Shown in pieces: positions 1 to 64,000 of a stretch of 64,000 nt of DNA. Both the position numbers and the translations under genes were made by a program. Origin of the DNA: Pelomonas cellulosilytica (GTDB lineage: Bacteria; Pseudomonadota; Gammaproteobacteria; Burkholderiales; Burkholderiaceae_C); contig NZ_JAJTWU010000009.1 of the NCBI RefSeq assembly GCF_021353265.1, forward strand, positions 124,001 to 188,000, in the 5' to 3' direction. The notes under the pieces are model-generated. The model made no database searches. It was given only the letters and a program-made list of their open reading frames with translations, and had not been told where the DNA came from. Each line of letters opens with the position of its first letter. Position 1 is the stretch's first letter.

Positions 1-1
1 A

Positions 2-1645
2 CTGACGGGGGACATCTATCAGTCGACCTCCAAGCGCCACTCCGGCGGTCACGACAGCTACGTCGTGCTGCGGATGAACCAGCCCAACGTCACACGTATT
101 CAACTGACGGGCTCGGCCGTGCCTGACGTCAAGACGACCTTCGCAGATGGCCGCGACCTGCAGACGGGCCTGGCGCAGGGCCTGTTCAAGGCGAGCGACT
201 TCAACACGCATTACTTCAGCCTGTCGGGCGACAACGTCGACGACCGCATCACCGGCGCCAACCTCGATGCGACCTGGACGCTGGGCGGCAGCTGGCATGT
301 CGATGCGCTGAAGTTCGGCATCAGCCAGACTGACCGCAAGAAGTCGCGCGACCTGGTCGATAACGCTTTCAATGCCGGCGCCGACCACTACTCCGGCGTC
401 AACGCGATCAACGTCGGCACGCTGGGCGGCAACGTCATCAACCAGACGCTCAGCCCGTCTGACTTCCTCAGCGGTGTCAGCGGTAACTTCCCGCGCACTT
501 TCCTCGGGTTCGACGTGGACAGCTACGTGCAGGCGCTCAAGGCCTACGACGGCAAGCCGCGCCCGGGCGGCGGCGTCTACAGCTCCACGGCTGCCGCGCC
601 GGCGTGGGACCCGCTGCAGAGCTACCGCGTGACCGAGAAAACGACGGTCGCCTATGTGCAGGCCGACCTGTCGGGCGACGGCTGGAGCGCCGACGCCGGC
701 CTGCGTTTCGTGAGGACCAAGACGACCGCCCAGGCCTGGGACGCCAAGATCCTCGACATCATCGAGAACGGCGCGTTCAACTACACGGCCGTCTACGCAG
801 CGCCGTCCAACATCCAGCAGGACGCGAGCTACAGCTTCGCGCTGCCCTCGGCCAACGTGACATTCGAGCTGCGCCCCGACCTGCAGCTGCGCATCGGCGC
901 CGCCAAGACGATGGCGCGCCCGTCGGTCGACAAGCTTGCGCCCACCAGCACTACGCAGAGCATCTCCTGGGGTGACTTCACGCAGGTATTCGGCGGCAAT
1001 GCCGAGCTCAAGCCCTATAGCGCTCGGCAGGCCGACCTGTCGCTGGAGTGGTACTACGCGAAGGACTCGGCGCTGACCGTCGCGGTGTTCCAAAAGAACA
1101 TTAAGAACCAGATCACCAGCATCTATCTGACGGGTCAGGATATTGGCGCGCCTGGCGGCCGCCCGTTCAACGTCAGCAAGCCCATCAACGGCGACAAAGC
1201 CCGCGTGCGCGGCTTCGAGATCGGCCTGCAGCAGCTGTGGCAGAACGGCTTCGGTGTCCGGGCGCAGTACACGCGCAACAACTCGCGCAGCTGGGTGGGT
1301 GGTGAGGAGCGCCCGCTGGAAGGCATTGCCCCGGCCACGTCGTCGCTGGGCCTGCTGTACGAGAAGGGTCCCTGGAGCCTGAGTGCCACGGCCGACCACA
1401 CGGACACCTTCGTCACCGCCACCAATGTGCTGGGCGCCGGCTTCAACGAGCGCGCCAAGGCCATGACCTGGCTGACGGCGCAGGCGGCCTACGAGGTCAA
1501 CAAGATGCTGCGCATCAGCATCGAAGGTCGCAACCTCACCGATGCCGTCCAGCAGTACACGCTGGGCAACGGCGCGATCTCGCTACCGCAGGGCTACAAC
1601 CGCTTCGGCCGCGCGTTCACCGTTGGGGCAAGCCTGAAGTTCTGA
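2..1645 (+). CDS. TonB-dependent receptor, C-terminal part (cut by window edge)
   Basis: Outer-membrane beta-barrel receptor for energised uptake of a ligand, most likely a carbohydrate given the glycosidase genes downstream. The frame is open to the left edge, so the signal peptide and plug domain lie outside the window; an internal Met at 65 is not the real start. The visible part matches the barrel of the next receptor block by block: SGGHDSYVV against SGGNDSYVV, GAAKTMARPSVDKLAPT against GAAKTLARPGVDQLAPT, and EGRNLTD near the end. The protein ends in Phe, as outer-membrane barrels do. The family resembles the Caulobacter/Xanthomonas TIGR01782 type. It is a tandem paralogue of the 1935-4712 gene. 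Confidence 0.93.
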   Translation: MTGDIYQSTSKRHSGGHDSYVVLRMNQPNVTRIQLTGSAVPDVKTTFADGRDLQTGLAQGLFKASDFNTHYFSLSGDNVDDRITGANLDATWTLGGSWHVDALKFGISQTDRKKSRDLVDNAFNAGADHYSGVNAINVGTLGGNVINQTLSPSDFLSGVSGNFPRTFLGFDVDSYVQALKAYDGKPRPGGGVYSSTAAAPAWDPLQSYRVTEKTTVAYVQADLSGDGWSADAGLRFVRTKTTAQAWDAKILDIIENGAFNYTAVYAAPSNIQQDASYSFALPSANVTFELRPDLQLRIGAAKTMARPSVDKLAPTSTTQSISWGDFTQVFGGNAELKPYSARQADLSLEWYYAKDSALTVAVFQKNIKNQITSIYLTGQDIGAPGGRPFNVSKPINGDKARVRGFEIGLQQLWQNGFGVRAQYTRNNSRSWVGGEERPLEGIAPATSSLGLLYEKGPWSLSATADHTDTFVTATNVLGAGFNERAKAMTWLTAQAAYEVNKMLRISIEGRNLTDAVQQYTLGNGAISLPQGYNRFGRAFTVGASLKF

Positions 1646-1668
1646 GCGCCCGAGGCCGCAGGTGCCCT

Positions 1669-1896
1669 GTGTGGCCGCGGCCAAGGGATGGTTCGAGGCT
1701 CTCGCCTCTCGTTCGCCTGAAAGATTTCCTGATGTTGAAGAGGTCATGGGTCCGCTGGGCCGTCAACGCGAGCAAGTACGTGAAGAACCAGAGCAGCGCG
1801 CGTACCAAGCTGTGCACCGACTTGAAGGCGGTCAATCAGCGCACGCTGGTGTTGCCGCCTGAGCTCGACGACAGCCTGCGTTTCGGCTGCGATTGA
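1669..1896 (+). CDS. Gene-like short ORF between the two receptors, unrecognised
   Basis: GTG-started 75-residue frame filling the gap between the receptor genes. I do not recognise the protein (it contains KDFLMLKRSWVRWAV and ends LPPELDDSLRFGCD). Third codon positions are mostly G or C, as in the neighbouring genes, so it may be a small gene or the remnant of a larger one. Its TGA (1894-1896) overlaps a TTG at 1893 that is an alternative start of the next receptor. No clear ribosome binding site is visible. Confidence 0.25.
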   Translation: MWPRPRDGSRLSPLVRLKDFLMLKRSWVRWAVNASKYVKNQSSARTKLCTDLKAVNQRTLVLPPELDDSLRFGCD

Positions 1897-1934
1897 CCCG
1901 CCACCCCCACGCCACTCGCCCGGTGCCTGCTCCG

Positions 1935-4712
1935 ATGCCACGCCTGCTTCGTCGAATTCCACGCCCTCCCTTTCCGCTGACCACGTCCGTGCTCTCTGCA
2001 CTGTGTCTCGGCGCCCACGCGCAGGACGCGCCGGCGCCGGAGTCCGACATGCTGCAACGTGTTGAGGTCGTGGGCACGCGCGCCAGCCTGCAACGCTCGC
2101 TGACGATGAAACGCAACGCCGCCGGTGTGCAGGACAGCATCAGCGCCACCGAGCTGGGCCGCTTCCCCGACGACAACGTGGCCGACTCGCTGAGCCACAT
2201 CACCGGCGTGGCCATTCAGCGCGCGCCGGGCGGTGAAGGCCTGTCGGTCAGCGTGCGCGGCCTCGGGCCCGGCTACTCGCTGACGACGCTCAACGGCCGC
2301 ATCCTCGCCACCGACGGCATCGGCCGCGACTTCGCCTTCGACGCGCTGCCGGCCGAGGTCATCAGCGGCGCGGACGTCGTCAAGTCGGCGCAGGCGATCT
2401 ACACCGATGGCGCCATCGGGGGGCTCGTGGCGCTGCACACTGCGCGGCCTTTCGACCAGAAGGGCCTGCACGCCTTCGGCAAGGTGGAGGCGGACCACAA
2501 CACCATGTCGGGCCTGGACGGCGCCAAGGCCAGCGGCGTGTGGAGCAACACCTTTGCCGGCGGGACGATGGGCCTTCTCGTTGGCGCGGTGGTGCAGCAT
2601 CGCAGGGTGCGCACAGATACCGCCGAGTACACCTACTTCTACAACGACCTCGCCAGCGGCACCCAGGTCTCCCCCGGCGAAGGCGTGCTGGGCACCTGCT
2701 GCATGACCTTCGGCGCCACACTTGAGCAGAAGAAGCGCAGCGCCGCGAACGCCACATTCGAGTGGCGGCCGAGCGCCGAACTGAAGATGACGGTGGACGG
2801 TCTGTACACGCGGCTGAACTCGCCGCAGGTCGGCTACCGGCAGGCCTACTACCCGCAGTTGGGCCCGGGCCGCTGGTCGGACGTGAAGGTGGACGCCGCC
2901 GGCTTGGTGACAGGCATGACCGTCACGTCCGACTTTCCGTTGGTGCCCGAGCTCGCCAACATCACGGTGGACCGCCGCGTCATCACCAGCCTGCTCGGCT
3001 GGAACGCCGAGTGGAAGCCCAGCACGCGGCTGGCATTCGAGCTGGATGCTTACGAGTCCCGCTCGCGGCGCAACAGCGGCGGCAACGACAGCTATGTTGT
3101 GGCCGACCGCTCAGTCAACCCGCTCGCGTCGACGTGGAAGACGACTTCGGCCAGTCTGCCTGACCTTGCGATCACGCTGCCCGACGGGACCAGCTACGCC
3201 GACTCCCTGGCGCAGGGCCACGAAGGCAACGCCACCTTCGGGCCGCACTACATCGGCCTGTCCGGCGACAACCTGCGCGACCGGATCCGCGGCGTGACGC
3301 TGGCCGGCCGCTACGCACCGGACCTGCAGTGGGGCGGCCTGAGCCTGGACCGCGTGTCGTTCGGCCTGAGCCAGACCCAACGCGCGAAGTCTCGCGTGAC
3401 GTACGAGAACGATTTCACTGGCGGTTCCGTGCAGTACTCGGGCAGCGAGGCTTTGACGTTCGCGTCCATGGGCGCCAACGTCTTCCAGCACAGCTTCACG
3501 CTTTCGAACTTCATGCCCGGCGCGGGTGGCAACGTGCCCCGCACCTTCCTCGCGTTCGACAACCAGGCCTACCTCGACGCGTTGAAGGCGCTCGACGGCA
3601 AGCCTAACCCGAACGGTGGCGTGTTCGACCTGAAGGCCACGCTGCCGCAGGTGAACCCCACGCGCAGCTACCGGGTGCAGGAGCGCGTCTCCGCCGCCTA
3701 CCTTCAACTAGACGCCTCGGCCGACGACTGGAGTGCCGATCTGGGCCTGCGGCTCGTGCGCACGCGCACGGTCAGCGAGAGCGCCACCGCCAGCATCCTT
3801 CAGACCTACCAGGTCGACCCCACGGTGCCCACCAGCGCCTTCCTGACCACATACGGCGATCTTGCGTCGGTGAACGAGAGCGGGTCTTACACGAAGGCGC
3901 TGCCGTCGCTGAACGTGTCGTGGCGCTTTGCGCCGAACTGGCAGCTGCGCGCCGGCGCGGCCAAGACGCTGGCCCGCCCTGGCGTGGACCAGCTCGCGCC
4001 GACGCAGAGCGACGGCCTGGCCGGCGGCATCAAGCAGGTGACTATCGGCGGCGACCCCAAGCTCAAGCCTTACAGCGCGCGGCAGTTCGACCTGTCGCTG
4101 GAGTGGTACTACCGGCCGCGCTCGGGCCTGACGCTGGCGGCCTTCCGCAAGCAGATCAACGGCTTCATCACCACCGTCTCGCAGGCCGACGTGGACCTTG
4201 GCACGAAGGACCAGAACGGCCAGCCCGTGCTGCTCACCGTCACCCACCCGGTCAACGGCGACCGTGGCTCCGTGCAGGGCTTCGAGTTGGGCTGGCAGCA
4301 TCTTTTCGACAATGGCTTCGGCCTGCGTGGCCAGGCCACGCACAACACGTCTCGGGCCTACGTGGGTGGCGTCTTCGCCGGCCCGCTGGAAAACGTGGCG
4401 CCAGCCACCACGTCGTTCGGCGTGCTCTACGAGCGTGACGGCTTCAGTGGCAACCTGTCGTGGGACCACACCGGCAGCTTCACTGTCTCCAACGACTGGC
4501 AGGGCCTGGGCGTGCGCGCCGTGGCGCGGCCGACGAATTGGGTCACGGCCCAGGTGTCGTACGAGATCGCCCGCCATCTCAAGCTGACGCTGGAGGGGCG
4601 CAACCTGACGAACAGCATTGACCGGCAGTACCTCGACATCAGCTTTGGCCCGCCGCTCAACTACGCGGCTTATGGTCGCAGCTTCACCCTCGGACTCTCC
4701 TATGCACTTTGA
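1935..4712 (+). CDS. TonB-dependent receptor, probably for galactosides
   Basis: A 925-residue outer-membrane receptor. After a basic leader with a hydrophobic stretch (LTTSVLSALCLGAHAQ) come the plug domain (RVEVVGTRASLQRSL, FPDDNVADSLSHITGVAIQR, SVRGLGPGYSLTTLNGR) and the barrel, closing with EGRNLTN and GRSFTLGLSYAL. This is the TIGR01782-type receptor common in carbohydrate loci of Gram-negative bacteria. ATG 1935 is preferred because the signal peptide follows it directly; TTG 1893 (14 codons longer, overlapping the preceding stop) is possible. The 3' end overlaps the amidohydrolase gene by 11 bases, which suggests coupling with the degradation genes. The ligand is inferred only from the neighbouring alpha-galactosidases. 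Confidence 0.93.
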   Translation: MPRLLRRIPRPPFPLTTSVLSALCLGAHAQDAPAPESDMLQRVEVVGTRASLQRSLTMKRNAAGVQDSISATELGRFPDDNVADSLSHITGVAIQRAPGGEGLSVSVRGLGPGYSLTTLNGRILATDGIGRDFAFDALPAEVISGADVVKSAQAIYTDGAIGGLVALHTARPFDQKGLHAFGKVEADHNTMSGLDGAKASGVWSNTFAGGTMGLLVGAVVQHRRVRTDTAEYTYFYNDLASGTQVSPGEGVLGTCCMTFGATLEQKKRSAANATFEWRPSAELKMTVDGLYTRLNSPQVGYRQAYYPQLGPGRWSDVKVDAAGLVTGMTVTSDFPLVPELANITVDRRVITSLLGWNAEWKPSTRLAFELDAYESRSRRNSGGNDSYVVADRSVNPLASTWKTTSASLPDLAITLPDGTSYADSLAQGHEGNATFGPHYIGLSGDNLRDRIRGVTLAGRYAPDLQWGGLSLDRVSFGLSQTQRAKSRVTYENDFTGGSVQYSGSEALTFASMGANVFQHSFTLSNFMPGAGGNVPRTFLAFDNQAYLDALKALDGKPNPNGGVFDLKATLPQVNPTRSYRVQERVSAAYLQLDASADDWSADLGLRLVRTRTVSESATASILQTYQVDPTVPTSAFLTTYGDLASVNESGSYTKALPSLNVSWRFAPNWQLRAGAAKTLARPGVDQLAPTQSDGLAGGIKQVTIGGDPKLKPYSARQFDLSLEWYYRPRSGLTLAAFRKQINGFITTVSQADVDLGTKDQNGQPVLLTVTHPVNGDRGSVQGFELGWQHLFDNGFGLRGQATHNTSRAYVGGVFAGPLENVAPATTSFGVLYERDGFSGNLSWDHTGSFTVSNDWQGLGVRAVARPTNWVTAQVSYEIARHLKLTLEGRNLTNSIDRQYLDISFGPPLNYAAYGRSFTLGLSYAL

Positions 4713-5820
4713 AACTCGCCGGTTGTGGGCGGGCGTGGCCCTTGCCACTTTCGCCATGTTCAGCGCCCCGTTCAGCGCCTCGGCGCTCGCCGATGCCGCG
4801 TCGTACACGATGGCCGACTACGGCCGCGTTGTGAAGATCGACGCGCACCTGCACCTGCACAACCCTGCACCCGCCTTCCTGCAGGCCGCGCGGCGCCAGA
4901 AGTTCAAGGTGCTGACGATCAACGTCGACTACCCTGACTTCCCGCCCATCGACGAACAGCAGCGCGTCGCCATTGAGCTGCAGCGTCAGTTCCCGCTGGA
5001 TGTGGCCTGGGCCGCGACTTTTTCCGTCGACGGCTCCGACCAGCCCGGCTGGCTGGCCGCCACGCGGGAGCGGGTGGACGCGTCGCTGAAAGCCGGCGCC
5101 GTCGGCGTGAAGGTGTGGAAGAACATCGGCATGAGCCTGCGCAACGCGGGCGGCCAGCTCGTGATGATCGACGACGCCCGCTTCGCGCCGTTGTTCGACG
5201 ACTTCACGAAGCGAGGCATCCGGCTGCTCGGCCACCAGGGTGAGCCGCACAACTGCTGGCTGCCGCTGGAGCAGATGACGGTCAACAACGACCGCGAGTA
5301 CTTCAAGGCCCACCCGCAGTACCACATGGCCCTGCACCCCGAGATGCCGAGCTGGGAGCAGCAGATGGACGCGCGTGACCGCATGGTGGCGGCGCACCCT
5401 GGGCTGCACTTCATCGGCGTGCACCTCGCGTCGATGGAACGCAATGTCGACGAGCTGGCCGCCTTCCTGGATCGCTTCCCCGACGCGGTGGTGGACGTGG
5501 CAGCGCGCATCGGTCAGCTGCAGTACCAGAGTCAGCGCGACCGGGAACGCGTGCGCCGGTTCTTCATCAAGTATCAGGATCGGCTGATCTACGGCAGCGA
5601 TATGTCGCAAGAGCCCGGCCAGGATGGCGCCGCGCTAGGCCGCGAGGCCGAAGCCGTGTGGCGCATGCACTGGCGCTACTTCAACACGGCCGACACCTTC
5701 AAGGTCAGCGACTTGGATCGACCGGTGCAAGGGCTGGCGCTGCCCAAGGCGGTGGTCGACAAGCTCTACCGCACGAACGCCGAGCGCACCTTCGCGGGTG
5801 CATGGAGCGCACAGCGATGA
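4702..5820 (+). CDS. Exported amidohydrolase-family metal-dependent hydrolase
   Basis: 372 residues. A signal peptide (MHFETRRLWAGVALATF, ending near SALA) is followed by a TIM-barrel amidohydrolase of the Amidohydro_2 type. Visible metal-site elements are DAHLHLH at the start of the barrel, LLGHQGEP and FIGVHLAS in the middle, and IYGSDMS near the end, whose Asp is the usual last ligand. The substrate is unknown; relatives act on lactones, aromatic acids and related compounds. The start at 4702 follows the signal peptide and overlaps the receptor gene; an upstream in-frame ATG at 4618 lies inside the receptor and is disfavoured. The stop shares ATGA with the next gene, so it belongs to the galactoside operon and may act on a released sugar acid or lactone (inference). 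Confidence 0.85.
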   Translation: MHFETRRLWAGVALATFAMFSAPFSASALADAASYTMADYGRVVKIDAHLHLHNPAPAFLQAARRQKFKVLTINVDYPDFPPIDEQQRVAIELQRQFPLDVAWAATFSVDGSDQPGWLAATRERVDASLKAGAVGVKVWKNIGMSLRNAGGQLVMIDDARFAPLFDDFTKRGIRLLGHQGEPHNCWLPLEQMTVNNDREYFKAHPQYHMALHPEMPSWEQQMDARDRMVAAHPGLHFIGVHLASMERNVDELAAFLDRFPDAVVDVAARIGQLQYQSQRDRERVRRFFIKYQDRLIYGSDMSQEPGQDGAALGREAEAVWRMHWRYFNTADTFKVSDLDRPVQGLALPKAVVDKLYRTNAERTFAGAWSAQR

Positions 5821-8504
5821 CGGCGCGTCGCGCCTTCCTCCAGTGGCTGGGCGCGGCGCCGCTGGCCACGCAGCTGCCTGCCGCGCAGGCTCAGGCGCGC
5901 GTTGCGGGCCAGGGGCGTGTGCGCGTGCAGGACGCCGCGCTGTCGCTGCAGTTCGACGACGAGATGCGCTGCCGCATCGTCAGCCTCGCGGCGCCGCAGC
6001 CAGTCACCTTGACGGGTTTCGACGCAAGCGAGCATGTCGTCGTCGCCGGTAAGCCGGTCATACGCTTCGCCCTGCAGCGCGCCGAGCCCGGTCGTGCGAG
6101 CACGCCCTTCGGCGCCGGCCAGACGCTTACCCTGGTCGGTCGCGCCACCTCGGGGCTGGAGAAGCGCGTCACCGCCACGCTGATGGATGATCACCCTGGC
6201 GTGGCGCTGCTGGATGTGGCCTACGTCAACATCGGTGCGACACCGATCGTGCTCGACGCCTGGGCCCATGCCGCCCACCGCCTTGCTGCGCCGCCGCGCC
6301 ATGCCGGCGGCTGGTGGACGTACTCTGGTGCCAGCCACGCAGACCGGCGCGACTGGGTGCAGCCCGTCAAGCGCGGCTTTGAGCAGCGCAACTTCATGGG
6401 CATGAACGCGTCCGACTACGGCGGCGGGACGCCGGTGGTCGACGTGTGGCGCCGCGATGTCGGCCTGGCCGTCGGCCACCTGGCGCCGCATCCGCAGCTC
6501 GTCTCGCTGCCGGTGAAGGCCGTTGGCGATCAGGTGGAGATCGCGCTGCGCAGCGATGCGCCACAGACGCTGGCGCCCGGCGCCACGCTTGCCACGCCGA
6601 CCGTCTTCATCGCCGTGCACCGCGGCGACTTCTTCGTGCCGTTGGATCGCTACCGCCGCCTGATGGCCGCTCAGGGCCTGGCTGCGCCTGAGCCGCCCGC
6701 GAGTGCCTACGAGCCGCAGTGGTGTGCCTGGGGCTACGAGCGTGACTTCTCGCTGGACTACGTGCGTGCCACGCTGCCCAAGGTGCAAGAGTTGGGCTTC
6801 AAGTGGGCCGTGCTGGACGATGGCTGGCAGGTCAAGACCGGTGACTGGCGGCCCGACCTCGCCAAGTTCCCGCGTGGCGACGACGACATGAAGGCGCTCG
6901 TCGCCGACATCCATGCCCGCGGCATGAAGGCGCGGCTGTGGATCGCACCGCTGGCCGTCGCCCCCGGCAGCGACGAGCTGCACGACCATACCGACATGCT
7001 GCTGCTGGACCGCGATGGCGCGCCGCAGGCCGTCACATGGTGGAACTGCTTCTACCTGTGCCCCGGCTACGCGAAGACGCAGGCGCGCCTGGCCGCTACC
7101 GTGCAGAAGATCATCGGCGACTGGGGCTTCGATGGGCTGAAGGTGGATGGCCAGCACCTCAACGGCGTGGCGCCCTGCTTCAATCCGGTACACCAGCATG
7201 CGCGCCCGGAGGACTCGGTCGAGCATCTGGCCGACTTCTACCGCGTGCTGCACGACAGCGCCCATTCGGTCAACCCGGAGGCCGTCGTCGAAGTCTGCCC
7301 CTGCGGCACGGCCTATGCCTTCCACAATATGCCGTTCATGGACCAGGCGCCGGCGTCGGACCCTCTGTCCAGCTGGCAGGTGCGCCACAAGGGAAAGACG
7401 CTGAAGGCCTTGATGGGCCCGTGGGCCGCCTATGCCGGCGACCATGTGGAGCTGAGCACCGGAGGCGAGGACTTTGCTTCCAGCGTCGGCATCGGCGCAG
7501 TCATCGCCACCAAGTTCACCTGGCCGGTCGACCCCAAGCCCAAGGACTCGTTCCTGCTGACGCCGGCCCGCGAGGCGCATTGGCGCCAGTGGGTCCAGGT
7601 CTACAACCGACAGCGCCTCGCCGAAGGCCGTTACCGCGGCGAGCTTTACGACCTGGGCTTCGACAAGCCTGAGACCCATGTCGTCGAGCGAGGCGGGGCG
7701 CTGCACTACGCGTTCTACGCGGACGCATGGGATGCGCCTGTCACGCTGCGCGGGCTGGGCTCCGGCCGCTGGACGCTGCGTGATGCGGTCACGGGCGAGT
7801 CGCTCGGCAGCGTCGAGGCGGCGCGCCCGACGCTGCCGCTGCGCTTCACACACAGTCGGCTCGTCGAGGCGCGGCCCGAGATGCCGGACGCGCTGCCGGT
7901 CGCCTTCGCCGGCCGGGCGTCCGCCGTCGGCGTCGACGGGTTGCCGACCGCCGCGCAGTGGGCCGATGCACCGACCACGTTCTTCCGCCATGACTGGCAG
8001 GGCCGTTCGCTCACCGGTCCGCAGTCAACGCGGGTGCAGCTGCTGCGCGGCGCTGGCACGTTGTATGTGCGCTTCATCTGCAAGTACGACACGATCGATA
8101 ACTTCGACCGCGAGGGCTCTTCCACCGACCTCTGGCCGCTGTGGGACCGCGACGTGGTCGAAGTCTTTCTGCAAGCGCCGGAGCGTGCCGGGCTCAGGAG
8201 CTATCGCGAGGTCGAGGTGGCGCCGAATGGTCTGCTGCAAGAGGTCGCCGTCGAGGCGTCGGGCAAGCGGCGCTTGCTCGGCGAGAGCCGCGCGCGGGTG
8301 CAGGTGGATGTGACGAACAAGGTCTGGATGGCCGAGCTGGCCGTGCCGATGCGCGGTGCCGACGATGGCTGGCGGCTGAACCTGTTTCGCGTCGAAGGGC
8401 GGGGCCCGGATCGTGTCTACTCCAGCTGGAGCCCGACGCGCACGCCGGAGCCCGACTTCCACGTTCCGGCCGTGTTTGGCCGTTTGCTGATCCGCACCGC
8501 ATGA
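5817..8504 (+). CDS. Exported GH36-type alpha-galactosidase with C-terminal CBM9-like domain
   Basis: 895 residues. The N-terminus (ARRAFLQWLG, then a hydrophobic run to AQA) looks like a Tat-type signal. The centre is a GH36/melibiase barrel with CAWGYERDFSLDYV, AVLDDGW and LKVDGQ; D444 in KVDG is the expected nucleophile. From about residue 690 the chain changes to a CBM9/DOMON-like beta-sandwich (LYVRFICKYD, RDVVEVFLQ, WMAELAVPM). Such enzymes cleave alpha-galactosidic linkages; the tail probably binds carbohydrate. The start shares ATGA with the preceding stop, and a second ATG five codons upstream is possible. The position after a receptor and before a GH27 enzyme fits stepwise digestion of galactose-containing glycans. 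Confidence 0.87.
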   Translation: MTARRAFLQWLGAAPLATQLPAAQAQARVAGQGRVRVQDAALSLQFDDEMRCRIVSLAAPQPVTLTGFDASEHVVVAGKPVIRFALQRAEPGRASTPFGAGQTLTLVGRATSGLEKRVTATLMDDHPGVALLDVAYVNIGATPIVLDAWAHAAHRLAAPPRHAGGWWTYSGASHADRRDWVQPVKRGFEQRNFMGMNASDYGGGTPVVDVWRRDVGLAVGHLAPHPQLVSLPVKAVGDQVEIALRSDAPQTLAPGATLATPTVFIAVHRGDFFVPLDRYRRLMAAQGLAAPEPPASAYEPQWCAWGYERDFSLDYVRATLPKVQELGFKWAVLDDGWQVKTGDWRPDLAKFPRGDDDMKALVADIHARGMKARLWIAPLAVAPGSDELHDHTDMLLLDRDGAPQAVTWWNCFYLCPGYAKTQARLAATVQKIIGDWGFDGLKVDGQHLNGVAPCFNPVHQHARPEDSVEHLADFYRVLHDSAHSVNPEAVVEVCPCGTAYAFHNMPFMDQAPASDPLSSWQVRHKGKTLKALMGPWAAYAGDHVELSTGGEDFASSVGIGAVIATKFTWPVDPKPKDSFLLTPAREAHWRQWVQVYNRQRLAEGRYRGELYDLGFDKPETHVVERGGALHYAFYADAWDAPVTLRGLGSGRWTLRDAVTGESLGSVEAARPTLPLRFTHSRLVEARPEMPDALPVAFAGRASAVGVDGLPTAAQWADAPTTFFRHDWQGRSLTGPQSTRVQLLRGAGTLYVRFICKYDTIDNFDREGSSTDLWPLWDRDVVEVFLQAPERAGLRSYREVEVAPNGLLQEVAVEASGKRRLLGESRARVQVDVTNKVWMAELAVPMRGADDGWRLNLFRVEGRGPDRVYSSWSPTRTPEPDFHVPAVFGRLLIRTA

Positions 8505-10393
8505 AGCTATCGATTGCCTTGACCCTGTCCCTCGCCGCCGTTGCTGTCCAAGCGCAGCAGCAACCGCTGGCCCCCACCGGCCGCTGGGCCCACCAGCCGG
8601 TCGGCAGCGCGCCGACGCCGCCGATGGGATGGTCGAGCTGGAATGCCTTCCACATGGACCTGACCGAGCAGCGGGTCATCGACTCGGCGCAGGTCATCGT
8701 CGATTCCGGCCTGGCCGCCGCCGGCTACCGCAACATCAATGTGGACGACGGCTGGTGGCTGCAGCGCCGCCTGGCTGACGGCCGCCTGCAGGTGCGCACA
8801 AAGCTGTTCCCGACCGCGGCGACCGGCGGCGCGGCCGGCACATCGTTGCGGCCTTTCACCGACAAGATCCACGCGATGGGCCTGAAGGCGGGGCTGTACT
8901 CCGACATCGGCCGCAACGCCTGCTCGCAGGCCTACAACACCGACAGCCCCAACCTGCCCGAAGGCACTCAGGCCGAGCGCGAGGTGGGGCTGATGGGCTT
9001 CACCGAGCGCGACATCGCGCTGTTCTTCGGCGACTGGAACTTCGATTTCCTGAAGGTCGATGGCTGTGGCCTGTCGTCCTATGGCAAGGACCGGCTGCCG
9101 GTCACGTCGGGCCGCTTCCGCGAGTACGGCCCGACGGTGGTGGAAGGCAATGCCAACCAGTCCGACGTCGAAGGCGCCCGGGCTCTCTACGCCCGCGTCG
9201 CGCAGTCGCTGCGTGCGGTTCGGCCACAGGGCGACTATGTGCTGTCGGTCTGCCTGTGGGGCGCGGCCAACGTGCGCAGCTGGGGCGCTGAGGTCGGCAC
9301 GATGTGGCGGACCAGCCGCGACATCGCGCCCCGCTTCTCGCAGATGCTGCATAACTTCGACACCGTTGCCACGCGCGAGCTCTACGCCGGCCCTGGTCGG
9401 TGGAACGACCCCGACATGCTGGAGATCGGCAACGGCGACTTCGACGGCGACCACCTGCTGGAGGCCCGCACCCACCTGAGCCTGTGGGCCATCGTCGCCG
9501 CGCCGCTGATGATCGGCACCGACCTCGCCAAGGCGTCACCCGCGCTGATCGATCTGCTCAAGGCGCCCGAGGTGCTGGCCATCAACCAGGACGCGGCCGG
9601 CCACCAGGGCGTCATCGCCTACGCGGACAGCGACCGCGAGATCCTCGTCAAGACGCTGGCCGACGGTCGCAAGGCGGTGCTGCTTTTCAACCGCGGCGAG
9701 CAGCCGGCCAAGCTGACGCTGACGGCCGAGCACCTGAAGATGGACGTGAAGTCGCCGATCGTCTTGCGCGACGCCTGGGCGCGCGCCGATGCGGGCAGCT
9801 TCACCGGCAGCCGGGAATTCACGCTGCAGCCGCGCGAGACGCTGCTGTTCACCGCCACGGGCACACACATGCTGCCGCGCGGCTACTTCGTCTCCGAGCG
9901 ACCAGGGCAGGTGTTCGTCGCGCGTGACGGTATCCGCGCGCTGGAGGCCGATCCGGTCGTCTACCGCTCGTTGCCCTCCTGGGCGCGAACCGACAGCGGC
10001 GGCACGCGCCCAGCCTACGCCGGCTGGGGCGCACCGCGTGCCGATGCGACGCCGTACGACCAGACGCTCAGTGTGCGGCGCCAGGTCTTCCGCCACGGCA
10101 TCGGCGCACTGGCCGACTCGCGGTTGCAGGTGCAGCTGCCCGCCGGCTCGCAGCGTCTTGTGGCGCAGGTCGGTGTCGACGACTCGACGCGCGGCCGTGG
10201 CCGCGTGCGCTTCGAGGTGTGGGGCGACGGCCGCCGGCTCGCCGCCACGCCGCCGATGGCGTTCAACGAGCCCGCGCGTGAACTGGTGGCCGACCTGCGC
10301 GGCGTCCGGCTCGTCGAACTGGTGGCGCGCGAGCAAGGCGCCGGTGCTACGGGCCCGGTCGTCGTGACCTGGGGCGCCGCCCGCATCGAGTAG
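8501..10393 (+). CDS. GH27 alpha-galactosidase with NPCBM domain
   Basis: 630 residues with a Sec signal peptide (MKLSIALTLSLAAVAVQAQ). The GH27 barrel opens with PPMGWSSWNAF. DFLKVDGCG carries the nucleophile (D187) and RWNDPDMLEIGNG the acid/base (D305), as in clan GH-D enzymes. An all-beta C-terminal domain of the sugar-enzyme barrel follows, and from about residue 465 an NPCBM-type module (YFVSERPGQVFVARDG to VVVTWGAARIE) that in other enzymes binds galactose-containing glycans. The start shares ATGA with the GH36 stop. With the GH36 enzyme it gives two different alpha-galactosidases in one operon, which suggests a branched or mixed galactoside substrate. Confidence 0.92.
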   Translation: MKLSIALTLSLAAVAVQAQQQPLAPTGRWAHQPVGSAPTPPMGWSSWNAFHMDLTEQRVIDSAQVIVDSGLAAAGYRNINVDDGWWLQRRLADGRLQVRTKLFPTAATGGAAGTSLRPFTDKIHAMGLKAGLYSDIGRNACSQAYNTDSPNLPEGTQAEREVGLMGFTERDIALFFGDWNFDFLKVDGCGLSSYGKDRLPVTSGRFREYGPTVVEGNANQSDVEGARALYARVAQSLRAVRPQGDYVLSVCLWGAANVRSWGAEVGTMWRTSRDIAPRFSQMLHNFDTVATRELYAGPGRWNDPDMLEIGNGDFDGDHLLEARTHLSLWAIVAAPLMIGTDLAKASPALIDLLKAPEVLAINQDAAGHQGVIAYADSDREILVKTLADGRKAVLLFNRGEQPAKLTLTAEHLKMDVKSPIVLRDAWARADAGSFTGSREFTLQPRETLLFTATGTHMLPRGYFVSERPGQVFVARDGIRALEADPVVYRSLPSWARTDSGGTRPAYAGWGAPRADATPYDQTLSVRRQVFRHGIGALADSRLQVQLPAGSQRLVAQVGVDDSTRGRGRVRFEVWGDGRRLAATPPMAFNEPARELVADLRGVRLVELVAREQGAGATGPVVVTWGAARIE

Positions 10394-10511
10394 TCGTTCG
10401 GCCCAGCCGCTGAATCGGAGGCGTCGCCCGCGCTGGCGAGCCAGCCTCCTACACGGCAGCGAGACCTCGCGCAGGACAGTCTGTGCATCGGATTGGCCCG
10501 CGAGGTGACTC

Positions 10512-10904
10512 ATGACATTGGTGACCGTTCCCCTGTTCGCTGCCGCGCTGGCGATAGTCGTTGCAGCGCCGGTTATGGCGCAGACGGCAACGTCGGCATC
10601 GTCTACCGCGTCGGCCCCCGTGCCGGCGACGGCCGCGTCCCGTATCGCGCCGGTCCGCAATGCGGCCGTGCAGGCCGCCGAGAACGCGAAGGAGCCGGGC
10701 GTGGCACGACCCGAGGAGCGCGTAATCCCGCAGATCTCCGTTCCGCTCACTCGTAAGGACCGCACAGCGCCGGGTCACGAGGGCGCCTCCGCACCGGTCC
10801 GCAGTGGTCCCGCCGTTGACGATGGTGCGGCCCGCTGCCTGGCGGCAGAAACACCTGCGGCGCGCGCGGCCTGCCAGCGCGGCCTGGCCGCATCCGGTCT
10901 CTGA
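10512..10904 (+). CDS. Small secreted hypothetical protein
   Basis: 130 residues with an N-terminal signal sequence (LFAAALAIVVAAPVMAQ) followed by an Ala/Ser/Pro-rich, probably disordered chain and a short tail with two Cys (ARCLAAETPAARAACQRG). I recognise no domain. A 118-base gap separates it from the glycosidase operon, and it precedes the DUF4126-like gene by 21 bases, so the two may be cotranscribed. Codon use is normal for the window, which supports a real gene. Confidence 0.6.
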   Translation: MTLVTVPLFAAALAIVVAAPVMAQTATSASSTASAPVPATAASRIAPVRNAAVQAAENAKEPGVARPEERVIPQISVPLTRKDRTAPGHEGASAPVRSGPAVDDGAARCLAAETPAARAACQRGLAASGL

Positions 10905-10925
10905 CCCACAACGGGAGCCCTCACC

Positions 10926-11417
10926 ATGAGCCTGCGTCAGCTGCTGTCGTCCATCCTCATCGGCGCCGTCGCTAGTTCGCGTTCGATGACGCCCATGGCC
11001 ACGCTCACCGTGGCGCGCCTGGCGGGCCGCAACACGCCCGGGCACCTTGCCTTGCTCGACCGGCCACTGTTCAGAGCCGGTGCGCTGGCCATGGGCGTCG
11101 GCGAACTGGCCGGTGACAAGATGAAGACGGCGCCGGATCGGACAGTTTTTCTGGGCCTGCTGGCCCGCGTGATGAGTGCCGGCATTGCCGGCGCTGCACT
11201 GGCACCGGCCGGACGCGAGCGCGCGGGTGCGGCGGCGGCGGTCACCACGGCCGTGCCGCTGGCCTACGCCACGCTGGCCGCCCGCAAGCGCGCGATGAGC
11301 CACATCGGCCAGACGCGCAGCGGGCTGATCGAGGACGCTTTGGTGGTGGCCGCCGGCGCCCTCGTCGTGGCTCTCAGCACCCGCCGGCGTGCCACACCCC
11401 CGGTTGATCGCAGGTAG
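10926..11417 (+). CDS. DUF4126-like small integral membrane protein
   Basis: 163 residues with several hydrophobic segments. Features recall DUF4126 proteins: an N-terminal membrane segment with SSRSMTPMAT, then GVGELAGDKMKTAPDRT and a Gly/Ala-rich segment, ending in a basic tail. The biochemical role of this family is not known. A ribosome binding site (GGGAG at about 10913-10917) precedes ATG 10926. It lies between the small secreted protein and the EAL gene on the same strand. Confidence 0.7.
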   Translation: MSLRQLLSSILIGAVASSRSMTPMATLTVARLAGRNTPGHLALLDRPLFRAGALAMGVGELAGDKMKTAPDRTVFLGLLARVMSAGIAGAALAPAGRERAGAAAAVTTAVPLAYATLAARKRAMSHIGQTRSGLIEDALVVAAGALVVALSTRRRATPPVDRR

Positions 11418-11490
11418 AAACAGCGCTAGCGTTCGAGATACGCGCCCGGCAGTCGCATCGGGCAGCGTCCAGCCAAGGGAGACATCGCCG

Positions 11491-12723
11491 ATGAACACCC
11501 CTCTCGCCAACGCCGCCGCAGGCCTGGCCGGCCTGGCTGCCTCCGCGCCCGGTCAACGCCCGTCACTTGCCCGCCTGCTCCAGGCGATCCGCCGGCACAT
11601 GGGCATGGATGTGGCGTTCATTTCCGAGTTCGAGCATGGCCGGCGCGTGTTCCGGCATGTCGACATCGGCGATGCGCGGCTGCTCATCCAGCCGGGCGAT
11701 TCGGACCCGCTGGAAGAAAGCTACTGCGTCCGCGTCGTCGACGGTCGGTTGCCTGAACTCATTCCCGATGCCTGCGTCAACGCCGAGGCGCTCACGCTGC
11801 CCGTCACACGGGCGGTGCCGGTCGGGGCCCACCTGAGCGTGCCCATCCGCCTGTCCGACGGCCGCATTTACGGTACGTTCTGCTGCTTCAGCCACGCACC
11901 GGACCTGACGCTCACCGCGCGCGACCTCCAGGTCATGCGTGTCTTCGCAGAGCTGGCTGCCGAGCAGATCCAGCTGAACCTGAGCGAGGGCGAGGCGCGC
12001 CGCCTGGCCGAGGGGCGCATCGATGCGGTCCTGCAGTCCGACCAGCTGCGCATGGTGTTCCAGCCCATCGTCGACCTCGACATGAACCGCGTCGTCGGCT
12101 TCGAGTCGCTGGCCCGCTTCAGCGGCGAGCCTTACCGCACGCCCGACCTCTGGTTCTCGGAGGCCACCCTCGTCGGCCGCGCCGCCGAGCTGGAGATCAA
12201 GGCCATTCGCCTTGCGCTCGCGCGGCTGAACGAGCTGCCGACCGACGTCTATGTCACGGTGAACGCGTCACCCGAGGTCATCGTCCAGGGCGCGCTGGCC
12301 GATGCGTTGCATGGCCAGCCGCTCGAGCGCATCGTCGTGGAAGTGACCGAGCATCAGGCCATCAAGCGCTACGAGGCCATCGCTGAGGTTATTGCGCCGC
12401 TGCAGCGCGAGGGGTTGCGCATCGCCATCGACGATGCGGGGGCTGGGTATGCCAGCTTCCGCCACGTGCTGGACCTGCACCCGCAGATCATCAAGCTCGA
12501 TATCAGCATCACGCACGCGATCGACGTGGACCGCTCGCGCCGCGCGCTGGCGGCTGCGCTATGTGGCTTTGCCCTCGAAACCGGTTGCGGCATCGTCGCC
12601 GAGGGCGTGGAGACGCAGGCCGAGCTGGACGCCGTGCGCGCACTAGGCATCGGCCGGGCCCAGGGCTACCACCTGGGGCGGCCGATGAGCTTCATGGACG
12701 CGAAGGCCTGGACGGTGCATTGA
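11491..12723 (+). CDS. GAF-EAL cyclic-di-GMP phosphodiesterase
   Basis: 410 residues, probably cytoplasmic. Residues about 20-170 form a GAF-type sensor (MDVAFISEFEHGRRVFR, HLSVPIRLSDGRIYGTFCC). The EAL domain follows at about 185-405 and hydrolyses c-di-GMP to pGpG. Signature elements look intact: ESLARF for the EAL motif, VNASPE, VEVTEHQ, DDAGAGYASF, IIKLDISI and EGVETQAE. No GGDEF domain is present, so the GAF signal probably controls degradation only. The start at 11491 has a good upstream Shine-Dalgarno (AAGGGAGA, 11475-11482); an ATG 34 codons upstream is unlikely. Confidence 0.9.
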   Translation: MNTPLANAAAGLAGLAASAPGQRPSLARLLQAIRRHMGMDVAFISEFEHGRRVFRHVDIGDARLLIQPGDSDPLEESYCVRVVDGRLPELIPDACVNAEALTLPVTRAVPVGAHLSVPIRLSDGRIYGTFCCFSHAPDLTLTARDLQVMRVFAELAAEQIQLNLSEGEARRLAEGRIDAVLQSDQLRMVFQPIVDLDMNRVVGFESLARFSGEPYRTPDLWFSEATLVGRAAELEIKAIRLALARLNELPTDVYVTVNASPEVIVQGALADALHGQPLERIVVEVTEHQAIKRYEAIAEVIAPLQREGLRIAIDDAGAGYASFRHVLDLHPQIIKLDISITHAIDVDRSRRALAAALCGFALETGCGIVAEGVETQAELDAVRALGIGRAQGYHLGRPMSFMDAKAWTVH

Positions 12724-12744
12724 CGGCAGTCGCTGTGTGGCGCG

Positions 12745-13020
12745 TCAATGCATCCACGCCGGCCGGTGTGGGTCCGGCGACGGATGCGGCTGAAGCGCTG
12801 CGCGCACGCGCTCCACCGTCGTCGCCGAGTCCTTGTCGTCCACCGCGACGATCAGCCGCAGCCACGATGCCTTGGACCGATCGCCCTCGCGCCGCGTCCA
12901 GCACCACACCTGCGCACCGGGCTCACCCTTGCGGTCGGCCAGGCAGACCTCGTCGAAGTCCGCCCCCTGGTAGGCGAGCAGCTGCTCTTCGTCGACGTAG
13001 GTGTTGAAGTAGGCGGGCAT
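12745..13020 (-). CDS. Small hypothetical protein
   Basis: 91 residues, soluble, acidic and tryptophan-containing (EEQLLAYQGADFDEV, WCWTRREGDRSKASW, LRLIVAVDDKDSATT). I recognise no family. It has plausible codon use and a compact, protein-like sequence, while the overlapping plus-strand frames look like low-complexity shadows. It stands alone between the EAL gene and the PEP-CTERM gene. Confidence 0.55.
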   Translation of the reverse strand: MPAYFNTYVDEEQLLAYQGADFDEVCLADRKGEPGAQVWCWTRREGDRSKASWLRLIVAVDDKDSATTVERVRAALQPHPSPDPHRPAWMH

Positions 13021-13093
13021 GCACCGAGTCTAGGCGTTTGGGACCGTCCGGCCAATCGCCTGACCTGTGCGCTGAAATGACCCGCGGGACGAC

Positions 13094-13765
13094 TCAGTCG
13101 CGCGTCTTGCCCATGCGGCGACGGAGCCCGAACAGGGTCAGGCCGGCAGCCAGCATCGCGTACGTGGTCGGCTCCGGAACTGCTGCGACGGTGACGCCAT
13201 CCAGGCCGACGACAGTGCCGCTGACCGTGCGGAACTGCAGCACGTCATGGCCTTGCGCGATCAGGTTGCCGACCTGGTAGCTGGAGCCATAAGGCGTATC
13301 TTCGGTACCAGCGAAGGACTGACCACCGACCTTCACGCCGTTCCACAACACGTCCACGGTGCCGGTGCCGGCAGACGTCGATCCGTAGGCGGCACCTAGC
13401 AGGAAGCTCAGGCTGTAGCTTTGCCCGGCGACGGTATTCAGCGTCTGGCTCCAAGCGGCTTCGTTGACGCCGGGGGTGCAGCCGGTGGAGTAGCCGCAGC
13501 CAAGCCATGCGGCGTTGCGCGAGTCGTCAGACAGGCCGGATCCCGCCGGGAAGCCGAAGGTCGACGCATAGAGCGTCCCTTCGTTGCGTTCGTAGATGTA
13601 GACGCTGGACACGCTGGTGAAGCCGTTGCCCGAGGTGGAAACCGACCAGCCGTTGTCGCCGTCCTCGAAGCCGCCGTTGACCACGAGGTTGTTCGTGGAA
13701 GCGTTTGCGCAATGCACCGCGCTCGCGAGCGCGAATGCCGTCAGGATGTACTTGTTTGCGTTCAT
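13094..13765 (-). CDS. PEP-CTERM sorting-domain protein
   Basis: 223 residues. Signal peptide (YILTAFALASAVHCANA), then a beta-rich body starting NNLVVNGGFEDGDNGWSV, typical of PEP-CTERM carbohydrate-binding-like proteins. The C-terminus has the sorting signal VPEPTTYAMLAAGLTLFGLRRR: a PEP motif, a transmembrane stretch and an Arg cluster. Such proteins are cut and anchored by exosortase (EpsH) and are linked to exopolysaccharide and biofilm in Gram-negative bacteria. No exosortase gene is in this window, so the partner must lie elsewhere. Confidence 0.88.
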   Translation of the reverse strand: MNANKYILTAFALASAVHCANASTNNLVVNGGFEDGDNGWSVSTSGNGFTSVSSVYIYERNEGTLYASTFGFPAGSGLSDDSRNAAWLGCGYSTGCTPGVNEAAWSQTLNTVAGQSYSLSFLLGAAYGSTSAGTGTVDVLWNGVKVGGQSFAGTEDTPYGSSYQVGNLIAQGHDVLQFRTVSGTVVGLDGVTVAAVPEPTTYAMLAAGLTLFGLRRRMGKTRD

Positions 13766-14027
13766 TCAGTGTTCAGTGCTATCAATGGCTCTGTCGGTAC
13801 AGCGATAGGGTCCCGCAGGCCGGGGCGATTCTGCCGAGTCGCCTGGTTCTCTACATCGCCCAGGTTGGTGTCACAGAACGTCTCTTCATGTCGCCAATCG
13901 TTACCGTCCAAAAGCGCAGAGCGGTTGATTCCCGCGCTTCATGCGCATCCGAGCCTCACGCGGCATCGGCTTCAGTGCGTGAAGGGAAGCGGGGCGACCT
14001 GCCGATGGCTGATCGCCCCACCCCTGC
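13766..14027. other. Intergenic gap between PEP-CTERM gene and fusA paralogue
   Basis: 262 bases without a supported gene. The part next to 13765 should hold the promoter of the PEP-CTERM gene, but I see no confident -35/-10 pair. The part next to 14028 holds a hairpin described separately. Base composition is less GC-rich than the flanking genes. Confidence 0.5.
13991..14019 (-). terminator. Hairpin just after the fusA paralogue stop
   Basis: A 7-bp stem (GGGGCGA, 13991-13997, with TCGCCCC, 14013-14019) lies nine bases past the stop codon of the EF-G paralogue. On the minus strand it is followed by a pyrimidine-rich but not T-only run, so it is at best a weak intrinsic terminator. Confidence 0.35.
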
Positions 14028-16043
14028 TCATGCAGCCAACGCCACGCGGGCCGGCACTTCCGCGTAGTGGTCCAGCTGCATCGTGAACTGCGCGCGGCCT
14101 GCGCTCAGCGCGCGCAGCTGGCCGATGTAGCCAAACATCTGCGCGAGCGGCACATGGGCCGTCACGACGACCGCCGTGCCGCGCATGTCCTGGCCCTGCA
14201 CCTGACCGCGGCGACGCAGCAGGTCGCCGATGACGTCGCCCAGCGCCTCGGCGGGCGTCGTGACCTCGACGGCCATCACCGGTTCCAGCACGACGGGCTG
14301 GGCGTTCAGCACGGCCTCGCGCAGCGCGTTTGCCGCGGCCAGCTCGAAAGCCAGCGCCGACGAATCGCGCACGTGGGCGCTGCCATCTACCAGCAGGGCC
14401 TCGAAGTCCACCAGCGGGTAGCCCGCGAATGGACCGGACTGAGCCGCCTTGCGGATGCCGGCCTCCACTGCCGGGATGAACTCGCGCGGGATCGCGCCGC
14501 CCACCACGCTGCTCTCGAAGCGCAGGCCCGATCCGCGCGGCAGCGGGGCCACGCGCAGCGTCAGCTCGGCGAACTGGCCAGGGCCACCGCTCTGCTTCCT
14601 GTGCACATGGCGCACCTCGGCCGGTGCCGTGATCGTCTCGCGGTAGGCCACCTGCGGGCGACCGACGGCCACGTCCACGCCGAAGCGGGAGCGCAGCTTC
14701 TCGACCGCCACTTCCAGCTGCAGCTCGCCCATGCCGGAGAGCAGTGTCTGGCCGGACTCGGGGTCCTGCCGCAGGCGCAGCGACGGGTCCTCGCGGACGA
14801 GCACGGCCAGGCCCTTCGCGAGGGCCGCGGTCGTGTCCTGCCGGCTTGCTTCGAGTGCGACGTCTATGACGGCCTCCGGCACGGCGATGCTTTCCAGCAC
14901 CGGCGCGTCCTTGGCAGACGCCAGCGTGTGGCCGGTCAGCACGTCCTTCAGGCCCACGACGCCCGCGATGTCGCCCGCCACCAGCTGGTTGCGCTCGACG
15001 CGCCGATCCGCGTGGATCTCGTACAGCCGCGAGACGCGCTCGCTCTTGCCGGTGCTGGCGTTCCAGACCGTGTCGCCGCGCTTCAGCGTGCCGCTGTAGA
15101 TGCGGATGAACACCATCGCGCCGTGATCGTCGGCGGTCAGCTTGAAGGCCAGCGCCGACAGCGGACCGTCCGTCAACGCAGCACCGGGCACCTCCCCTGG
15201 GGCCGGCAGGTAGGCGACGACGGCATCCAGCAGCGGCTCGACGCCGCGGTTGCGGAAAGCCGAGCCGGCCAGCACGGGCACGAGGTCGCTCGCCAGCGTC
15301 GCGGCCCGCAGGCCGGCGCGCAGTGCGTCCACGGACGGCTGTTCGCCGCGCAGCCAGGCGTCCAGCAGCGCGTCGTCGCGTTCCACGATGGCTTCCACCA
15401 GGCGAGCGCGGGCATCCCGGGCTGCGTCGAGCAGCTCGGCAGGGATGTCGGCCACGCGCGGCGACGCAGACGCGTCGTCACGGTCCCACACCATCGCCTG
15501 CATCGTCAGCAGATCCACGACGCCGCGGAAGTCGCCTTCCATGCCGATGGGCCACTGCACAGGCACCGCACGGGCACCGAGCCGCTCGCGCATGGTCGCG
15601 ACGACGCGGCCGAAATCCGCGCCGGTGCGGTCCAGCTTGTTGACGAAGGCGATACGCGGCACGCGGTAGTCGTCGGCTAGACGCCAGTTGGTCTCGGTCT
15701 GAGGCTCCACGCCGGCCACTCCGTCGAACACGACGACGGCACCGTCCAGCACTCGCAGCGAGCGCTTGACCTCGATATTGAAGTCGATGTGCCCGGGCGT
15801 GTCGATCAGGTTGATCTGCGTGCCCTGCCAGTGCACGGTGGTCGCCGCGCTGTGGATGGTGATGCCGCGCGCGCGTTCCTGCGGGTCGAAGTCCATCGTC
15901 GTGGCGCCGTCGTGGACTTCGCCGATGCGGTGGTTCTCGCCCGTGTAGAACAGGATGCGTTCGGTGGTGGTGGTCTTGCCAGCGTCGACGTGGGCGATGA
16001 CGCCGATGTTGCGCAGGGCGCGGAAGGCGGTGTTCGAGTTCAT
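14028..16043 (-). CDS. fusA2: Elongation factor G paralogue (EF-G2-like)
   Basis: 671 residues, a translational GTPase. The G domain has AHVDAGKTT (17-25), a switch II DTPGHID and NKLD for guanine recognition. Domains II-V follow, including [20 protein letters not shown], the domain IV start [13 protein letters not shown] and the EF-G C-terminal fold with [11 protein letters not shown]. It is somewhat shorter than typical EF-G (about 700), and no ribosomal protein or tuf genes are near, so this is the stand-alone paralogue common in betaproteobacteria rather than the str-operon fusA. Its exact role (translocation, recycling or stress) cannot be read from sequence. The 5' region carries attenuator-like elements (16092-16348). 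Confidence 0.92.
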
Positions 16044-16091
16044 GGTGATTCCTGATTCGGGGTGGACAGCCAGCCCCGTGGAATCACGGGA

Positions 16092-16199
16092 CTAGCGCGA
16101 AGGCAGGACGCCGAAGCGCGCACGCGACAGGCACAGCCGAGCCGCGCTCCGGCGCTCGGGAATCGTGGCGATCAGCTTGTCGAAGGTGCGCGTACGCAT
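16092..16199 (-). CDS. Possible 35-residue upstream ORF in the fusA2 leader
   Basis: ATG at 16199 to TAG at 16092-16094 encodes MRTRTFDKLIATIPERR plus a basic, Ser/Ala-rich tail ending GVLPSR. It lies between the attenuator-like hairpins and the EF-G start (48 bases upstream). There is no strong Shine-Dalgarno. It could be a regulatory uORF of fusA2 or a chance frame; the protein resembles nothing I know. Confidence 0.25.
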   Translation of the reverse strand: MRTRTFDKLIATIPERRSAARLCLSRARFGVLPSR

Positions 16200-16224
16200 G
16201 GCGGAACTCAGCTCAGAAAAGACA

Positions 16225-16286
16225 AAACCCCGGAAGGGACAGGCCTGCCGGGGTTTGCTGCAACCGGAAGGCGGTGGCGCCTTCCG
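16225..16286 (-). promoter_or_regulatory. Tandem hairpins resembling a transcription attenuator upstream of fusA2
   Basis: Read on the minus strand, a 9-bp perfect hairpin with a 4-base loop (16265-16286, arms CGGAAGGCG/CGCCTTCCG) is followed by a second hairpin (arms AAACCCCGG/CCGGGGTTT, 16225-16256) and then a T-rich run (16211-16227). No minus-strand gene precedes it that would need a terminator, so the second hairpin lies in the 5' leader of the EF-G paralogue. The first arm GGAAGG could pair with CCTTCC in the second hairpin, an alternative fold of the kind used in attenuation. A 13-codon ORF lies just upstream. Confidence 0.5.
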
Positions 16287-16306
16287 CGAACACGGTCGAA
16301 GGGCGC

Positions 16307-16348
16307 TCAGGGGGTGAGGCGGGCTTGGGTCGTGTGGTGCTGCTTCAT
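16307..16348 (-). CDS. Putative leader peptide of the fusA2 attenuator
   Basis: A 13-codon frame, MKQHHTTQARLTP, ends 20 bases before the first hairpin. A possible -10 element (CACAAT, 16358-16363 read on the minus strand) would place the transcript start at or next to its ATG, so it may be translated from a nearly leaderless end. The position relative to the hairpins is that of a leader peptide. Function is inferred from the arrangement only. Confidence 0.35.
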   Translation of the reverse strand: MKQHHTTQARLTP

Positions 16349-16509
16349 GATGGCCGTATTGTGGGGCAGCCGGGAAGATCGGGTGGCCGTCAGGGTTTTC
16401 AAGCCCGGGCGGGGACCGTCGGCCCCGGGCGATACCTCATGGCCGTGTCGGCGCTGCCGGGTGAGGATGTCTCCCGAAGCGTCACGAACGACGCACCTCT
16501 GGAGAAATC

Positions 16510-17367
16510 ATGAACGACACCCCCCGCCGGGCGGCCCGCTGGCGCCATCTGCTCCCCGCCCTTGCAGCCCTGCTGACCGCCTGGGGCAGTGCCGCGGCGC
16601 CAGCCTCTGACCGCTGGACGCTGGTCTGGAGCGACGAGTTCGATGGCGTTGTCGGCAGCCGGCCCAACGCCGCGTCGTGGAGCCACGACCTGGGCAATGC
16701 GGCCACGAACGGCTGGGGCAACCACGAGCTGGAGTTCTATACGGCCGATGCGCGCAACGCGCAGCTCGACGGCCAAGGCATGCTCGTCATCACGGCCGAA
16801 AGGGCCGCCAACGCCGGCCCGTGTTGGAACGGCACTCCCTGCCCGTACACGTCGGCGCGCATCCACACCCATGGCAAGGTCAGCTTCACGTACGGCAAGG
16901 TCGAGGCGCGCATGAAGCTGCCTGCGGGCGCGGGCATCTGGCCGGCCTTCTGGATGCTGGGCACCGATCTCGACGAGGCAGGCTGGCCGGCAAGCGGCGA
17001 GCTGGACATCATGGAGTTCATCGGCAAGACGCCCGACACCATCTACGGCACAGCCCATGGTCCCGGCTATTCTGGTGCCGGGGGTCTCAGCAAGCCGCAT
17101 CCGCTGAAGGCGCCGGTGGCCGACGCCTTTCATACCTACACGTTGATCAAGCGCCCGCACGAGGTGATCTGGCAGGTCGATGGCGTCGAGTACCACCGCA
17201 TCACAACAGCCTCGCTGCCGGCGGGTACGAAGTGGGTCTTCGAGAAGCCGATGCACCTGCTGCTGAACCTGGCCGTCGGCGGCGACTGGCCAGGCCCGCC
17301 GGACGCGGGCACCGTGTTCCCCGCGCGCATGCAGGTGGACTGGGTGCGGATCTACAAGGAAAACTGA
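16510..17367 (+). CDS. Exported GH16 endo-beta-glucanase (laminarinase type)
   Basis: 285 residues. N-terminal signal (LLPALAALLTAWGSAAA), then a single GH16 jelly roll starting WTLVWSDEFDG. The catalytic motif ELDIMEFIG gives nucleophile E164, D166 and acid/base E169. ITAERA, TSARIHTHGKVSFTYGKVEARMKLP and LLLNLAVGGDWPG match bacterial beta-1,3- or 1,3-1,4-glucanases; which one cannot be decided here. There is no carbohydrate-binding module. It is a single-gene unit closed by a strong terminator. A Shine-Dalgarno (GGAGA) precedes the ATG. Confidence 0.92.
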   Translation: MNDTPRRAARWRHLLPALAALLTAWGSAAAPASDRWTLVWSDEFDGVVGSRPNAASWSHDLGNAATNGWGNHELEFYTADARNAQLDGQGMLVITAERAANAGPCWNGTPCPYTSARIHTHGKVSFTYGKVEARMKLPAGAGIWPAFWMLGTDLDEAGWPASGELDIMEFIGKTPDTIYGTAHGPGYSGAGGLSKPHPLKAPVADAFHTYTLIKRPHEVIWQVDGVEYHRITTASLPAGTKWVFEKPMHLLLNLAVGGDWPGPPDAGTVFPARMQVDWVRIYKEN

Positions 17368-17386
17368 GCGCAGGCGCCGCCGCATG

Positions 17387-17415
17387 GACGGGCGCTTCCG
17401 CGCCCGTCTTGTTTT
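17387..17415 (+). terminator. Intrinsic terminator after the GH16 gene
   Basis: Perfect 9-bp stem GACGGGCGC/GCGCCCGTC (17387-17395 and 17400-17408) with a TTCC loop, followed by TTGTTTT. This is a textbook Rho-independent terminator 19 bases after the GH16 stop codon. Confidence 0.88.
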
Positions 17416-17582
17416 GAACGTCAGCTTTTTCCTCCGTCGCGCTCATGCGATGGCTGCTTCCTCGCGCAGCACCGGCCAATGCACATTGCCATCCGACGGG
17501 CCGGTGTCACGGCCCAGGCCGCCGGGGCCCAGCCCGGTGTGGCGGGCACCGACGCCCGCAGGCGATGTCCCAGGAGGTTTTC

Positions 17583-18020
17583 ATGCGCAGCTATCCCCGC
17601 AACAGCCCCGAAGCCGCCGCGCGCCTCGTCGCGCTCGTGCTGATCTCCGACGGCCATGTCTGCCGCTCAGAGATCGAGACCTTGCAGCGCCTCGGCGTCG
17701 AACGTGAGCTGGGCCTGGCGCCGGGCAGCTTCAGCGGCGTGGTGCATGCGCTGTGCGAGGACTTGCTGCTGGGCGCCTACGCCAGCGGCTCGGTGATATG
17801 CCAGCTCGACCCGGGCCTGCTGGCCTCGCTGCTGGCCGAGGTGGACGAACCGGGGCTGCAGCGCAGCGTGCTCGAACTGGCCGCCGCGGCGGCCGAGGCG
17901 GATCGCCACCTGGCCGAGGCCGAGGACTTGGTGCTGTCGGCCGCCGCGCGCCAGTGGGGGCTCGATGAACCACTGCGGCCGTGGGGCCGCCCCGCCGCCC
18001 AGTCGGCCGCCGCCTGCTGA
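17583..18020 (+). CDS. TerB-like helical protein
   Basis: 145 residues, all-helical and soluble. LVALVLISDGHVCRSEIETL resembles the first acidic helix pair of TerB-fold proteins, where Asp/Glu residues bind metal, and AAAAAEADRHLAEAEDLVL resembles a second copy. A TerC-family gene lies downstream in the same run of genes, which supports the assignment. AGGAGG at 17572-17577 fixes the start at 17583 (the frame is open further upstream). The role is unproved; TerB proteins are linked to tellurite resistance and envelope stress. Confidence 0.68.
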   Translation: MRSYPRNSPEAAARLVALVLISDGHVCRSEIETLQRLGVERELGLAPGSFSGVVHALCEDLLLGAYASGSVICQLDPGLLASLLAEVDEPGLQRSVLELAAAAAEADRHLAEAEDLVLSAAARQWGLDEPLRPWGRPAAQSAAAC

Positions 18021-18031
18021 CGGTGGCGCCC

Positions 18032-18433
18032 ATGTTTCATCTGCTGAGCTGGTCCGTCGTGCTGTTGCTGCTGGCGCTGTGGTCGCTGGCCATCTGGCTC
18101 GCGTATGTCGCGGCCGATTGGGCCGTCGTCGGCGCCGGTGCGCTGGCGGGCAGCGTCGATGGCGAGGGCCTGCTGCAGCTGCCCGAGGCCGTGGAGGCCT
18201 GGCTGTGGCCTGAGCTGGTGGCCGCCGCCAACGCCTGGCTGACCAGCGTGGGCCCGGTCGTGGAGGGGCTGCTGCAGGCGGCACCCGCGCTCGCCGGCGC
18301 ATTGACGGTGCTGGCCTGGAGCGTCTGGGGTGCCGGCGGCGTGCTGCTCCTGCTGCTGGGCCTTGGACTGCATCTGTTGATCTCGCACGGACGCCGCAGT
18401 GCTCCGGGCGTCCGACCGCTGGCCGCCGGCTGA
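18032..18433 (+). CDS. Small hypothetical membrane protein
   Basis: 133 residues with a strong N-terminal membrane helix (LLSWSVVLLLLALWSLAIW) and a second hydrophobic pair near the C-terminus (LAWSVWGAGGVLLLLLGLGL), joined by an acidic amphipathic part. No family is recognised. It lies 11 bases after the TerB-like gene and before a 52-residue membrane protein and TerC, so it is probably part of the same membrane-associated operon. Confidence 0.62.
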   Translation: MFHLLSWSVVLLLLALWSLAIWLAYVAADWAVVGAGALAGSVDGEGLLQLPEAVEAWLWPELVAAANAWLTSVGPVVEGLLQAAPALAGALTVLAWSVWGAGGVLLLLLGLGLHLLISHGRRSAPGVRPLAAG

Positions 18434-18477
18434 GGGCGCCGGCGTCTACTTCCCCTTCTTCATCACCGACGACCGAC

Positions 18478-18636
18478 ATGGAACCTCATACACAGCTTCT
18501 GGCCGTGCTGGCCGCCGCGCTGGCGACCGCGACCTGGCTCGCCTGGCGAGAGAACAACGACCGGCGCGACATCGCGCTGCTGGGGGGCGTCAGTGGCCTG
18601 CTGGGCGCCGGTGCCGCTGTGAGCGCCGTGCTGTGA
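18478..18636 (+). CDS. 52-residue membrane protein upstream of TerC
   Basis: The protein starts MEPHTQLLAVLAAALATATW, continues with a polar loop (RENNDRRD) and ends in a second hydrophobic Gly/Ala-rich helix to the C-terminus. Two helices around a charged loop suggest a small two-pass membrane protein. Its stop is seven bases before the TerC start, and the TerC Shine-Dalgarno (GAGGAG) overlaps its end, so the two are likely translated together. The function is unknown. Confidence 0.6.
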   Translation: MEPHTQLLAVLAAALATATWLAWRENNDRRDIALLGGVSGLLGAGAAVSAVL

Positions 18637-18643
18637 GGAGCTG

Positions 18644-19711
18644 ATGATGGATGCACTGCTGCCGTTGCTGACGACTGACTTCATGGGCAAGCCCGTCTGG
18701 CTGTGGCTGGCCTTCATCGGCGTCGTCGTCGCGTTGCTCACGTTCGACCTCGGCGTGCTGCACAAGGACGATCACGAGATCGGCGTGCGCGAGAGCCTGC
18801 TGCTGTCGGCCGGCTATATCGGCGCGGGCCTGGCCTTCGGGGCCTGGCTGTGGTGGATGCTCGGCGCGCAGAGCGGCATGGACTACTTCACCGGCTTCCT
18901 CATCGAGAAGTCGCTGTCCATGGACAACGTCTTCGTCATCGCGCTGATCTTCGGCTTCTTCGCGATCCCGCGTCAGTACCAGCACCGCGTGCTGTTCTGG
19001 GGCATCCTGGGTGTCATCGTGCTGCGGGCGCTGATGATCGGGCTGGGTGCCACGCTGGTCAGCCAGTTCAGCTGGCTGCTCTATGTGTTTGGCGCCTTCC
19101 TCGTCGCGACCGGCGTCAAGATGTGGCTCATCGCGGACCAGACGCCCGACATCGCCAGCAACCCGGTGCTGAAGCTGCTCAAGCGCCACATGCGCGTGAC
19201 AGACGGCCTGCGCGGTAATGCCTTCTGGGTGCGCGAGCCCGACCCGCGCACCGGCCGCGTGGAGCGCTTCGCGACGCCGCTGCTGATGGCGCTGGTGCTG
19301 GTGGAGGCGGTGGACCTCGTGTTCGCGGTCGATTCGGTACCGGCCATCTTCGCGATAACGACCGACCCGTTCATCGTCTACACGAGCAACATCTTCGCCA
19401 TCCTCGGCCTGCGGGCGCTGTACTTCGCGCTTGCCGCGATGATCCACCGCTTCAAGTACCTGAAGTACGCGCTGGCGCTGGTGCTCGTGTTCATCGGCTG
19501 CAAAATCTTCCTGGTGGGCTTCATCGGCAAGATGCCGCCGGCGATCTCGCTGGGCGTGACCTTCGGGCTCATCGCTGGCGGCGTGCTCGTGTCGATGTGG
19601 AAGACGCGCGAGCCCGCCGACGGGAGCCTCCATGAAAAAAGGCCCATCCCGGAGGATGGGCCCAAAGGCGCGCCCAGGGAGGCAAGCGCGCCGGGGAGGA
19701 TGGGCCGATGA
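18644..19711 (+). CDS. TerC/Alx-family integral membrane protein
   Basis: 355 residues with about eight or nine transmembrane helices. Two TerC signature segments carry the conserved acidic residues: IEKSLSMDNVFVIALIF and LVEAVDLVFAVDSVPAIFAI. The family includes TerC (tellurite resistance) and Alx/MeeY/MeeF proteins, which act in Mn2+ efflux and protection of exported metalloproteins. The start has GAGGAG seven bases upstream; ATG 18647 is an equally possible start. The last 25 or so residues (HEKRPIPEDGPKGAPREAS onward) are encoded by the terminator hairpin of the convergent porin gene and look non-conserved. Confidence 0.92.
   Translation: MMDALLPLLTTDFMGKPVWLWLAFIGVVVALLTFDLGVLHKDDHEIGVRESLLLSAGYIGAGLAFGAWLWWMLGAQSGMDYFTGFLIEKSLSMDNVFVIALIFGFFAIPRQYQHRVLFWGILGVIVLRALMIGLGATLVSQFSWLLYVFGAFLVATGVKMWLIADQTPDIASNPVLKLLKRHMRVTDGLRGNAFWVREPDPRTGRVERFATPLLMALVLVEAVDLVFAVDSVPAIFAITTDPFIVYTSNIFAILGLRALYFALAAMIHRFKYLKYALALVLVFIGCKIFLVGFIGKMPPAISLGVTFGLIAGGVLVSMWKTREPADGSLHEKRPIPEDGPKGAPREASAPGRMGR
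19635..19662 (-). terminator. Porin terminator inside the terC 3' end
   Basis: Perfect 9-bp stem GGCCCATCC/GGATGGGCC (19641-19649 and 19654-19662) with loop CGGA; on the minus strand it is followed by six T. It ends the porin transcript 53 bases after the stop and lies wholly within the terC reading frame. Confidence 0.85.
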
Positions 19712-19714
19712 GGC

Positions 19715-20794
19715 TCAGAAGCTGTGGCGGATGCCGGCAACGACCTCGGTCAGGTTGTGGTGGTCAGCGTCCACCAGGCCGACCGGGATGGCGCCAGCCG
19801 CGCGGCTGGTGTAGCCCACGCCATCGTTCTTGAAACGCGTGACCGAGCTGTAGAGGGCCGTGCGCTTGGACAGGTCGTACTGGTAGCCCACGCCGAAGGC
19901 CTGCGTCTTGCCGTCAGCGAGCGCGCCGTCGTTCTTGCTCTCGACGTACTGGCCCTTGAACTGGTGCTGGCCGAGGCGGTAGCTGGCGCCGAGCCAATAG
20001 CCCTTGCCGTCGAAGTTGTTGGCGCTGCGGTCGTCCACCTTCATGACGCCGCCATTGAAGCGGAAGCTGCCCCAGTCATAGGCCGCGGCGGCCGACAGCG
20101 TGCGCAGGTTCTGGCCCAGCGCGTCCGCCTTGTCTTCCAGCACGGAGACCATGGCGTCCAGCCCGTGGCCGGTGTATCGGCCGTAGACGTCGGCGATGCG
20201 CGTGCCGTTGGTGTTGCCCGCCACCTCGCCCATGCCCCACAGCGCGCCAGCGCTGAAGCCGCCGTAGTTGGCCGATTCCAGCTTCACCGAGTTGTTGACC
20301 CGGCTCGGGCCGCCGTTGCCGGTGGCGGAGTTGTTGCTGCCCCGCACGGGCTCGTAGCCGCCGAAGCCACCGATGACACCGGTGCTCGCGCCGGTCCCGA
20401 GGTTGGAGAACTGGCTGAATTCGTCGGTCAACGTGTACAGGCTGCTGTACTGGCGGCCCAGAGACACCTTGCCGTAACGCGAGCCGAGGCCCACGTAGGC
20501 CTGGCGGCCCCAGAAGGCGTTCTGGCCGTTGGTGCCGTCGTCCAGATTGACGCCAGACTCCAGCGTGAAGAAGGCCTGCAGGCCGCCGCCCAGGTCTTCG
20601 CTGCCGCGCAGCCCGATCCGCGAGCCGGACAGGCCGCCCGATTGCACGCGCGTCTGCTTGGATGCGCCGTCGAGCACCTGCACGTTGGCGTCGAGCACGC
20701 CGTAGATCGACAGCTGCGGGCTCGAGGTTTGGGCGAAGGCCGCGGAACTGGCCGCCAGGGCCAGGCTGGAGAGAGCAAGGGTCTTGTACTTCAT
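19715..20794 (-). CDS. Gram-negative general porin
   Basis: 359 residues. Signal peptide (MKYKTLALSSLALAASSAAF, cut after AFA), then SSPQLSIYGVLDANV, the opening strand of betaproteobacterial trimeric porins. GSRIGLRGSEDLGGGLQAFF, FWGRQAYVGLGSRYGKVSLGRQ and the terminal strand VVAGIRHSF with C-terminal Phe are typical. It forms a passive diffusion channel in the outer membrane; specificity cannot be inferred. A GAGGAA Shine-Dalgarno precedes the ATG. Monocistronic, ended by the hairpin in terC. Confidence 0.94.
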   Translation of the reverse strand: MKYKTLALSSLALAASSAAFAQTSSPQLSIYGVLDANVQVLDGASKQTRVQSGGLSGSRIGLRGSEDLGGGLQAFFTLESGVNLDDGTNGQNAFWGRQAYVGLGSRYGKVSLGRQYSSLYTLTDEFSQFSNLGTGASTGVIGGFGGYEPVRGSNNSATGNGGPSRVNNSVKLESANYGGFSAGALWGMGEVAGNTNGTRIADVYGRYTGHGLDAMVSVLEDKADALGQNLRTLSAAAAYDWGSFRFNGGVMKVDDRSANNFDGKGYWLGASYRLGQHQFKGQYVESKNDGALADGKTQAFGVGYQYDLSKRTALYSSVTRFKNDGVGYTSRAAGAIPVGLVDADHHNLTEVVAGIRHSF

Positions 20795-21078
20795 GGATTC
20801 CTCTTTCGATTCAAGACCAGGCGCCGACGGGCGGCCTGGCGGTGGGGCGAATCTGGCGCCCTCACACGGTCTGGCAGGTTGGGCGGCGGTGCCGAATCAA
20901 AAGGCGCGACGAATGGAACGGATCGTTCCGGTTTTGTCGCCAATGACGGGTCCTTGGCTGGGGTAGGCTGCGCGCGCAAGCGCGTGTTTGTTGTGGCTCG
21001 CGACCGTCCCAGCCCCCGCATCGGTGCGGTCGGCGCGGGCTAGCGACAATGGGCGCTTCCGCATCCGAAGCGACTGCC
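20795..21078. other. Divergent intergenic region, porin / molybdopterin oxidoreductase
   Basis: 284 bases that must carry the promoters of the porin (minus) and the oxidoreductase (plus). A possible -10 (GACAAT, 21043-21048) lies about 30 bases before the oxidoreductase ATG. I see no clear operator or RNA gene. Confidence 0.4.
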
Positions 21079-23076
21079 ATGACCACCCGCACCGTCCACG
21101 GCGCCTGCCCGCATGACTGCCCGGATACCTGCGCCATGCAGGTCACCGTCGAGAACGAACGCGTCATCAAGGTCCAGGGCCGCGCCGACCATCCCAACAC
21201 CCACGGCGCGCTGTGCACCAAGGTCTCGCGCTACCCGGAACGCACCTACCACCCCGAGCGGCTGCTGCATCCGCTCAAGCGCATCAGCAAGAAGACCGAG
21301 GCGCCGCAGTTCGTCCGCGTCAGCTGGGCCGAAGCGCTTGCCGACATCGCCGCGCGGCTGAAGGCCATCTCCGACCCGCAGTGCATCCAGCCCTACAGCT
21401 ATGCCGGCACGATGGGCCTCATCCAAGGTGAGGCCATGGCCGGCCGGCTGTGGAACGCGCTCGGCGCGGCGCGCCTGGACCGCACGATCTGCGCTTCCGC
21501 CGGCGGCGCCGCGCTGGCGATGACATACGGCCACAAGCTCGGCATGCACACCCGCCACTTCGCGGGCGCCAAGCTCATCGTCATCTGGGGCAGCAACAGC
21601 ATCACGTCCAACCTGCATTTCTGGACGTATGCCAATCAGGCGAAGCGAGAGGGCGCCAAGCTCATCTGCATCGACCCGCGCAAGACCGAGACCGCCGACA
21701 AATGCCACCAGCACATCGCCGTGCTGCCTGGCACCGATGGCGCGCTCGCATTGGGTGTCATGCGCGAGCTGATCGTCAACGACTGGCTGGACCATGACTA
21801 CATCGCCCGCCATGTCGATGGCTGGGACGAGCTGCGCGGCAAGGCGCTGGACTGGCCGCCGGAGCGCGTCGCCGAGGTGTGTGGCATCAGCGCCGACGAG
21901 GTGCGCGGCCTGGCGCGCGACTACGGCACGACGACGCCGGCCGCCATCCGCATGAACTACGGCCTGCAGCGCGTGCGCGGCGGCGGCAATGCCGTGAGGC
22001 TCATCGCGATGCTGCCCTGCCTGACCGGCGCGTGGCGGCATCCGAGCGGCGGCCTGCTGCTATCGGCGTCCGGCTGGTTCGCGCCGTACAAGAACCCGGC
22101 GCTGGAGCGGCCCGACCTGCTGGCCGGTCGCATGCCGCGCATGGTCAACATGAGCACCATCGGCGATGCGCTCCTACAGGCCGACCCGCCGATCCAGGCG
22201 CTCTTCGTCTACAACAGCAACCCGGTCGCGGTGGCGCCGGAATCGCCCAAGGTGGTGAAGGGCTTCCAGCGCGAGGACCTGTTCACGGTCGTGCTGGAGC
22301 ACTTCATGACCGACACCGCCGACCTGGCCGACTACGTGCTGCCGGCGACGACGCAGCTGGAACACCTGGACGTGCACACCAGCTACGGCCATACCGACGT
22401 GCTGATGAACCAGCCCGCGGTCCAGCCGCTCGGCGAGGCCAAGCCCAACACGCAGATCTTCCGCGAGCTGGCTGCGGCGCTGGGCCTGACGGACCCGTGC
22501 TTCCGCGAGACCGACGAGGAGCTGGTGGCCCAGGCGTTCACGCCCGACATCGATCTGGACCTGCTGCGCACGCAAGGCTGGCAGCCGCTGCCCATCCCCG
22601 AGGCGCCTTTCGCCGACGGCGGCTTCCGCACTGCCAGCGGCCGCGCGAATGCGGCCGGTGCCGACTTCGTGCCCAATTACGAGTGTGCGCTGACCGACCC
22701 GGCGCTCGCGGCGCGCTACCCGCTGGCGATGATCTCGCCGCCGGCGCGCAACTTCCTCAACAGCAGCTTCGTCAACGTGAAAAGCCTGCGCGACATCGAG
22801 GGCGAGCCGCTGATCGAGATGCACGCGACGGACGCCGCCGCCCGTGGGCTGGCGGACGGTGCGCTGGTGGCCGCGTTCAACGACCGGGGCCGCTACGTGG
22901 CACGGCTCAAGGTCAGTCCGCGTGCGCGGCCTGGTGTCGTCAATGGACTGGGCGTCTGGTGGCGCAAGCTGGGCGTGCAGGGCACCAACGTCAACGAGGT
23001 CACGCACCAGCGGCTGACCGACATGGGCGAGGCGCCGGCGTTCTACGACTGCCTAGTGGAAGTGCAGGCCGCTTGA
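21079..23076 (+). CDS. Molybdopterin-dependent oxidoreductase (DMSO reductase superfamily)
   Basis: 665 residues, no signal peptide, so probably cytoplasmic. The N-terminal CPHDCPDTCAM plus GALCTK supplies the four Cys of a [4Fe-4S] cluster. Then come the molybdopterin domains (YSYAGTMGLIQGEAM, LIVIWGSNSITSN, YNSNPVAVAPE, DTADLADYVLPATTQLEH) and a C-terminal dinucleotide-binding domain (PPARNFLNSSFVN to VWWRKLG). The substrate is not evident; the nearest family is the uncharacterised soluble BisC/FdhA-like group. ATG 21079 is preferred over an in-frame ATG ten codons upstream. The 3' end overlaps the next gene (TTGA). Confidence 0.88.
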   Translation: MTTRTVHGACPHDCPDTCAMQVTVENERVIKVQGRADHPNTHGALCTKVSRYPERTYHPERLLHPLKRISKKTEAPQFVRVSWAEALADIAARLKAISDPQCIQPYSYAGTMGLIQGEAMAGRLWNALGAARLDRTICASAGGAALAMTYGHKLGMHTRHFAGAKLIVIWGSNSITSNLHFWTYANQAKREGAKLICIDPRKTETADKCHQHIAVLPGTDGALALGVMRELIVNDWLDHDYIARHVDGWDELRGKALDWPPERVAEVCGISADEVRGLARDYGTTTPAAIRMNYGLQRVRGGGNAVRLIAMLPCLTGAWRHPSGGLLLSASGWFAPYKNPALERPDLLAGRMPRMVNMSTIGDALLQADPPIQALFVYNSNPVAVAPESPKVVKGFQREDLFTVVLEHFMTDTADLADYVLPATTQLEHLDVHTSYGHTDVLMNQPAVQPLGEAKPNTQIFRELAAALGLTDPCFRETDEELVAQAFTPDIDLDLLRTQGWQPLPIPEAPFADGGFRTASGRANAAGADFVPNYECALTDPALAARYPLAMISPPARNFLNSSFVNVKSLRDIEGEPLIEMHATDAAARGLADGALVAAFNDRGRYVARLKVSPRARPGVVNGLGVWWRKLGVQGTNVNEVTHQRLTDMGEAPAFYDCLVEVQAA

Positions 23077-24092
23077 TCCGCCGGCTGCTGTTCGTCGCGC
23101 TGGCGCTGGGCCTGGCCGGCTGCAGCGCCGTCGGCCACTGGCGCCAGGCGGCCGGGGGGCACCTGGGCATCCTGCGTGCATCGCGGCCGGTGGCGGACTG
23201 GCTGGCCGACCCCGCCACGCCGCCTGACCTGGCCCAGCGCCTGCAGCTCACGCAGCAGATGCGCGACTTCGCCAGCCGCCAGCTCGCGCTGCCCGACAAC
23301 AACAGCTACCGCCGCTATGCCGATCTGCACCGGCCGGCGGCCGTGTGGAACATCGTTGCGGCGCCCGAGTTTGGCTTGACGCTGAAGACCTGGTGCTATC
23401 CCATCATGGGCTGCGCGGGCTATCAGGGCTGGTTCGACCGCGCCGAGGCCGACGCCCATGCTGCGGAGCTGGGGGCCGAGGGCTGGGAGGTGCAGGTCCA
23501 GGCCATCCCGGCCTACTCAACGCTCGGCTGGAGCCGGTGGCTGGGCGGCGACCCGCTGCTCAACACCTTCGTCCGCTATCCCGAGGGCGAGCTGGCCGCC
23601 ATGCTGTTCCATGAGCTGGCCCACCAGCGCGTCTACCTCAGCGACGACACCGCCTTCAACGAGGCCTATGCCAGCGCCGTGGAGCTGCTGGGCGCGCGCG
23701 AGTGGCTGGCCGGCCGGCCCGAGGCGCTGGCGGCCTTCGAGGCCGGCCGTGCGCGGCGCGCGGCCTTCCTGCAGCTGGCTCGGGAGGGCCGGGATCGGCT
23801 GCAGGCGGTCTACGAAGGAGCGGCCGAGGCGCGGGCTGCCGGCAAGGCCGCCGTGATGGCGGAGTTGCGCGAGCGCGCGGTCCGAGAAGCGCCGGGTTAC
23901 GAGGGCTGGTTCCAGCGTGCCAATAACGCGAGCTTCGCCATCCTGTCGGCCTACAGCGATCTCGTGCCGGCCTTCGAACGGCTGTTCGAGCGCGAGGGGC
24001 GCGACTGGCCAAGGTTCCATTCGGCGGTGGAGCGCCTGGGGGCGCTGTCACGCGAGCAGCGCCGCGAGGCGCTGAGGGTCGCGCCGCGCTGA
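23073..24092 (+). CDS. Lipoprotein zinc aminopeptidase of the COG4324 type
   Basis: 339 residues. The lipoprotein signal LFVALALGLAGC places a lipidated Cys at position 17. The centre has KTWCYPIMGCAGYQGWF and a zinc-protease motif HELAH (residues 180-184), with FNEAYASAVE downstream as a likely third-ligand segment; this pattern is typical of the predicted aminopeptidase family COG4324. It should act in the periplasm at a membrane. The start is TTG at 23073, overlapping the preceding TGA, because the signal peptide begins there and no ATG or GTG is near. Confidence 0.85.
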   Translation: MIRRLLFVALALGLAGCSAVGHWRQAAGGHLGILRASRPVADWLADPATPPDLAQRLQLTQQMRDFASRQLALPDNNSYRRYADLHRPAAVWNIVAAPEFGLTLKTWCYPIMGCAGYQGWFDRAEADAHAAELGAEGWEVQVQAIPAYSTLGWSRWLGGDPLLNTFVRYPEGELAAMLFHELAHQRVYLSDDTAFNEAYASAVELLGAREWLAGRPEALAAFEAGRARRAAFLQLAREGRDRLQAVYEGAAEARAAGKAAVMAELRERAVREAPGYEGWFQRANNASFAILSAYSDLVPAFERLFEREGRDWPRFHSAVERLGALSREQRREALRVAPR

Positions 24093-24103
24093 GCTGCGGC
24101 AGC

Positions 24104-24844
24104 TCAGTTCGCGAGGGAGCGGCCCTTGCGTGGGCCGAACAGCCCGGTCACCGCGCTGCGCAAGCCGGTCAGCATCGACGCCAGCGGCGCCGGCGTGGCC
24201 CGCCCTTGCCGGGGCGCCAGGCCCAGCCCGGGGCCTCGTGGGCGGCGCACCAGGTCCTGCATCAAGGCGGCCTTGTGCTGTCGGTCGTTGACGAGGCGGG
24301 GCAGGTCCTCACCGTTCTCGAAGTGGCGTGCCAGCTCGCGCACGGCATCGAGCTCACGCTGTCGGATGCGCAGTCCCGGTGCCTTCAACGGGCTGCCGAG
24401 CGCACGGGCGCGCATGAACAAGGCCTTGGCGGCCAGCCGATCGCTCAGACAGCCCCAGCCGGCATCCAGGCAGGCGGCGAGGTTGAAGGTCGCGTCGGCG
24501 TGGCCTGCTGCGGCGGCGGCCGTATACAGCGCAATGCCACGCGCCGGGTCGGCTTCGCCGCCCCAGCCTGCCACCAGCGCGCGGCCCAGGTTGAACTTGG
24601 CAGTCAGGCTGCCTTCGGCGGCGGCGCGTTCCAGTCGTTCACGGGCCTGCACCGGCTCTCGCGGCAGGCCCAGCCCTTCGAGCTGGCAGAAGGCCAGAAG
24701 CGCCAGGCCTTCGACATCGCCGTCCTCCGCGGCGAGCTGAAACCAGTAGACGGCCTGCTCGGCATCGGGCTCGGGCGCCCGCAACAGCGCCAGGCCCTGG
24801 CGGAGCGGGTCGAGGCGTGGTGGTTCCGTAACGTCGGGGTGCAT
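24104..24844 (-). CDS. Sel1-like repeat protein
   Basis: 246 residues with three to four Sel1-type TPR repeats between about 30 and 145 (AVYWFQLAAEDGDVEGLALL, AKFNLGRALVAGWGG, ATFNLAACLDAGWG), followed by a basic C-terminal part. There is no signal peptide, so it is likely cytoplasmic and protein-binding; the partner is unknown. A GGGAGG Shine-Dalgarno precedes ATG 24844. Convergent with the lipoprotein peptidase, 11 bases apart. Confidence 0.8.
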   Translation of the reverse strand: MHPDVTEPPRLDPLRQGLALLRAPEPDAEQAVYWFQLAAEDGDVEGLALLAFCQLEGLGLPREPVQARERLERAAAEGSLTAKFNLGRALVAGWGGEADPARGIALYTAAAAAGHADATFNLAACLDAGWGCLSDRLAAKALFMRARALGSPLKAPGLRIRQRELDAVRELARHFENGEDLPRLVNDRQHKAALMQDLVRRPRGPGLGLAPRQGRATPAPLASMLTGLRSAVTGLFGPRKGRSLAN

Positions 24845-24975
24845 GAATCCTCCCTCGTGCGGCGGGCTTTCAAGTCCGGCTCTTGGGGGCGGCAGTATGC
24901 GGCGAAAGTCTTCTGCAGGCGGTAACGAGGCGCTTCTGACTTAGAGTGGTGCGCCACACAACGAGGAGGGCCGCC

Positions 24976-25299
24976 GTGGCCGAGATCCGCATCCACCGTG
25001 ACCATGAGCTGGGCCTGGCCCGTGCGCGAGAACTCGCCTGGCAATGGGCCGAGCAGGTCGAGCAGAAGTTCGATATGGCCTGCACCGTGCACGAAGGCGC
25101 GGACGAGGACACCGTCGAGTTCACGCGTTCGGGCGTGAAGGGCGAGCTGACCGTCGCGGCCAACCGCTTCGAGCTGGTCGCGCAGCTCGGGTTCCTGCTG
25201 GGCGCCTTCAAGGCGACCATCGAGAGCGAGATCGAGAAGGAGCTGGACGCGCTGCTGGCTGCCCAGAAGAAGGTGCCGGGCAAGAAGAAGCCCGGCTGA
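24976..25299 (+). CDS. Polyhydroxyalkanoic-acid system family protein
   Basis: 107 residues. The sequence RIHRDHELGLARARELAWQW, later FTRSGVKGELTVAANRFEL and a basic tail KKVPGKKKPG match the PHA_gran_rgn family (PF09650), found near PHA granule genes. The exact role is unknown. Start GTG 24976 has GAGGAGGG (24963-24970) upstream; an in-frame GTG ten codons earlier precedes the Shine-Dalgarno and is rejected. It adjoins ACBP and WS/DGAT genes, forming a small storage-lipid neighbourhood. Confidence 0.85.
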   Translation: MAEIRIHRDHELGLARARELAWQWAEQVEQKFDMACTVHEGADEDTVEFTRSGVKGELTVAANRFELVAQLGFLLGAFKATIESEIEKELDALLAAQKKVPGKKKPG

Positions 25300-25306
25300 G
25301 CTGGCC

Positions 25307-25558
25307 CTACTTCAGGGACTCGATGAGGTCGACGTACTGCTGCATCGCGTCGTCGGCCGACGTACCCTTGAGTTCATTCCACGCATCCCACTTCGCGCGG
25401 CCGATCATGTCGGTGAAGCCGGGGCGCGAGCCGTCCACATCGCCGCTGCTGGCCTGCTTGTAGAGCGCATAGATCTTCAGCAGCGTGGCGTTGTCGGGCC
25501 GCTCAGGCAGATTCTTTGAGTCGGCGACGGCGGCTTCGAACTGATCTTTGAGGCTCAC
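25307..25558 (-). CDS. Acyl-CoA-binding protein
   Basis: 83 residues, the usual length of a single-domain ACBP. It binds long-chain acyl-CoA esters in the cytoplasm. Signature residues are visible: LKDQFEAAVADSKNLPERPD, YALYKQASSGDV (the family motif YKQAT.GD) and RAKWDAWNELKG. GTG at 25558 is chosen as start because homology begins there and GGAG lies just upstream; the frame stays open for 70 more codons that read antisense through the WS/DGAT start. It is divergent from WS/DGAT, an acyl-CoA-using enzyme, 106 bases away. Confidence 0.92.
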   Translation of the reverse strand: MSLKDQFEAAVADSKNLPERPDNATLLKIYALYKQASSGDVDGSRPGFTDMIGRAKWDAWNELKGTSADDAMQQYVDLIESLK

Positions 25559-25664
25559 GGGATTCTCCAGGGCTGGCGGTGGCTGGGTCTTCGTCACAAT
25601 GCCATCCGACGAAGACGGGCGCGTGAGTTTAGGCCCGGCCAAGAACGACTTTCGAGGAGACGCC

Positions 25665-27098
25665 GTGGGCCCCACCAGCGAACGCATGTCCAAGGTCGAC
25701 ACGGCCTGGTTGCGCATGGATACCGAGGCCAACCTGATGATGATCGTCGGGGTCTGGTCCATCCGCCCCGGCATCACGCTGGCGGCCTTGCGTGAGCGCG
25801 TGGCCGAGCGCCTGCTGCAGTACCCGCGCTTCCGTCAGAAGGTCGTGCAGGACGCCTTTGTCGGCGCCGAATGGGTGATCGACCGTGAGTTCGACATCGC
25901 GCGGCATGTCGTCGGCGAGGAGCCGCTTCCGCTGCGCGGCCAGAGTCTGGACGATGTGCTGCGCGAGCGCGTGGCGGAGCTGTGCAGTCAGCCGCTGGAT
26001 CCAGAGCATCCGCTCTGGCAGTTCCAGCTCATCGAGGACATGGGCGACGGCTCCAGCGCGATGATCGCCCGCATCCACCACTGCATAGCCGATGGCATCG
26101 CGCTGATCGCCGTGATGCTGTCGATCACCGATGGCGGCCAGGCGCCGCCGCGCCGCGCGCCGCGGGCCGAGACGCACGAGCCAGACTGGTTGCTCGATGC
26201 CTTCCTGCGGCCGCTGAGCAACATGACGGTCAAGGCCATCGGCATGACCGGCAAGGGCATGACCTTCGGGCTGGACCGCGCGATGAGCGGCACGACGCCT
26301 ATGGACTCGTCGCTGGAGATGGCTCGCATGGGTTACCAGGCGGTGTCGGATGTCGCGGCCTTTGCGCTGATGCCGGACGACTCGCCCACGCGGCTCAAGG
26401 GCAAGCCCGGCCCGAAGAAGACTGTGGCATGGGACGACCGTCTGGCGCTGGACGAAGTGAAGGCCGTGGGCAAGGCGCTTGGCGCCTCGGTCAACGACGT
26501 GCTGTTGGCCTGCGCGGCTGGCGCCATCGGCCGCTACCTGGCCGACAAGGGCGAGGATCCGTCGGGCAAGGAGATCCGCGCGATGGTGCCGGTCAACCTG
26601 CGGCCACTGGAGCAGGCGTGGCAACTGGGCAACCGCTTCGGCCTGGTGCCGCTGGTGCTCCCCGTGGGCATCGCCAACCCGGTGGAGCGGCTGTACGCCG
26701 TGCGTACGCGCATGCGCGACCTCAAGGGCAGCTTCCAGCCGGTGATGGCCTTCGGTCTGCTGTCAGTGGCGGGCCTGCTGATCAAGCCGGTTCAGCACGC
26801 GATGCTGAACCTCTTCGCCAAGAAGGCCACGGCCGTCATGACCAACGTGCCCGGGCCGACCGAGGCGTTGAAGTTCTGCGGCTCGACGGTCGAAAAGGTG
26901 ATGTTCTGGGTGCCGCAGTCGGGCGACATCGGCCTGGGCCTGTCGATCCTGACCTATGCCGGCCGCGTGCAGTTCGGCCTCATTACGGACGCGGCCCTGT
27001 GCCCGGACCCCGAGGCCATCGTCGCTAACTTCGCGCCCGAGTTCGAGAAGCTGCTGCTGCTGTCACTGATGCTGCCGTGGGGCGAGGATCAGGGGTGA
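25665..27098 (+). CDS. Wax ester synthase / diacylglycerol acyltransferase (WS/DGAT)
   Basis: 477 residues. It transfers acyl groups from acyl-CoA to fatty alcohols or diacylglycerol to make storage lipid, usually at the membrane or lipid-body surface. N-terminal MSKVDTAWLRMDTEANLMMI, catalytic HHCIADG (138-144, the HHxxxDG motif), then SVNDVLLACAAGAIGRYL, RAMVPVNLRP and VMTNVPGPTE are hallmark WS/DGAT blocks. GTG 25665 follows GAGGAG (25654-25659). The neighbouring ACBP and PHA-system genes support a carbon-storage role. Confidence 0.93.
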   Translation: MGPTSERMSKVDTAWLRMDTEANLMMIVGVWSIRPGITLAALRERVAERLLQYPRFRQKVVQDAFVGAEWVIDREFDIARHVVGEEPLPLRGQSLDDVLRERVAELCSQPLDPEHPLWQFQLIEDMGDGSSAMIARIHHCIADGIALIAVMLSITDGGQAPPRRAPRAETHEPDWLLDAFLRPLSNMTVKAIGMTGKGMTFGLDRAMSGTTPMDSSLEMARMGYQAVSDVAAFALMPDDSPTRLKGKPGPKKTVAWDDRLALDEVKAVGKALGASVNDVLLACAAGAIGRYLADKGEDPSGKEIRAMVPVNLRPLEQAWQLGNRFGLVPLVLPVGIANPVERLYAVRTRMRDLKGSFQPVMAFGLLSVAGLLIKPVQHAMLNLFAKKATAVMTNVPGPTEALKFCGSTVEKVMFWVPQSGDIGLGLSILTYAGRVQFGLITDAALCPDPEAIVANFAPEFEKLLLLSLMLPWGEDQG

Positions 27099-27120
27099 CA
27101 GGCCACCTGGCCCGGGCATG

Positions 27121-27150
27121 AAAAAAAGCGCTCCTTGAGCGCTTTCATTT
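27121..27150. terminator. Bidirectional terminator between WS/DGAT and a secreted-protein gene
   Basis: Nine-base arms AAAGCGCTC/GAGCGCTTT (27125-27133, 27137-27145) with a three-base loop. The A-run on the left gives a seven-T tail for the minus-strand gene that ends at 27187; the right side (TTTCATTT) is moderately T-rich for WS/DGAT. Confidence 0.82.
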
Positions 27151-27186
27151 CGGCCTGCAGCCCAGGGGAGGGCGAGCGGGCGCTGC

Positions 27187-27507
27187 TTACTTCTTGGCCG
27201 TCGGGCGGCCGGCTGCCGTGGGGTAGGCGGCCATGACCTTGGCCGGGTCCGCCTTGTTGTCCAGATAGGCGGCGTACTGCTGCTGCGTGCAGGGCAGCAG
27301 CTTGCCGGGGCGGGCCTCACCCTTGTACTTGCCGGCGGAGTAAACGAACTGGTACTCGTTGGCGGCGACCGGGGTCGTGAGGCTGCTGGTCTCGCTGTAG
27401 CTCTTGGCGCATTCGGCGCGCAGCTCGGCTTGCTCCGGGGTCTGCTTGCCGGCAGCCTGCACGGAGAAGGCAGCGACGGCGGCGAGGGCGGGGATCAGGT
27501 ACTTCAT
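27187..27507 (-). CDS. Small secreted hypothetical protein
   Basis: 106 residues with a signal peptide (MKYLIPALAAVAAFSVQAAG). The mature part has two Cys (RAECAKSY and LLPCTQQQ) that may form a disulphide, and a central FVYSAGKYKGEARPGK. I recognise no family. The start at 27507 is chosen for the signal peptide; the frame is open 40 codons further upstream. It is closed by the terminator at 27121-27150. Confidence 0.72.
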   Translation of the reverse strand: MKYLIPALAAVAAFSVQAAGKQTPEQAELRAECAKSYSETSSLTTPVAANEYQFVYSAGKYKGEARPGKLLPCTQQQYAAYLDNKADPAKVMAAYPTAAGRPTAKK

Positions 27508-27623
27508 GGTGCTTGTCTCGTGGGTCGGGTAGGAGGCGATGGCGTGGAGCTTACGTCGCCGTCGTGCTGCGTGCACCCCCGAAAGCGAGTGATCGGGTTG
27601 TGCCGGATGTCCCGCCTGGCGAT

Positions 27624-28397
27624 TCACTCTTCCAGTTCTTCGCGGGCCAACTCAATGTCCAGCTGTTCCATCGCGTCCATCGCCTCGCAGGCCGCGGCGT
27701 CGGCGTACAGCTGCTCGGCTTCTTTCAGGCGCTTGTCGCCCTCCAGCATGACGAGGCCGTTGGCCCGCTCGATCATCGCGATGGCGCTGGTCGGATTCAG
27801 CTTGAGTGCCTGTTCGAACATCTTCAGGCCTGTGGCCGTGTCGGCGCCCTGCGTCTTGCCGAGCAACTTGCCGACCTTGTCGATGACCTCTGCATGGAAG
27901 GCGCCCAGCGCGATGTGGGCATCGGCATGCTTGGGGGCCAGCTTGATCGTGGTCTCCAGCGCCGTCTTCACCTTGACGCCCAGACCCTGGGCCAGCGCCT
28001 TGGCCACGCTGATACCCTGGCCGTAGCGGCCCAGCGCGTAGGCCTGCCAGTAATACGCATTGGCGTTCCCGGGGGCCTCCGCCTGCTGCGCCTCGGCGCG
28101 CTCGGCAATGGCCAGGAACATCTCCAGCTTCACCTTCTCCTTCTTCTCGAGGTAGTTGGCGTAGATGCCCTGAGCCTTGTTGGCCACGGTGATGCCGGCG
28201 CCGCCCGCGGCCACGCCGGCGTCGAAAGCGGCCTGGAACTCGCCGGCGTGGAAGTGGATCCAGGCCTGCTGGACGGCGGTGTCCTTGGGGAACGGTTCGG
28301 CGTCGCCGGCATGCAGCCGGGCCCAGTGCTTCTTCAGCGTGGCCGGCGTGTAGGTGAAAGCGGCGTTGTCGTAGGGAAAGGCGGTCCAGGTGGCCAT
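27624..28397 (-). CDS. TPR-like repeat protein of unknown role
   Basis: 257 residues, alpha-helical, no signal peptide. TPR-like units include AWIHFHAGEFQAAFDAGVAA, YYWQAYALGRYGQG, ADAHIALGAFHAEVIDKVG and GLKMFEQALKLNPTSAIAMI; the C-terminus is acidic (ELAREELEE). It is 13 bases downstream of the TetR gene and probably cotranscribed with it. GGAG lies before the ATG. The function is unknown; scaffold or chaperone-like roles are typical of TPR proteins. Confidence 0.78.
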   Translation of the reverse strand: MATWTAFPYDNAAFTYTPATLKKHWARLHAGDAEPFPKDTAVQQAWIHFHAGEFQAAFDAGVAAGGAGITVANKAQGIYANYLEKKEKVKLEMFLAIAERAEAQQAEAPGNANAYYWQAYALGRYGQGISVAKALAQGLGVKVKTALETTIKLAPKHADAHIALGAFHAEVIDKVGKLLGKTQGADTATGLKMFEQALKLNPTSAIAMIERANGLVMLEGDKRLKEAEQLYADAAACEAMDAMEQLDIELAREELEE

Positions 28398-28410
28398 CGC
28401 GTTGTCTCCT

Positions 28411-29073
28411 TCAGGGCTGTGGTTGGTAGTTGCCCGCGAGCTTGAAGAGGTGATCCTTGGAGGCCGGCTCCAGGTAGGGCAGCAGCAGGCTCAGTGCGTG
28501 GAAGGCGCCGCGCAGCAGGGCGCTGCCCGCGCGGTCGGGCTCCAGAGCATGGCGCGGGTCGCGCACGAATTCGTAGCTCAACCAGTAGCTCAGCACGACG
28601 ACCATCGTGTTGGCCGTGGGCGCGGCGTCGCGCAGGTCCATCTTCAGCGCGCCACCCAGGTGCAGTCCTGACAGGACGTGCCGCATGGCCTGCTCCTTGT
28701 CCGCGAGCACGCGCTGGAAGTGGGTCTCGAGCCGGCGGTTCTTGAACAGCAGATCGTTCAGGTCACGGTACAGGAAGCGGTGCTTCCAGATCAGCTCGAA
28801 CAGCATGTGGAAGAACAGCCACGCGTCCTCGACATGACGCACGTTGTCGGCCGCTGCCAGCAGCTCCCGCAGGTCGGCCTCGTAGCGGCCGAACAGCGCA
28901 TTGACCAGCTCGTCCTTGGCCGGGTAGTGGTAGTAGAGGTTGCCCGGGCTGATCTTGAGTTCCGCCGAGATCAGCGTCGTCGAGACGTTGGGCTCGCCGA
29001 AGCGGTTGAAGAGGTCCAGCGTGACCTCCAGGATGCGCTCAGCGGTGCGGCGGGGTTTTTTGGGCTGGGACAT
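28411..29073 (-). CDS. TetR-family transcriptional regulator
   Basis: 220 residues. The N-terminal helix-turn-helix domain is PRRTAERILEVTLDLFNRFG with STTLISAELKISPGNLYYHYPAKDEL, a canonical TetR DNA-binding block; the C-terminal part should bind a ligand. ATG 29073 sits directly before this domain; a longer frame reaching 29184 would overlap the divergent ABC gene. Divergent by 61 bases from the ABC transporter operon, so it probably controls that operon and itself. The ligand is unknown. Confidence 0.9.
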   Translation of the reverse strand: MSQPKKPRRTAERILEVTLDLFNRFGEPNVSTTLISAELKISPGNLYYHYPAKDELVNALFGRYEADLRELLAAADNVRHVEDAWLFFHMLFELIWKHRFLYRDLNDLLFKNRRLETHFQRVLADKEQAMRHVLSGLHLGGALKMDLRDAAPTANTMVVVLSYWLSYEFVRDPRHALEPDRAGSALLRGAFHALSLLLPYLEPASKDHLFKLAGNYQPQP

Positions 29074-29120
29074 GCTCGGGGCATTCTGGCAGCGAACAGC
29101 AGCAGGCATGGGGCCACTTC

Positions 29121-29126
29121 TAGAAT
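29121..29126 (+). promoter_or_regulatory. Candidate -10 element for the ABC transporter operon
   Basis: TAGAAT lies nine bases before ATG 29135, so transcription would begin at or just before the start codon, giving a leaderless or nearly leaderless mRNA. No good -35 is visible, and the TetR gene ends its 5' side 48 bases away. Confidence 0.35.
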
Positions 29127-29134
29127 CGCGGCCC

Positions 29135-30058
29135 ATGCCGATTTCGACCGCCGCGCCTCCCGCCATCTCCTTCCAGAATGTCAAGAAAACCTACCGCGGC
29201 GGGCAGCTGAAGGCGCTGGATGGCGTCACGTTCGACATCCCCTGTGGCGAGTTCTTCGGGCTGCTCGGCCCCAACGGTGCAGGCAAGACGACGCTGATCA
29301 GCGTGCTCGCCGGCCTCGCCCGCGCCACCGAGGGCCGCGTGCGCGTCATGGGCCATGACGTCGTCGACGACTACGCCGCCGCGCGCAAGGCGCTGGGCGT
29401 CGTGCCGCAGGAGCTCGTGTTCGACCCGTTCTTCAGTGTGCGCGAGACGCTGCGCATCCAGAGCGGCTACTTCGGCGTGAAGAACAACGACGTCTGGATC
29501 GACGAGTTGCTGACCAACCTGGGCCTGGCCGACAAGGCCCACGCCAACATGCGTCAGCTGTCCGGCGGCATGAAGCGCCGCGTGCTCGTCGCGCAGGCGC
29601 TGGTGCACCGCCCGCCGGTCATCGTGCTCGACGAGCCGACCGCTGGCGTCGACGTGGAGCTGCGCCAGACGCTGTGGCAGTTCATCGCCAGGCTGAACAA
29701 GGAAGGTCACACGGTGCTGCTGACGACGCATTACCTCGAGGAGGCCGAGGCGCTGTGCCATCGCATCGGCATGCTGAAGTCCGGCCGCATCGTCGCGCTG
29801 GACCGCACATCGCAACTGCTGGCGCGCACGCATTCGACGATGCTGCGCTTCAAGACCGACGCGGCACTGCCGCCCGACATCGCCGCGCGGGCGCGAGTGA
29901 CCGGCCGCATCGTGCAGGTCACGGCCCAGGATGCCGCCGAGGTGGAGACCACGCTGGCCGCGCTGCGGCAGCAGGGCGTGCCGGTGGAGGACCTGGAGAT
30001 CGGCCGCGCCGACCTGGAGGACGTCTTCCTCGAGATCATGAAGGGAGGTCAGCCATGA
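29135..30058 (+). CDS. ABC transporter ATP-binding protein
   Basis: 307 residues. One nucleotide-binding domain with Walker A GPNGAGKTT, Q-loop VVPQELVFDP, signature LSGGMKRR, Walker B VIVLDEPTAGVD and the H-loop TTHYLEEAE; a C-terminal regulatory extension follows (residues about 230-307). It belongs to the CcmA/NodI/drug-exporter group that pairs with ABC-2 permeases. It powers export by the downstream gene, with which it overlaps by ATGA. There is no Shine-Dalgarno before ATG 29135, in line with a leaderless start. Confidence 0.93.
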   Translation: MPISTAAPPAISFQNVKKTYRGGQLKALDGVTFDIPCGEFFGLLGPNGAGKTTLISVLAGLARATEGRVRVMGHDVVDDYAAARKALGVVPQELVFDPFFSVRETLRIQSGYFGVKNNDVWIDELLTNLGLADKAHANMRQLSGGMKRRVLVAQALVHRPPVIVLDEPTAGVDVELRQTLWQFIARLNKEGHTVLLTTHYLEEAEALCHRIGMLKSGRIVALDRTSQLLARTHSTMLRFKTDAALPPDIAARARVTGRIVQVTAQDAAEVETTLAALRQQGVPVEDLEIGRADLEDVFLEIMKGGQP

Positions 30059-30810
30059 ACGGCGCCCGCACCCTGTTCTACAAGGAGGTGCTGCGCTTCT
30101 GGAAGGTGGCCTTCCAGACCGTCGCGGCGCCCGTGCTGACGGCGGTCATGTACCTGCTGGTCTTTGGCCACACGCTGGAGAACCACGTGAAGGTCTACGA
30201 CACGGTGGGCTACACGCAGTTCCTGATCCCTGGACTCGTGATGATGAGCGTGCTGCAGAACGCGTTCGCGAACAGCTCGTCGAGCCTCATCCAGAGCAAG
30301 ATCACCGGCAACCTGGTGTTCCTGCTGCTGACGCCGCTGTCGCCGCTGGCCTGGTTCGTTGCCTATGTGGGCGCGGCCGTCGTGCGTGGCGTTGCGGTCG
30401 GTGCGGGCGTGCTGATCGTCACGGCCTGGTTTGCGCCGCCGGGGCTGGACAACCTGTTTTGGATCCTGGCGTTCACCGTGCTCGGTGCCGGCCTGATGGG
30501 CACGCTCGGGCTGATCGCCGGTCTGTGGGCCGAGAAGTTCGACCAACTCGCCGCCTTCCAGAACTTCATCATCATGCCGATGACGTTCCTGTCGGGCGTC
30601 TTCTACTCGGTGCATTCGCTGCCGGGCTTCTGGCTAGGTCTGAGCCACTTGAATCCGTTCTTCTACATGATCGACGGCTTCCGGCGCGGCTTCTTCGGCG
30701 TCAGCGACGTGTCGCCGTGGCTGAGCCTGTCGGTCGTGGCAACCAGCTTCGTCGTGACCGCGGGGCTCGCTTTGTCGCTGCTGAAGAGGGGCTACAAGAT
30801 CCGTTCTTAA
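30055..30810 (+). CDS. ABC-2 type transporter permease
   Basis: 251 residues with six hydrophobic segments, beginning RTLFYKEVLRFWKVAFQTV and containing FLIPGLVMMSVLQNAFANSS and the ABC-2 signature region FIIMPMTFLSGVFYSV. YadH/NodJ-like proteins of this shape export drugs, lipids or polysaccharide precursors; the substrate here is unknown. A GGGAGG site at 30043-30048 and the ATGA overlap define the start. It ends 28 bases before the BolA gene. Confidence 0.92.
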   Translation: MNGARTLFYKEVLRFWKVAFQTVAAPVLTAVMYLLVFGHTLENHVKVYDTVGYTQFLIPGLVMMSVLQNAFANSSSSLIQSKITGNLVFLLLTPLSPLAWFVAYVGAAVVRGVAVGAGVLIVTAWFAPPGLDNLFWILAFTVLGAGLMGTLGLIAGLWAEKFDQLAAFQNFIIMPMTFLSGVFYSVHSLPGFWLGLSHLNPFFYMIDGFRRGFFGVSDVSPWLSLSVVATSFVVTAGLALSLLKRGYKIRS

Positions 30811-30838
30811 AATCCGGGGTTTTCCTGAAGGACCCGAG

Positions 30839-31078
30839 ATGGCCGACCCCACCCCGCAAGAAGTGCGCGACTTCATCGCCGCAGGCCTGCCCTGCGCGCA
30901 CCTGGAAGTCGAGGGCGACGGTCGGCATTTCTTTGCCACCATCGTGTCCAGCGAGTTCACCGGCCTCACGCGCATCAAGCGGCACCAGCGCGTCTATGCG
31001 GCGCTTGGCGAGCGGATGCGCGAGCAGATCCATGCGCTGTCGATGAAGACGCTGGCGCCCGAGGAGTGGCAGGCATGA
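30839..31078 (+). CDS. ibaG: BolA-family protein (IbaG/YrbA type)
   Basis: 79 residues, the size of IbaG. A class II KH-like fold with [18 protein letters not shown] and a conserved His in [11 protein letters not shown]; BolA proteins bind [2Fe-2S] clusters with monothiol glutaredoxins and act in iron homeostasis. It starts the run of genes leading into hisG (ATGA overlap), an arrangement common in betaproteobacteria. TAAAAT at 30808-30813 could be a -10 for this operon. Confidence 0.9.
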
Positions 31079-31734
31079 CAGGGCTGACCCTCGCGCTGTC
31101 CAAGGGTCGCATCTTCGAGGAGACGCTGCCGCTGCTGCGCGCCGCGGGCATCGAGGTGCTGGAGGACCCGGAGACCTCGCGCAAGCTGATCCTGCCGACC
31201 AACCGCGACGGCGTTCGCATCGTCATGGTCCGCGCCAGCGACGTACCGACCTATGTGCAGTACGGCGGTGCCGACCTTGGCGTGGCCGGCCGCGACGTGC
31301 TGCATGAGCAAGCGCTGGCGCAGGGTGGCTCGCATGGCCTGTACCAGCCACTGGACCTGAATATCGCGCGCTGCCGCATGAGCGTCGCAACGCGCGCGGA
31401 CTTCGACTACGCCGCCGCCGTGAAGCAGGGTTCGCGCCTGCGCGTCGCTACCAAGTACACCGAGATCGCGCGCCAGCACTTCGCCGACAAGGGCGTGCAT
31501 GTGGACCTCATCAAGCTCTACGGCTCCATGGAACTCGCGCCGTTGACGGGCCTGGCCGATGCCATCGTCGACCTCGTCTCCACCGGCGGCACGTTGCGCG
31601 CCAACAAGCTGGTGGAGGTCGAGCAGATCATGGATATCTCGTCCCGTCTCGTCGTCAACCAGGCCGCGCTCAAGCTCAAGCGCGACACCCTCCGCCCCCT
31701 AATCGACGCCTTCGCCTCCGCAGTCTCCGCATGA
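31075..31734 (+). CDS. hisG: ATP phosphoribosyltransferase, short form
   Basis: First step of histidine synthesis: condenses ATP and PRPP. At 219 residues it is the short HisG form, which lacks the C-terminal regulatory domain and needs HisZ as partner; hisZ is not in the window. Recognisable blocks: [54 protein letters not shown] and the PRPP-loop-like [14 protein letters not shown]. The start overlaps the ibaG stop (ATGA), and the 3' end overlaps hisD by four bases. Confidence 0.96.
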
Positions 31735-33038
31735 CCCTCATTCGCCAGCTCTCCACCGTCGCCGCCGACTTCGCCGCCGAATTCGAGCGCCTGCGCCATT
31801 GGTCGGCAGAGACGGATGCGGCCATCGAGGGCCGCGTGAAGGACATCCTGGCCGACGTGCAGGCCCGCGGTGACGCGGCCGTGCTGGACTACACCGCACG
31901 CTTCGACCGCGTGAACGCCCCCGGCATGGCGACGCTGGAGATCACGCAGGCCGAGCTGCAGGCCGCGCTGGCCGCCATCACGCCGGCCCAGCGCGATGCG
32001 CTGCAGGCGGCGGCGAAGCGCGTGCGGGCCTATCACGAGCGTCAGCTGCAGGCCAGCGGTCAGAGCTGGAGCTACCGCGACGAGGACGGCACGCTGCTGG
32101 GCCAGAAGGTCACGCCGCTGGACCGCGTGGGCCTCTACGTGCCCGGCGGTAAGGCGGCCTACCCCAGCAGCGTGCTGATGAATGCCATCCCGGCGCATGT
32201 GGCCGGCGTGCAGGACATCATCATGGTCGTGCCAACGCCGGACGGCGTGCGCAACCCGCTGGTGCTGGCCGCTGCAGCCGTCGCCGGCGTGCACCGGGCG
32301 TTCACCATCGGCGGCGCGCAGGCGGTGGCCGCGCTGGCTTATGGCACGGCGACCATCCCGCGCGTCGACAAGATCACCGGGCCGGGCAATGCCTACGTCG
32401 CCTCGGCCAAGAAGCATGTGTTCGGCCAGGTCGGCATCGACATGATTGCGGGCCCCAGCGAGATCCTGATCATTGCCGATGGCACGACACCGCCTGACTG
32501 GGTGGCCATGGACCTCTTCAGCCAGGCCGAGCACGACGAGCTGGCGCAGAGCATTCTGCTGAGCCCCGATGCTGCTTATCTGGAAGCCGTGCGCGCCAGC
32601 ATGGAGAAACTGCTGCCGGCGCTGCCGCGCGAAGCCACCATCCGTGCGTCGCTGCAGGGCCGAGGCGCGTTGATCCACACCCGCTCCATGGAAGAGGCCT
32701 GCGAGATCAGCAACACCATCGCACCCGAGCACCTGGAGATCAGCGCCGCCGAGCCGGGCCGCTGGGAGCCGCTGCTGCGCCATGCCGGTGCGATCTTCAT
32801 GGGGGCCTACACCAGCGAGAGCCTCGGTGACTATTGCGCCGGCCCCAACCACGTGCTGCCCACGGCCAGCACGGCTCGCTTTTCGTCACCGCTGGGCGTG
32901 TACGACTTCCAGAAGCGCAGCAGCCTCATCGAGGTCAGCGCCGAGGGTGCCCAGGTGCTGGGCCGCATCGCCAGCGAACTGGCCCACGGCGAGGGTCTGC
33001 AGGCCCACGCACGCGCGGCGGAATTGCGCCTGCGCTGA
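31731..33038 (+). CDS. hisD: Histidinol dehydrogenase
   Basis: 435 residues. Catalyses the last two steps of histidine synthesis, oxidising L-histidinol to histidine with NAD and a zinc ion. Blocks: [65 protein letters not shown] and [18 protein letters not shown], which carry the zinc and catalytic residues. Overlaps hisG by four bases. Unusually, a toxin-antitoxin pair follows before hisC. Confidence 0.97.
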
Positions 33039-33051
33039 GTTGTCGCGAAAG

Positions 33052-33082
33052 ACACGAAGTTCGTGCAACACGAACTTCGTGT
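33052..33082. promoter_or_regulatory. Double palindromic operator of the vapBC pair
   Basis: A perfect 14-bp inverted repeat (33052-33065 and 33069-33082) with a three-base spacer. Each arm is itself a 13-bp palindrome CACGAA-N-TTCGTG, so there are two binding sites with centres 16 bp apart, ending 13 bases before the antitoxin ATG. This is the layout expected for cooperative autoregulation by a ribbon-helix-helix antitoxin. It also begins 13 bases after the hisD stop, so it may mark an internal promoter in the his operon. Confidence 0.75.
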
Positions 33083-33095
33083 TACCCTTCGGGTC

Positions 33096-33329
33096 ATGAA
33101 GAACGTGACGGTCTCCATGGAAGACGACGTCGCCGAGTGGGCCCGGCTCGAGGCCGCGCGGCGCAACACCAGCGTATCGCGCCTGATCGGCGAGATGTTG
33201 GCCGAGAAGATGCGGCATGACGATGCCTACGAGCGCGCGATGCGCGAGGCGCTGGAGTGGCGCAGCTGGGGCAAGTCCAGCGGTCCCCGCGTGAAGCCCG
33301 ACGACGTGAGTGAACGCCGGCGCTCCTGA
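33096..33329 (+). CDS. VapB-like ribbon-helix-helix antitoxin
   Basis: 77 residues. The N-terminus KNVTVSMEDDVAEWARLEAA reads as a beta strand followed by helices with NTSVSRLIGEML, the ribbon-helix-helix (CopG/Arc-like) pattern; the basic, Trp-containing C-terminus (EWRSWGKSSG) would wrap the toxin. It should neutralise the PIN toxin encoded one base downstream and repress the pair at the palindromes upstream. It is inserted between hisD and hisC. Confidence 0.8.
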   Translation: MKNVTVSMEDDVAEWARLEAARRNTSVSRLIGEMLAEKMRHDDAYERAMREALEWRSWGKSSGPRVKPDDVSERRRS

Positions 33330-33330
33330 C

Positions 33331-33798
33331 ATGGCCGCCACGCCCACCGTCTTCGTTGATGCGAACGTGCTGCTGCACGCGTTCGACGACAACGACCTCG
33401 ACAAGCAACAGCGCTCGCGTCAGTGGCTGACCGAATGCTGGCTGCGCCGCTGCGGCCGGCTCAGCAATCCGGTGCTCAACGAGTTCTACGCCAACGCGCG
33501 CAAGCGCTTCGCGACCGCCATCTCCGCCGGCGACGCCCGCGCCGAGGTGCGCCGCTACCAGGTCTGGCTGCCGTGGCAGATCGACCAGCCTACCGTCGAG
33601 ACCGCTTGGGCCGCCGAGAGCCGCTACCAGCTCAGCTACTGGGACGCGTTGATGGTGGCCGCGGCCCAGCACATGGGCTGCAGCTTTCTGCTGACCGAAG
33701 ACCTGCCGCATGACCAGCGCATCGACAAGCTGCGCGTCCTCAACCCCTTCCTCGTCGGCCCTGAGTTGCTGGACGAGCCGACCACCGAAACGCCATGA
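33331..33798 (+). CDS. VapC-like PIN-domain ribonuclease toxin
   Basis: 155 residues. PIN-domain acidic residues: D10 in [11 protein letters not shown], a Glu in [13 protein letters not shown], Asp in [11 protein letters not shown] and Asp in [10 protein letters not shown], which together would bind Mg2+/Mn2+ and cut RNA. ATG 33331 follows the antitoxin stop by one base; GTG 33310 is an alternative overlapping start. The stop shares ATGA with hisC, so toxin translation is linked to a histidine gene, an odd arrangement. Confidence 0.85.
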
Positions 33799-34862
33799 GT
33801 CGCTTCTGGAGCGAGGTCGTCCACGGCCTCACGCCCTATGTTCCCGGCGAGCAGCCCCGCATCGAGGGCCTCGTCAAGCTGAACACGAACGAGTGCCCGT
33901 ATCCGCCCAGCGATGCCGCGTTGCACGCCATCGCCGCGGCGACGGGCGAAGGCCTGCGCCTGTACCCCGACCCGGAGGCCCGTGCGCTGAAGGAGGCTAT
34001 CGCCCGCCACCACGGCGTGCCGGTGAGCCACGTCTTCGTCGGCAACGGTTCCGACGAGGTCCTGGCCCACACCTTCCATGCGCTGCTGCGCCACCCGGCG
34101 CCGCTGCTGTACCCCGACGTCAGCTACAGCTTCTACCCCGTCTACGCGAAGCTCTACGGCATCACGCCCCGCGAGGTCCCGCTGGCCGACGACTTCAGCC
34201 TGCGTGTGGACGACCTGCTGGCCGCCGGACCCAACGGCGGCATCATCTTCCCGAACCCCAACGCGCCGACCGGCATCGCCATGCCGCGCGCCGAGGTGGA
34301 GCGGCTGCTGCGGGCCAACATGGCGTCGGTCGTCGTCGTGGACGAGGCCTATGCTGAGTACGGTGCCGAGAGTGCGATCCCGCTGGTCGCGCAGCACGAG
34401 CAGCTGCTGGTCGTGCGCACGCTGTCCAAGTCGCATGCGCTGGCCGGCCTGCGGGTGGGCTATGCCATCGGCCAGCCGGCGCTCATCGAGGCTCTCACGC
34501 GCGTCAAGGACAGCTTCAACTCCTATCCGCTGGACCGTTTGGCCATCGCCGGCAGCGTAGCGGCGCTGGATGACGCCGACTGGCTGGCCCGCACGCGCGA
34601 GCGTGTCATCGCCACGCGCGAGCGCATGAGCGCGGCGCTGCGCGAGCGGGGCGCCACGGTGCTGCCGTCGGCCGCCAACTTCATCTTCGCCAGCTTCCCG
34701 GGCCGCGACGCCGCCGCGCTGCTGGCCGCGTTGCGTGAACACAAGGTGCTGGTGCGCCACTTCAAGCGCCCGACGCGCATCGCGCCCTTCCTGCGCATCA
34801 GCGTGGGCACGGACGCCGAGACCGATGCGCTGATCTTCGCCCTCGACGCCATCCTTCGCTGA
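33795..34862 (+). CDS. hisC: Histidinol-phosphate aminotransferase
   Basis: 355 residues, PLP fold type I. Transfers an amino group from glutamate to imidazole acetol phosphate. Visible blocks: [47 protein letters not shown] and the PLP-lysine motif [16 protein letters not shown]. Starts within the vapC stop (ATGA), so its translation is coupled to the toxin gene. There is no separate Shine-Dalgarno of note. Confidence 0.96.
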
Positions 34863-34871
34863 GACCTGAAC

Positions 34872-35459
34872 ATGAGAATCGCCGAAGTCACCCGCAACAC
34901 ACGCGAGACCCGCATCACCGTGCGCGTCAACCTCGACGGCACCGGCCAGTCCAAGCTGCAGACCGGCATCGGCTTCTTCGACCACATGCTGGACCAGATC
35001 GCCCGCCACGGCCTCATCGACCTGGACGTGCACTGCGAGGGCGACCTGCACATCGACGGCCACCACACGGTGGAAGACGTGGGCATCACGCTGGGCATGG
35101 CGGTCGCGCAGGCGGTGGGCGACAAGGCGGGCCTGACGCGCTACGGCCACAGCTACGTGCCTCTGGACGAGGCGCTGTCGCGCGTCGTCATCGACCTGTC
35201 CGGCCGCCCGGGCCTGCACATGGACGTCACGTTCACGGCCGGCAGCATCGGCGCCTTCGACACGCAGCTGACCTTCGAGTTCTTCCAGGGCTTCGTCAAC
35301 CACGCGCTGGCCACCGTGCACATCGACAACCTGAAGGGCCACAACGCCCACCACCAGGCCGAGACGATGTTCAAGGCCTTCGGCCGCGCGCTGCGCATGG
35401 CGACGACGGCCGACCCTCGCTCGGCGGGGGTCATTCCCTCTACCAAGGGTTCTCTGTGA
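34872..35459 (+). CDS. hisB: Imidazoleglycerol-phosphate dehydratase
   Basis: 195 residues, monofunctional (no phosphatase domain). Dehydrates IGP to imidazole acetol phosphate with Mn2+. The two metal-binding His-rich motifs are present: [15 protein letters not shown] and [11 protein letters not shown] in the first half, and [20 protein letters not shown] in the second. Ten bases after hisC; overlaps hisH by GTGA. Confidence 0.97.
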
Positions 35460-36103
35460 GCCGGCGCGTCGCCGTCGTCGACTACGGCATGGGCAACCTG
35501 CGCTCGGTGTCGCAGGCCGTCATCCACGCGGCCGCGGGTCAGGGGTTCGACGTCGATATCACGGCCGACCCCGACGTGATCCGCGCTGCCGAGCGCGTCG
35601 TGCTGCCCGGCCAAGGCGCCATGCGCGACTGCATGGCCGAGCTGGCCGCTTCCGGCGCCAAGGAGGCCGTGCTGGAGGCGGCAGCCGCCAAGCCGCTGCT
35701 GGGCGTGTGCGTCGGCATGCAGATGCTGCTGGACCACAGCGAGGAGCAAGACACGCCGGGCCTGGGTCTGATCCCCGGGCGCGTGCAGCGTTTCCGGCTG
35801 GAGGGCCGGCTGCAGGACGACGGCAGCCGCTTCAAGGTGCCGCAGATGGGCTGGAACCGCGTGCACCAGCCGCGGGCACATCCGGTGTGGGATGGCATCC
35901 CCGACCAGAGCTGGTTCTACTTCGTGCACAGCTTCTACGCGACGACCGCGTTGCCCGAACACAGCGTCGGCGAGACCGACTACGGCCTTCGCTTTACCTG
36001 TGCAGTGGCGCGGGATAACATTTTTGCGACCCAATTCCACCCCGAGAAAAGTGCTGCGCTGGGCCTCGCCCTGTACCGCAACTTCCTTCATTGGAAGCCC
36101 TGA
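35456..36103 (+). CDS. hisH: Imidazole glycerol phosphate synthase, glutaminase subunit
   Basis: 215 residues, class I glutamine amidotransferase. The catalytic triad is in [10 protein letters not shown] (Cys) and the C-terminal [10 protein letters not shown] (His and Glu). With HisF it makes IGP and AICAR from PRFAR. The GTG start overlaps the hisB stop. The N-terminus [18 protein letters not shown] is canonical. Confidence 0.96.
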
Positions 36104-36166
36104 TCGCCAAGAGCTGATCCGCACTTTCTCGTCCCCGACCTTCCCCCAGCCCTACCGCCCTCGGCC

Positions 36167-36916
36167 ATGCTGCTGATCCCTGCCATCGACCTGAAAGACG
36201 GTCGCTGCGTCCGCCTCAAGCAAGGCGACATGAACGACTCCACCACCTTCGGCGAGGACCCGGCCGCGATGGCCCGGCGCTGGGTGGATGCCGGTGCCCG
36301 CCGCCTGCATCTGGTGGACCTGAACGGCGCCTTTGCCGGCAAGCCGGTCAATGAGCCCGCCATCAAGGCCATCATCAAGGCCGTGGGCGACGAGATCCCC
36401 ATCCAGCTCGGCGGCGGCATCCGAGATCTCGACACCATCGAGCGCTACCTCGATGATGGCCTGAGCTTCGTCATCATCGGCACTGCTGCGGTGAAGAGCC
36501 CCGGCTTCCTGAAGGACGCCTGCACGGCCTTCGGCGGCCACATCATCGTGGGGCTGGACGCCAAGGATGGCAAGGTCGCGACCGACGGCTGGAGCAAGCT
36601 GACCGGCCACGAGGTCGTCGATCTGGCCAAGAAGTTCGAGGACTACGGCGTCGAAGGCGTCATCTACACCGACATCGGGCGCGACGGCATGCTGACCGGC
36701 ATCAACATCGACGCCACCGTCAAGCTGGCCCAGGCGCTGACCATCCCCGTCATCGCGTCGGGCGGTCTGTCTGACATCGCCGACATCGAGCGGCTGTGCG
36801 CCGTCGAGCGCGAGGGCGTGGAAGGCGTCATCTGCGGCCGGTCCATCTATACCGGTGCCCTCGATTTCGCTGCCGCGCAGAAGCGCGCCGACGAGCTGCT
36901 GGCGGCGGCCGGCTGA
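36167..36916 (+). CDS. hisA: Phosphoribosylformimino-AICAR phosphate isomerase
   Basis: 249 residues, a (beta/alpha)8 barrel. Isomerises ProFAR to PRFAR. Motifs: [20 protein letters not shown] with the catalytic Asp, [24 protein letters not shown], and [15 protein letters not shown] with the second catalytic Asp. A 63-base gap after hisH is the longest within hisCBHAF. Its stop overlaps the hisF start by one base (TGATG). Confidence 0.97.
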
Positions 36917-37695
36917 TGTTGGCCAAGCGCATCATCCCCTGCCTGGACGTCACGGCCGGCCGCGTCGTCAAGGGCGTCAACTTCGTCGGCCTGCGCGACG
37001 CGGGCGACCCTGTCGACATCGCCGCCCGCTACAACGAGCAGGGCGCCGACGAGATCACCTTCCTCGACATCACCGCCACCAGCGACGGCCGCGACCTGAT
37101 CCTGCACATCATCGAGGCCGTTGCCAGCCAGGTCTTCATCCCGCTGACAGTGGGGGGCGGTGTGCGCTCGGTGGCTGACGTGCGCCGGCTGCTGAATGCC
37201 GGGGCCGACAAGGTCAGCTTCAACTCCGCGGCCGTGGCCGACCCCGAGCTGATCCGCGCCGCGAGCGACCGGTACGGCGCGCAGTGCATCGTCGTCGCCA
37301 TCGACGCCAAGCGCCGGCAGGGCGACGACCTCGCCGCGCGCGGCCCGGGCTGGGATGTCTACACGCACGGCGGGCGCAAGAACGTGGGCCTGGACGCCGT
37401 GGCCTGGGCGAAGCAGATGGCCGATTTCGGCGCCGGCGAGATCCTTCTGACCAGCATGGACCGCGACGGCACGAAGAGCGGCTTCGACCTGGAACTCACC
37501 CGCGCGGTGTCCGACGCCGTGCCCGTACCCGTCATCGCATCCGGCGGCGTCGGCGGCCTGGACGATCTGGCCGACGGCATCACGAAAGGCGGCGCAGACG
37601 CCGTGCTCGCCGCCAGCATCTTCCACTTCGGCCAGCACACGGTGGGCGAGGCCAAGGCGCTGATGGCTGCGCGCGGTATTCCCGTCCGGCAGTAG
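36916..37695 (+). CDS. hisF: Imidazole glycerol phosphate synthase, cyclase subunit
   Basis: 259 residues. Barrel homologous to His[21 protein letters not shown] with the catalytic Asp and [19 protein letters not shown] with the second. Pairs with HisH. The start is at the hisA stop; an upstream extension of the frame overlaps hisA and is rejected. It is the last his gene of the cluster; hisI and hisE, which often follow in related bacteria, are absent here. Confidence 0.97.
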
Positions 37696-37698
37696 TTC

Positions 37699-38247
37699 GT
37701 GGGAGAGGTGCGCATCATCGGGGGGCAGTGGAAGCGCTCCAAGCTGCCGGTGCCCGATGTTCCCGGCCTGCGTCCGACGTCGGACCGCGTGCGGGAGACC
37801 CTGTTCAACTGGCTCGGGCAGACGCTCGCCGGCTGGCGCGTGCTGGACGCATTCGCGGGCAGTGGTGCGCTGGGCTTCGAGGCCGCCTCGCGTGGCGCGG
37901 AGGCCGTCGTGATGGTCGAGCGTGAGGCCGTGTTGGTGGATGGCCTGCGGGCCAGCCAGAAGCGCCTGCAGGCGGCCGCCGTCACGATCCATCGTGCGAA
38001 CGCGCTGAACTGGATGGGCGCTTGCACGGCGCGCTTCGACCTGATCCTGCTGGACCCGCCGTTCGCCGACGACCTGTTCGATCGCGCCCTTGCCGCCGCG
38101 GCGCCGCTTCTGGCCGACGATGGTCTGCTGTACGTCGAGTCGCCGCACGGCATGCAGCCGCCCGCCGGATTGACCGTCTGGCGGCAGGGCCGCGCGGGCG
38201 CCGTGCACTATCAGCTGCTGCGACGCGAGGACAATCCGGCCTCATGA
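37699..38247 (+). CDS. rsmD: 16S rRNA (guanine(966)-N2)-methyltransferase
   Basis: 182 residues, SAM-dependent. RIIGGQWKRSKLPV is the family start, LRPTSDRVRETLFNWL follows, VLDAFAGSGALGFEAASRG binds SAM, and LLDPPF is the amino-methylating motif. It modifies G966 of 16S rRNA during 30S assembly. GTG start three bases after the hisF stop. rsmD-coaD pairing is common across bacteria. Confidence 0.95.
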   Translation: MGEVRIIGGQWKRSKLPVPDVPGLRPTSDRVRETLFNWLGQTLAGWRVLDAFAGSGALGFEAASRGAEAVVMVEREAVLVDGLRASQKRLQAAAVTIHRANALNWMGACTARFDLILLDPPFADDLFDRALAAAAPLLADDGLLYVESPHGMQPPAGLTVWRQGRAGAVHYQLLRREDNPAS

Positions 38248-38293
38248 TCACGCCTCCCACGCCCGCTTCGTTCGTTGCCCGGGCGGCACTCAG

Positions 38294-39060
<767 letters not shown>

Positions 39061-39130
39061 CAAGCGCACACCTTTGCTAACGCCGGCAACCGGCGTGCCT
39101 CCCTAGAGTCGCGAGCGACCAGGAGGCATC

Positions 39131-39877
39131 GTGGACCGCAACAGCAACGACCGCCACAGCACGCCGCTCGAAGGTGCGAGCCCGGAAACGGGCCGGCTCC
39201 CCGTTGCGCCATCGCCATTTGTTTGCCAGCCGTGCCGGAGATTCGACCGGCTCATGTTGCGGCTGGGCGCTGCGCTCGCGCTATGCGCGTGGCTGCCGAC
39301 GCACAGTACGGCGCAGACAGCCACGATCGGCAGTGATGTTCGCGCGCCGGGGTGCCTCCTGGTCGACAGCTCCCTGTCGCTGCTCCCGCAGGGCGGCAGC
39401 GTCGCCCGGGCCGCACCTGCGGTGGCAAACGCCGCCGCCGGCCAGCCACCGTTGCTCGACCTGTTCTCGCGCAGCGACGTGCGCGGCGTCACGCCGACCC
39501 GGTCCACCGGCGCCACGTGGGACGCCAGCGTCAGGTCCGGCGCGACCGATGCTCCCGCCCGCTTCGCCATCGATGCAGCCGGTGCTCGGGGGCTGCTGGC
39601 CATGGCCGTCGCCATGCCGCTCGGCGAAGCCCGCCGCCCGGCCTTCGAGCCGGCCCGGTTGCAGACGACGGGTCTGGTCGCCGGGCCGGTGCGCGCGCTG
39701 TCTCCAGCGCTGGCCGCCAGCAGCGCGTCCGAACACACCGACATCGACCTCGGCCTTCCGCTCGGCAGGGCCGCGAGGCTCATTGGCTCCCGCGGCATGC
39801 TGGGCGGGCCGCGATCCTGCGTCTTGACGTCGGGCACGGCTGCAGGCGAGGCCGGCCGTCGCGCGGTCTGGGTCTGA
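39131..39877 (+). CDS. Hypothetical exported protein
   Basis: 248 residues. After about 40 polar residues comes a hydrophobic segment (LMLRLGAALALCAWL) ending HSTAQ, so it may be an exported protein with a long N-terminal region. The rest is Ala/Gly/Ser-rich with two Cys (APGCLLVDSS, GPRSCVLTSG) and no recognisable domain. AGGAGG at 39120-39125 supports the GTG start. Codon use is normal, but I cannot name a function. Confidence 0.5.
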   Translation: MDRNSNDRHSTPLEGASPETGRLPVAPSPFVCQPCRRFDRLMLRLGAALALCAWLPTHSTAQTATIGSDVRAPGCLLVDSSLSLLPQGGSVARAAPAVANAAAGQPPLLDLFSRSDVRGVTPTRSTGATWDASVRSGATDAPARFAIDAAGARGLLAMAVAMPLGEARRPAFEPARLQTTGLVAGPVRALSPALAASSASEHTDIDLGLPLGRAARLIGSRGMLGGPRSCVLTSGTAAGEAGRRAVWV

Positions 39878-39881
39878 CGGC

Positions 39882-40013
39882 TCAGCGCCGCTCTACATAG
39901 TTCTCCCCGTTCAGCCACAGCACGCCGCCATTTTTTGAGTCAGTGAGCAGCACGCGCGTCGTAGTCGATGCAAAGCAGCAGGCCGTCCGTGCGCTAGCGG
40001 CGCGCGGCGCTCG
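39882..40013 (-). pseudogene. Decayed copy of the 3' end of the 41753-42868 gene
   Basis: The stretch aligns base by base with 41754-41902, the C-terminal coding end of the minus-strand gene at 41753-42868: shared runs include CTCTCCCCG-like, CAGCCACAGCACGCC and GGCCGTCCGTGCG. About 19 bases are missing and several substitutions break the frame. It encodes the degenerate equivalent of the terminal LWLDGE-YVERR region. It and the intact gene flank the lipoprotein gene at 40064-41725. Confidence 0.75.
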
Positions 40014-40063
40014 AAGCGCTGCCCCCGGATAGACTGCCGGCCTTTTTGCTGCCAGCGTTCGTC

Positions 40064-41725
40064 ATGCGTCGCCTCTTATCCCTGGTTTGTCCACTTCTTC
40101 TTGCCGCATGTGGTGGCGGAGGAGGCGGTGGGGCAAATGGCGGGGGGAGCGGCGGCGGCACGAGCGGTGGCGTCGACAACAGTTGGCTGAGCTTCTCGCC
40201 CACCGTCAGTGAGGTGACTGCTTACGCGGGCGAATCGACATCGTTCACGATCACAGCGACGTCGAGCAAAGTCATTGATGGTGTTTTCAACCTGGCCGTC
40301 ATCGACGGCCGTGGCGTCGTGAGCACCGACCTTGATGTTCGCAACCCGTCGCCGCTCACCTATACCGCGTCGCTCAAGGTGGCCTCCACGTTGGCTGCGG
40401 GAACCTATGAAGGCCGCTTCGAAGTCAGGCTTTGCAGAGATGTGCCCACCACATGCGCGCAGCCCATCGCCGGTTCCCCCTGGCAGGTGCCCTACAAGAT
40501 CACTGTTCAGCCGGTATCCAATCTGACGCCGCTCACGTCATTGACAGGCGCCGCTGGGTGGTCCACCTATCAGGGCAATGCGGCACACACGGGCTTCGTC
40601 GATGCCAGCGTTTCCGCGTCGAACTTCAACAGGCGCTGGGTGCGGGACATCATGGCGGGCGCCGTGTCGACGGATTCCGGTCGCGTTTTCGTCAGTGGCC
40701 CAGAGAACAGATCACTTCCCCTCAGGGCATTGAGCGAGCATGACGGAAGCGACCTGTGGCAACTGTCGACAGCCAAGGTATTGATCAGCGGCCCTGCAAG
40801 CGCTGGAGGCAAAGTATGGGTGTTGGCGCAGCCCACGGACTTCGGCAGTGCAGGCTGGGAGTTTTGGGCCATTGACGCGGCTACTGGGACGCAATTGACT
40901 CGCGCCCCACTTGACTCCGATGTCTTCCAAAGTCCGCGCCTGGCGCCCGTACCTGATGGAGGTAGTGTCTATTTCGCTGCGGACACCGGAATCTCCATCG
41001 GCCGGCGCAGCCAGAGCGACGGTAAGCCAGAGTGGCTCCATTTCGCCTATTCCAATCGTATCGAGCGCTGGACGCCAACGGTCGGAGGCGGGTGGGCGAT
41101 GGTGTTCGATTTGGGCTCCCTCCATGTGACGGATTTAGCCACCGGCACTCAGAGCTTCGACATCCAAGGGCCCAAGCCCTTGTCTGGATCCGGCGTATGG
41201 CGGGCGAACGGCGCGCCAGCACTCGGTCCGAATGGCTTGGCTTATGCGACGGCTTACAACACCCCGTTTGGCTCTCAATACGGTGCCGGGCAGCTCGTCG
41301 CATTCGACTTGAATGCGCGCAGCGTTCGTTGGTCGAGCAGCCTGAATACGGTGCGCTCCAATCCCGTTCTTGCGCGCGGCGTCGTGTACGTGACGCTGGA
41401 TAGTCGGACGCTTTTGGCGGTGGATGCTGCGACTGGGGCGGAGTTGTGGCGTTGGGATGTGCCGAAGCCGGCCGTCGACCCCAGCGCGCCGACGTCCGTC
41501 CCCGGCAGTTATGGGCCGGACGCGCCGCTGCTGGTCGTCGGTGACTACGCCTTCATGGGGGTTGACCAGATGACTTACGCCGTGGATTTGCGCACGCACA
41601 AACTGGCCTGGCAGTACCCGCTGTCCGGTCAGATGGCGGTGTCCGCCAACGGAGTTCTTTTCATTTCCAGCGATCAGAACGGCGTTGGCAATGTCAGCAA
41701 GCTCGTGGCCATCAACTTGCGTTGA
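40064..41725 (+). CDS. PQQ-like beta-propeller lipoprotein
   Basis: 553 residues. Lipobox LLLAACGG with a poly-Gly linker, then an Ig-like domain (about residues 45-150, SPTVSEVTAYAGESTSFTIT) and a propeller of PQQ/WD40-like strands: GWSTYQGNAAHTGF, GSDLWQLSTAKVL, WEFWAIDAATGTQL, LVAFDLNARSVRWSS, LLAVDAATGAELWRW, YAVDLRTHKLAWQYP. Probably outer-membrane anchored and ligand or protein binding; PQQ itself is not required in many such proteins. ATG 40064 is preferred (signal peptide MRRLLSLVCPLLLAAC); ATG 40046 is possible. Its base composition is less GC-rich than neighbours and it sits between a gene and a copy of that gene's end, which suggests insertion. Confidence 0.82.
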   Translation: MRRLLSLVCPLLLAACGGGGGGGANGGGSGGGTSGGVDNSWLSFSPTVSEVTAYAGESTSFTITATSSKVIDGVFNLAVIDGRGVVSTDLDVRNPSPLTYTASLKVASTLAAGTYEGRFEVRLCRDVPTTCAQPIAGSPWQVPYKITVQPVSNLTPLTSLTGAAGWSTYQGNAAHTGFVDASVSASNFNRRWVRDIMAGAVSTDSGRVFVSGPENRSLPLRALSEHDGSDLWQLSTAKVLISGPASAGGKVWVLAQPTDFGSAGWEFWAIDAATGTQLTRAPLDSDVFQSPRLAPVPDGGSVYFAADTGISIGRRSQSDGKPEWLHFAYSNRIERWTPTVGGGWAMVFDLGSLHVTDLATGTQSFDIQGPKPLSGSGVWRANGAPALGPNGLAYATAYNTPFGSQYGAGQLVAFDLNARSVRWSSSLNTVRSNPVLARGVVYVTLDSRTLLAVDAATGAELWRWDVPKPAVDPSAPTSVPGSYGPDAPLLVVGDYAFMGVDQMTYAVDLRTHKLAWQYPLSGQMAVSANGVLFISSDQNGVGNVSKLVAINLR

Positions 41726-41744
41726 CCTGGGTTCAAAGCACTTT

Positions 41745-41762
41745 GCGACGCTTCAGCGTCGC
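41745..41762. terminator. Short hairpin between convergent genes
   Basis: Perfect 8-bp repeat GCGACGCT/AGCGTCGC with a two-base loop overlapping the stop of the minus-strand gene. No T-run follows on either strand, so terminator function is doubtful. Confidence 0.25.
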
Positions 41763-42868
41763 TCCACGTAGCTCTCCCCGTCCAGCCACAGCACGCCCCC
41801 TGGCTTCTTGGGGTCAGTGATCAGCACGCGCTGCTCGCGCGAGCCGTCCTCGTAGTCGATGCGCAGCAGGAGGCCGTCCGTGCGGTAGCGGCCGCGGCGC
41901 TCACCGGACCCGCCGCGGGTGACGACGGAGGTGTCGCCAGCCTGCGCCGTGCTGCCCACCGCGCCGCTGCGCACGACGCCGCCGTCGGCGGCGAAGCGGT
42001 ATTCGTCCACCACCGTGACCGACTGCTGGCCGCCCACGGCGATGTTGCCGACGCCGCTCGTGCTGCGAAAACGCCCGGCCAGCCGCAGGTCTGCCGGCAG
42101 GCGGGCATAGGTGTTGTCGAAGGGCAGGTCCTCCCATTGGCCGTTCTTCAGCACCTGCACCTTGCCGCCCTGGCGGCGCCAGCGGCTCCAGTCGTCGGCA
42201 TGGGCGGAGCGGTGGGCGTTCATGCCGCCGGCATAACGCAGGCCGGACACGTCCTTCAGCACCTCGCCGGACTTGAACAGCACGACCGGGAAGATGTCCA
42301 GCGCGATGAACCCGCCCATGCCCATCTTGGGGCGCGTGTCGAAGGCGAAGCTGTCGATCTGCTCCAGCGTCGCAGCAGCCACCGGAGCCGCGGGCGGCAC
42401 GGTGGACGGTGTGGTGGGCGACTTGAGTGGTGGGGCCGTTGGTGCGAGGGCGGGCGGCGGTGATACCGGCGCCGGCGCGGCGGCCAGCTCGCGGCCGAAG
42501 CGTGCGTCCGGCAGCTGCGTCAGTGAGGCGGCGGCCCGGCAATCGTCGGCGCCCTTGCTGTGCGCCATCTGCACGATCAGCTGGGCGGCGCGGTCTACCT
42601 GGGCGGCGAAGCTGGGGTCGGCGCGCAGCGCCGTCGTGCGCGAGCGCATCGCGTCGACGCCGTTGTCGGCCTGCCAGCGTTGCACCTGTTCGCGCTGCGT
42701 GGCGGTGTAGCGGCCGGCACAGCCATCGTCGAGACGGTCGAAGGTCGTGACGAAGATGGCGGCCTGGATGAGTGCGCGGTCCGGCTGCGCGGTGGCGATG
42801 CCCGTGGTGGCCACCGCCAAGCAGGCTAGCAGGGCAGCTCGCGTACGGCGCGCGGGCTGGAGAGGCAT
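41753..42868 (-). CDS. Exported hypothetical protein with Pro-rich linker
   Basis: 371 residues. Signal peptide (RAALLACLAVATTGIATAQ), an N-terminal helical part with DDGCAGRYTATQREQVQRW and DDCRAAASL, a Pro/Ala linker around residues 145-180, and a C-terminal beta domain (MGGFIALDIFPVVLFKSGEVL, VTVVDEYRFAADGGVV, GRYRTDGLLLRIDYEDGS, LWLDGESYVERR). The C-terminal domain resembles uncharacterised lipocalin-like repeats; I cannot assign a function. ATG 42868 is chosen for the signal peptide; 42940 is an alternative. A decayed copy of its 3' end lies at 39882-40013. Confidence 0.7.
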   Translation of the reverse strand: MPLQPARRTRAALLACLAVATTGIATAQPDRALIQAAIFVTTFDRLDDGCAGRYTATQREQVQRWQADNGVDAMRSRTTALRADPSFAAQVDRAAQLIVQMAHSKGADDCRAAASLTQLPDARFGRELAAAPAPVSPPPALAPTAPPLKSPTTPSTVPPAAPVAAATLEQIDSFAFDTRPKMGMGGFIALDIFPVVLFKSGEVLKDVSGLRYAGGMNAHRSAHADDWSRWRRQGGKVQVLKNGQWEDLPFDNTYARLPADLRLAGRFRSTSGVGNIAVGGQQSVTVVDEYRFAADGGVVRSGAVGSTAQAGDTSVVTRGGSGERRGRYRTDGLLLRIDYEDGSREQRVLITDPKKPGGVLWLDGESYVERR

Positions 42869-42967
42869 GGGCGACGCGGGCATCGGCGGTGCGGCGAGTT
42901 TGCGGCTCGCAAGTGGAGTGCCGCGCCGAGCCGGCGGCAAGCCCTAGTCTGCTAGACGCCGCCGTGT

Positions 42968-43972
42968 TCAGCGCAGCAGCGCCCTCAACACCTGCGCGAG
43001 CCGCGCGCCCGCGATCGTCAGCTGCTGGCGCTTGATGGCGTCCATTCGGGCGTCGTAGCCGCCGGGCAGCGCGACCGTCCAGCGCGAAGCCTGGCGGGGC
43101 GAGAACACGAGCCCGTCGAAGGCGGGGCCGGCCGCGCTCAGGGCCTGGGTGGCCCAGAGCGCAGGCCAGTCGGCCGGGTCGCCGGCATCCACGGGGACCT
43201 GGCGCGCCTCAGCCAGCCATGCGGTGTCCACATGGGCGGGCCGCAACGATTCGGGCACGGCATCCCAGAGGCCGTGCAGCTTGGCCGCCGGCGTCGCGGT
43301 GGCAGCGGCGATGTAGAGGCTGTTGCCGCCGATGGTGTTGCTGGCGGGGTCGAAACCCTGCTGATCCGGGTCCAGCCGCTCGCCACCCGCGCCGAGGTAG
43401 ACGGAGCCGACATGCAGCGGCTGGTGCACGTCGCCCACCAGGTGCACCAGCACCAGCAGCGCCTCGCGCGGACCGCGATAGTCCGGCGGGCCGGACGTAG
43501 GCCGGCGCTGCAGCACGCGAATGGCTTGCCGCAGCGCGCCCACGACGTCGTCCGGCCGCGTGCCGGTGAGGCCCGGCCGGTAGTGGCTGCGCTGCAGCGT
43601 CACGTCGGTGTAGTGCGTCTGCTTGTGGCAGGGCTCTTCACCGTACAGCGTGCACTGCCTGTCGTTGCGGCGCACATAGTCGGCCATCTCGGCGATGAGC
43701 TCGGGCGTTTCCAGCGGCAGACACTCGGGATATTGGCCTGCCGTCGCGTACTCGAAGTCCCGACGCGGGGCGATGCCCTTGGCGCAGTCGGCCCACACGG
43801 CGGCCAGCGGCAGCGGGATGTCGTCCAGCAGCTCCCGCACGCGGGCCTCGGTGGTGCTGCCCTTCAGCAGCCCGGCCGCAACGGTGGCGACCGTCTGGTG
43901 CGCGTCGGCTCCCCAGGCTTGGGCGAGCGTGGACATGAGTGCGAGCGCGGCGGTGATGAGGAGTCGGTGCAT
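42968..43972 (-). CDS. Secreted S1/P1-type zinc nuclease
   Basis: 334 residues. Cleavage after the signal peptide (MHRLLITAALALMSTLAQA) would leave WGADAH at the N-terminus, and in this family the N-terminal Trp amine and nearby His bind zinc. Other ligands are visible in HYTDVTLQRSHY and VHLVGDVHQPLHVG. These enzymes degrade single-stranded DNA and RNA in the periplasm or outside. ATG 43972 is preferred over 44008 because it gives this mature end. It lies 47 bases downstream of cobQ and may be read from the same transcript. Confidence 0.9.
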   Translation of the reverse strand: MHRLLITAALALMSTLAQAWGADAHQTVATVAAGLLKGSTTEARVRELLDDIPLPLAAVWADCAKGIAPRRDFEYATAGQYPECLPLETPELIAEMADYVRRNDRQCTLYGEEPCHKQTHYTDVTLQRSHYRPGLTGTRPDDVVGALRQAIRVLQRRPTSGPPDYRGPREALLVLVHLVGDVHQPLHVGSVYLGAGGERLDPDQQGFDPASNTIGGNSLYIAAATATPAAKLHGLWDAVPESLRPAHVDTAWLAEARQVPVDAGDPADWPALWATQALSAAGPAFDGLVFSPRQASRWTVALPGGYDARMDAIKRQQLTIAGARLAQVLRALLR

Positions 43973-44019
43973 CCGCGGGAACGATCCAGAGGCCGTCAAG
44001 CCCGCCATGTTGCCTGGAC

Positions 44020-45465
44020 CTATGCGATCAGCCGCGCCAGTGCACCCGGCTGGAAGTGCGCGTCGACGAAATCCGCCAGGCCATCGAACACGGCCTCCAG
44101 CGGCCGGCCAGCCTGACCGAACAGCGCTTGCAGCACGGCCGGCTGCTCGAACAGGCCGTGGGCATAGACGCCCAGCACGCGGCCGGCCTGCCAGCCGATG
44201 GGCTCGCCCGCACCATTGCGCAGCGCGACGCGCGGCGGCGCCAGCGCAGGGTGGGGCTGCGTGCGGCCGTGGCGGATCTCGTAGCCCTGGGCCTCTACGC
44301 CGCCCAGCCCGGCCCAGGGACCGTCCAGCGCGTCGAACCGCAGCGCCGTGTTGCGCAGCAGCTTGTCGGGCTCGAAAGCCGTCACCAGCGGCAGCAGGCC
44401 CAGACCCGGCGCGTTGCCGTCGATGCCATGCGTGTCTACCAGCGCTTCGCCCAGCATCTGCAGGCCGCCGCAGATGCCCAGCACGGGGCCGGGGTGGGCG
44501 TGAATGGCCGCATCCAGCTCCTGCGCGCGCAGCCAGGCCAGGTCCGCCGCGGTGGCCTTGCTGCCGGGCAGGATGACCCAGTCCGCGCCGGCCAAGTCGC
44601 GCGGCTCGCGGGCCCAGCTCAGGCGCACGCCCGGCAGCTGGCGCAGCGGCTGGAACTCGTCAAGGTTGGACAGCCGGGGGTAGGCGACGATGGCGATGTG
44701 CAGGCCGCTGCCGGCGGCCGCATCGTCGAAGACGCCGTCCTCTTCGGGCAGGCCGTGGCCGCGCCACATCGGCAGCGTCGCGACGGTGGGCACGCCGGTC
44801 AGGCGCTGCAGTTCCTCGGGGCCGGGCGACAGCAGCGAGGCGTCGCCGCGGAAGCGGTTCAGCACGAAGCCCCTCACCTGCTCGCGCACGTCAGCCGGCA
44901 TCAGCTGGTGGGTGCCGTAGAGGTGGGCGAAGGCGCCGCCGCGGTCGATGTCGGTGACGAGCAGGCAGGCGGCCTGCGCGTCGCGAGCCGTGCCGAGGTT
45001 GACGTAGTCGCTGGTCGCGAGGTTGATCTCGGCCGGCGAGCCGGCGCCCTCGATGACGACGACATCGTTCTCGGCCTGCAGCGCGCGCAGCGCCGCACTG
45101 GCCCGCGGCGCCAGCAGCGCGCTGCGCTTGCGCCACGGCATGCGGGAGAGCTGCGCGTCCACTTCGCCCAGCACGACGACCTGGCTCTGCGTGTCGGCCT
45201 CGGGCTTGAGCAGCACCGGGTTCATGCGCACCTCGGGCACGCGGCGGGCGGCCAGTGCTTGGAAGTACTGCGCGCTGCCGATCTCGCCAAGCCGTCCGTC
45301 CGGGCCTGGCACGACGCGCGCGTTGTTGCTCATGTTCTGCGCCTTGAACGGCGCGACTGTCAGGCCCTGGCGTGCATACCAGCGGCACAGCGCCGTGGCC
45401 AGCCAGCTTTTGCCGGCGCCGCTGGTTGTGCCCAGCACCATGACGGCCTTGCCTTGCGGGCTCAT
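44020..45465 (-). CDS. cobQ: Cobyric acid synthase
   Basis: 481 residues. Amidates adenosylcobyrinic acid a,c-diamide at b, d, e and g using glutamine and ATP. The N-terminal dethiobiotin-synthetase-like domain has VMVLGTTSGAGKSWLATALC, APFKAQNMSNNARV and VIEGAGSPAEINL; the C-terminal glutaminase domain has the catalytic Cys in VLGICGGLQMLGE and a late His in VLGVYAHGLFE. It shares four bases with the upstream cobC gene. Last gene of the cobalamin run. Confidence 0.96.
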   Translation of the reverse strand: MSPQGKAVMVLGTTSGAGKSWLATALCRWYARQGLTVAPFKAQNMSNNARVVPGPDGRLGEIGSAQYFQALAARRVPEVRMNPVLLKPEADTQSQVVVLGEVDAQLSRMPWRKRSALLAPRASAALRALQAENDVVVIEGAGSPAEINLATSDYVNLGTARDAQAACLLVTDIDRGGAFAHLYGTHQLMPADVREQVRGFVLNRFRGDASLLSPGPEELQRLTGVPTVATLPMWRGHGLPEEDGVFDDAAAGSGLHIAIVAYPRLSNLDEFQPLRQLPGVRLSWAREPRDLAGADWVILPGSKATAADLAWLRAQELDAAIHAHPGPVLGICGGLQMLGEALVDTHGIDGNAPGLGLLPLVTAFEPDKLLRNTALRFDALDGPWAGLGGVEAQGYEIRHGRTQPHPALAPPRVALRNGAGEPIGWQAGRVLGVYAHGLFEQPAVLQALFGQAGRPLEAVFDGLADFVDAHFQPGALARLIA

Positions 45466-46442
45466 GAGTCCTCGCCTTCGATTTCCAGCAGCGCCTCCTG
45501 CAGCGCCTGCTGGGCCACCGGTGGCTGGGCCGACACGCGCACCCAGCCGTCCAGGCCGAACGAGGCGGCGTCCCGCACGCGGATGCCGTGCTCGCGCAGC
45601 CGCAGGCCGATGTCGGGCCGCGGCGGGCGGGCCAGCCAGAAGTTCGTGGAGCTCGGGCGTTGCAGCCAGTCCACGTCGGCCAGCATCGCGCGCTGGGACG
45701 TCGTCCATCGGCGCAGCTCGGCACGGGCGTCGGCCAGCCAGGCCTGCGTGTCGGCCTCGGGCCAGTGCATCAGCATTGCGACGCCTTCGGCCGACAGGAC
45801 CCAGCTCGGCGCGAGCGACAGCGCGTGGCACCACGCCTCGTCGGCCGCCGACGCGACGATGTAGCCGGCACGAATGCCGGTCAGCCCCAGCGCCTTGTTC
45901 GGGCAGATGAGCTGCCAGGCGCCCGGCGGCAGCGCGGGCGCATCGCCGGACAGCCGCAGCGGCTCGTAGGCGCGGTCGACGACGACCAGCGCGTCCAGCG
46001 CTGGCCAGTCGGCGTGGCTCTCGCCCGTCGGGTTGGCGGGCTCGCAGATCCACACGAGGGCAGGCGCGGCGGGGCGGATGTCGGCGGGCGTGGCATAGGG
46101 CTTCACGGTAAGCCCCAGCGCGCGGGCGGCGAGCGCATAGTCGCCGAAGCCGGGCTGCGGCACCCACACTTCGCGCCGCCCGGCCAGCATCGCGGCCAGC
46201 GTCAGCCGGCGGATGCCCTCGGCGCCGCCGGCCGTCGGCAGGATGAGGTTGGCCTCGCCATCGCCGGCCAGGCGCCGGCGCAGCACGCGGTAGCCGGGGT
46301 CGGGGTAGCGGGTGCGGTCGGCCGCCTGCACGGCCCGCAGCAGCGCCGGCGGCGGACCCAGCGGGCTGGCGTTGGTGGAGAAATCGTGCAGCGCCGGCGG
46401 GCCGTCGTCGGGCCCGCCGTGCTCGGCTTGCAAAGGTGTCAT
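45462..46442 (-). CDS. cobC: Threonine-phosphate decarboxylase
   Basis: 326 residues, PLP aminotransferase fold. It makes (R)-1-amino-2-propanol phosphate, the linker between corrin ring and nucleotide loop; Salmonella calls it CobD. DFSTNASPLGPPPALL, WICEPANPTGES, VVVDRAYEPLRL and the PLP-lysine segment ICPNKALGLTGIRAGY are visible. Overlaps cbiB and cobQ by four bases each. The aminotransferase relative HisC is excluded by context and by the cobC-like start. Confidence 0.92.
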   Translation of the reverse strand: MTPLQAEHGGPDDGPPALHDFSTNASPLGPPPALLRAVQAADRTRYPDPGYRVLRRRLAGDGEANLILPTAGGAEGIRRLTLAAMLAGRREVWVPQPGFGDYALAARALGLTVKPYATPADIRPAAPALVWICEPANPTGESHADWPALDALVVVDRAYEPLRLSGDAPALPPGAWQLICPNKALGLTGIRAGYIVASAADEAWCHALSLAPSWVLSAEGVAMLMHWPEADTQAWLADARAELRRWTTSQRAMLADVDWLQRPSSTNFWLARPPRPDIGLRLREHGIRVRDAASFGLDGWVRVSAQPPVAQQALQEALLEIEGEDS

Positions 46443-47353
46443 GAAGCGCTCCTCAAGGCCCAGGCCAGGCCGGCCATCAGCACGGTACCCGCGACGACGG
46501 CTTGCTGCGCGACGCCGCAGGCCGCCTGCAGGTCGCCGGGCCGGGCCGCTGTGCCCTCGGCATGCAGCGTGTAGACGCCGGGCTTGGACAGCCGGCGGCC
46601 CAGCCGCAGCGCCATCGCCGCCATCGGCCAGCCGCTGTTGGGCGACGGCGTGCGGCGGGCCTCGCGCGGCAGCGCCCGCAGCGACGGCGGCCACAGCAGC
46701 AGCGCGGTGACGCGCGCCGGCAGCCACGACAGCAGGTCGTCCGCGCGCGCGGCCCACTTGCCGCTCCATTCGCGCTCGTCGCGGTAGCCCCACATCGCAT
46801 CGGCCGTGTTCGCAAAACGGTAGACGGCCGCGCCCGGCAGGCCGAAGACGGCGAACCAGAACAGCGGCGCGATGACCGAGTCGTTGAGGTTCTCGGCCAG
46901 CGTCTCGATGGCGGCCTCGCGCACCTCGGTCTCGGTCAGCGCCGACGTGTCGCGGCTGACCAGACGCGACAGCCGCGCGCGGCCGGCGTCCAGTGACTGC
47001 TGCAGTGCGACCTCGACGGCCAGCGCCTCGTCGGACAGCATGCGCCAGGCCAGCAGCGGCTTCAGCAGCAGCCCCGTCAGCAGCGCCGCGCCCAGCAGGC
47101 GTGGCCACGAGGTCGCCGGTTGCAGGCCGATCAGCACCCAGCCTGCCAGCCACAGTGCGACGAAGGCCACGCCGGCCGCGCCCACCAGCCATGCGAGCGC
47201 GCCGGCCGTGAACGCCAGTGCAGGCGGCAGGCGCGTCAGCTTGAACCAGCCGAGGTAGCGGCCCATCGCGACGACCGGATGCGCCCACGCCGGCGGCTCG
47301 CCCCACAGGCGGTCCACCGACAGTGCGACGACGAGGGACAGCGGCAGCAGCAT
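46439..47353 (-). CDS. cbiB: Adenosylcobinamide-phosphate synthase
   Basis: 304 residues, integral membrane, about five or six helices. Attaches the aminopropanol (phosphate) arm to cobyric acid; named CobD in Pseudomonas. Blocks: DRLWGEPPAWAHPVVAMGRY, EAAIETLAENLNDSVIAPLFW, YRFANTADAMWGYR and RRTPSPNSGWPMAAMA, all typical of the family. Overlaps cobC by four bases; starts 12 bases after the DUF1636 gene. Confidence 0.95.
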   Translation of the reverse strand: MLLPLSLVVALSVDRLWGEPPAWAHPVVAMGRYLGWFKLTRLPPALAFTAGALAWLVGAAGVAFVALWLAGWVLIGLQPATSWPRLLGAALLTGLLLKPLLAWRMLSDEALAVEVALQQSLDAGRARLSRLVSRDTSALTETEVREAAIETLAENLNDSVIAPLFWFAVFGLPGAAVYRFANTADAMWGYRDEREWSGKWAARADDLLSWLPARVTALLLWPPSLRALPREARRTPSPNSGWPMAAMALRLGRRLSKPGVYTLHAEGTAARPGDLQAACGVAQQAVVAGTVLMAGLAWALRSAS

Positions 47354-47365
47354 GCGGTCAGGCGT

Positions 47366-47701
47366 TCATGCGAGGGGCGGCAGCCGCGCCAGCACGGCGC
47401 TCTTGAGCCGCTCGGGCCGGCGCGCCCAGGCTAGCAAGCCGTCGCCAGGCTCGGCGTGCTGTGCAGCCACGTCCAGCAGCGCGTCGACGCAGGCGTCGTC
47501 CGGCGTCAATTGGCCGAACACATAGCTGTGCTTGCCGGCGCCTTGCAGCGCGGCCGTGCAGCTCTGCTTACAGGCGGCCATGCAGGCCTGGCCGCGGATG
47601 GGCAGCGTGCAGTCGCGCGCGAGCGCCTCGTTCTCGACGGCTTCCAGCAGCGCCTGCCCCTGGCCGTCGGCACAGGTCGTGCAAATGGTGATCGTGCTCA
47701 A
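47366..47701 (-). CDS. DUF1636 Cys-rich metal-binding protein
   Basis: 111 residues. Thioredoxin-like ferredoxin pattern: TICTTC near the start and GQACMAACKQSC in the middle, then HSYVFGQLTPDDA, as in DUF1636, a family often seen in cobalamin gene clusters. It could carry an iron-sulphur cluster or other metal, perhaps an electron donor for corrinoid reduction before adenosylation (inference). TTG 47701 overlaps the cobO stop (TTGA) and is the only start near the conserved N-terminus. Confidence 0.82.
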   Translation of the reverse strand: MSTITICTTCADGQGQALLEAVENEALARDCTLPIRGQACMAACKQSCTAALQGAGKHSYVFGQLTPDDACVDALLDVAAQHAEPGDGLLAWARRPERLKSAVLARLPPLA

Positions 47702-48267
47702 TCCTCGATCCCCCGCTGCGCCGGCACTCCGGCCTGGTAGTGGTGCTTGACCAGCGTCATCTCGGTGACCGTGTCGGCCAGCTCGACCAGTTCGGCCGGC
47801 GCGCCGCGGCCGGTCAGCACGACGTTGACATGGGAGGGCCGCTCGCGAAGGCAGGCCAGCACTGACTCCAGCGGCAGCCAGCCGTAGCGCAAGGGGTACA
47901 TGATCTCGTCCAGCACCACCATGAAATGCTCGCCGGCGCGGATCGTGGCCTCGGCCTGGGCCCAGCCGTCGCGGGCGAGCTGGGCGGAATGCTCCAGGTC
48001 CTTGCTCTTCCACGAGAAGCCGTCGCCCAGCCCAATGACCGGCACGCCCAGTTGCTCGAAGACGCGGTGCTCGCCGAAGCGGGCGCTGGGCACCTTCATG
48101 AACTGGTAGATCCTGACCGCTTTGCCACGGCCGTGCGCGCGCAGCGCCAGGCCGAAGGCGGCCGTGCTCTTGCCCTTGCCGTCGCCGGTGTGCACAAGCA
48201 CCAGGCCGCGCCGTTCCGCCTTGGGCACGATGCGCTCGTGGTTGAGCGGGGGGTGTTCAATTTCCAT
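47698..48267 (-). CDS. cobO: Cob(I)yrinic acid a,c-diamide adenosyltransferase
   Basis: 189 residues, CobA/BtuR family. Adenosylates the corrinoid cobalt with ATP. LVLVHTGDGKGKSTAAFGLA is the P-loop, VLDEIMYPLRYGWL the Walker B-like block and VVLTGRGAPAELVELAD a family block. Overlaps bluB by 11 bases and the DUF1636 gene by four. Confidence 0.96.
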   Translation of the reverse strand: MEIEHPPLNHERIVPKAERRGLVLVHTGDGKGKSTAAFGLALRAHGRGKAVRIYQFMKVPSARFGEHRVFEQLGVPVIGLGDGFSWKSKDLEHSAQLARDGWAQAEATIRAGEHFMVVLDEIMYPLRYGWLPLESVLACLRERPSHVNVVLTGRGAPAELVELADTVTEMTLVKHHYQAGVPAQRGIED

Positions 48268-48907
48268 CGTCGGGACACTCCATCAACAGTTCATGCAGCG
48301 GCCGACGCTGACGCCAGCCGCATTCTTCCAGCATCGGCCGCGCGTAGAAGGCCGGCACCGGCCCCAGGCACAGCAGGCCCAGCGGCTCGGCGCCGGGCGG
48401 TAGTTGCAGCAGCCGGGCCAGCGCGGCGGGGTCGAACATCGACACCCAGCCAAGCCCCAGGTTCTCGGCGCGTGCGGCCAACCACAGGTTCTGCACCGCG
48501 CAGGCGGCCGAGCACCAGGCCATCTCGCGTGGCAGTGTGCGGCGGCCGAAAACGGTGCCGTCGTCCGGCGCGACGATGACGGCCAGCAGCTCGGCGCAGT
48601 CGCGCAGGCCTTCCACCTTCAGCTGCAGGAACTCGCCCGCGCGCTTACCCAGCGCCTGCGCGGTGGCCTGTCGCTCGGCCTCCACCAGCGGTGCGAGCCG
48701 ATCGCGCCAGGCGGGCGTGCTCAGCCGCATGAAGCGCCAGGGCTGCATCAGCCCGACCGACGGCCCCTGGTGGGCGGCCTGCAGCAGGCGTTGCAGCTGC
48801 TCTTCGGGCAGCGGCGGCGACGGCTGGAAGTGGCGCACATCGCGGCGCTGCGCGATGACGCGGTAGATCGCGTCGCGCTCGGCGGTGCTGAAGCCGGTGT
48901 CAGACAT
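48257..48907 (-). CDS. bluB: 5,6-Dimethylbenzimidazole synthase
   Basis: 216 residues, flavin destructase of the nitroreductase fold. Converts reduced FMN plus O2 to the lower ligand DMB, so it needs oxygen. IAQRRDVRHF, AAHQGPSVGLMQPWRF, LPREMAWCSAACAVQNLWLA and LGLGWVSMFDP are BluB blocks. Overlaps the 3' end of cobN by eight bases. Its presence means the cell makes its own lower ligand, useful for remodelling imported corrinoids. Confidence 0.94.
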   Translation of the reverse strand: MSDTGFSTAERDAIYRVIAQRRDVRHFQPSPPLPEEQLQRLLQAAHQGPSVGLMQPWRFMRLSTPAWRDRLAPLVEAERQATAQALGKRAGEFLQLKVEGLRDCAELLAVIVAPDDGTVFGRRTLPREMAWCSAACAVQNLWLAARAENLGLGWVSMFDPAALARLLQLPPGAEPLGLLCLGPVPAFYARPMLEECGWRQRRPLHELLMECPDDGN

Positions 48908-51900
48908 GGTGCAACTCCGGTTGAGGCCGGCGCCGGCCCTGCCAGGCGGCGCCGCCGGCTACGAGCAGCAGCATGCCGGTGCCGGCCAGCGCCTGCGACA
49001 GCAGGCTGGCCGCAGTGGCGGTCTTGGACGGCGTCTCGGCGGCGGGCTGCGCCTGCAGCTGCAGGCCGCGTACGGCGGGCGTAGGCGAAGGCGCAGGCCC
49101 AGGCGTTGCGCGTGCCCCGTGGGTTTGGGCTTGCGCAGCAGTCGGCGTGACGACCGTCTGCGGCTGCTGGCCCTCGGCCCAGCGGCGCACGCCGGCCAGC
49201 TCGTTGGCCAGCGGCGCCTGGCGCGTCAGATCCCGGTACTGCTGTGCGAGCTGTTGGCGCGTGGCGGCGTCCGGCTGCCAGTAGCCCAGGCGCTCGGCCT
49301 GGATCAGCCGCTCCAGCGTCTGCGCATAGGCCTGCGGGTTCTGCCGCAGCCATTGCGGCACGCCCAGCCGGTGCTTGTCCTGCACCAGCACGTCGTAGAA
49401 GCTCTGCCAATGGTCGGCCCGCACGGTGCCCGGCGCGATGTGCTGCCAGCCGAAGCTGTACTGCACAGCCTTGAGCACCTGCAGCGCGCCGGCCCAGCCC
49501 TCGGCCTGCTGCGCCTTCAGCCAGCCGGGGTGAAGGTAGCGTGTCTGCATCTCCAGCGCCAGGGCCTGGGCGGCCGTCTCGGTGTGCTGCTCGGCCGCGT
49601 CCTGCAGCTGGCTGACGTGCAGCGTGATGTCTTCCGCCTTGCCCGCCACCTTCGCGGCGGCGGTCAGGCCACCGAGGTACTGGAAGGGATCGTCACTGCT
49701 GACCATCGCATAGAGGTGGCTGCTGCGCGACATCAGCGCCGCGTCGGTGTGGCGCAGGTGGGCGCCGAGCGCCTGCCGGGCCTGCGCGGCGGGCACGGCC
49801 AGTGGCTCGCCGTCTACGTAGGGCTGGCTCATCGTGTTCAGGAAGAGCTGGCCCAGGCGCGGGTCGGCCTGGCCGTTGCGGGTCTGCAGTCCGTCGGACT
49901 GCACAGCGTCGGCGATGCCGGTGCCGTAGTCGCCCGCGGGGTTGCCGAACACGCGGGCCAGCGCCAGCGCCCTGGCCTGCGCCGGCTTCACGCCGGCCCG
50001 GCGCAGCTCGCGCTCCACGGCCGCGTTGTTCTGCGCGATGGCGTTGCCGGGCTCGGCCCGGGCCACGGTGGCGACGGCCTGGTCCAGAAGCTTCATCAGC
50101 GCAGGGAACTGGTCTCGGTAGGAGCCGGTGACGGACAGCAGCACGTCCACACGCGGCCGGCCCAACTCGGCCGGTGGCAACAGCTCGATGCTGGTGGGGC
50201 GGCCGGTGGTGTCCCAGATGGGCCGCGCGCCCAGCGCGACGAGCGCCTGCGCTTCCATGACGCCCTGGTGGCGCAGCGTCTCGCCGGCCCACAGCGACAG
50301 CGCCAGCCGCTGCGGCGCGCGGCCGCTGCGGGCCTGCTCGGCGTACCAGCGCTTGAAGAGCGCCTGTGCGGCCTCGTAGGCCTGGCGCGTGGGCAGGCGA
50401 TTCGGGTCCAGCCCGGTAAGGTTGCGGCCGGTGGGCAGGCTCTCGGGGTTGCGGAGCAAGTCGCCGCCATAGGCGGCCGGCAGGAAGCGGCCGTCCAGCG
50501 CGCGCAGCAGGCCGGGCATCTCGCCTTCGATGCCCAGTCGTACCCACATCTGCTGCGCCCGCAGCGCCAGCTCGCGCAGCGCCGCCGAGTCGATGGGCTT
50601 GCGCGCCGCGCGGTTGGGCACGAAGCCGTCGCCGCAGGCGCCGCTCGCCGCGGGGGTTGATGCGCTGCTGGCCGCCATGCAGGCCGACGGGCGCAGGTCC
50701 AGCAGGCTGGCGGCCTCGGCATCCTGCAGCGCCAGCGCCAGCCAGCGCGCCGGGCGGGCCTGAGCCACGCCCTCGTGGTTGATGAGGAAGGCCTCGTCGA
50801 TGTCCTCGCCCAGCGCTTCGATCAGCGGCACGCGCAGCCACTGCAGGATGGAGCCGCGCCGCTGCGCCTCGTCGGGCACGCTGCCGAACACCGCCAGGCC
50901 CTGCGGCTGGGAGCTTTGCGCGAGCCGGTCCAGCCAGGGGTGCAGCAGTTCCAGGAAACCGGCGAAGTTGGCCGCGATCTGCTCGGTCGTCCAGCCCAGG
51001 TCGTGGTGCAGGTTGTGCTCGACGAACTGCTGCGTCATGTCCCGCTCCAGCCGCTGGCGTGTGGGGCCGGGGTCCACGGTCTCCCACTCGTGCATCAGCT
51101 CGTGCATGTGGGCCATGCGCGCGTTGAAGCCGGCCGGCGCGAAGCTGGGCGTGCGGTGGCTGACCATCAGCGCGCGGCCGCGCCGCTTGGCGGTCAGCGC
51201 CTCGCCGAGGTTGTCGACGATGTAGGGGTAGATGACCGGCACGTCGCCCAGCGGCAGCCAGACCGGGTCCAGCACATCGGGCCCGCGCAGCTTGCCCGGA
51301 GCCCATTCCTGCGTGCCATGCGTGCCGAAGTGGATGACGGCGTCGGCCTGCCGCGCCCACAGATAGGTGGCCAGGTAATGGTGCGACAGCGGCGTCTTGC
51401 TGCGATGCATGAACGGGTCCTGCCCCAGGCGCAGCGTCTCCTCGCGGGGCGGTTGCGGCAACACGGCCAGCGCGCCGAGCTGCAGTCGCGGGATGACGAA
51501 CACCGGCTCGCCGCGCCAGCGCAGCACGTAGCGGCTGCTGGCCGGCGCACCCCAGCGCGCGACGATGGGTTCGCGTACGGCGGCCGGCAGCGCGTCGAAC
51601 CAGGCCTGGTAGCGCGTCAACGGCAGCGCCTCGGCCTGGCCCGCGTCCAGCAGCGCACGCAGGTCGGCGCCCGGGTAGTAGGCCGACAGCAGCGGCTTCA
51701 GGTCGTTGATCCAGTCCGTCTCGGCCCGCGGTGTGACCGCATAGCCCGCGGCTTGCAGACCCTCGCTGACGCGCGCCAGGCTGCGCGGCACGTTCAGGAA
51801 CGACGCACCGAAATTGCTGCCGCCCGGCGGGTAGTTGTAGACGAAGGCCACCAGCCGCTTGTCCGCATTGGGCTTGGCCTGCAGCGCGATCCAATGCGCC

Positions 51901-52955
51901 GCCTTGGCCGCGACGCTGGCCGCCTGTCGCTCGATGAGCTGGGCCTCGCCCTGCTTCGGGTGTGCCACGACGACCACCGGGTCGATGAGCCCGGCCGCCT
52001 CGGGCTGGGCGAAGTAGAAGGGGATGTCGGCCTGCGCCAGACCGGTCTCGCTGGCCTCCCAGACGGCAGCCGCGTCCTGCCGGTAGGGCTGGGTCTGCAG
52101 CACCGGCACGCCCCACCGCTCGAAGGTGGGCTGCAGGTTGGCGCCCTGCGTCAGCAGGGCGTGGTTGACAACGACGCGCGCCTGCAGCCGGCCGTCCTGC
52201 TCCAGTAGCTGAGCCAGCGGCGCGGCGCTCCACTGGCTGCTGAAGGCGGCGTAGGCCAGCACGCCCCGCTGCCGGAACAGCGCTAGCCAGCGGTCCAGCC
52301 AGGCGGTGTCGCCCTGCACGAAGTGGTAGCGGTGCAGCAGCAGCGCGACCGGCTCGCCGCGCAGGCCTTGTTGCGCGGCCCAGGCGCGGAATTCGGCAGC
52401 GTTGGCGAACAGCCCCGGTGCGCCCGGGTGGTAGATGCCGCGCTGCGGGATGGGCTGTGGCGGCGCCAGTGCCGGCGGTGGCTGCCCGGCCCATTGCGAG
52501 CGGGCCAGCGCGAACGCCGCCCGCGTGTTGGCCGGGCCGCCGGCCTGCAGGTAGGCGCGCAGGCCAGCGTCACCGGCTGCGGGCTCGCCGGGCGGAATCC
52601 ACAGCACGCGGGCGCCCGGCCGCGCGGCCTGGCGCAGCGGTGCGTCCAGCAGCGGCCGCAGCCGCGCCTCGGCGCTGGCATGGGGCACGTCCACCCACAC
52701 CCAGTCCGCCCGGCCTAGGGCCTTTTGCAGTGCCTGCTCCTGGGTGGGGGCCAGCGCGGCACCGCGCAGCGGGTATTCCAGCTGCTGCACGCTGAAGCCG
52801 GCGGCGCGGCCCTCGCGGTCGATCAGCGCATGCTTGGCCGCGGGCGTGACGTCCACGCTGATGAACAGCAGCCGCGGTGCGGCCGCAGCCCAGGCGCGCC
52901 CGCCGGCCAGGGCCAGCATCATCAGCAGGCCCAGCGTGCGCAGTCGCCGCGTCAT
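48900..52955 (-). CDS. cobN: Exported, membrane-anchored CobN-like chelatase
   Basis: 1351 residues, CobN/magnesium-chelatase H family, about as long as cytoplasmic CobN. The N-terminus is a signal peptide (LGLLMMLALAGGRAWA). The body has the family core: HFGTHGTQEWAPGKLRGPDV, YPYIVDNLGEALTAKRRGRA, PGGSNFGASFLNVPRSLA and WDTTGRPTSIELLPPAELGRP. After a Pro/Ala-rich linker (about 1260-1315) comes one hydrophobic helix (GTGMLLLVAGGAAW) and a basic tail. The enzyme should therefore sit in the periplasm, tethered to the inner membrane, not act as the cytoplasmic cobaltochelatase. No CobS/CobT or ChlI/ChlD gene is present. Upstream, overlapping genes encode ExbB- and ExbD-like proteins that could power it. 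Metal insertion, removal or corrinoid transfer are all possible. Confidence 0.9.
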   Translation of the reverse strand: MTRRLRTLGLLMMLALAGGRAWAAAAPRLLFISVDVTPAAKHALIDREGRAAGFSVQQLEYPLRGAALAPTQEQALQKALGRADWVWVDVPHASAEARLRPLLDAPLRQAARPGARVLWIPPGEPAAGDAGLRAYLQAGGPANTRAAFALARSQWAGQPPPALAPPQPIPQRGIYHPGAPGLFANAAEFRAWAAQQGLRGEPVALLLHRYHFVQGDTAWLDRWLALFRQRGVLAYAAFSSQWSAAPLAQLLEQDGRLQARVVVNHALLTQGANLQPTFERWGVPVLQTQPYRQDAAAVWEASETGLAQADIPFYFAQPEAAGLIDPVVVVAHPKQGEAQLIERQAASVAAKAAHWIALQAKPNADKRLVAFVYNYPPGGSNFGASFLNVPRSLARVSEGLQAAGYAVTPRAETDWINDLKPLLSAYYPGADLRALLDAGQAEALPLTRYQAWFDALPAAVREPIVARWGAPASSRYVLRWRGEPVFVIPRLQLGALAVLPQPPREETLRLGQDPFMHRSKTPLSHHYLATYLWARQADAVIHFGTHGTQEWAPGKLRGPDVLDPVWLPLGDVPVIYPYIVDNLGEALTAKRRGRALMVSHRTPSFAPAGFNARMAHMHELMHEWETVDPGPTRQRLERDMTQQFVEHNLHHDLGWTTEQIAANFAGFLELLHPWLDRLAQSSQPQGLAVFGSVPDEAQRRGSILQWLRVPLIEALGEDIDEAFLINHEGVAQARPARWLALALQDAEAASLLDLRPSACMAASSASTPAASGACGDGFVPNRAARKPIDSAALRELALRAQQMWVRLGIEGEMPGLLRALDGRFLPAAYGGDLLRNPESLPTGRNLTGLDPNRLPTRQAYEAAQALFKRWYAEQARSGRAPQRLALSLWAGETLRHQGVMEAQALVALGARPIWDTTGRPTSIELLPPAELGRPRVDVLLSVTGSYRDQFPALMKLLDQAVATVARAEPGNAIAQNNAAVERELRRAGVKPAQARALALARVFGNPAGDYGTGIADAVQSDGLQTRNGQADPRLGQLFLNTMSQPYVDGEPLAVPAAQARQALGAHLRHTDAALMSRSSHLYAMVSSDDPFQYLGGLTAAAKVAGKAEDITLHVSQLQDAAEQHTETAAQALALEMQTRYLHPGWLKAQQAEGWAGALQVLKAVQYSFGWQHIAPGTVRADHWQSFYDVLVQDKHRLGVPQWLRQNPQAYAQTLERLIQAERLGYWQPDAATRQQLAQQYRDLTRQAPLANELAGVRRWAEGQQPQTVVTPTAAQAQTHGARATPGPAPSPTPAVRGLQLQAQPAAETPSKTATAASLLSQALAGTGMLLLVAGGAAWQGRRRPQPELHHV

Positions 52956-53284
52956 CGCGGCGCGGAAGCGGCGTTGCCGCCCTCGGGCACGTAGATGATG
53001 CTGCCGTCCTTCATGCGGTAGGCCACGCCAGCGCGCTCGCCCTGGCCTTCGCTGCTGCCGCCGTTGCCGCGGTAGCGCACCTCCTGGCCGTCGCGGCGCA
53101 CGATGATCTCCATGCCCGGCTGGCCGGGGTTGCGGATGATGGTCTCGTTGGCCTGCGACTGCTGCTGCATCGCCACCGCCGTCAGCAGCGCGACGACCAG
53201 TACGAGGAACACGTCGACGAGGTTCACCGCCGACAGCAGCGGGTCGTCGTCCTCCTCGGCAAGGATGTGCAGCCGCTGGCTCAT
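52952..53284 (-). CDS. DUF2149 protein, ExbD/TolR-like stator partner
   Basis: 110 residues: a short cytoplasmic start, one membrane helix and a periplasmic domain. The helix region DPLLSAVNLVDVFLVLVVAL has an Asp (D24) at the position of the essential proton-carrying Asp of ExbD/TolR/MotB, followed by the same LVLV-type helix. The periplasmic part has IIVRRDGQEVRYRG and ends SIIYVPEGG. DUF2149 proteins are known beside CobN-like and MotA/TolQ/ExbB genes. Overlaps cobN (ATGA) and the ExbB-like gene. Confidence 0.83.
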   Translation of the reverse strand: MSQRLHILAEEDDDPLLSAVNLVDVFLVLVVALLTAVAMQQQSQANETIIRNPGQPGMEIIVRRDGQEVRYRGNGGSSEGQGERAGVAYRMKDGSIIYVPEGGNAASAPR

Positions 53285-53739
53285 GCCCAGCCCTGCTCGG
53301 CCTTGATGGCCAGCAGTTCGGCCAGCAGCCAGCGGCGGCGCACCGAGTACACCGCCAATGCGATCGCCGCAGCGGCCAGCGCCAGCACGACGCCTGAGAA
53401 CGCCGAGCTGAACACGGCCAGCGCCTGCTGGCCCTGGCCGGCCGCCACGCTCTGCAGGGCGGGGCCCAGCGGCACCATCGTTGCGATCAGGCCCAGCAGC
53501 GGGGCGATTCGGCCCAGCAGCCGCGCGGGCTCGAGCCGGCGCACGATCTGCAGCTCCAGGCCTTCGACGCTGCTGCCTTCTGTCACGCGCAGCACTCGGT
53601 AGTCGGGCGAGCGGCGCTGCACTGCCTCCATCAGCGTCGCACCGGCTGCCCACAGCGCGTAGACGAAGCCCGCCGCGACGAGCAGCAGCACCGGCCACAG
53701 TAAGGCCTGGGCGACATGGGCGAAGGTGGTCTCAAGCAT
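53281..53739 (-). CDS. MotA/TolQ/ExbB-family proton channel protein
   Basis: 152 residues with three membrane segments: ALLWPVLLLVAAGFVYALWA, PLLGLIATMVPLGPALQ and FSGVVLALAAAAIALAVYSV. The second and third carry the family pattern (GLIATMVPLG, AFSGVVLALAAAAIA). It should form a pentamer around the ExbD-like helix and convert ion flow to motion. Start 53739 is chosen because the helices begin soon after; it overlaps cobB by eight bases. No TonB is encoded here, so the pair probably drives the adjacent CobN rather than outer-membrane receptors (inference). Confidence 0.85.
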   Translation of the reverse strand: MLETTFAHVAQALLWPVLLLVAAGFVYALWAAGATLMEAVQRRSPDYRVLRVTEGSSVEGLELQIVRRLEPARLLGRIAPLLGLIATMVPLGPALQSVAAGQGQQALAVFSSAFSGVVLALAAAAIALAVYSVRRRWLLAELLAIKAEQGWA

Positions 53740-55036
53740 GGCGGGTGGTGCCGAGGAAGAAGTCTGCGACGGCGTCGGGGTTGGACGGGAAGTAGTGGTG
53801 CACATAGCTCGCGCGCAGCGGGCCGTGCTGGTACAGCGCCTCGGCGGTCGTGCCGCCGTTGGGGTTGGTGGCCGTGGCGATGGGCGCCAGCGGCGTATCC
53901 AGCGTCGAGTAGTGGTAGCTGTGGCCGCGCAGCGGACCCTCGGGCCAGTCGAGCGCCTGCAGGCCCAAAGCGGCGAAGCGGTGGTGCACGCGGGCCTGGC
54001 CGGGCAGCAGGCCGGCCATGCGGTGGGGCCGGCCGTTGGCGTCGGTCAGCGTGTCCAGCAGCGCCAGCATGCCGCCGCACTCGGCCAGCAGCGGCTTGGT
54101 GGCGTCCGCATGCGCGCGCAGCGAGGCCCACAGCGTCGGGTGTGCGGCCAGCGTGGCGGCATGCAGCTCGGGGTAGCCGCCGGGTAGCCACAGCGCGTCG
54201 CAGTCGGGCAGCGGCTGGTGCTGCAGCGGCGAGAAGAACTGCAGTTCGGCGCCCAGCGCGCGCAGCAGGTCGACGTTGGCGGGATAGATGAAGCCGAAGG
54301 CGGCGTCGCGTGCGATGGCGATGCGCCGGCCGGCGAGCCGCCGCTGCGGCGCCGGTTCGGGCTGGTGGTCGAAGGCCACCGCTGCGATGCGCAGCCCCGG
54401 CATCAGCGCGGCGTCCCAGGCGTCGGCCCAGCCGTCCAGCAGCTCGTGCAGTCGCGGCAGCTCCTCGGCCTGCACGAGGCCCAGGTGACGCTCGGGCAGG
54501 CTCAGCGCGGCGTTGCGCGACACGGCCGCCACCAGCGGCAGGTCGCCGGGCAGGCCCTCGCCCAGCATGCGGCCGTGCGCGGCGCTGGCCACGCGGTTGG
54601 CGATGACGCCGCAGTGCCGCACCTCGGGCCGGAAGCGCGCCAGGCCCGTCGCCAGCGCGGCGAAAGTCTGTGCCATCGCCGACGCGTCGATGACGCAGGC
54701 CACCGGCAGGCCGAAGGCGGCGGCGAGGTCGGCGCTGCTGGGCGCGCCGTCGAACAGGCCCATGACGCCTTCGACGAGGATGAGGTCGGCCTCGCGCGCC
54801 GCCGCGGCCAGCAGGCCCTGGCAATGCGTGAAGCCGCCCATGAACAAGTCCAGCTGGTAGACCGGATGGCCGCTGGCGCGCTCCAGCAGCATGGGGTCGA
54901 GGAAGTCGGGGCCGGTCTTGAAGACGCGCACGCGCTCGCCGCGGCGCGCATGGCTGCGGGCGATGGCGGCGGTGATGCTGGTCTTGCCGGAGCCGGAGGA
55001 CGGCGCGCTGATGAAGAGGGCTGGGCAGGTGGTCAT
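53732..55036 (-). CDS. cobB: Cobyrinic acid a,c-diamide synthase
   Basis: 434 residues, glutamine- and ATP-dependent (CbiA type). ALFISAPSSGSGKTSITAAI is the P-loop, VFKTGPDFLDPMLLERASGH and LVEGVMGLFDGAPSSADLA are family blocks, and the C-terminal glutaminase part has LLAECGGMLALLD (catalytic Cys) and ASYVHHYFPSNPD. It amidates the a and c side chains before adenosylation. Overlaps btuD (ATGA-type) and the ExbB-like gene. With no ring-building genes nearby it would allow salvage from cobyrinic acid level. Confidence 0.95.
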   Translation of the reverse strand: MTTCPALFISAPSSGSGKTSITAAIARSHARRGERVRVFKTGPDFLDPMLLERASGHPVYQLDLFMGGFTHCQGLLAAAAREADLILVEGVMGLFDGAPSSADLAAAFGLPVACVIDASAMAQTFAALATGLARFRPEVRHCGVIANRVASAAHGRMLGEGLPGDLPLVAAVSRNAALSLPERHLGLVQAEELPRLHELLDGWADAWDAALMPGLRIAAVAFDHQPEPAPQRRLAGRRIAIARDAAFGFIYPANVDLLRALGAELQFFSPLQHQPLPDCDALWLPGGYPELHAATLAAHPTLWASLRAHADATKPLLAECGGMLALLDTLTDANGRPHRMAGLLPGQARVHHRFAALGLQALDWPEGPLRGHSYHYSTLDTPLAPIATATNPNGGTTAEALYQHGPLRASYVHHYFPSNPDAVADFFLGTTRHA

Positions 55037-55791
55037 AGGGGCAGGGCGATCCAGCGCCCGTCGATCTGCGTGATGTGAAGGCGCGGGCCGAAGACACGGC
55101 GCAGCGCGTCGTGCGTGGCCGGGTCGGCCGGCGCGCCGGTGTGCTCGACGCGGCCGGCGGCCATCAGCACGAGGTGGTCGGCCTGCAGCGCCAGGTGCAA
55201 CTCGTGCAGCACGCTGACGACGCTGTGCCCGGCGGTGACGCTCTCGCGCACGAGGGCCATCCAGTCGGCCTGGTGCGGCGGGTCCAGGTGTGCCAGCGGC
55301 TCGTCCATCAGCGTCAGCGGCGCGTCGACGGCCAGCGTGCGCGCCAGCAGCACGCGTTGTCGTTCGCCGCCGGACAGCGAACCCAGCCGGCGCTCGCGCC
55401 AGTCCCAGCTCTGCGTGGCGCGCATGGCCCGTTCGGCGGCGGCGTGGTCGGCGGCCGTCAGCGGTGCGAGCCACGGGCGATGTGGCAGCCGGCCCAGCAG
55501 CACGACGTCCAGCGCGGTCAGGTCGTCGGAGCCGGTTTCCTGCTGGCCCATCCAGGCCAGCTGGCGGGCGCGTTCGCGAGCCGGCCAGTCCTGCAGGCGG
55601 CGCCCGGCCAGCTGCACCTCGCCCTCGCAGGGCTGCAGGCCGGCGATGGCGCGCAGCAGCGTCGACTTGCCGGCGCCGTTGGGTCCGACGATCGCGGTCC
55701 AGCGCTGCAGCGGCAGCGTCAGCTCAATGTCGTGCAGCAGCTCGCAGCCGGCGATCGCCAGGCGGACGATGCGGGCGTGAAGGATGCTCAT
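55033..55791 (-). CDS. btuD: Vitamin B12 ABC importer, ATP-binding protein
   Basis: 252 residues. Walker A VGPNGAGKSTLL, Q-loop WMGQQETGS, signature LSGGERQRVLLA, Walker B LTLMDEPLAHLD and the switch His in SVLHELHLAL. Powers BtuC. GGAGGG nine bases upstream favours ATG 55791 over ATG 55800, which would touch the Shine-Dalgarno. Overlaps cobB by four bases. Confidence 0.94.
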   Translation of the reverse strand: MSILHARIVRLAIAGCELLHDIELTLPLQRWTAIVGPNGAGKSTLLRAIAGLQPCEGEVQLAGRRLQDWPARERARQLAWMGQQETGSDDLTALDVVLLGRLPHRPWLAPLTAADHAAAERAMRATQSWDWRERRLGSLSGGERQRVLLARTLAVDAPLTLMDEPLAHLDPPHQADWMALVRESVTAGHSVVSVLHELHLALQADHLVLMAAGRVEHTGAPADPATHDALRRVFGPRLHITQIDGRWIALPL

Positions 55792-55903
55792 GGCTGCCAT
55801 CCCTCCAAGGGACGGCAGACGGTGGGCCGGGCGCCGGGCCGCTCCCAGGCTGGCCCGCCCGGGCGATGGGCTCGAGGCTCGAGGCGGCGCTGGACGAGGG
55901 GTT

Positions 55904-56875
55904 TCATTGTTTGCGTCGGTGCATCAGCACCAGCAGGTAGAGGCCTCCCAGCAGTGCTGTGACGATGCCTACCGGCAGCTCCTGCGGCCGGATCAGCGCG
56001 CGGGCCAGCACGTCGGCGGCCAGTAGCAGCGCGCCGCCGGTCGCGGCCGACAGCAGGATGAGCCAGCCGTGCAGCAACGGGCACAGCAGTCGCACGAGGT
56101 GGGGCGACACCAGCCCGACGAAGGCGACGATGCCGGTCTGCGCTACGGCGGCACCGGTCGCCAGCGCGAAGGCACCGATCAGCAGCAGCCGCATCAGCGG
56201 CAGCCGGATGCCCAGCGACGAGGCCGTGGCTTCGCCCAGCGTCAGCGCGTCCAGCGCTGGACCTGCCAGCAGGCCCACGACAAGCGCGGCCAGGCCGCAT
56301 CCGGCCATCACCGCGACGCTGCTCCAGCCCAGCAGCCCGGTATTGCCGAGCAGGAATGCCTGCATCGTGCGCAGGATGTCGGGCACCCACAGCGCGGTCA
56401 GCCCGGTGAGCGCGTTCAGCACGACGCCGACGATGACGCCGGCCAGCAGCAGGCGCAGCGTCTGCTCGGCGCCGCGAGCCAGCATCAACGTCAGCCCCAC
56501 GCCCACCATCGTGCCGATGAAGGCCAGGCCCGTGAGCCCGACATGCGCGGCCAGCGAAGAGGCTTGCGGCGACAGGCCGGTGAACGCGAGCGCCAGTGCG
56601 ACGGCCAACTGCGCGCCCGATGCGCTGCCGAGCAGGTAGGGGTCGGCCAGCGGATTGCGGAACAGCCCCTGCGACATCGCGCCGGCCATGCCCAGCAGCG
56701 CCCCGGCGCACCAGGCGCCGAGCGACCGCGGCAGGCGGATCTCCCAGAGGATGACGCTCATGCCGTCGTCGCGCAGGTCCGCCCAGCCGGTGCTGCCGAC
56801 GAGCACGCCAGCGAGCACGCCGACGATGCCCAGGCACAGCAGCGCGACGAGCAGCCAGACGGGACGGAGATTCAT
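55904..56875 (-). CDS. btuC: Vitamin B12 ABC importer, permease
   Basis: 323 residues, FecCD family, about ten membrane helices. ILWEIRLPRSLGAWCAGALL, GLFRNPLADPYLLGSASGAQ and FVGLVSPHLVRLL are typical, the last near the coupling helix region. ATG 56875 is preferred; the longer frame to 57082 reads low-complexity antisense of btuF. A 112-base gap to btuD contains no gene. Confidence 0.94.
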   Translation of the reverse strand: MNLRPVWLLVALLCLGIVGVLAGVLVGSTGWADLRDDGMSVILWEIRLPRSLGAWCAGALLGMAGAMSQGLFRNPLADPYLLGSASGAQLAVALALAFTGLSPQASSLAAHVGLTGLAFIGTMVGVGLTLMLARGAEQTLRLLLAGVIVGVVLNALTGLTALWVPDILRTMQAFLLGNTGLLGWSSVAVMAGCGLAALVVGLLAGPALDALTLGEATASSLGIRLPLMRLLLIGAFALATGAAVAQTGIVAFVGLVSPHLVRLLCPLLHGWLILLSAATGGALLLAADVLARALIRPQELPVGIVTALLGGLYLLVLMHRRKQ

Positions 56876-56900
56876 GCGAGCCCCGGCAGCAGATGGGCCA

Positions 56901-57752
56901 TCACCGCGCCTTCTCGCGCAGGCAGCGCGCCATGATCTGCGCGGCCTCGGCCATGCGCGGGCCGGGGCGGGACAGGACGTCACCCTCGTCGGCGCTGAAG
57001 ACGCAGACGCGGCCGCGGCGGATCGCGTCGATGCGGTCCCATCCCGGGCGCTCGGCCAGGCCTTGCGCGCCACGGGCGCCAATCATGATCAGCGCCGGGT
57101 TGGCCTTGACGACGTATTCGGGGTTGAGCTTGGGGAAGGGCCCCAGCGCCGCGGGGATGATGTTGACGGCGCCCAGCCGCGTGAGCGTCTCGCCCATGAA
57201 GGACGACTCACCGGCGCCCCACAGGCCGCTGGACACCTCGTAGAACACGCGCATGCCGTGCGCAGCCGGTGGCACGCTGCTGGCCGCCGCGGCGACGCCG
57301 GCCTCGATGTGGCGCCAGACGCGCTGCGCGTCGGGCACGTTCAGCACCTGGCCCACGAGGCCCAGCACGCGCTGCACGTCCTTGTAGCTGCGCGGCTCCA
57401 GCGCGACGACCTTGAGCCCCAGCGCACGCAGCCGCTCTGACACGCGCGATGACACCGCCAACAGCACGACGTCGGGCTTCAGCGCAGCGATCAGCTCGAC
57501 GTTGGTGTCGTCCATGCCGCCCAGCTTCGGCAGCGCGTTCACGCTGGCGGGGAAGTTGGAGTAGCGGTCAACGCCGACGAGCCGCGCACAGGCGCCCAGC
57601 TCGCAGACAGTCTCGGTCAGCGACGGCAGCAGACTGACGATGCGCTGCGGCGGAGCCTCCAGCCGCGTGGTGGCGCCGCCGTCGTCCTTGATCTCGACGG
57701 CGGCGGCCGCGGGCAGCGCCACGGCCAGCAGCCACAGCAGGGGTTTAAACAT
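56901..57752 (-). CDS. btuF: Periplasmic cobalamin-binding protein
   Basis: 283 residues. Signal peptide (MFKPLLWLLAVALPAAAA), then the class III binding protein fold: PPQRIVSLLPSLTETVCELG, LVGVDRYSNFP, LPKLGGMDDTNVELIAALKP and PDVVLLAVSSR. Delivers cobalamin or other corrinoids to BtuCD. ATG 57752 lies within the end of cobU (eight-base overlap); seven codons further upstream is a less likely start. Confidence 0.93.
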   Translation of the reverse strand: MFKPLLWLLAVALPAAAAVEIKDDGGATTRLEAPPQRIVSLLPSLTETVCELGACARLVGVDRYSNFPASVNALPKLGGMDDTNVELIAALKPDVVLLAVSSRVSERLRALGLKVVALEPRSYKDVQRVLGLVGQVLNVPDAQRVWRHIEAGVAAAASSVPPAAHGMRVFYEVSSGLWGAGESSFMGETLTRLGAVNIIPAALGPFPKLNPEYVVKANPALIMIGARGAQGLAERPGWDRIDAIRRGRVCVFSADEGDVLSRPGPRMAEAAQIMARCLREKAR

Positions 57753-58296
57753 CGATGTCGTCCTCGATCGCACGGGTCCAGGCCTGGCCGGCCACCATCA
57801 GCGTCAGCCGGGCGCAGCGCCGGGCCACGTCCTGGTTGAGCCGGCCCAGCTCGTCCACGTAATGCCGCACGTCGCGGCCCAGCGGGCTCACGCCCCAGCC
57901 GACCTCGTTGGAGATGAACAGGACCGGCGACGCCAGCCGCGGCAGCAGCGCCAGCAGCGCCTCGCGCTCGGCGTGCCAGCCGTCGGCGTCCGGCGCGCCG
58001 TGAAGCGGCATCAGCCAGTTGCACAGCCACAGCGTCAGGCAGTCCACGACGACCAGCGTACCGTCGCGGTCCACCTGGCGCAGCGCGGCGCCAAGGGCCA
58101 GCGGCGCCTCGACGGTCTCGAAATGCGCCGGCCGCGTGGCCCGGTGGTGGGCGATGCGTGCGCGCATCTCCTCGTCGGCCGCCAGCGCCGTGGCGATGAC
58201 GACGACGCGGCCCGGCCAGCGCAGTGCCAGCCGTTCGGCCCGGCCCGACTTGCCGCTGCGTTGGCCGCCGACGATGAGTTCGTGAGCTTGCGTCAC
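57745..58296 (-). CDS. cobU: Adenosylcobinamide kinase / guanylyltransferase
   Basis: 183 residues, the CobU/CobP bifunctional enzyme. LIVGGQRSGKSGRAERL is the P-loop, VIATALAADEEMRARIAHHR holds the guanylylated-His region, VVDCLTLWLCNWL and SNEVGWGVSP are standard. Salvages cobinamide and activates it with GTP for lower-ligand attachment. GTG start with GGAGG nine bases upstream. Lies 42 bases after btuB. Confidence 0.95.
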   Translation of the reverse strand: MTQAHELIVGGQRSGKSGRAERLALRWPGRVVVIATALAADEEMRARIAHHRATRPAHFETVEAPLALGAALRQVDRDGTLVVVDCLTLWLCNWLMPLHGAPDADGWHAEREALLALLPRLASPVLFISNEVGWGVSPLGRDVRHYVDELGRLNQDVARRCARLTLMVAGQAWTRAIEDDIDV

Positions 58297-58338
58297 TTCA
58301 GGGACCTCCAGTGGGCTGCGACCGGACGGGCCAGGGGC

Positions 58339-60240
58339 TCAGAGCGCCGGGCTCCAGCGCAGGCTCAGCAACGCGGTGCGCGGTGCCGACGCGTAGCTGT
58401 AGGCCGTCGAGGTCTCGCGGTCGAAGGCATTGTCGACATTGAACTGCAGCTTCAGCTCGCGGCTGATGCGGTACTGCAGGCTCAGGTTCATGAGCGCGTA
58501 GCCGCCCATGCGTCGCGCCGGGTCGTTGGCGGCGTTGTCGAAGCGCGGGCCCGACGCCTGCAAGCCGGCGCCCAGTGTCCAGTCGCCCAGCACGGTGTCG
58601 GCGTTGACAGTGCCGAAACGTTTGGCGCGCCGGGCCAGCAGCTTGCCGTAGTTGTCCACGCGGCCGACGATGGCGGGCGTGACATCCTTGGGCGCCTGCA
58701 GGTCCAGCGTGGCCGACAGATGCACCGCGCCTAGCCGCGTGTTGCCTGCAAGGCTCAGGCCTTGCAGCAGGGCGTTGGGCACGTTGGCATAGCAGCCAAA
58801 GCCACTGTTGCAATTTGTGTTGCTGCCCTCGAAGTTGATCAGGTCGGTGATGCGGTTGCGGTAGGCCGTCACGGACAGCTCGGTGTCGCCGCGGCCGTAC
58901 TTCAGGCCCAACTCCAGGTTGTGGCCATGCTCGGCGCGCAGCGGCTGTACGCCGGGCTTACTGAGGTCGGGGCCGTATAGGGACCCTCGCTGGTAGAGCG
59001 TCGGCGCGCGGAAGGCATTGCCGACCGAGCCCACGACGCGCAGGCCGCTGGCCACCTCATAACCGGCCATCAGCGTGCCGGTGTCGACGCCGCCGAACTC
59101 GCTGTCGTCATCATGCCGGGCATGGGCCTGCAGCTGGAAGGCGCCGTCGCTGTGCATGTAGCCCACGCCCACGGCGTTGCGGTGACGCTTGTCGTGGTGG
59201 TCGGCGCTACGCAGGCTGTCGTTCTGCAGCTTGTCCTCGATGCGCTCGCCCTGGAAGCTGATCTGCCGGCCCGCGCCCAGCTGGTAGGAGCCGGTCAGCG
59301 CAAGGTTTCGGACATGGGTGATGGTCAGGTAGGGCGAGGGCCGGGTCTCATAGCGGTCGCGCGACTCGCCGTAGCTCAGCTGCGTCTGCAGCGCCGGGCT
59401 CCACTGCGACGTCCAGGCCAGCCGCGCGGCGTCGGTGTCCTGCAGCGCGTGGTCGTCCGCCAGCGGCTTGGACTTGGAGGCGTCGTACTGGCCGTCGGCA
59501 TGGCTGCGAAGCACAAGCGCCTCGACGCGCTGGCCTGTGGCCACATCAGCGCCCAGCCGCAGCGAGCCCTGGTGCTTGCGCCAGCCGTCGCGGTCGGCGA
59601 TATGGTTGGACGAGAAGGGCAGGGTTGCATCGAAGCCGTCGCTGCGCTCGCCGGCCAGCGATACCGCGTAGTCGACGACGCCCACCCGGCCGAACACGCC
59701 GCCTTCGGCCTTGCGCGTGCCGAGATTACCGGCGCTGACACCGAGGTCCGCGCTGGCCTGCGCGCCGCCCTTGCGGGTAAAAATCTGCACGACGCCGCCG
59801 ACGGCGTCGGAGCCGTAGATCGCGCTGGCCGGGCCCTTGAGCACCTCCACGCGTTCGATCTGCGCCAGCGGGATGGCCTGCCAGCTGGCGCCGCCGGTGG
59901 ACTGCGAGTCCATGCGCACGCCGTCCACCAGCACTAGCGTGTGGCGGGTGTCGGCGCCGCGCAGGTACAGCGAGGTCGTCGATGCCGGGCCGCCGTTGCG
60001 GACCATTTCGGCGCAGCCGTTGTTGCGCAGCAGGTCGGCCACGCTGGCGGCGGCCTGGCGCTCGATGTCGGCGCGGGTGATGACGGTCAGGTCGGCCAAT
60101 ACCTCGGACAGCTTCTGCGGCATGCGCGCAGCGGTGGTGACGACCGTGTCGAGCTTGTTCTGGGCGTGGACGTGCGTGGCCAGCGCCAGCGCGGAAAGGG
60201 CGAGCAGCGGCCGGCGGGCCGCGAGAAAGGCTTGGGACAT
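58339..60240 (-). CDS. btuB: TonB-dependent cobalamin receptor
   Basis: 633 residues. Signal peptide (LLALSALALATHVHAQ), then the plug with VVTTAARMPQKLSEVLADLT, SLYLRGADTRHTLVLVDGVR, IPLAQIERVEVLKGPASAIYG and VVQIFTRKGG, typical of BtuB, and a barrel ending LLSLRWSPAL. Imports cobalamin or other corrinoids using TonB. The frame stays open upstream to 60525, but that part is the riboswitch, so ATG 60240 (with GAGAG upstream) is the start. First gene of the operon. Confidence 0.94.
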   Translation of the reverse strand: MSQAFLAARRPLLALSALALATHVHAQNKLDTVVTTAARMPQKLSEVLADLTVITRADIERQAAASVADLLRNNGCAEMVRNGGPASTTSLYLRGADTRHTLVLVDGVRMDSQSTGGASWQAIPLAQIERVEVLKGPASAIYGSDAVGGVVQIFTRKGGAQASADLGVSAGNLGTRKAEGGVFGRVGVVDYAVSLAGERSDGFDATLPFSSNHIADRDGWRKHQGSLRLGADVATGQRVEALVLRSHADGQYDASKSKPLADDHALQDTDAARLAWTSQWSPALQTQLSYGESRDRYETRPSPYLTITHVRNLALTGSYQLGAGRQISFQGERIEDKLQNDSLRSADHHDKRHRNAVGVGYMHSDGAFQLQAHARHDDDSEFGGVDTGTLMAGYEVASGLRVVGSVGNAFRAPTLYQRGSLYGPDLSKPGVQPLRAEHGHNLELGLKYGRGDTELSVTAYRNRITDLINFEGSNTNCNSGFGCYANVPNALLQGLSLAGNTRLGAVHLSATLDLQAPKDVTPAIVGRVDNYGKLLARRAKRFGTVNADTVLGDWTLGAGLQASGPRFDNAANDPARRMGGYALMNLSLQYRISRELKLQFNVDNAFDRETSTAYSYASAPRTALLSLRWSPAL

Positions 60241-60329
60241 GAAAGAGAGAACACGAGCAATCACCAGCCCTGCTGACCCCCGCAGCGAGGCTGGAAAACG
60301 GCCGCCCTGTGCTTGCGCGTGGCGACCCC

Positions 60330-60530
60330 GTCGTTGGCCGGTATCCGGGCTGATGGACTTTCGCGTGATCCCGACACCTTCCCAGCGCTGACGCGCCAGT
60401 GGCTTGTCGGTCGAGATCAGGAGCCGAGGCTCCGTCCACTTACCGTTGCGGGGACAGCTCAGGTTAGGTTGACCGCGAAGCGGCGCGCCCTCCTGATTCC
60501 CGTTGAACTGCACCCAGCATGACACCGGGC
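60330..60530 (-). promoter_or_regulatory. Cobalamin (AdoCbl) riboswitch upstream of btuB
   Basis: On the minus strand the leader has the conserved core CTGTCCCCGCAACGGT (60442-60457), an upstream GGGAATCAGGA-type element near 60495, and the B12-box-like GCCCGGATACCGGCC (60336-60350), in the usual order. These mark a cobalamin riboswitch that turns the operon down when adenosylcobalamin is plentiful. It lies about 90-290 bases before the btuB ATG. Exact ends are approximate. Confidence 0.9.
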
Positions 60531-60552
60531 GCGAGCACCAACGGTGTGGATT

Positions 60553-60966
60553 CTATCGGTCGCTGTGGCTGGCCGCGGCCGACGGCTTCTTCGGCTTGGC
60601 GACCTTGGGCGGCTTGAGGTAGGTGACCTGCGGGCCGCTCTCCGGCGTGGGCGGCGGCAGCGTCTGAAGGCCCACGTGCTGGCTGCGCTGGTGGCGTGCC
60701 TCGGCGTCGCTGGCGCGGCGCGCTGCGGCGACGGCCGCCGCCTGTTTGGCTTCGGACAGGTGGCGGTCGCGCGCGGCGCGGGTGTCGGCGGCGCCGGGTT
60801 CGTCGACGGCGATGGAGCTGCTGCCGGAGTTGTCGCCCGGGCAGGGCGAGTCGCGCAGGTCGCGGCCCTCGGGGCCGCAGCGGTAGACATGGGCCTGCCG
60901 GACCTGGGTCTGCGCCACGGCGGGTAGGGCGTTGGCGAGAACCAGGACGAGCAGCAGCGGCTTCAT
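60553..60966 (-). CDS. Secreted hypothetical protein
   Basis: 137 residues with a signal peptide ([19 protein letters not shown]). The mature start [19 protein letters not shown] has two Cys and loosely recalls DUF4124-type proteins; the remainder is Ala/Arg/Lys-rich and likely helical, ending in a Pro/Lys tail ([13 protein letters not shown]). ATG 60966 overlaps the pth stop. No function can be assigned. Confidence 0.68.
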
Positions 60967-61595
60967 GACGTCGGAGTGTCTACCGGCGGCTGGGGTTTGG
61001 GGGGCTTGGGCCGCGGCGGTTTTGCGTGAATTTTGGCGAGTGCCTTGTCCATTTCGCCGCGCAGCATCAGCTCGACGGCGGCGTAGCTCTTCTCGATGCA
61101 ATCCTCCACTGCCTGGCGCTCGGCCAGAGGCGGCTTGCGCAGCACGTAGCCGGCCACCTCGGCCTTGTGGCCCGGATGGCCGATGCCCAGGCGCAGCCGC
61201 CAGAAGTCGCCGCTGCCGAGCTGGGCGCGCATGTCGCGCAGACCGTTGTGGCCGCCGTCGCCACCGCCCTTCTTGAACTTCATCTCGCCGGGCGGCAGGT
61301 CCAGCTCGTCATGGATGGCCAGGATTTCCTCCGGCGCGATCTTGAAGAAGCGCGCCAGCGCCGCCACCGACTTGCCGGACAGGTTCATGTAGGTCATGGG
61401 CTGCAGCAGCCAGACCGGGCCGCTGGCACCCGGCGCGCCGTTCACCCGGGCCACCAGCCCGTGATAGGCCTTGTCGGGTTGCAGGCTCACCTTCAGGCCG
61501 CGCGCCAGGCCGTCGATCCACCAGAAGCCGGCGTTGTGCCGCGTGTCCTCGTACTCGGCGCCGGGATTTCCCAGGCCCACCATCAGCTTGATCAT
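60963..61595 (-). CDS. pth: Peptidyl-tRNA hydrolase
   Basis: 210 residues. Frees tRNA from stalled peptidyl-tRNA. [20 protein letters not shown] holds the catalytic His, [13 protein letters not shown] the substrate-binding block, and [20 protein letters not shown] and GHNGLRDM are standard. It has a Pro/Lys C-terminal tail ([14 protein letters not shown]) beyond the usual end. ATG 61595 matches the family start. Divergent from the efflux operon, 81 bases apart. Confidence 0.96.
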
Positions 61596-61676
61596 GGCGT
61601 GATCGTAGCTTTCGGGTTCAGCAACGCTACAGCTACATTCGGCCGAGACACTCGCCCCCAATCAGGAGTGGACCGA

Positions 61677-63134
61677 ATGCAGAACAAGGAATCCCGCCGC
61701 CGCAAGACCTGGATCGTCGTCGCGGTGGTCGTGTTGGCGGCCGGGTTGGCCGCCTGGTGGTGGAAGGGGCGCGCAGGGGAGGGCGCCGGCGGGCCGTCAG
61801 CCTCGGCCTCGGCCCCAGCCGGTGGCCCGGGCGGGCGGCCAGGCTCTGGCGCCCGCTTCGGGCGCAACGGACCGCAGCCGGTGTCAGCCTCGGCGGTTCA
61901 GCGGCGCGACATGCCGGTCGTCGTCAACGCTATCGGCAGCATCGCGTCGGCCAACACGGCCGTCGTGCGCGCCAAGGTCAGCGGCGAGCTGAAGGCCCTG
62001 TACTTCAAGGAAGGCCAGCCGGTGAAGGCGGGCCAGGTGCTGGCCCTCATCGACCCACGGCCCTTCGAGATCGCGCGCGACCAGGCCGCAGCGGCATTGG
62101 CCCGCGACAAGGCGCAGCTGGAAAACGCCCGTGCCGACCTGACCCGCTACAAGGACCTCGTCGCGCAGGAGGCCGCGCCGCGTCAGCAACTGGACACGCA
62201 GCAGGCGCTCGTTCACCAACTGGAAGCCACGGTGCTGGCCGACCAGGCCGCGCTCGACAACGCCCGGCTGCAGCTGTCCTACACCCGCGTCACCGCACCC
62301 ATCTCGGGCCAGGTGGGCCTCAAACAGGCCGACCTCGGCAACAACGTGGGCCCGAGCGATGCCAACGGCCTGCTGAGCATCGCGCAGACACAGCCGGCGG
62401 CGGTGGTCTTCGCTGTGCCGGACCAGCATCTCGCGCGCATCCGCCAGCAGCTGGCCGACCGCCAGCCGCTGCCCGTGAAGGCCTGGGACCGAGAGCAGCG
62501 GCAGCAGCTGGCCGATGGCCGCGTGGCCAGCACCGACAACGCGATCGACGCGGCCACCAGCACGATCAAGGTCAAGGCGCTGTTCGACAACAAGGACGGC
62601 GGCCTCTTCCCCAACCAGTTCGTCAACGTGCGGCTGCAGCTGGACACGCTGAAGAACGCGCTCGTCGTGTCGACCGCCGCCGTGCAGCGTGGCACACCCG
62701 GCACCTTTGTCTACGTTGTCGCCGATGGCACCGTCGTGCTGCGCAAGGTGCGGGTCCTGGCGACGGATGGCGAGTCGACGGCCGTGCAGGGCGAGCTCAA
62801 GCCGGGCGATCAGGTTGTCACCGACGGCGCCGACCGGTTGCGTGATGGCGGCAAGGCCGAGGTCATCCAGGCGCCGGCCGGCGGCGCGCCGGCGGTGGGC
62901 GGCTGGCGCGGCCGCAACCGTGGCGCGGACGGTGCGGCGAGTGGCGCGAGCGGCCCCGCCGGCGTCGGCAGCCCGGCCGCTGCAGCCAGCGGGAGTGGCA
63001 GCGGCGATGGTGGCGAACGTCCGCGGTGGATGGACAGGGTGCCGCCCGAGATGGTCGACAAGATCAAGGCCATGAGCCCTGACGAGCGCCGCGCATGGTT
63101 CCAGCAGCAGCGCGGCTCGGCTCCCGCGCAGTGA
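61677..63134 (+). CDS. RND efflux periplasmic adaptor (MdtA-like)
   Basis: 485 residues, membrane-fusion protein. One N-terminal membrane helix ([18 protein letters not shown]), a Gly/Ala linker, then [20 protein letters not shown] and the lipoyl half-motifs [20 protein letters not shown] and [13 protein letters not shown] around a coiled-coil hairpin. The C-terminal tail (about residues 400-485) is unusually long and Gly/Ala/Ser-rich, ending [17 protein letters not shown] lies before ATG 61677. Partner of the RND pump encoded four bases downstream. Confidence 0.93.
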
Positions 63135-63138
63135 GCCG

Positions 63139-64000
63139 ATGAACCCGTCCCGTCTCTTCATCGCGCGGCCGGTCGCGACGTCGCTGCTGATGCTGGCCAT
63201 CGTGCTGGCCGGCGCACTGGCCTACCGGCTGCTGCCCGTCTCGGCGCTGCCGGAGGTGGACTACCCCACCATTCAGGTCACGACGCTCTATCCCGGCGCC
63301 AGCCCCGACGTGATGACGTCCTCCGTCACGGCGCCGCTGGAGCGGCAGTTCGGCCAAATGCCGGGCCTGGCGCAGATGTCGTCCAGCAGCTCGGGTGGTG
63401 CGTCGGTCATCACGCTGCGCTTCGAGCTGAGCCTGTCGCTGGACGTGGCCGAGCAGGAGGTGCAGGCGGCCATCAATGCCGGCAGCAACCTGCTGCCCAC
63501 GGACCTGCCGATGCCGCCGGTCTACAGCAAGGTGAACCCGGCGGACGCGCCGGTCGTGACGATCGCGATCAGCTCGACGACGCTGCCGGTCACGCGCGTG
63601 CACGACCTCGTGGAGAGCCGGCTGGCGCAGAAGATCTCGCAGGTGCCGGGTGTGGGTTTCGTCGGCATCGCCGGCGGCCGGCGGCCGGCCGTGCGCATCC
63701 AGGCCGACCCGGGCGCGCTGGCGTCGCTGGGCCTGTCCGTCGACGACCTGCGCACCGCCGTGGGTAGCGCCAACGTCAACCAGTCCAAAGGCAGCTTCGA
63801 CGGCCCGCTGCGGGCCTCGACGCTGGATGCCAACGACCAGCTCAAAAGCGCGGCCGAGTACGCCAACCTTGTCATCGCCTATAAAAACGGCAGCCCGGTG
63901 CGGCTCAAGGACGTGGCCCGGCTGGTGGACGATGCCGAGAACCTGCGTCTGGCCGCGTGGGCGGGTCAGACGGGCAAGGGCTCGACGACGGCGGTCATCC
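63139..64000 (+). CDS. RND multidrug efflux pump, inner-membrane subunit (cut by window edge)
   Basis: The first 287 residues of an AcrB/MdtB-type pump. [20 protein letters not shown] is the typical start with the first membrane helix, followed by [40 protein letters not shown] and [20 protein letters not shown] of the porter domain. MdtABC pumps export bile salts, novobiocin and similar drugs using the proton gradient. The gene continues past the right edge. Confidence 0.95.

Follow-up and report, generated by a model that had tools for sequence, protein, structure and literature searches.

The 64,000-nucleotide stretch of Pelomonas cellulosilytica DNA analysed here (the window) carries on its reverse strand a corrinoid salvage operon in which a cobN gene is preceded by an ExbB/TolQ-like gene (exbB') and a DUF2149 gene. 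These three genes are referred to as the triad. The features of the operon are as follows.

60319..60557, reverse strand: cobalamin riboswitch aptamer (RF00174, 83.4 bits), upstream of btuB at the head of the operon
58339..60276, reverse strand: btuB, receptor for TonB-dependent B12 uptake (start position provisional; highest-scoring profile TIGR01779 with 403.7 bits, under its cut-off of 599.7)
57745..58296, reverse strand: cobU, cobinamide kinase/guanylyltransferase (NF004469, 166.9 bits, cut-off 161)
55033..57752, reverse strand: btuF, btuC and btuD, B12 ABC importer (btuF with BtuF-type matches below cut-offs; btuC and btuD assigned by eye from the translations)
53732..55042, reverse strand: cobB, cobyrinate/hydrogenobyrinate a,c-diamide synthase (NF002204, 414 bits, cut-off 254)
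53281..53739, reverse strand: ExbB/TolQ-like gene, 152 aa (PF01618, sub-threshold)
52952..53284, reverse strand: DUF2149 gene, 110 aa (PF09919)
48900..52955, reverse strand: cobN, apparently exported CobN/HmuS-superfamily chelatase-like protein, 1351 aa
48257..48907, reverse strand: bluB, dimethylbenzimidazole synthase (TIGR02476, 228.6 bits, cut-off 150)
44020..48267, reverse strand: cobO, a DUF1636 gene (PF07845), cobD/cbiB, cobC and cobQ (cobO, cbiB and cobQ over their cut-offs, cobC below); these are the remainder of the salvage operon

The triad genes were found where the initial annotation had located them and in the order exbB'-DUF2149-cobN. According to the reading frames, both junctions within the triad are ATGA overlaps, and from the gene coordinates cobB/exbB' and cobN/bluB overlap by 8 bases each. 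The assignment of the triad to a B12 regulon was likewise upheld, by the riboswitch upstream of btuB and by B12 riboswitches in the loci of relatives. Triads lie amid B12 genes in nine more genomes of the same family (type-B loci), a recurrence which argues that the association is not due to chance. Within the available DNA, btuFCD and cobB accompany the triad in eight of these nine, while the ninth locus (L063), on a cut contig, shows only cobO and bluB beside it. In a congener (G030), whose genome has no PF02514 gene, the salvage operon is the same except that the triad and bluB are missing, so that B12 salvage in itself does not require the triad. Nor is cobB a partner peculiar to the triad, as it is present in many relatives that have none.

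By the label of the NCBIfam profile NF004644, "cobaltochelatase CobN", the genome seems to hold an enzyme of B12 synthesis, yet it shows no ring synthesis. Its four TP_methylase profile matches comprise two of uroporphyrinogen-methylase type and two of RsmI type, none of them corrin-specific, and by this measure no corrin-ring pathway was found in the genome for CobN to serve. The only other PF02514 gene is bchH, located between bchB and bchL. Together these results argue that the window CobN does not act in de novo B12 synthesis. Judged on TP_methylase match counts only, ring synthesis also appears to be absent from the relatives, with 2–5 matches in all 10 type-B genomes and 2–3 in all five genomes of a further group (type C); three relatives in the same count had 10, 7 and 6 matches, with four of the matches lying in a cluster. 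A search of the genome with the AAA_5 profile, which describes a general family and is not specific to CobS/CobT, gave 34 matches.

The CobN protein and its ExbB-like/DUF2149 partners

The window CobN matched PF02514 with 854.6 bits and NF004644 with 1505.1 bits, the latter profile also taking in the single type-A protein tried (1380.4 bits; type A is a third group of triads, described below). With 418.7 bits it fell below the cut-off of 822.05 for the CobN equivalog TIGR02257. Its best matches among solved structures were nearly equal, namely HmuS 9d26 (290 bits), CobN 9uk9 (287.4 bits) and CobN 7c6o (286.3 bits). The protein falls in a superfamily of exported chelatases, among which the chemistry has been characterised for the haem dechelatases (HmuS) of Bacteroidota.

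Export of CobN with a signal peptide and a C-terminal anchor, as initially annotated, is supported by sequence features. The N-terminus, MTRRLRTLGLLMMLALAGGRAWA/AAAP (putative cleavage at the bar), reads by eye as a classical signal peptide of about residues 1–23, and a hydrophobic stretch at about 1323–1338 is followed by RRR. In a crude hydropathy scan the C-terminal stretch scored 1.65, over the cut-off of 1.5, and the N-terminus 1.59, under its cut-off of 1.9. By the same crude measure a C-terminal stretch exceeded the cut-off in 10/10 type-B proteins against 0/5 cytoplasmic CobN. The window CobN is thus probably periplasmic and anchored in the inner membrane.

Alignment with HmuS gave H517, H546, E585, D1088, D1089 and Q1092 as site residues of the window CobN. 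H546 and E585 match the catalytic His-538 and Glu-577 of HmuS, and this His and Glu are retained in 10/10 type-B and 5/5 type-C proteins. The HmuS motif LSLDHxxEFMGG, with His-1209 and Glu-1212, is absent; the window protein reads SSDDPFQYLGG at this place, with D1089 and Q1092, and L267 aligns with His-254 of the head/neck haem site. All three replacements (H1209 to Asp, Glu-1212 to Gln and His-254 to Leu) recur in 10/10 type-B proteins. Type-C proteins have Ala at the His-506 equivalent (5/5) and Arg within the HxGxH motif. No aligned place was found for HmuS Met-79, and the middle part of the window CobN, with at most 5 Met per 80 residues, lacks the methionine-rich insertion of HmuS, a feature visible in just one of three Bacteroidota comparators (21 Met, against 5 and 7 in the other two). 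The late cobalt-inserting CobNST system shares the PF02514 fold, and five of five cytoplasmic CobN have Asp at the place of HmuS H1209. The window protein differs from it in scoring under the TIGR02257 cut-off, in its apparent export, in having no ring pathway to feed it and in carrying Thr for Lys in the HxGKHG motif, where the haloarchaeal CobN compared has Thr too.

The gene furthest upstream in the triad had been annotated as ExbB-like, which homology and three predicted helices corroborate. Its product scored 18.5 bits against PF01618, under the cut-off of 22.9, a threshold passed by the homologues of other triads (5/6 in one set, 2/2 in another). The predicted model (pLDDT 93.1, pTM 0.82) has long helices at 2–41, 58–99 and 103–149, and the protein carries the motif RxAPxLGLxATMxPxGPAL. 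The DUF2149 protein matched PF09919 with 81.3 bits (cut-off 27.1) and PF02472 (ExbD) with 13.6 bits, under the cut-off of 25.4. A low-confidence model (pLDDT 64.6) gives it one membrane helix at 15–42 and a small C-terminal part with predicted strands. The Asp reported at the ExbD position, D24, is real and invariant, being present in 42/42 aligned sequences, and hhalign paired it with the Asp of ExbD from Trichlorobacter, though weakly (E 0.0028, probability only 11). The two proteins thus resemble ExbB/ExbD, TolQ/TolR and MotA/MotB in pairing a three-helix ExbB-like protein with a single-helix partner bearing an invariant Asp; they differ from these ion-driven pairs in that both fall under the respective Pfam cut-offs, in the short C-terminal part peculiar to DUF2149 and in that no TonB/TolA-like gene was recognised in the window operon. 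The pair may conduct ions and exert force on CobN.

Distribution and genomic settings of the triad

A CobN gene lies near the ExbB-like/DUF2149 pair for 18/18 DUF2149 matches of the phylum sample. The pair occurs without CobN in two genomes devoid of PF02514 (G052 and G054) and at five further loci, each with 10 kb of upstream sequence covered. B12 riboswitches were detected in the window, in 7/8 type-B loci searched (the eighth, L066, is cut inside cobB, and L063 was left out), in 4/5 type-C loci and, as two copies, in Trichlorobacter, where the triad is accompanied by a DUF2162 predicted transporter. The B12-associated triads (B, C and Trichlorobacter) occupy three places in the tree and need three changes; a single clade of the three was rejected (AU p 1.57e-8, in a test run after the tree had been seen). 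Type B joined with 14/20 type-A proteins (SH-aLRT 86), the His/Asp site being common to both. In this tree, which has a midpoint root and long branches and comes from a quick search, HmuS fell on the cytoplasmic-CobN side, away from the other triads. The triad of Runella is flanked by hypABF on one side and hypCDE on the other, and is accompanied by a permease giving a sub-threshold NicO match.

Two known groups of loci invite comparison. The link to Bacteroidota hmu loci, to which the initial annotation had pointed, was confirmed in annotated loci: the hmu operon of Bacteroidota (HmuS-HmuT-HmuU-HmuV; BtuS1/BtuS2 in Bacteroides fragilis) likewise combines an exported, membrane-anchored CobN homologue with a MotA/ExbB-like and a DUF2149 gene. 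Unlike these, the window has Asp for the second catalytic His, no His-254 and no HmuY or HmuT gene, and it carries a B12 riboswitch and a corrinoid salvage operon. The Zur-regulated PA1922-PA1925 genes of Pseudomonas aeruginosa and the type-A loci also encode CobN-like, ExbB-like and DUF2149 proteins, PA1923 being probably of type A to judge from the Pseudomonas loci L092, L094 and L095. Type-A loci differ from the window in having a receptor near the triad and no B12 riboswitch (0/8 searched). None of the literature searched described a triad under B12 regulation.

Possible functions of the triad

In the B12-uptake operon of a bacterium apparently unable to make the corrin ring, a chelatase-like protein that seems to be exported along with a small ion-channel-like pair suggests a little-studied envelope machine for metal-containing vitamins. 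The reading to which we lean, with slightly less than even confidence, is that the triad acts in the envelope on scavenged corrinoids, its chelatase possibly driven by its own ion-conducting pair. CobN, a B12-regulated and putatively periplasmic member of the class I chelatase superfamily, would act on corrinoids imported by BtuB before their hand-over to BtuF-BtuCD. The ExbB-like/DUF2149 pair would form an ion-conducting, stator-like unit of the inner membrane that opens and closes the chelatase, and would stand in for the cytoplasmic AAA+ partners CobST and ChlID, for which a periplasmic protein would be out of reach. The genes with their order and conservation, the riboswitch, the lack of ring methylases and the retained catalytic residues are observed; the location, substrate, direction and energy coupling of the triad we infer. 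The reading also draws on 4/10 type-B loci that add a TonB-dependent receptor and a PepSY_TM protein, whose family includes periplasmic reductases. Were the exported triad to act on corrinoids, B12 salvage would gain an unknown envelope step; were the pair to drive CobN, a class of enzymes so far tied to ATPases would have ion-motive force as a new source of energy.

The pair might instead energise BtuB with a TonB from elsewhere, leaving CobN independent, which we consider improbable. Papers on hmu assign HmuU/HmuV to HmuR energisation (PMC12583661, PMC10100974), and a role in the TonB pathway has been proposed for PA1924 (PMC4542158). Type-A loci of the family sample have a BtuB-like receptor near the triad in 9/9 fetched, and the receptor of L063 is one gene away from the pair. 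Against this, the window pair adjoins cobN directly and starts at the sixth gene after btuB, and type-B loci place the pair immediately ahead of cobN, away from btuB. The genome has eight other MotA/ExbB-family matches over the cut-off (the window gene not being among the PF01618 matches). Moreover, Trichlorobacter has a separate exbB-exbD-tonB set directly after the triad, making the pair an unlikely TonB energiser, and DUF2149, PF02514 and PF01618 all match in Methanosarcina acetivorans, an organism without an outer membrane.

As to chemistry, we prefer, though with low confidence, metal insertion or exchange that makes cobalt-free or wrong-metal corrinoids usable over cobalt removal, because a salvage-only cell needs the ring and not the metal, and because reading by eye of what flanks the triad in type-B/C loci, except some 2 kb separating cobN and bluB in L059 and L064, revealed no metal permease. 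The opposite direction, in which exported CobN strips cobalt from corrinoids or other chelates in the manner of HmuS with the metal as the goal, seems less probable still, given that the same observations speak against it and that taking cobalt out of an intact corrin is difficult chemistry. The CbtA cobalt importer was found in none of the 15 type-B/C genomes, which counts against cobalt harvesting and gives no help to insertion. Metal removal is nonetheless what the exported member with worked-out chemistry, HmuS, performs (PMC12583661), and related triads occur in metal settings, namely in the Zur regulon of Pseudomonas (PMC4542158), in Runella and in Trichlorobacter. Even in Bacteroides fragilis the btuS1 btuS2 double mutant is reported to release porphyrin from haem still (PMC6460266), again at odds with harvesting.

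There is a similarly small chance that CobN is no chelatase and serves to bind or transfer corrinoids, freeing them of axial ligands or carrier proteins and passing them to BtuF. Such a role would suit the small membrane protein of type-C loci L158, L160 and L162 (the L158 copy without a Pfam match), which we take to be BtuM-like; BtuM takes cyanide off B12. It would also suit the PepSY_TM protein, a possible reductase, that stands nearby in the same four type-B loci. The conserved catalytic His and Glu exceed the need of a pure carrier. That the protein is an HmuS-type dechelatase for haem or another tetrapyrrole which came to lie among B12 genes by chance is very improbable: superfamily membership and the narrow lead of 9d26 favour it, whereas the three replaced HmuS residues and the B12 association in three lineages do not.

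Supplied with NADH, recombinant HmuS converts haem in vitro for 1–2 turnovers, apparently without its ExbB/DUF2149 partners, and its authors name a need for additional cofactors among the causes of the stop (PMC12583661). This limit leaves room for a motor and no more; together with the genomes that have the pair without CobN, the in vitro activity stands against a strictly ion-driven reading. More broadly, it is conceivable, if doubtful, that class I tetrapyrrole chelatases have two energy modes, the known cytoplasmic one powered by AAA+ ATPases and a periplasmic one powered by an ion motor of ExbB/ExbD type (a MotA-like protein and DUF2149). This second mode might be a general envelope machine that transfers metals to or from large chelates and is adapted to haem iron, zinc, nickel and corrinoids through changes of its receptor, its permease and the residue facing the catalytic His, and the window would hold its corrinoid version. 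Action on corrinoids and drive by the pair are both directly testable, since one congener lacks the cassette and the invariant Asp is a single residue.

The cobN triad and its salvage operon

The initial annotation had described, in a B12 regulon, an exported CobN with its own ExbB/ExbD-like pair as a candidate ion-driven periplasmic chelatase. The observation as a whole was confirmed, with the three genes at the positions first given, while the interpretation was supported in part. The features concerned are:

47366-47704: DUF1636 gene
48900-52955, minus strand: cobN (protein P0001)
52952-53284, minus strand: DUF2149 gene (P0002)
53281-53739, minus strand: exbB', encoding an ExbB-like protein (P0003)
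60319-60557: cobalamin riboswitch

Profile searches matched P0001 to PF02514 over nearly the full model length (854.6 bits) and P0002 to DUF2149 (81.3 bits). P0003 scored 18.5 bits against PF01618, under the cut-off of 22.9; this cut-off was passed by five of six P0003 homologues from other triads (that of locus L058 fails, at 22) and by two of two in a second scan. An AlphaFold2 model of P0003 showed three long helices (pLDDT 93.1), and the aspartate D24 singled out in the DUF2149 protein proved invariant (42/42 aligned sequences), the structural model of that protein being of low confidence. The three genes do overlap, exbB', DUF2149 and cobN being joined by ATGA overlaps, and they do belong to a B12 regulon, as the cobalamin riboswitch heads an operon of the order btuB-cobU-btuFCD-cobB-exbB'-DUF2149-cobN-bluB-cobO-DUF1636-cobD-cobC-cobQ. 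The genes other than the triad form a salvage set; the DUF1636 gene is retained in this operon and in that of a congener. A repeat search of 48200-54000 returned weak GC-rich matches and nothing else.

The putative export of CobN was assigned by eye. In a hydropathy scan its C-terminal hydrophobic stretch passes and its N-terminus fails the preset cut-off. If exported, CobN would lie out of reach of any cytoplasmic ATPase; a general AAA_5 search of the host genome gave 34 matches, a family-level count.

The host genome (6.35 Mb, completeness 100) contains two PF02514 genes, the triad cobN and a bchH flanked by bchB and bchL. Of its four PF00590 proteins, two are uroporphyrinogen-methylase-like and two RsmI-like, with one RsmI-like protein scoring under the curated NCBIfam cut-off. 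No corrin-ring methylase was found among these matches and the host cell should therefore live by salvage only. A de novo cobaltochelatase would thus have no substrate made in the cell, and this role for CobN was rejected.

Distribution of the triad and of the pair

Gene names in relatives come from tblastn with the window proteins or from translations read by eye, unless a family scan or annotation is cited. DUF2149 gave 26 hits in 24 genomes of a family sample (150 genomes) and 18 hits in 17 genomes of a phylum sample (398 genomes). Loci with the triad among B12 genes (type B) were found in ten genomes, namely the window, L057-L059 and L061-L066; on the short contig of L063, cobO and bluB are the only B12 genes visible. 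Type A, in which a BtuB-like receptor lies near CobN, ExbB' and DUF2149, was seen in nine others, fetched with flanks (L067-L075). Type C, with CobN, ExbB' and DUF2149, is represented by five order- or class-level relatives (L158-L162), and four of these loci (not L159) carry some of cobO, bluB, cobB and cobC by tblastn and by eye.

With hydropathy cut-offs that are crude and many rows that are open-frame translations without curated starts, the N-terminal scan was passed by 6/10 type-B (the window CobN failing), 18/20 type-A and 2/5 type-C proteins, and the C-terminal scan by 10/10, 16/20 and 4/5, respectively. TP_methylase matches numbered 2-5 in all ten type-B genomes and 2-3 in all five type-C genomes, as compared to 10, 7 and 6 in the comparison genomes G052, G027 and G015; these are match counts, the proteins being individually identified in the window's own genome alone. 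Cobalamin riboswitches were found in seven of the eight type-B loci searched (the eighth is cut before the place, and L063 lay outside the search), in four of five type-C loci (the exception being L159) and in none of the eight type-A loci searched. In L158 a riboswitch stands directly before cobN (33.5 bits, cut-off 31.5), and in L160 and L162 one heads a same-strand gene run extending to cobN. The plasmid locus of Trichlorobacter lovleyi is preceded by two.

A maximum likelihood tree of 49 proteins, built with a quick search, resolved three single groups at support 100: type B, type C and cytoplasmic CobN. The B12-associated groups require three changes on this tree, and a single clade of type B, type C and Trichlorobacter was rejected (p-AU 1.57e-8), in a test made after tree inspection on groups defined by locus content.

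The operon recurs at 70-85% identity in a genome of the same genus (G030), where six bases separate the matched parts of cobB and cobO and both the triad and bluB are absent; no PF02514 gene was found in that genome. Locus L173 has bluB and lacks the triad, and L172 and L175 have neither. Such absences mark the triad as a removable cassette, dispensable for salvage as such; we infer that it should widen or protect B12 salvage.

An ExbB-like gene occurs together with DUF2149 in 129/129 DUF2149 loci examined, some genomes being counted twice. CobN lies near DUF2149 in all 18 phylum-sample hits, 17 of them within short stretches and the last about 2 kb off (longer stretch L164). In the family sample it was present in the retrieved DNA for 20 of the 26 hits and, through the longer stretch L073, for L021; two of the other five hits are in genomes without any PF02514, and L022, L024 and L029 fall in neither class. 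Genomes G052 and G054 contain the pair and zero PF02514 genes genome-wide. Among the best 80 of 437 confirmed DUF2149 loci in the genome_contigs set, 67 had CobN in the retrieved DNA and 13 did not; five of these 13 (L097, L109, L124, L130 and L152) include 10 kb upstream of the match. A strict link between pair and CobN was rejected, as the pair is found without CobN in several genomes. By eye, the pair without CobN adjoins a secreted repeat protein in L056, L060 and L152, with a histidine-kinase-like gene also nearby in L056 and L060.

Active site and possible substrate

Removal of iron from haem is the job shown for HmuS, the Bacteroidota haem dechelatase of the CobN superfamily, and HmuS residues are numbered here after Nath et al. 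(PMC12583661). The window CobN retains the catalytic His-538 (H546), Glu-577 (E585) and His-506 (H517), with Asp (D1089) replacing the second metal-facing His-1209 and Gln (Q1092) replacing Glu-1212; the haem-site His-254 is Leu in 10/10 type-B proteins. Asp occupies the His-1209 place in every type-B (10/10), type-A (20/20) and type-C (5/5) protein, in Trichlorobacter and Runella and in 5/5 cytoplasmic CobN proteins, and His in 3/3 Bacteroidota proteins, L169 and L170. This residue pattern suggests a site that looks like those of cobaltochelatases and type A, unlike that of the haem dechelatase. Type C has Ala at the His-506 place (5/5) and Arg within the HxGxH motif.

The triad CobN homologue of L163 (8826-12866) is without the catalytic His and Glu and is a possible non-enzymatic offshoot. 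Those of L169 (9495-13427) and L170 (9075-13025), from another part of the phylum, match HmuS in having His at positions 254 and 1209 and Glu at position 1212; by these residues they are candidates for haem dechelatases in organisms other than Bacteroidota.

In Bacteroides fragilis, porphyrin release persisted in a double mutant of btuS1 and btuS2 (PMC6460266), and Pseudomonas triad genes are under Zur regulation, implying zinc supply (PMC4542158). Metal seems to be the prize wherever a triad locus has a metal permease. On Runella slithyformis plasmid pRUNSL01 (L180, 5137-13171) the order is hypABF, TonB-dependent receptor, permease, MotA/ExbB-like, DUF2149, CobN and hypCDE; the permease is annotated as a urease accessory protein, its NicO match being under the cut-off, and this triad is a candidate nickel version. 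On Trichlorobacter lovleyi plasmid pGLOV01 (L179, 4840-16730) two riboswitches, a receptor, a DUF2162 transporter, the triad, exbB-exbD-tonB and a second receptor follow one another, implying cobalt or corrinoids as the business of the triad. No metal permease was recognised by eye in type-B and type-C loci, leaving aside roughly 2 kb of sequence in L059 and L064.

In our view a cell incapable of making the ring needs corrinoid rings over cobalt, so that the scavenged corrinoid would itself be both substrate and product. We give a little less than an even chance to the broader reading, in which the triad works on corrinoids in the periplasm and has an ion-driven pair of its own. Within that reading, inserting or exchanging the metal of scavenged corrinoids would be the single most likely chemistry, albeit an improbable one when taken by itself. 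Cobalt import by CbtA, considered as a sign of metal insertion, was weakened by its presence in 0/15 type-B/C genomes and 2/13 others. CobB was also considered as a specific partner signalling hydrogenobyrinate salvage and was rejected, since its matches do not discriminate type B: they occur in 10/10 type-B genomes (with TIGR00379 passed at its cut-off in two, G122 and G012) and, at any score, in 79/150 family genomes (29 over the cut-off). Those scoring around 20 bits presumably represent CobQ.

A TonB-dependent receptor and a PepSY_TM protein lie beside the triad in four of ten type-B loci (L061 13549-17245; L062, L063 and L065), to which PepSY_TM is confined (4/126 sources searched). Because cobalt(III) corrins exchange ligands slowly, its presence would fit a reductive step.

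Role of the ExbB-like/DUF2149 pair

The pair might instead energise an outer-membrane receptor, the role given to HmuU/HmuV in papers on hmu (PMC12583661, PMC10100974), and in L063 another receptor is indeed only one gene from the pair. However, four results speak against this role here. A further eight matches to the MotA/ExbB family score over the cut-off in the host genome, the pair keeps beside cobN rather than btuB, and in Trichlorobacter a separate exbB-exbD-tonB set directly follows the triad. DUF2149, PF02514 and PF01618 also all match in Methanosarcina acetivorans (as family presence in the genome), an organism with no outer membrane. That the pair drives CobN has counterpoints of its own: recombinant HmuS with NADH converts haem apparently without the pair, for 1-2 turnovers only (PMC12583661), and the pair is able to occur without CobN. 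Comparison of the pair with ExbB and ExbD of the Trichlorobacter set by hhalign gave a weak tie (E-values of 0.0036 and 0.0028, with probabilities of 9 and 11).

An exported CobN-like protein with MotA/ExbB-like and DUF2149 partners has precedents in hmu and, at the level of genes, in the Pseudomonas Zur regulon. In the literature searched, no description turned up of a B12-regulated, salvage-linked triad or of the pair as motor of a chelatase.

The NCBIfam equivalog NF004644 ("cobaltochelatase CobN") accepts both the putatively exported CobN of the window and the single type-A protein scored against it, so that B12-synthesis annotations drawn from it may mislead. L156 (4895-8902) and L157 (5590-9513) encode a cytoplasmic-type CobN with neighbours that are ChlI/ChlD-like by eye, in genomes that are apparently without ring synthesis, given only 2 and 4 TP_methylase matches.
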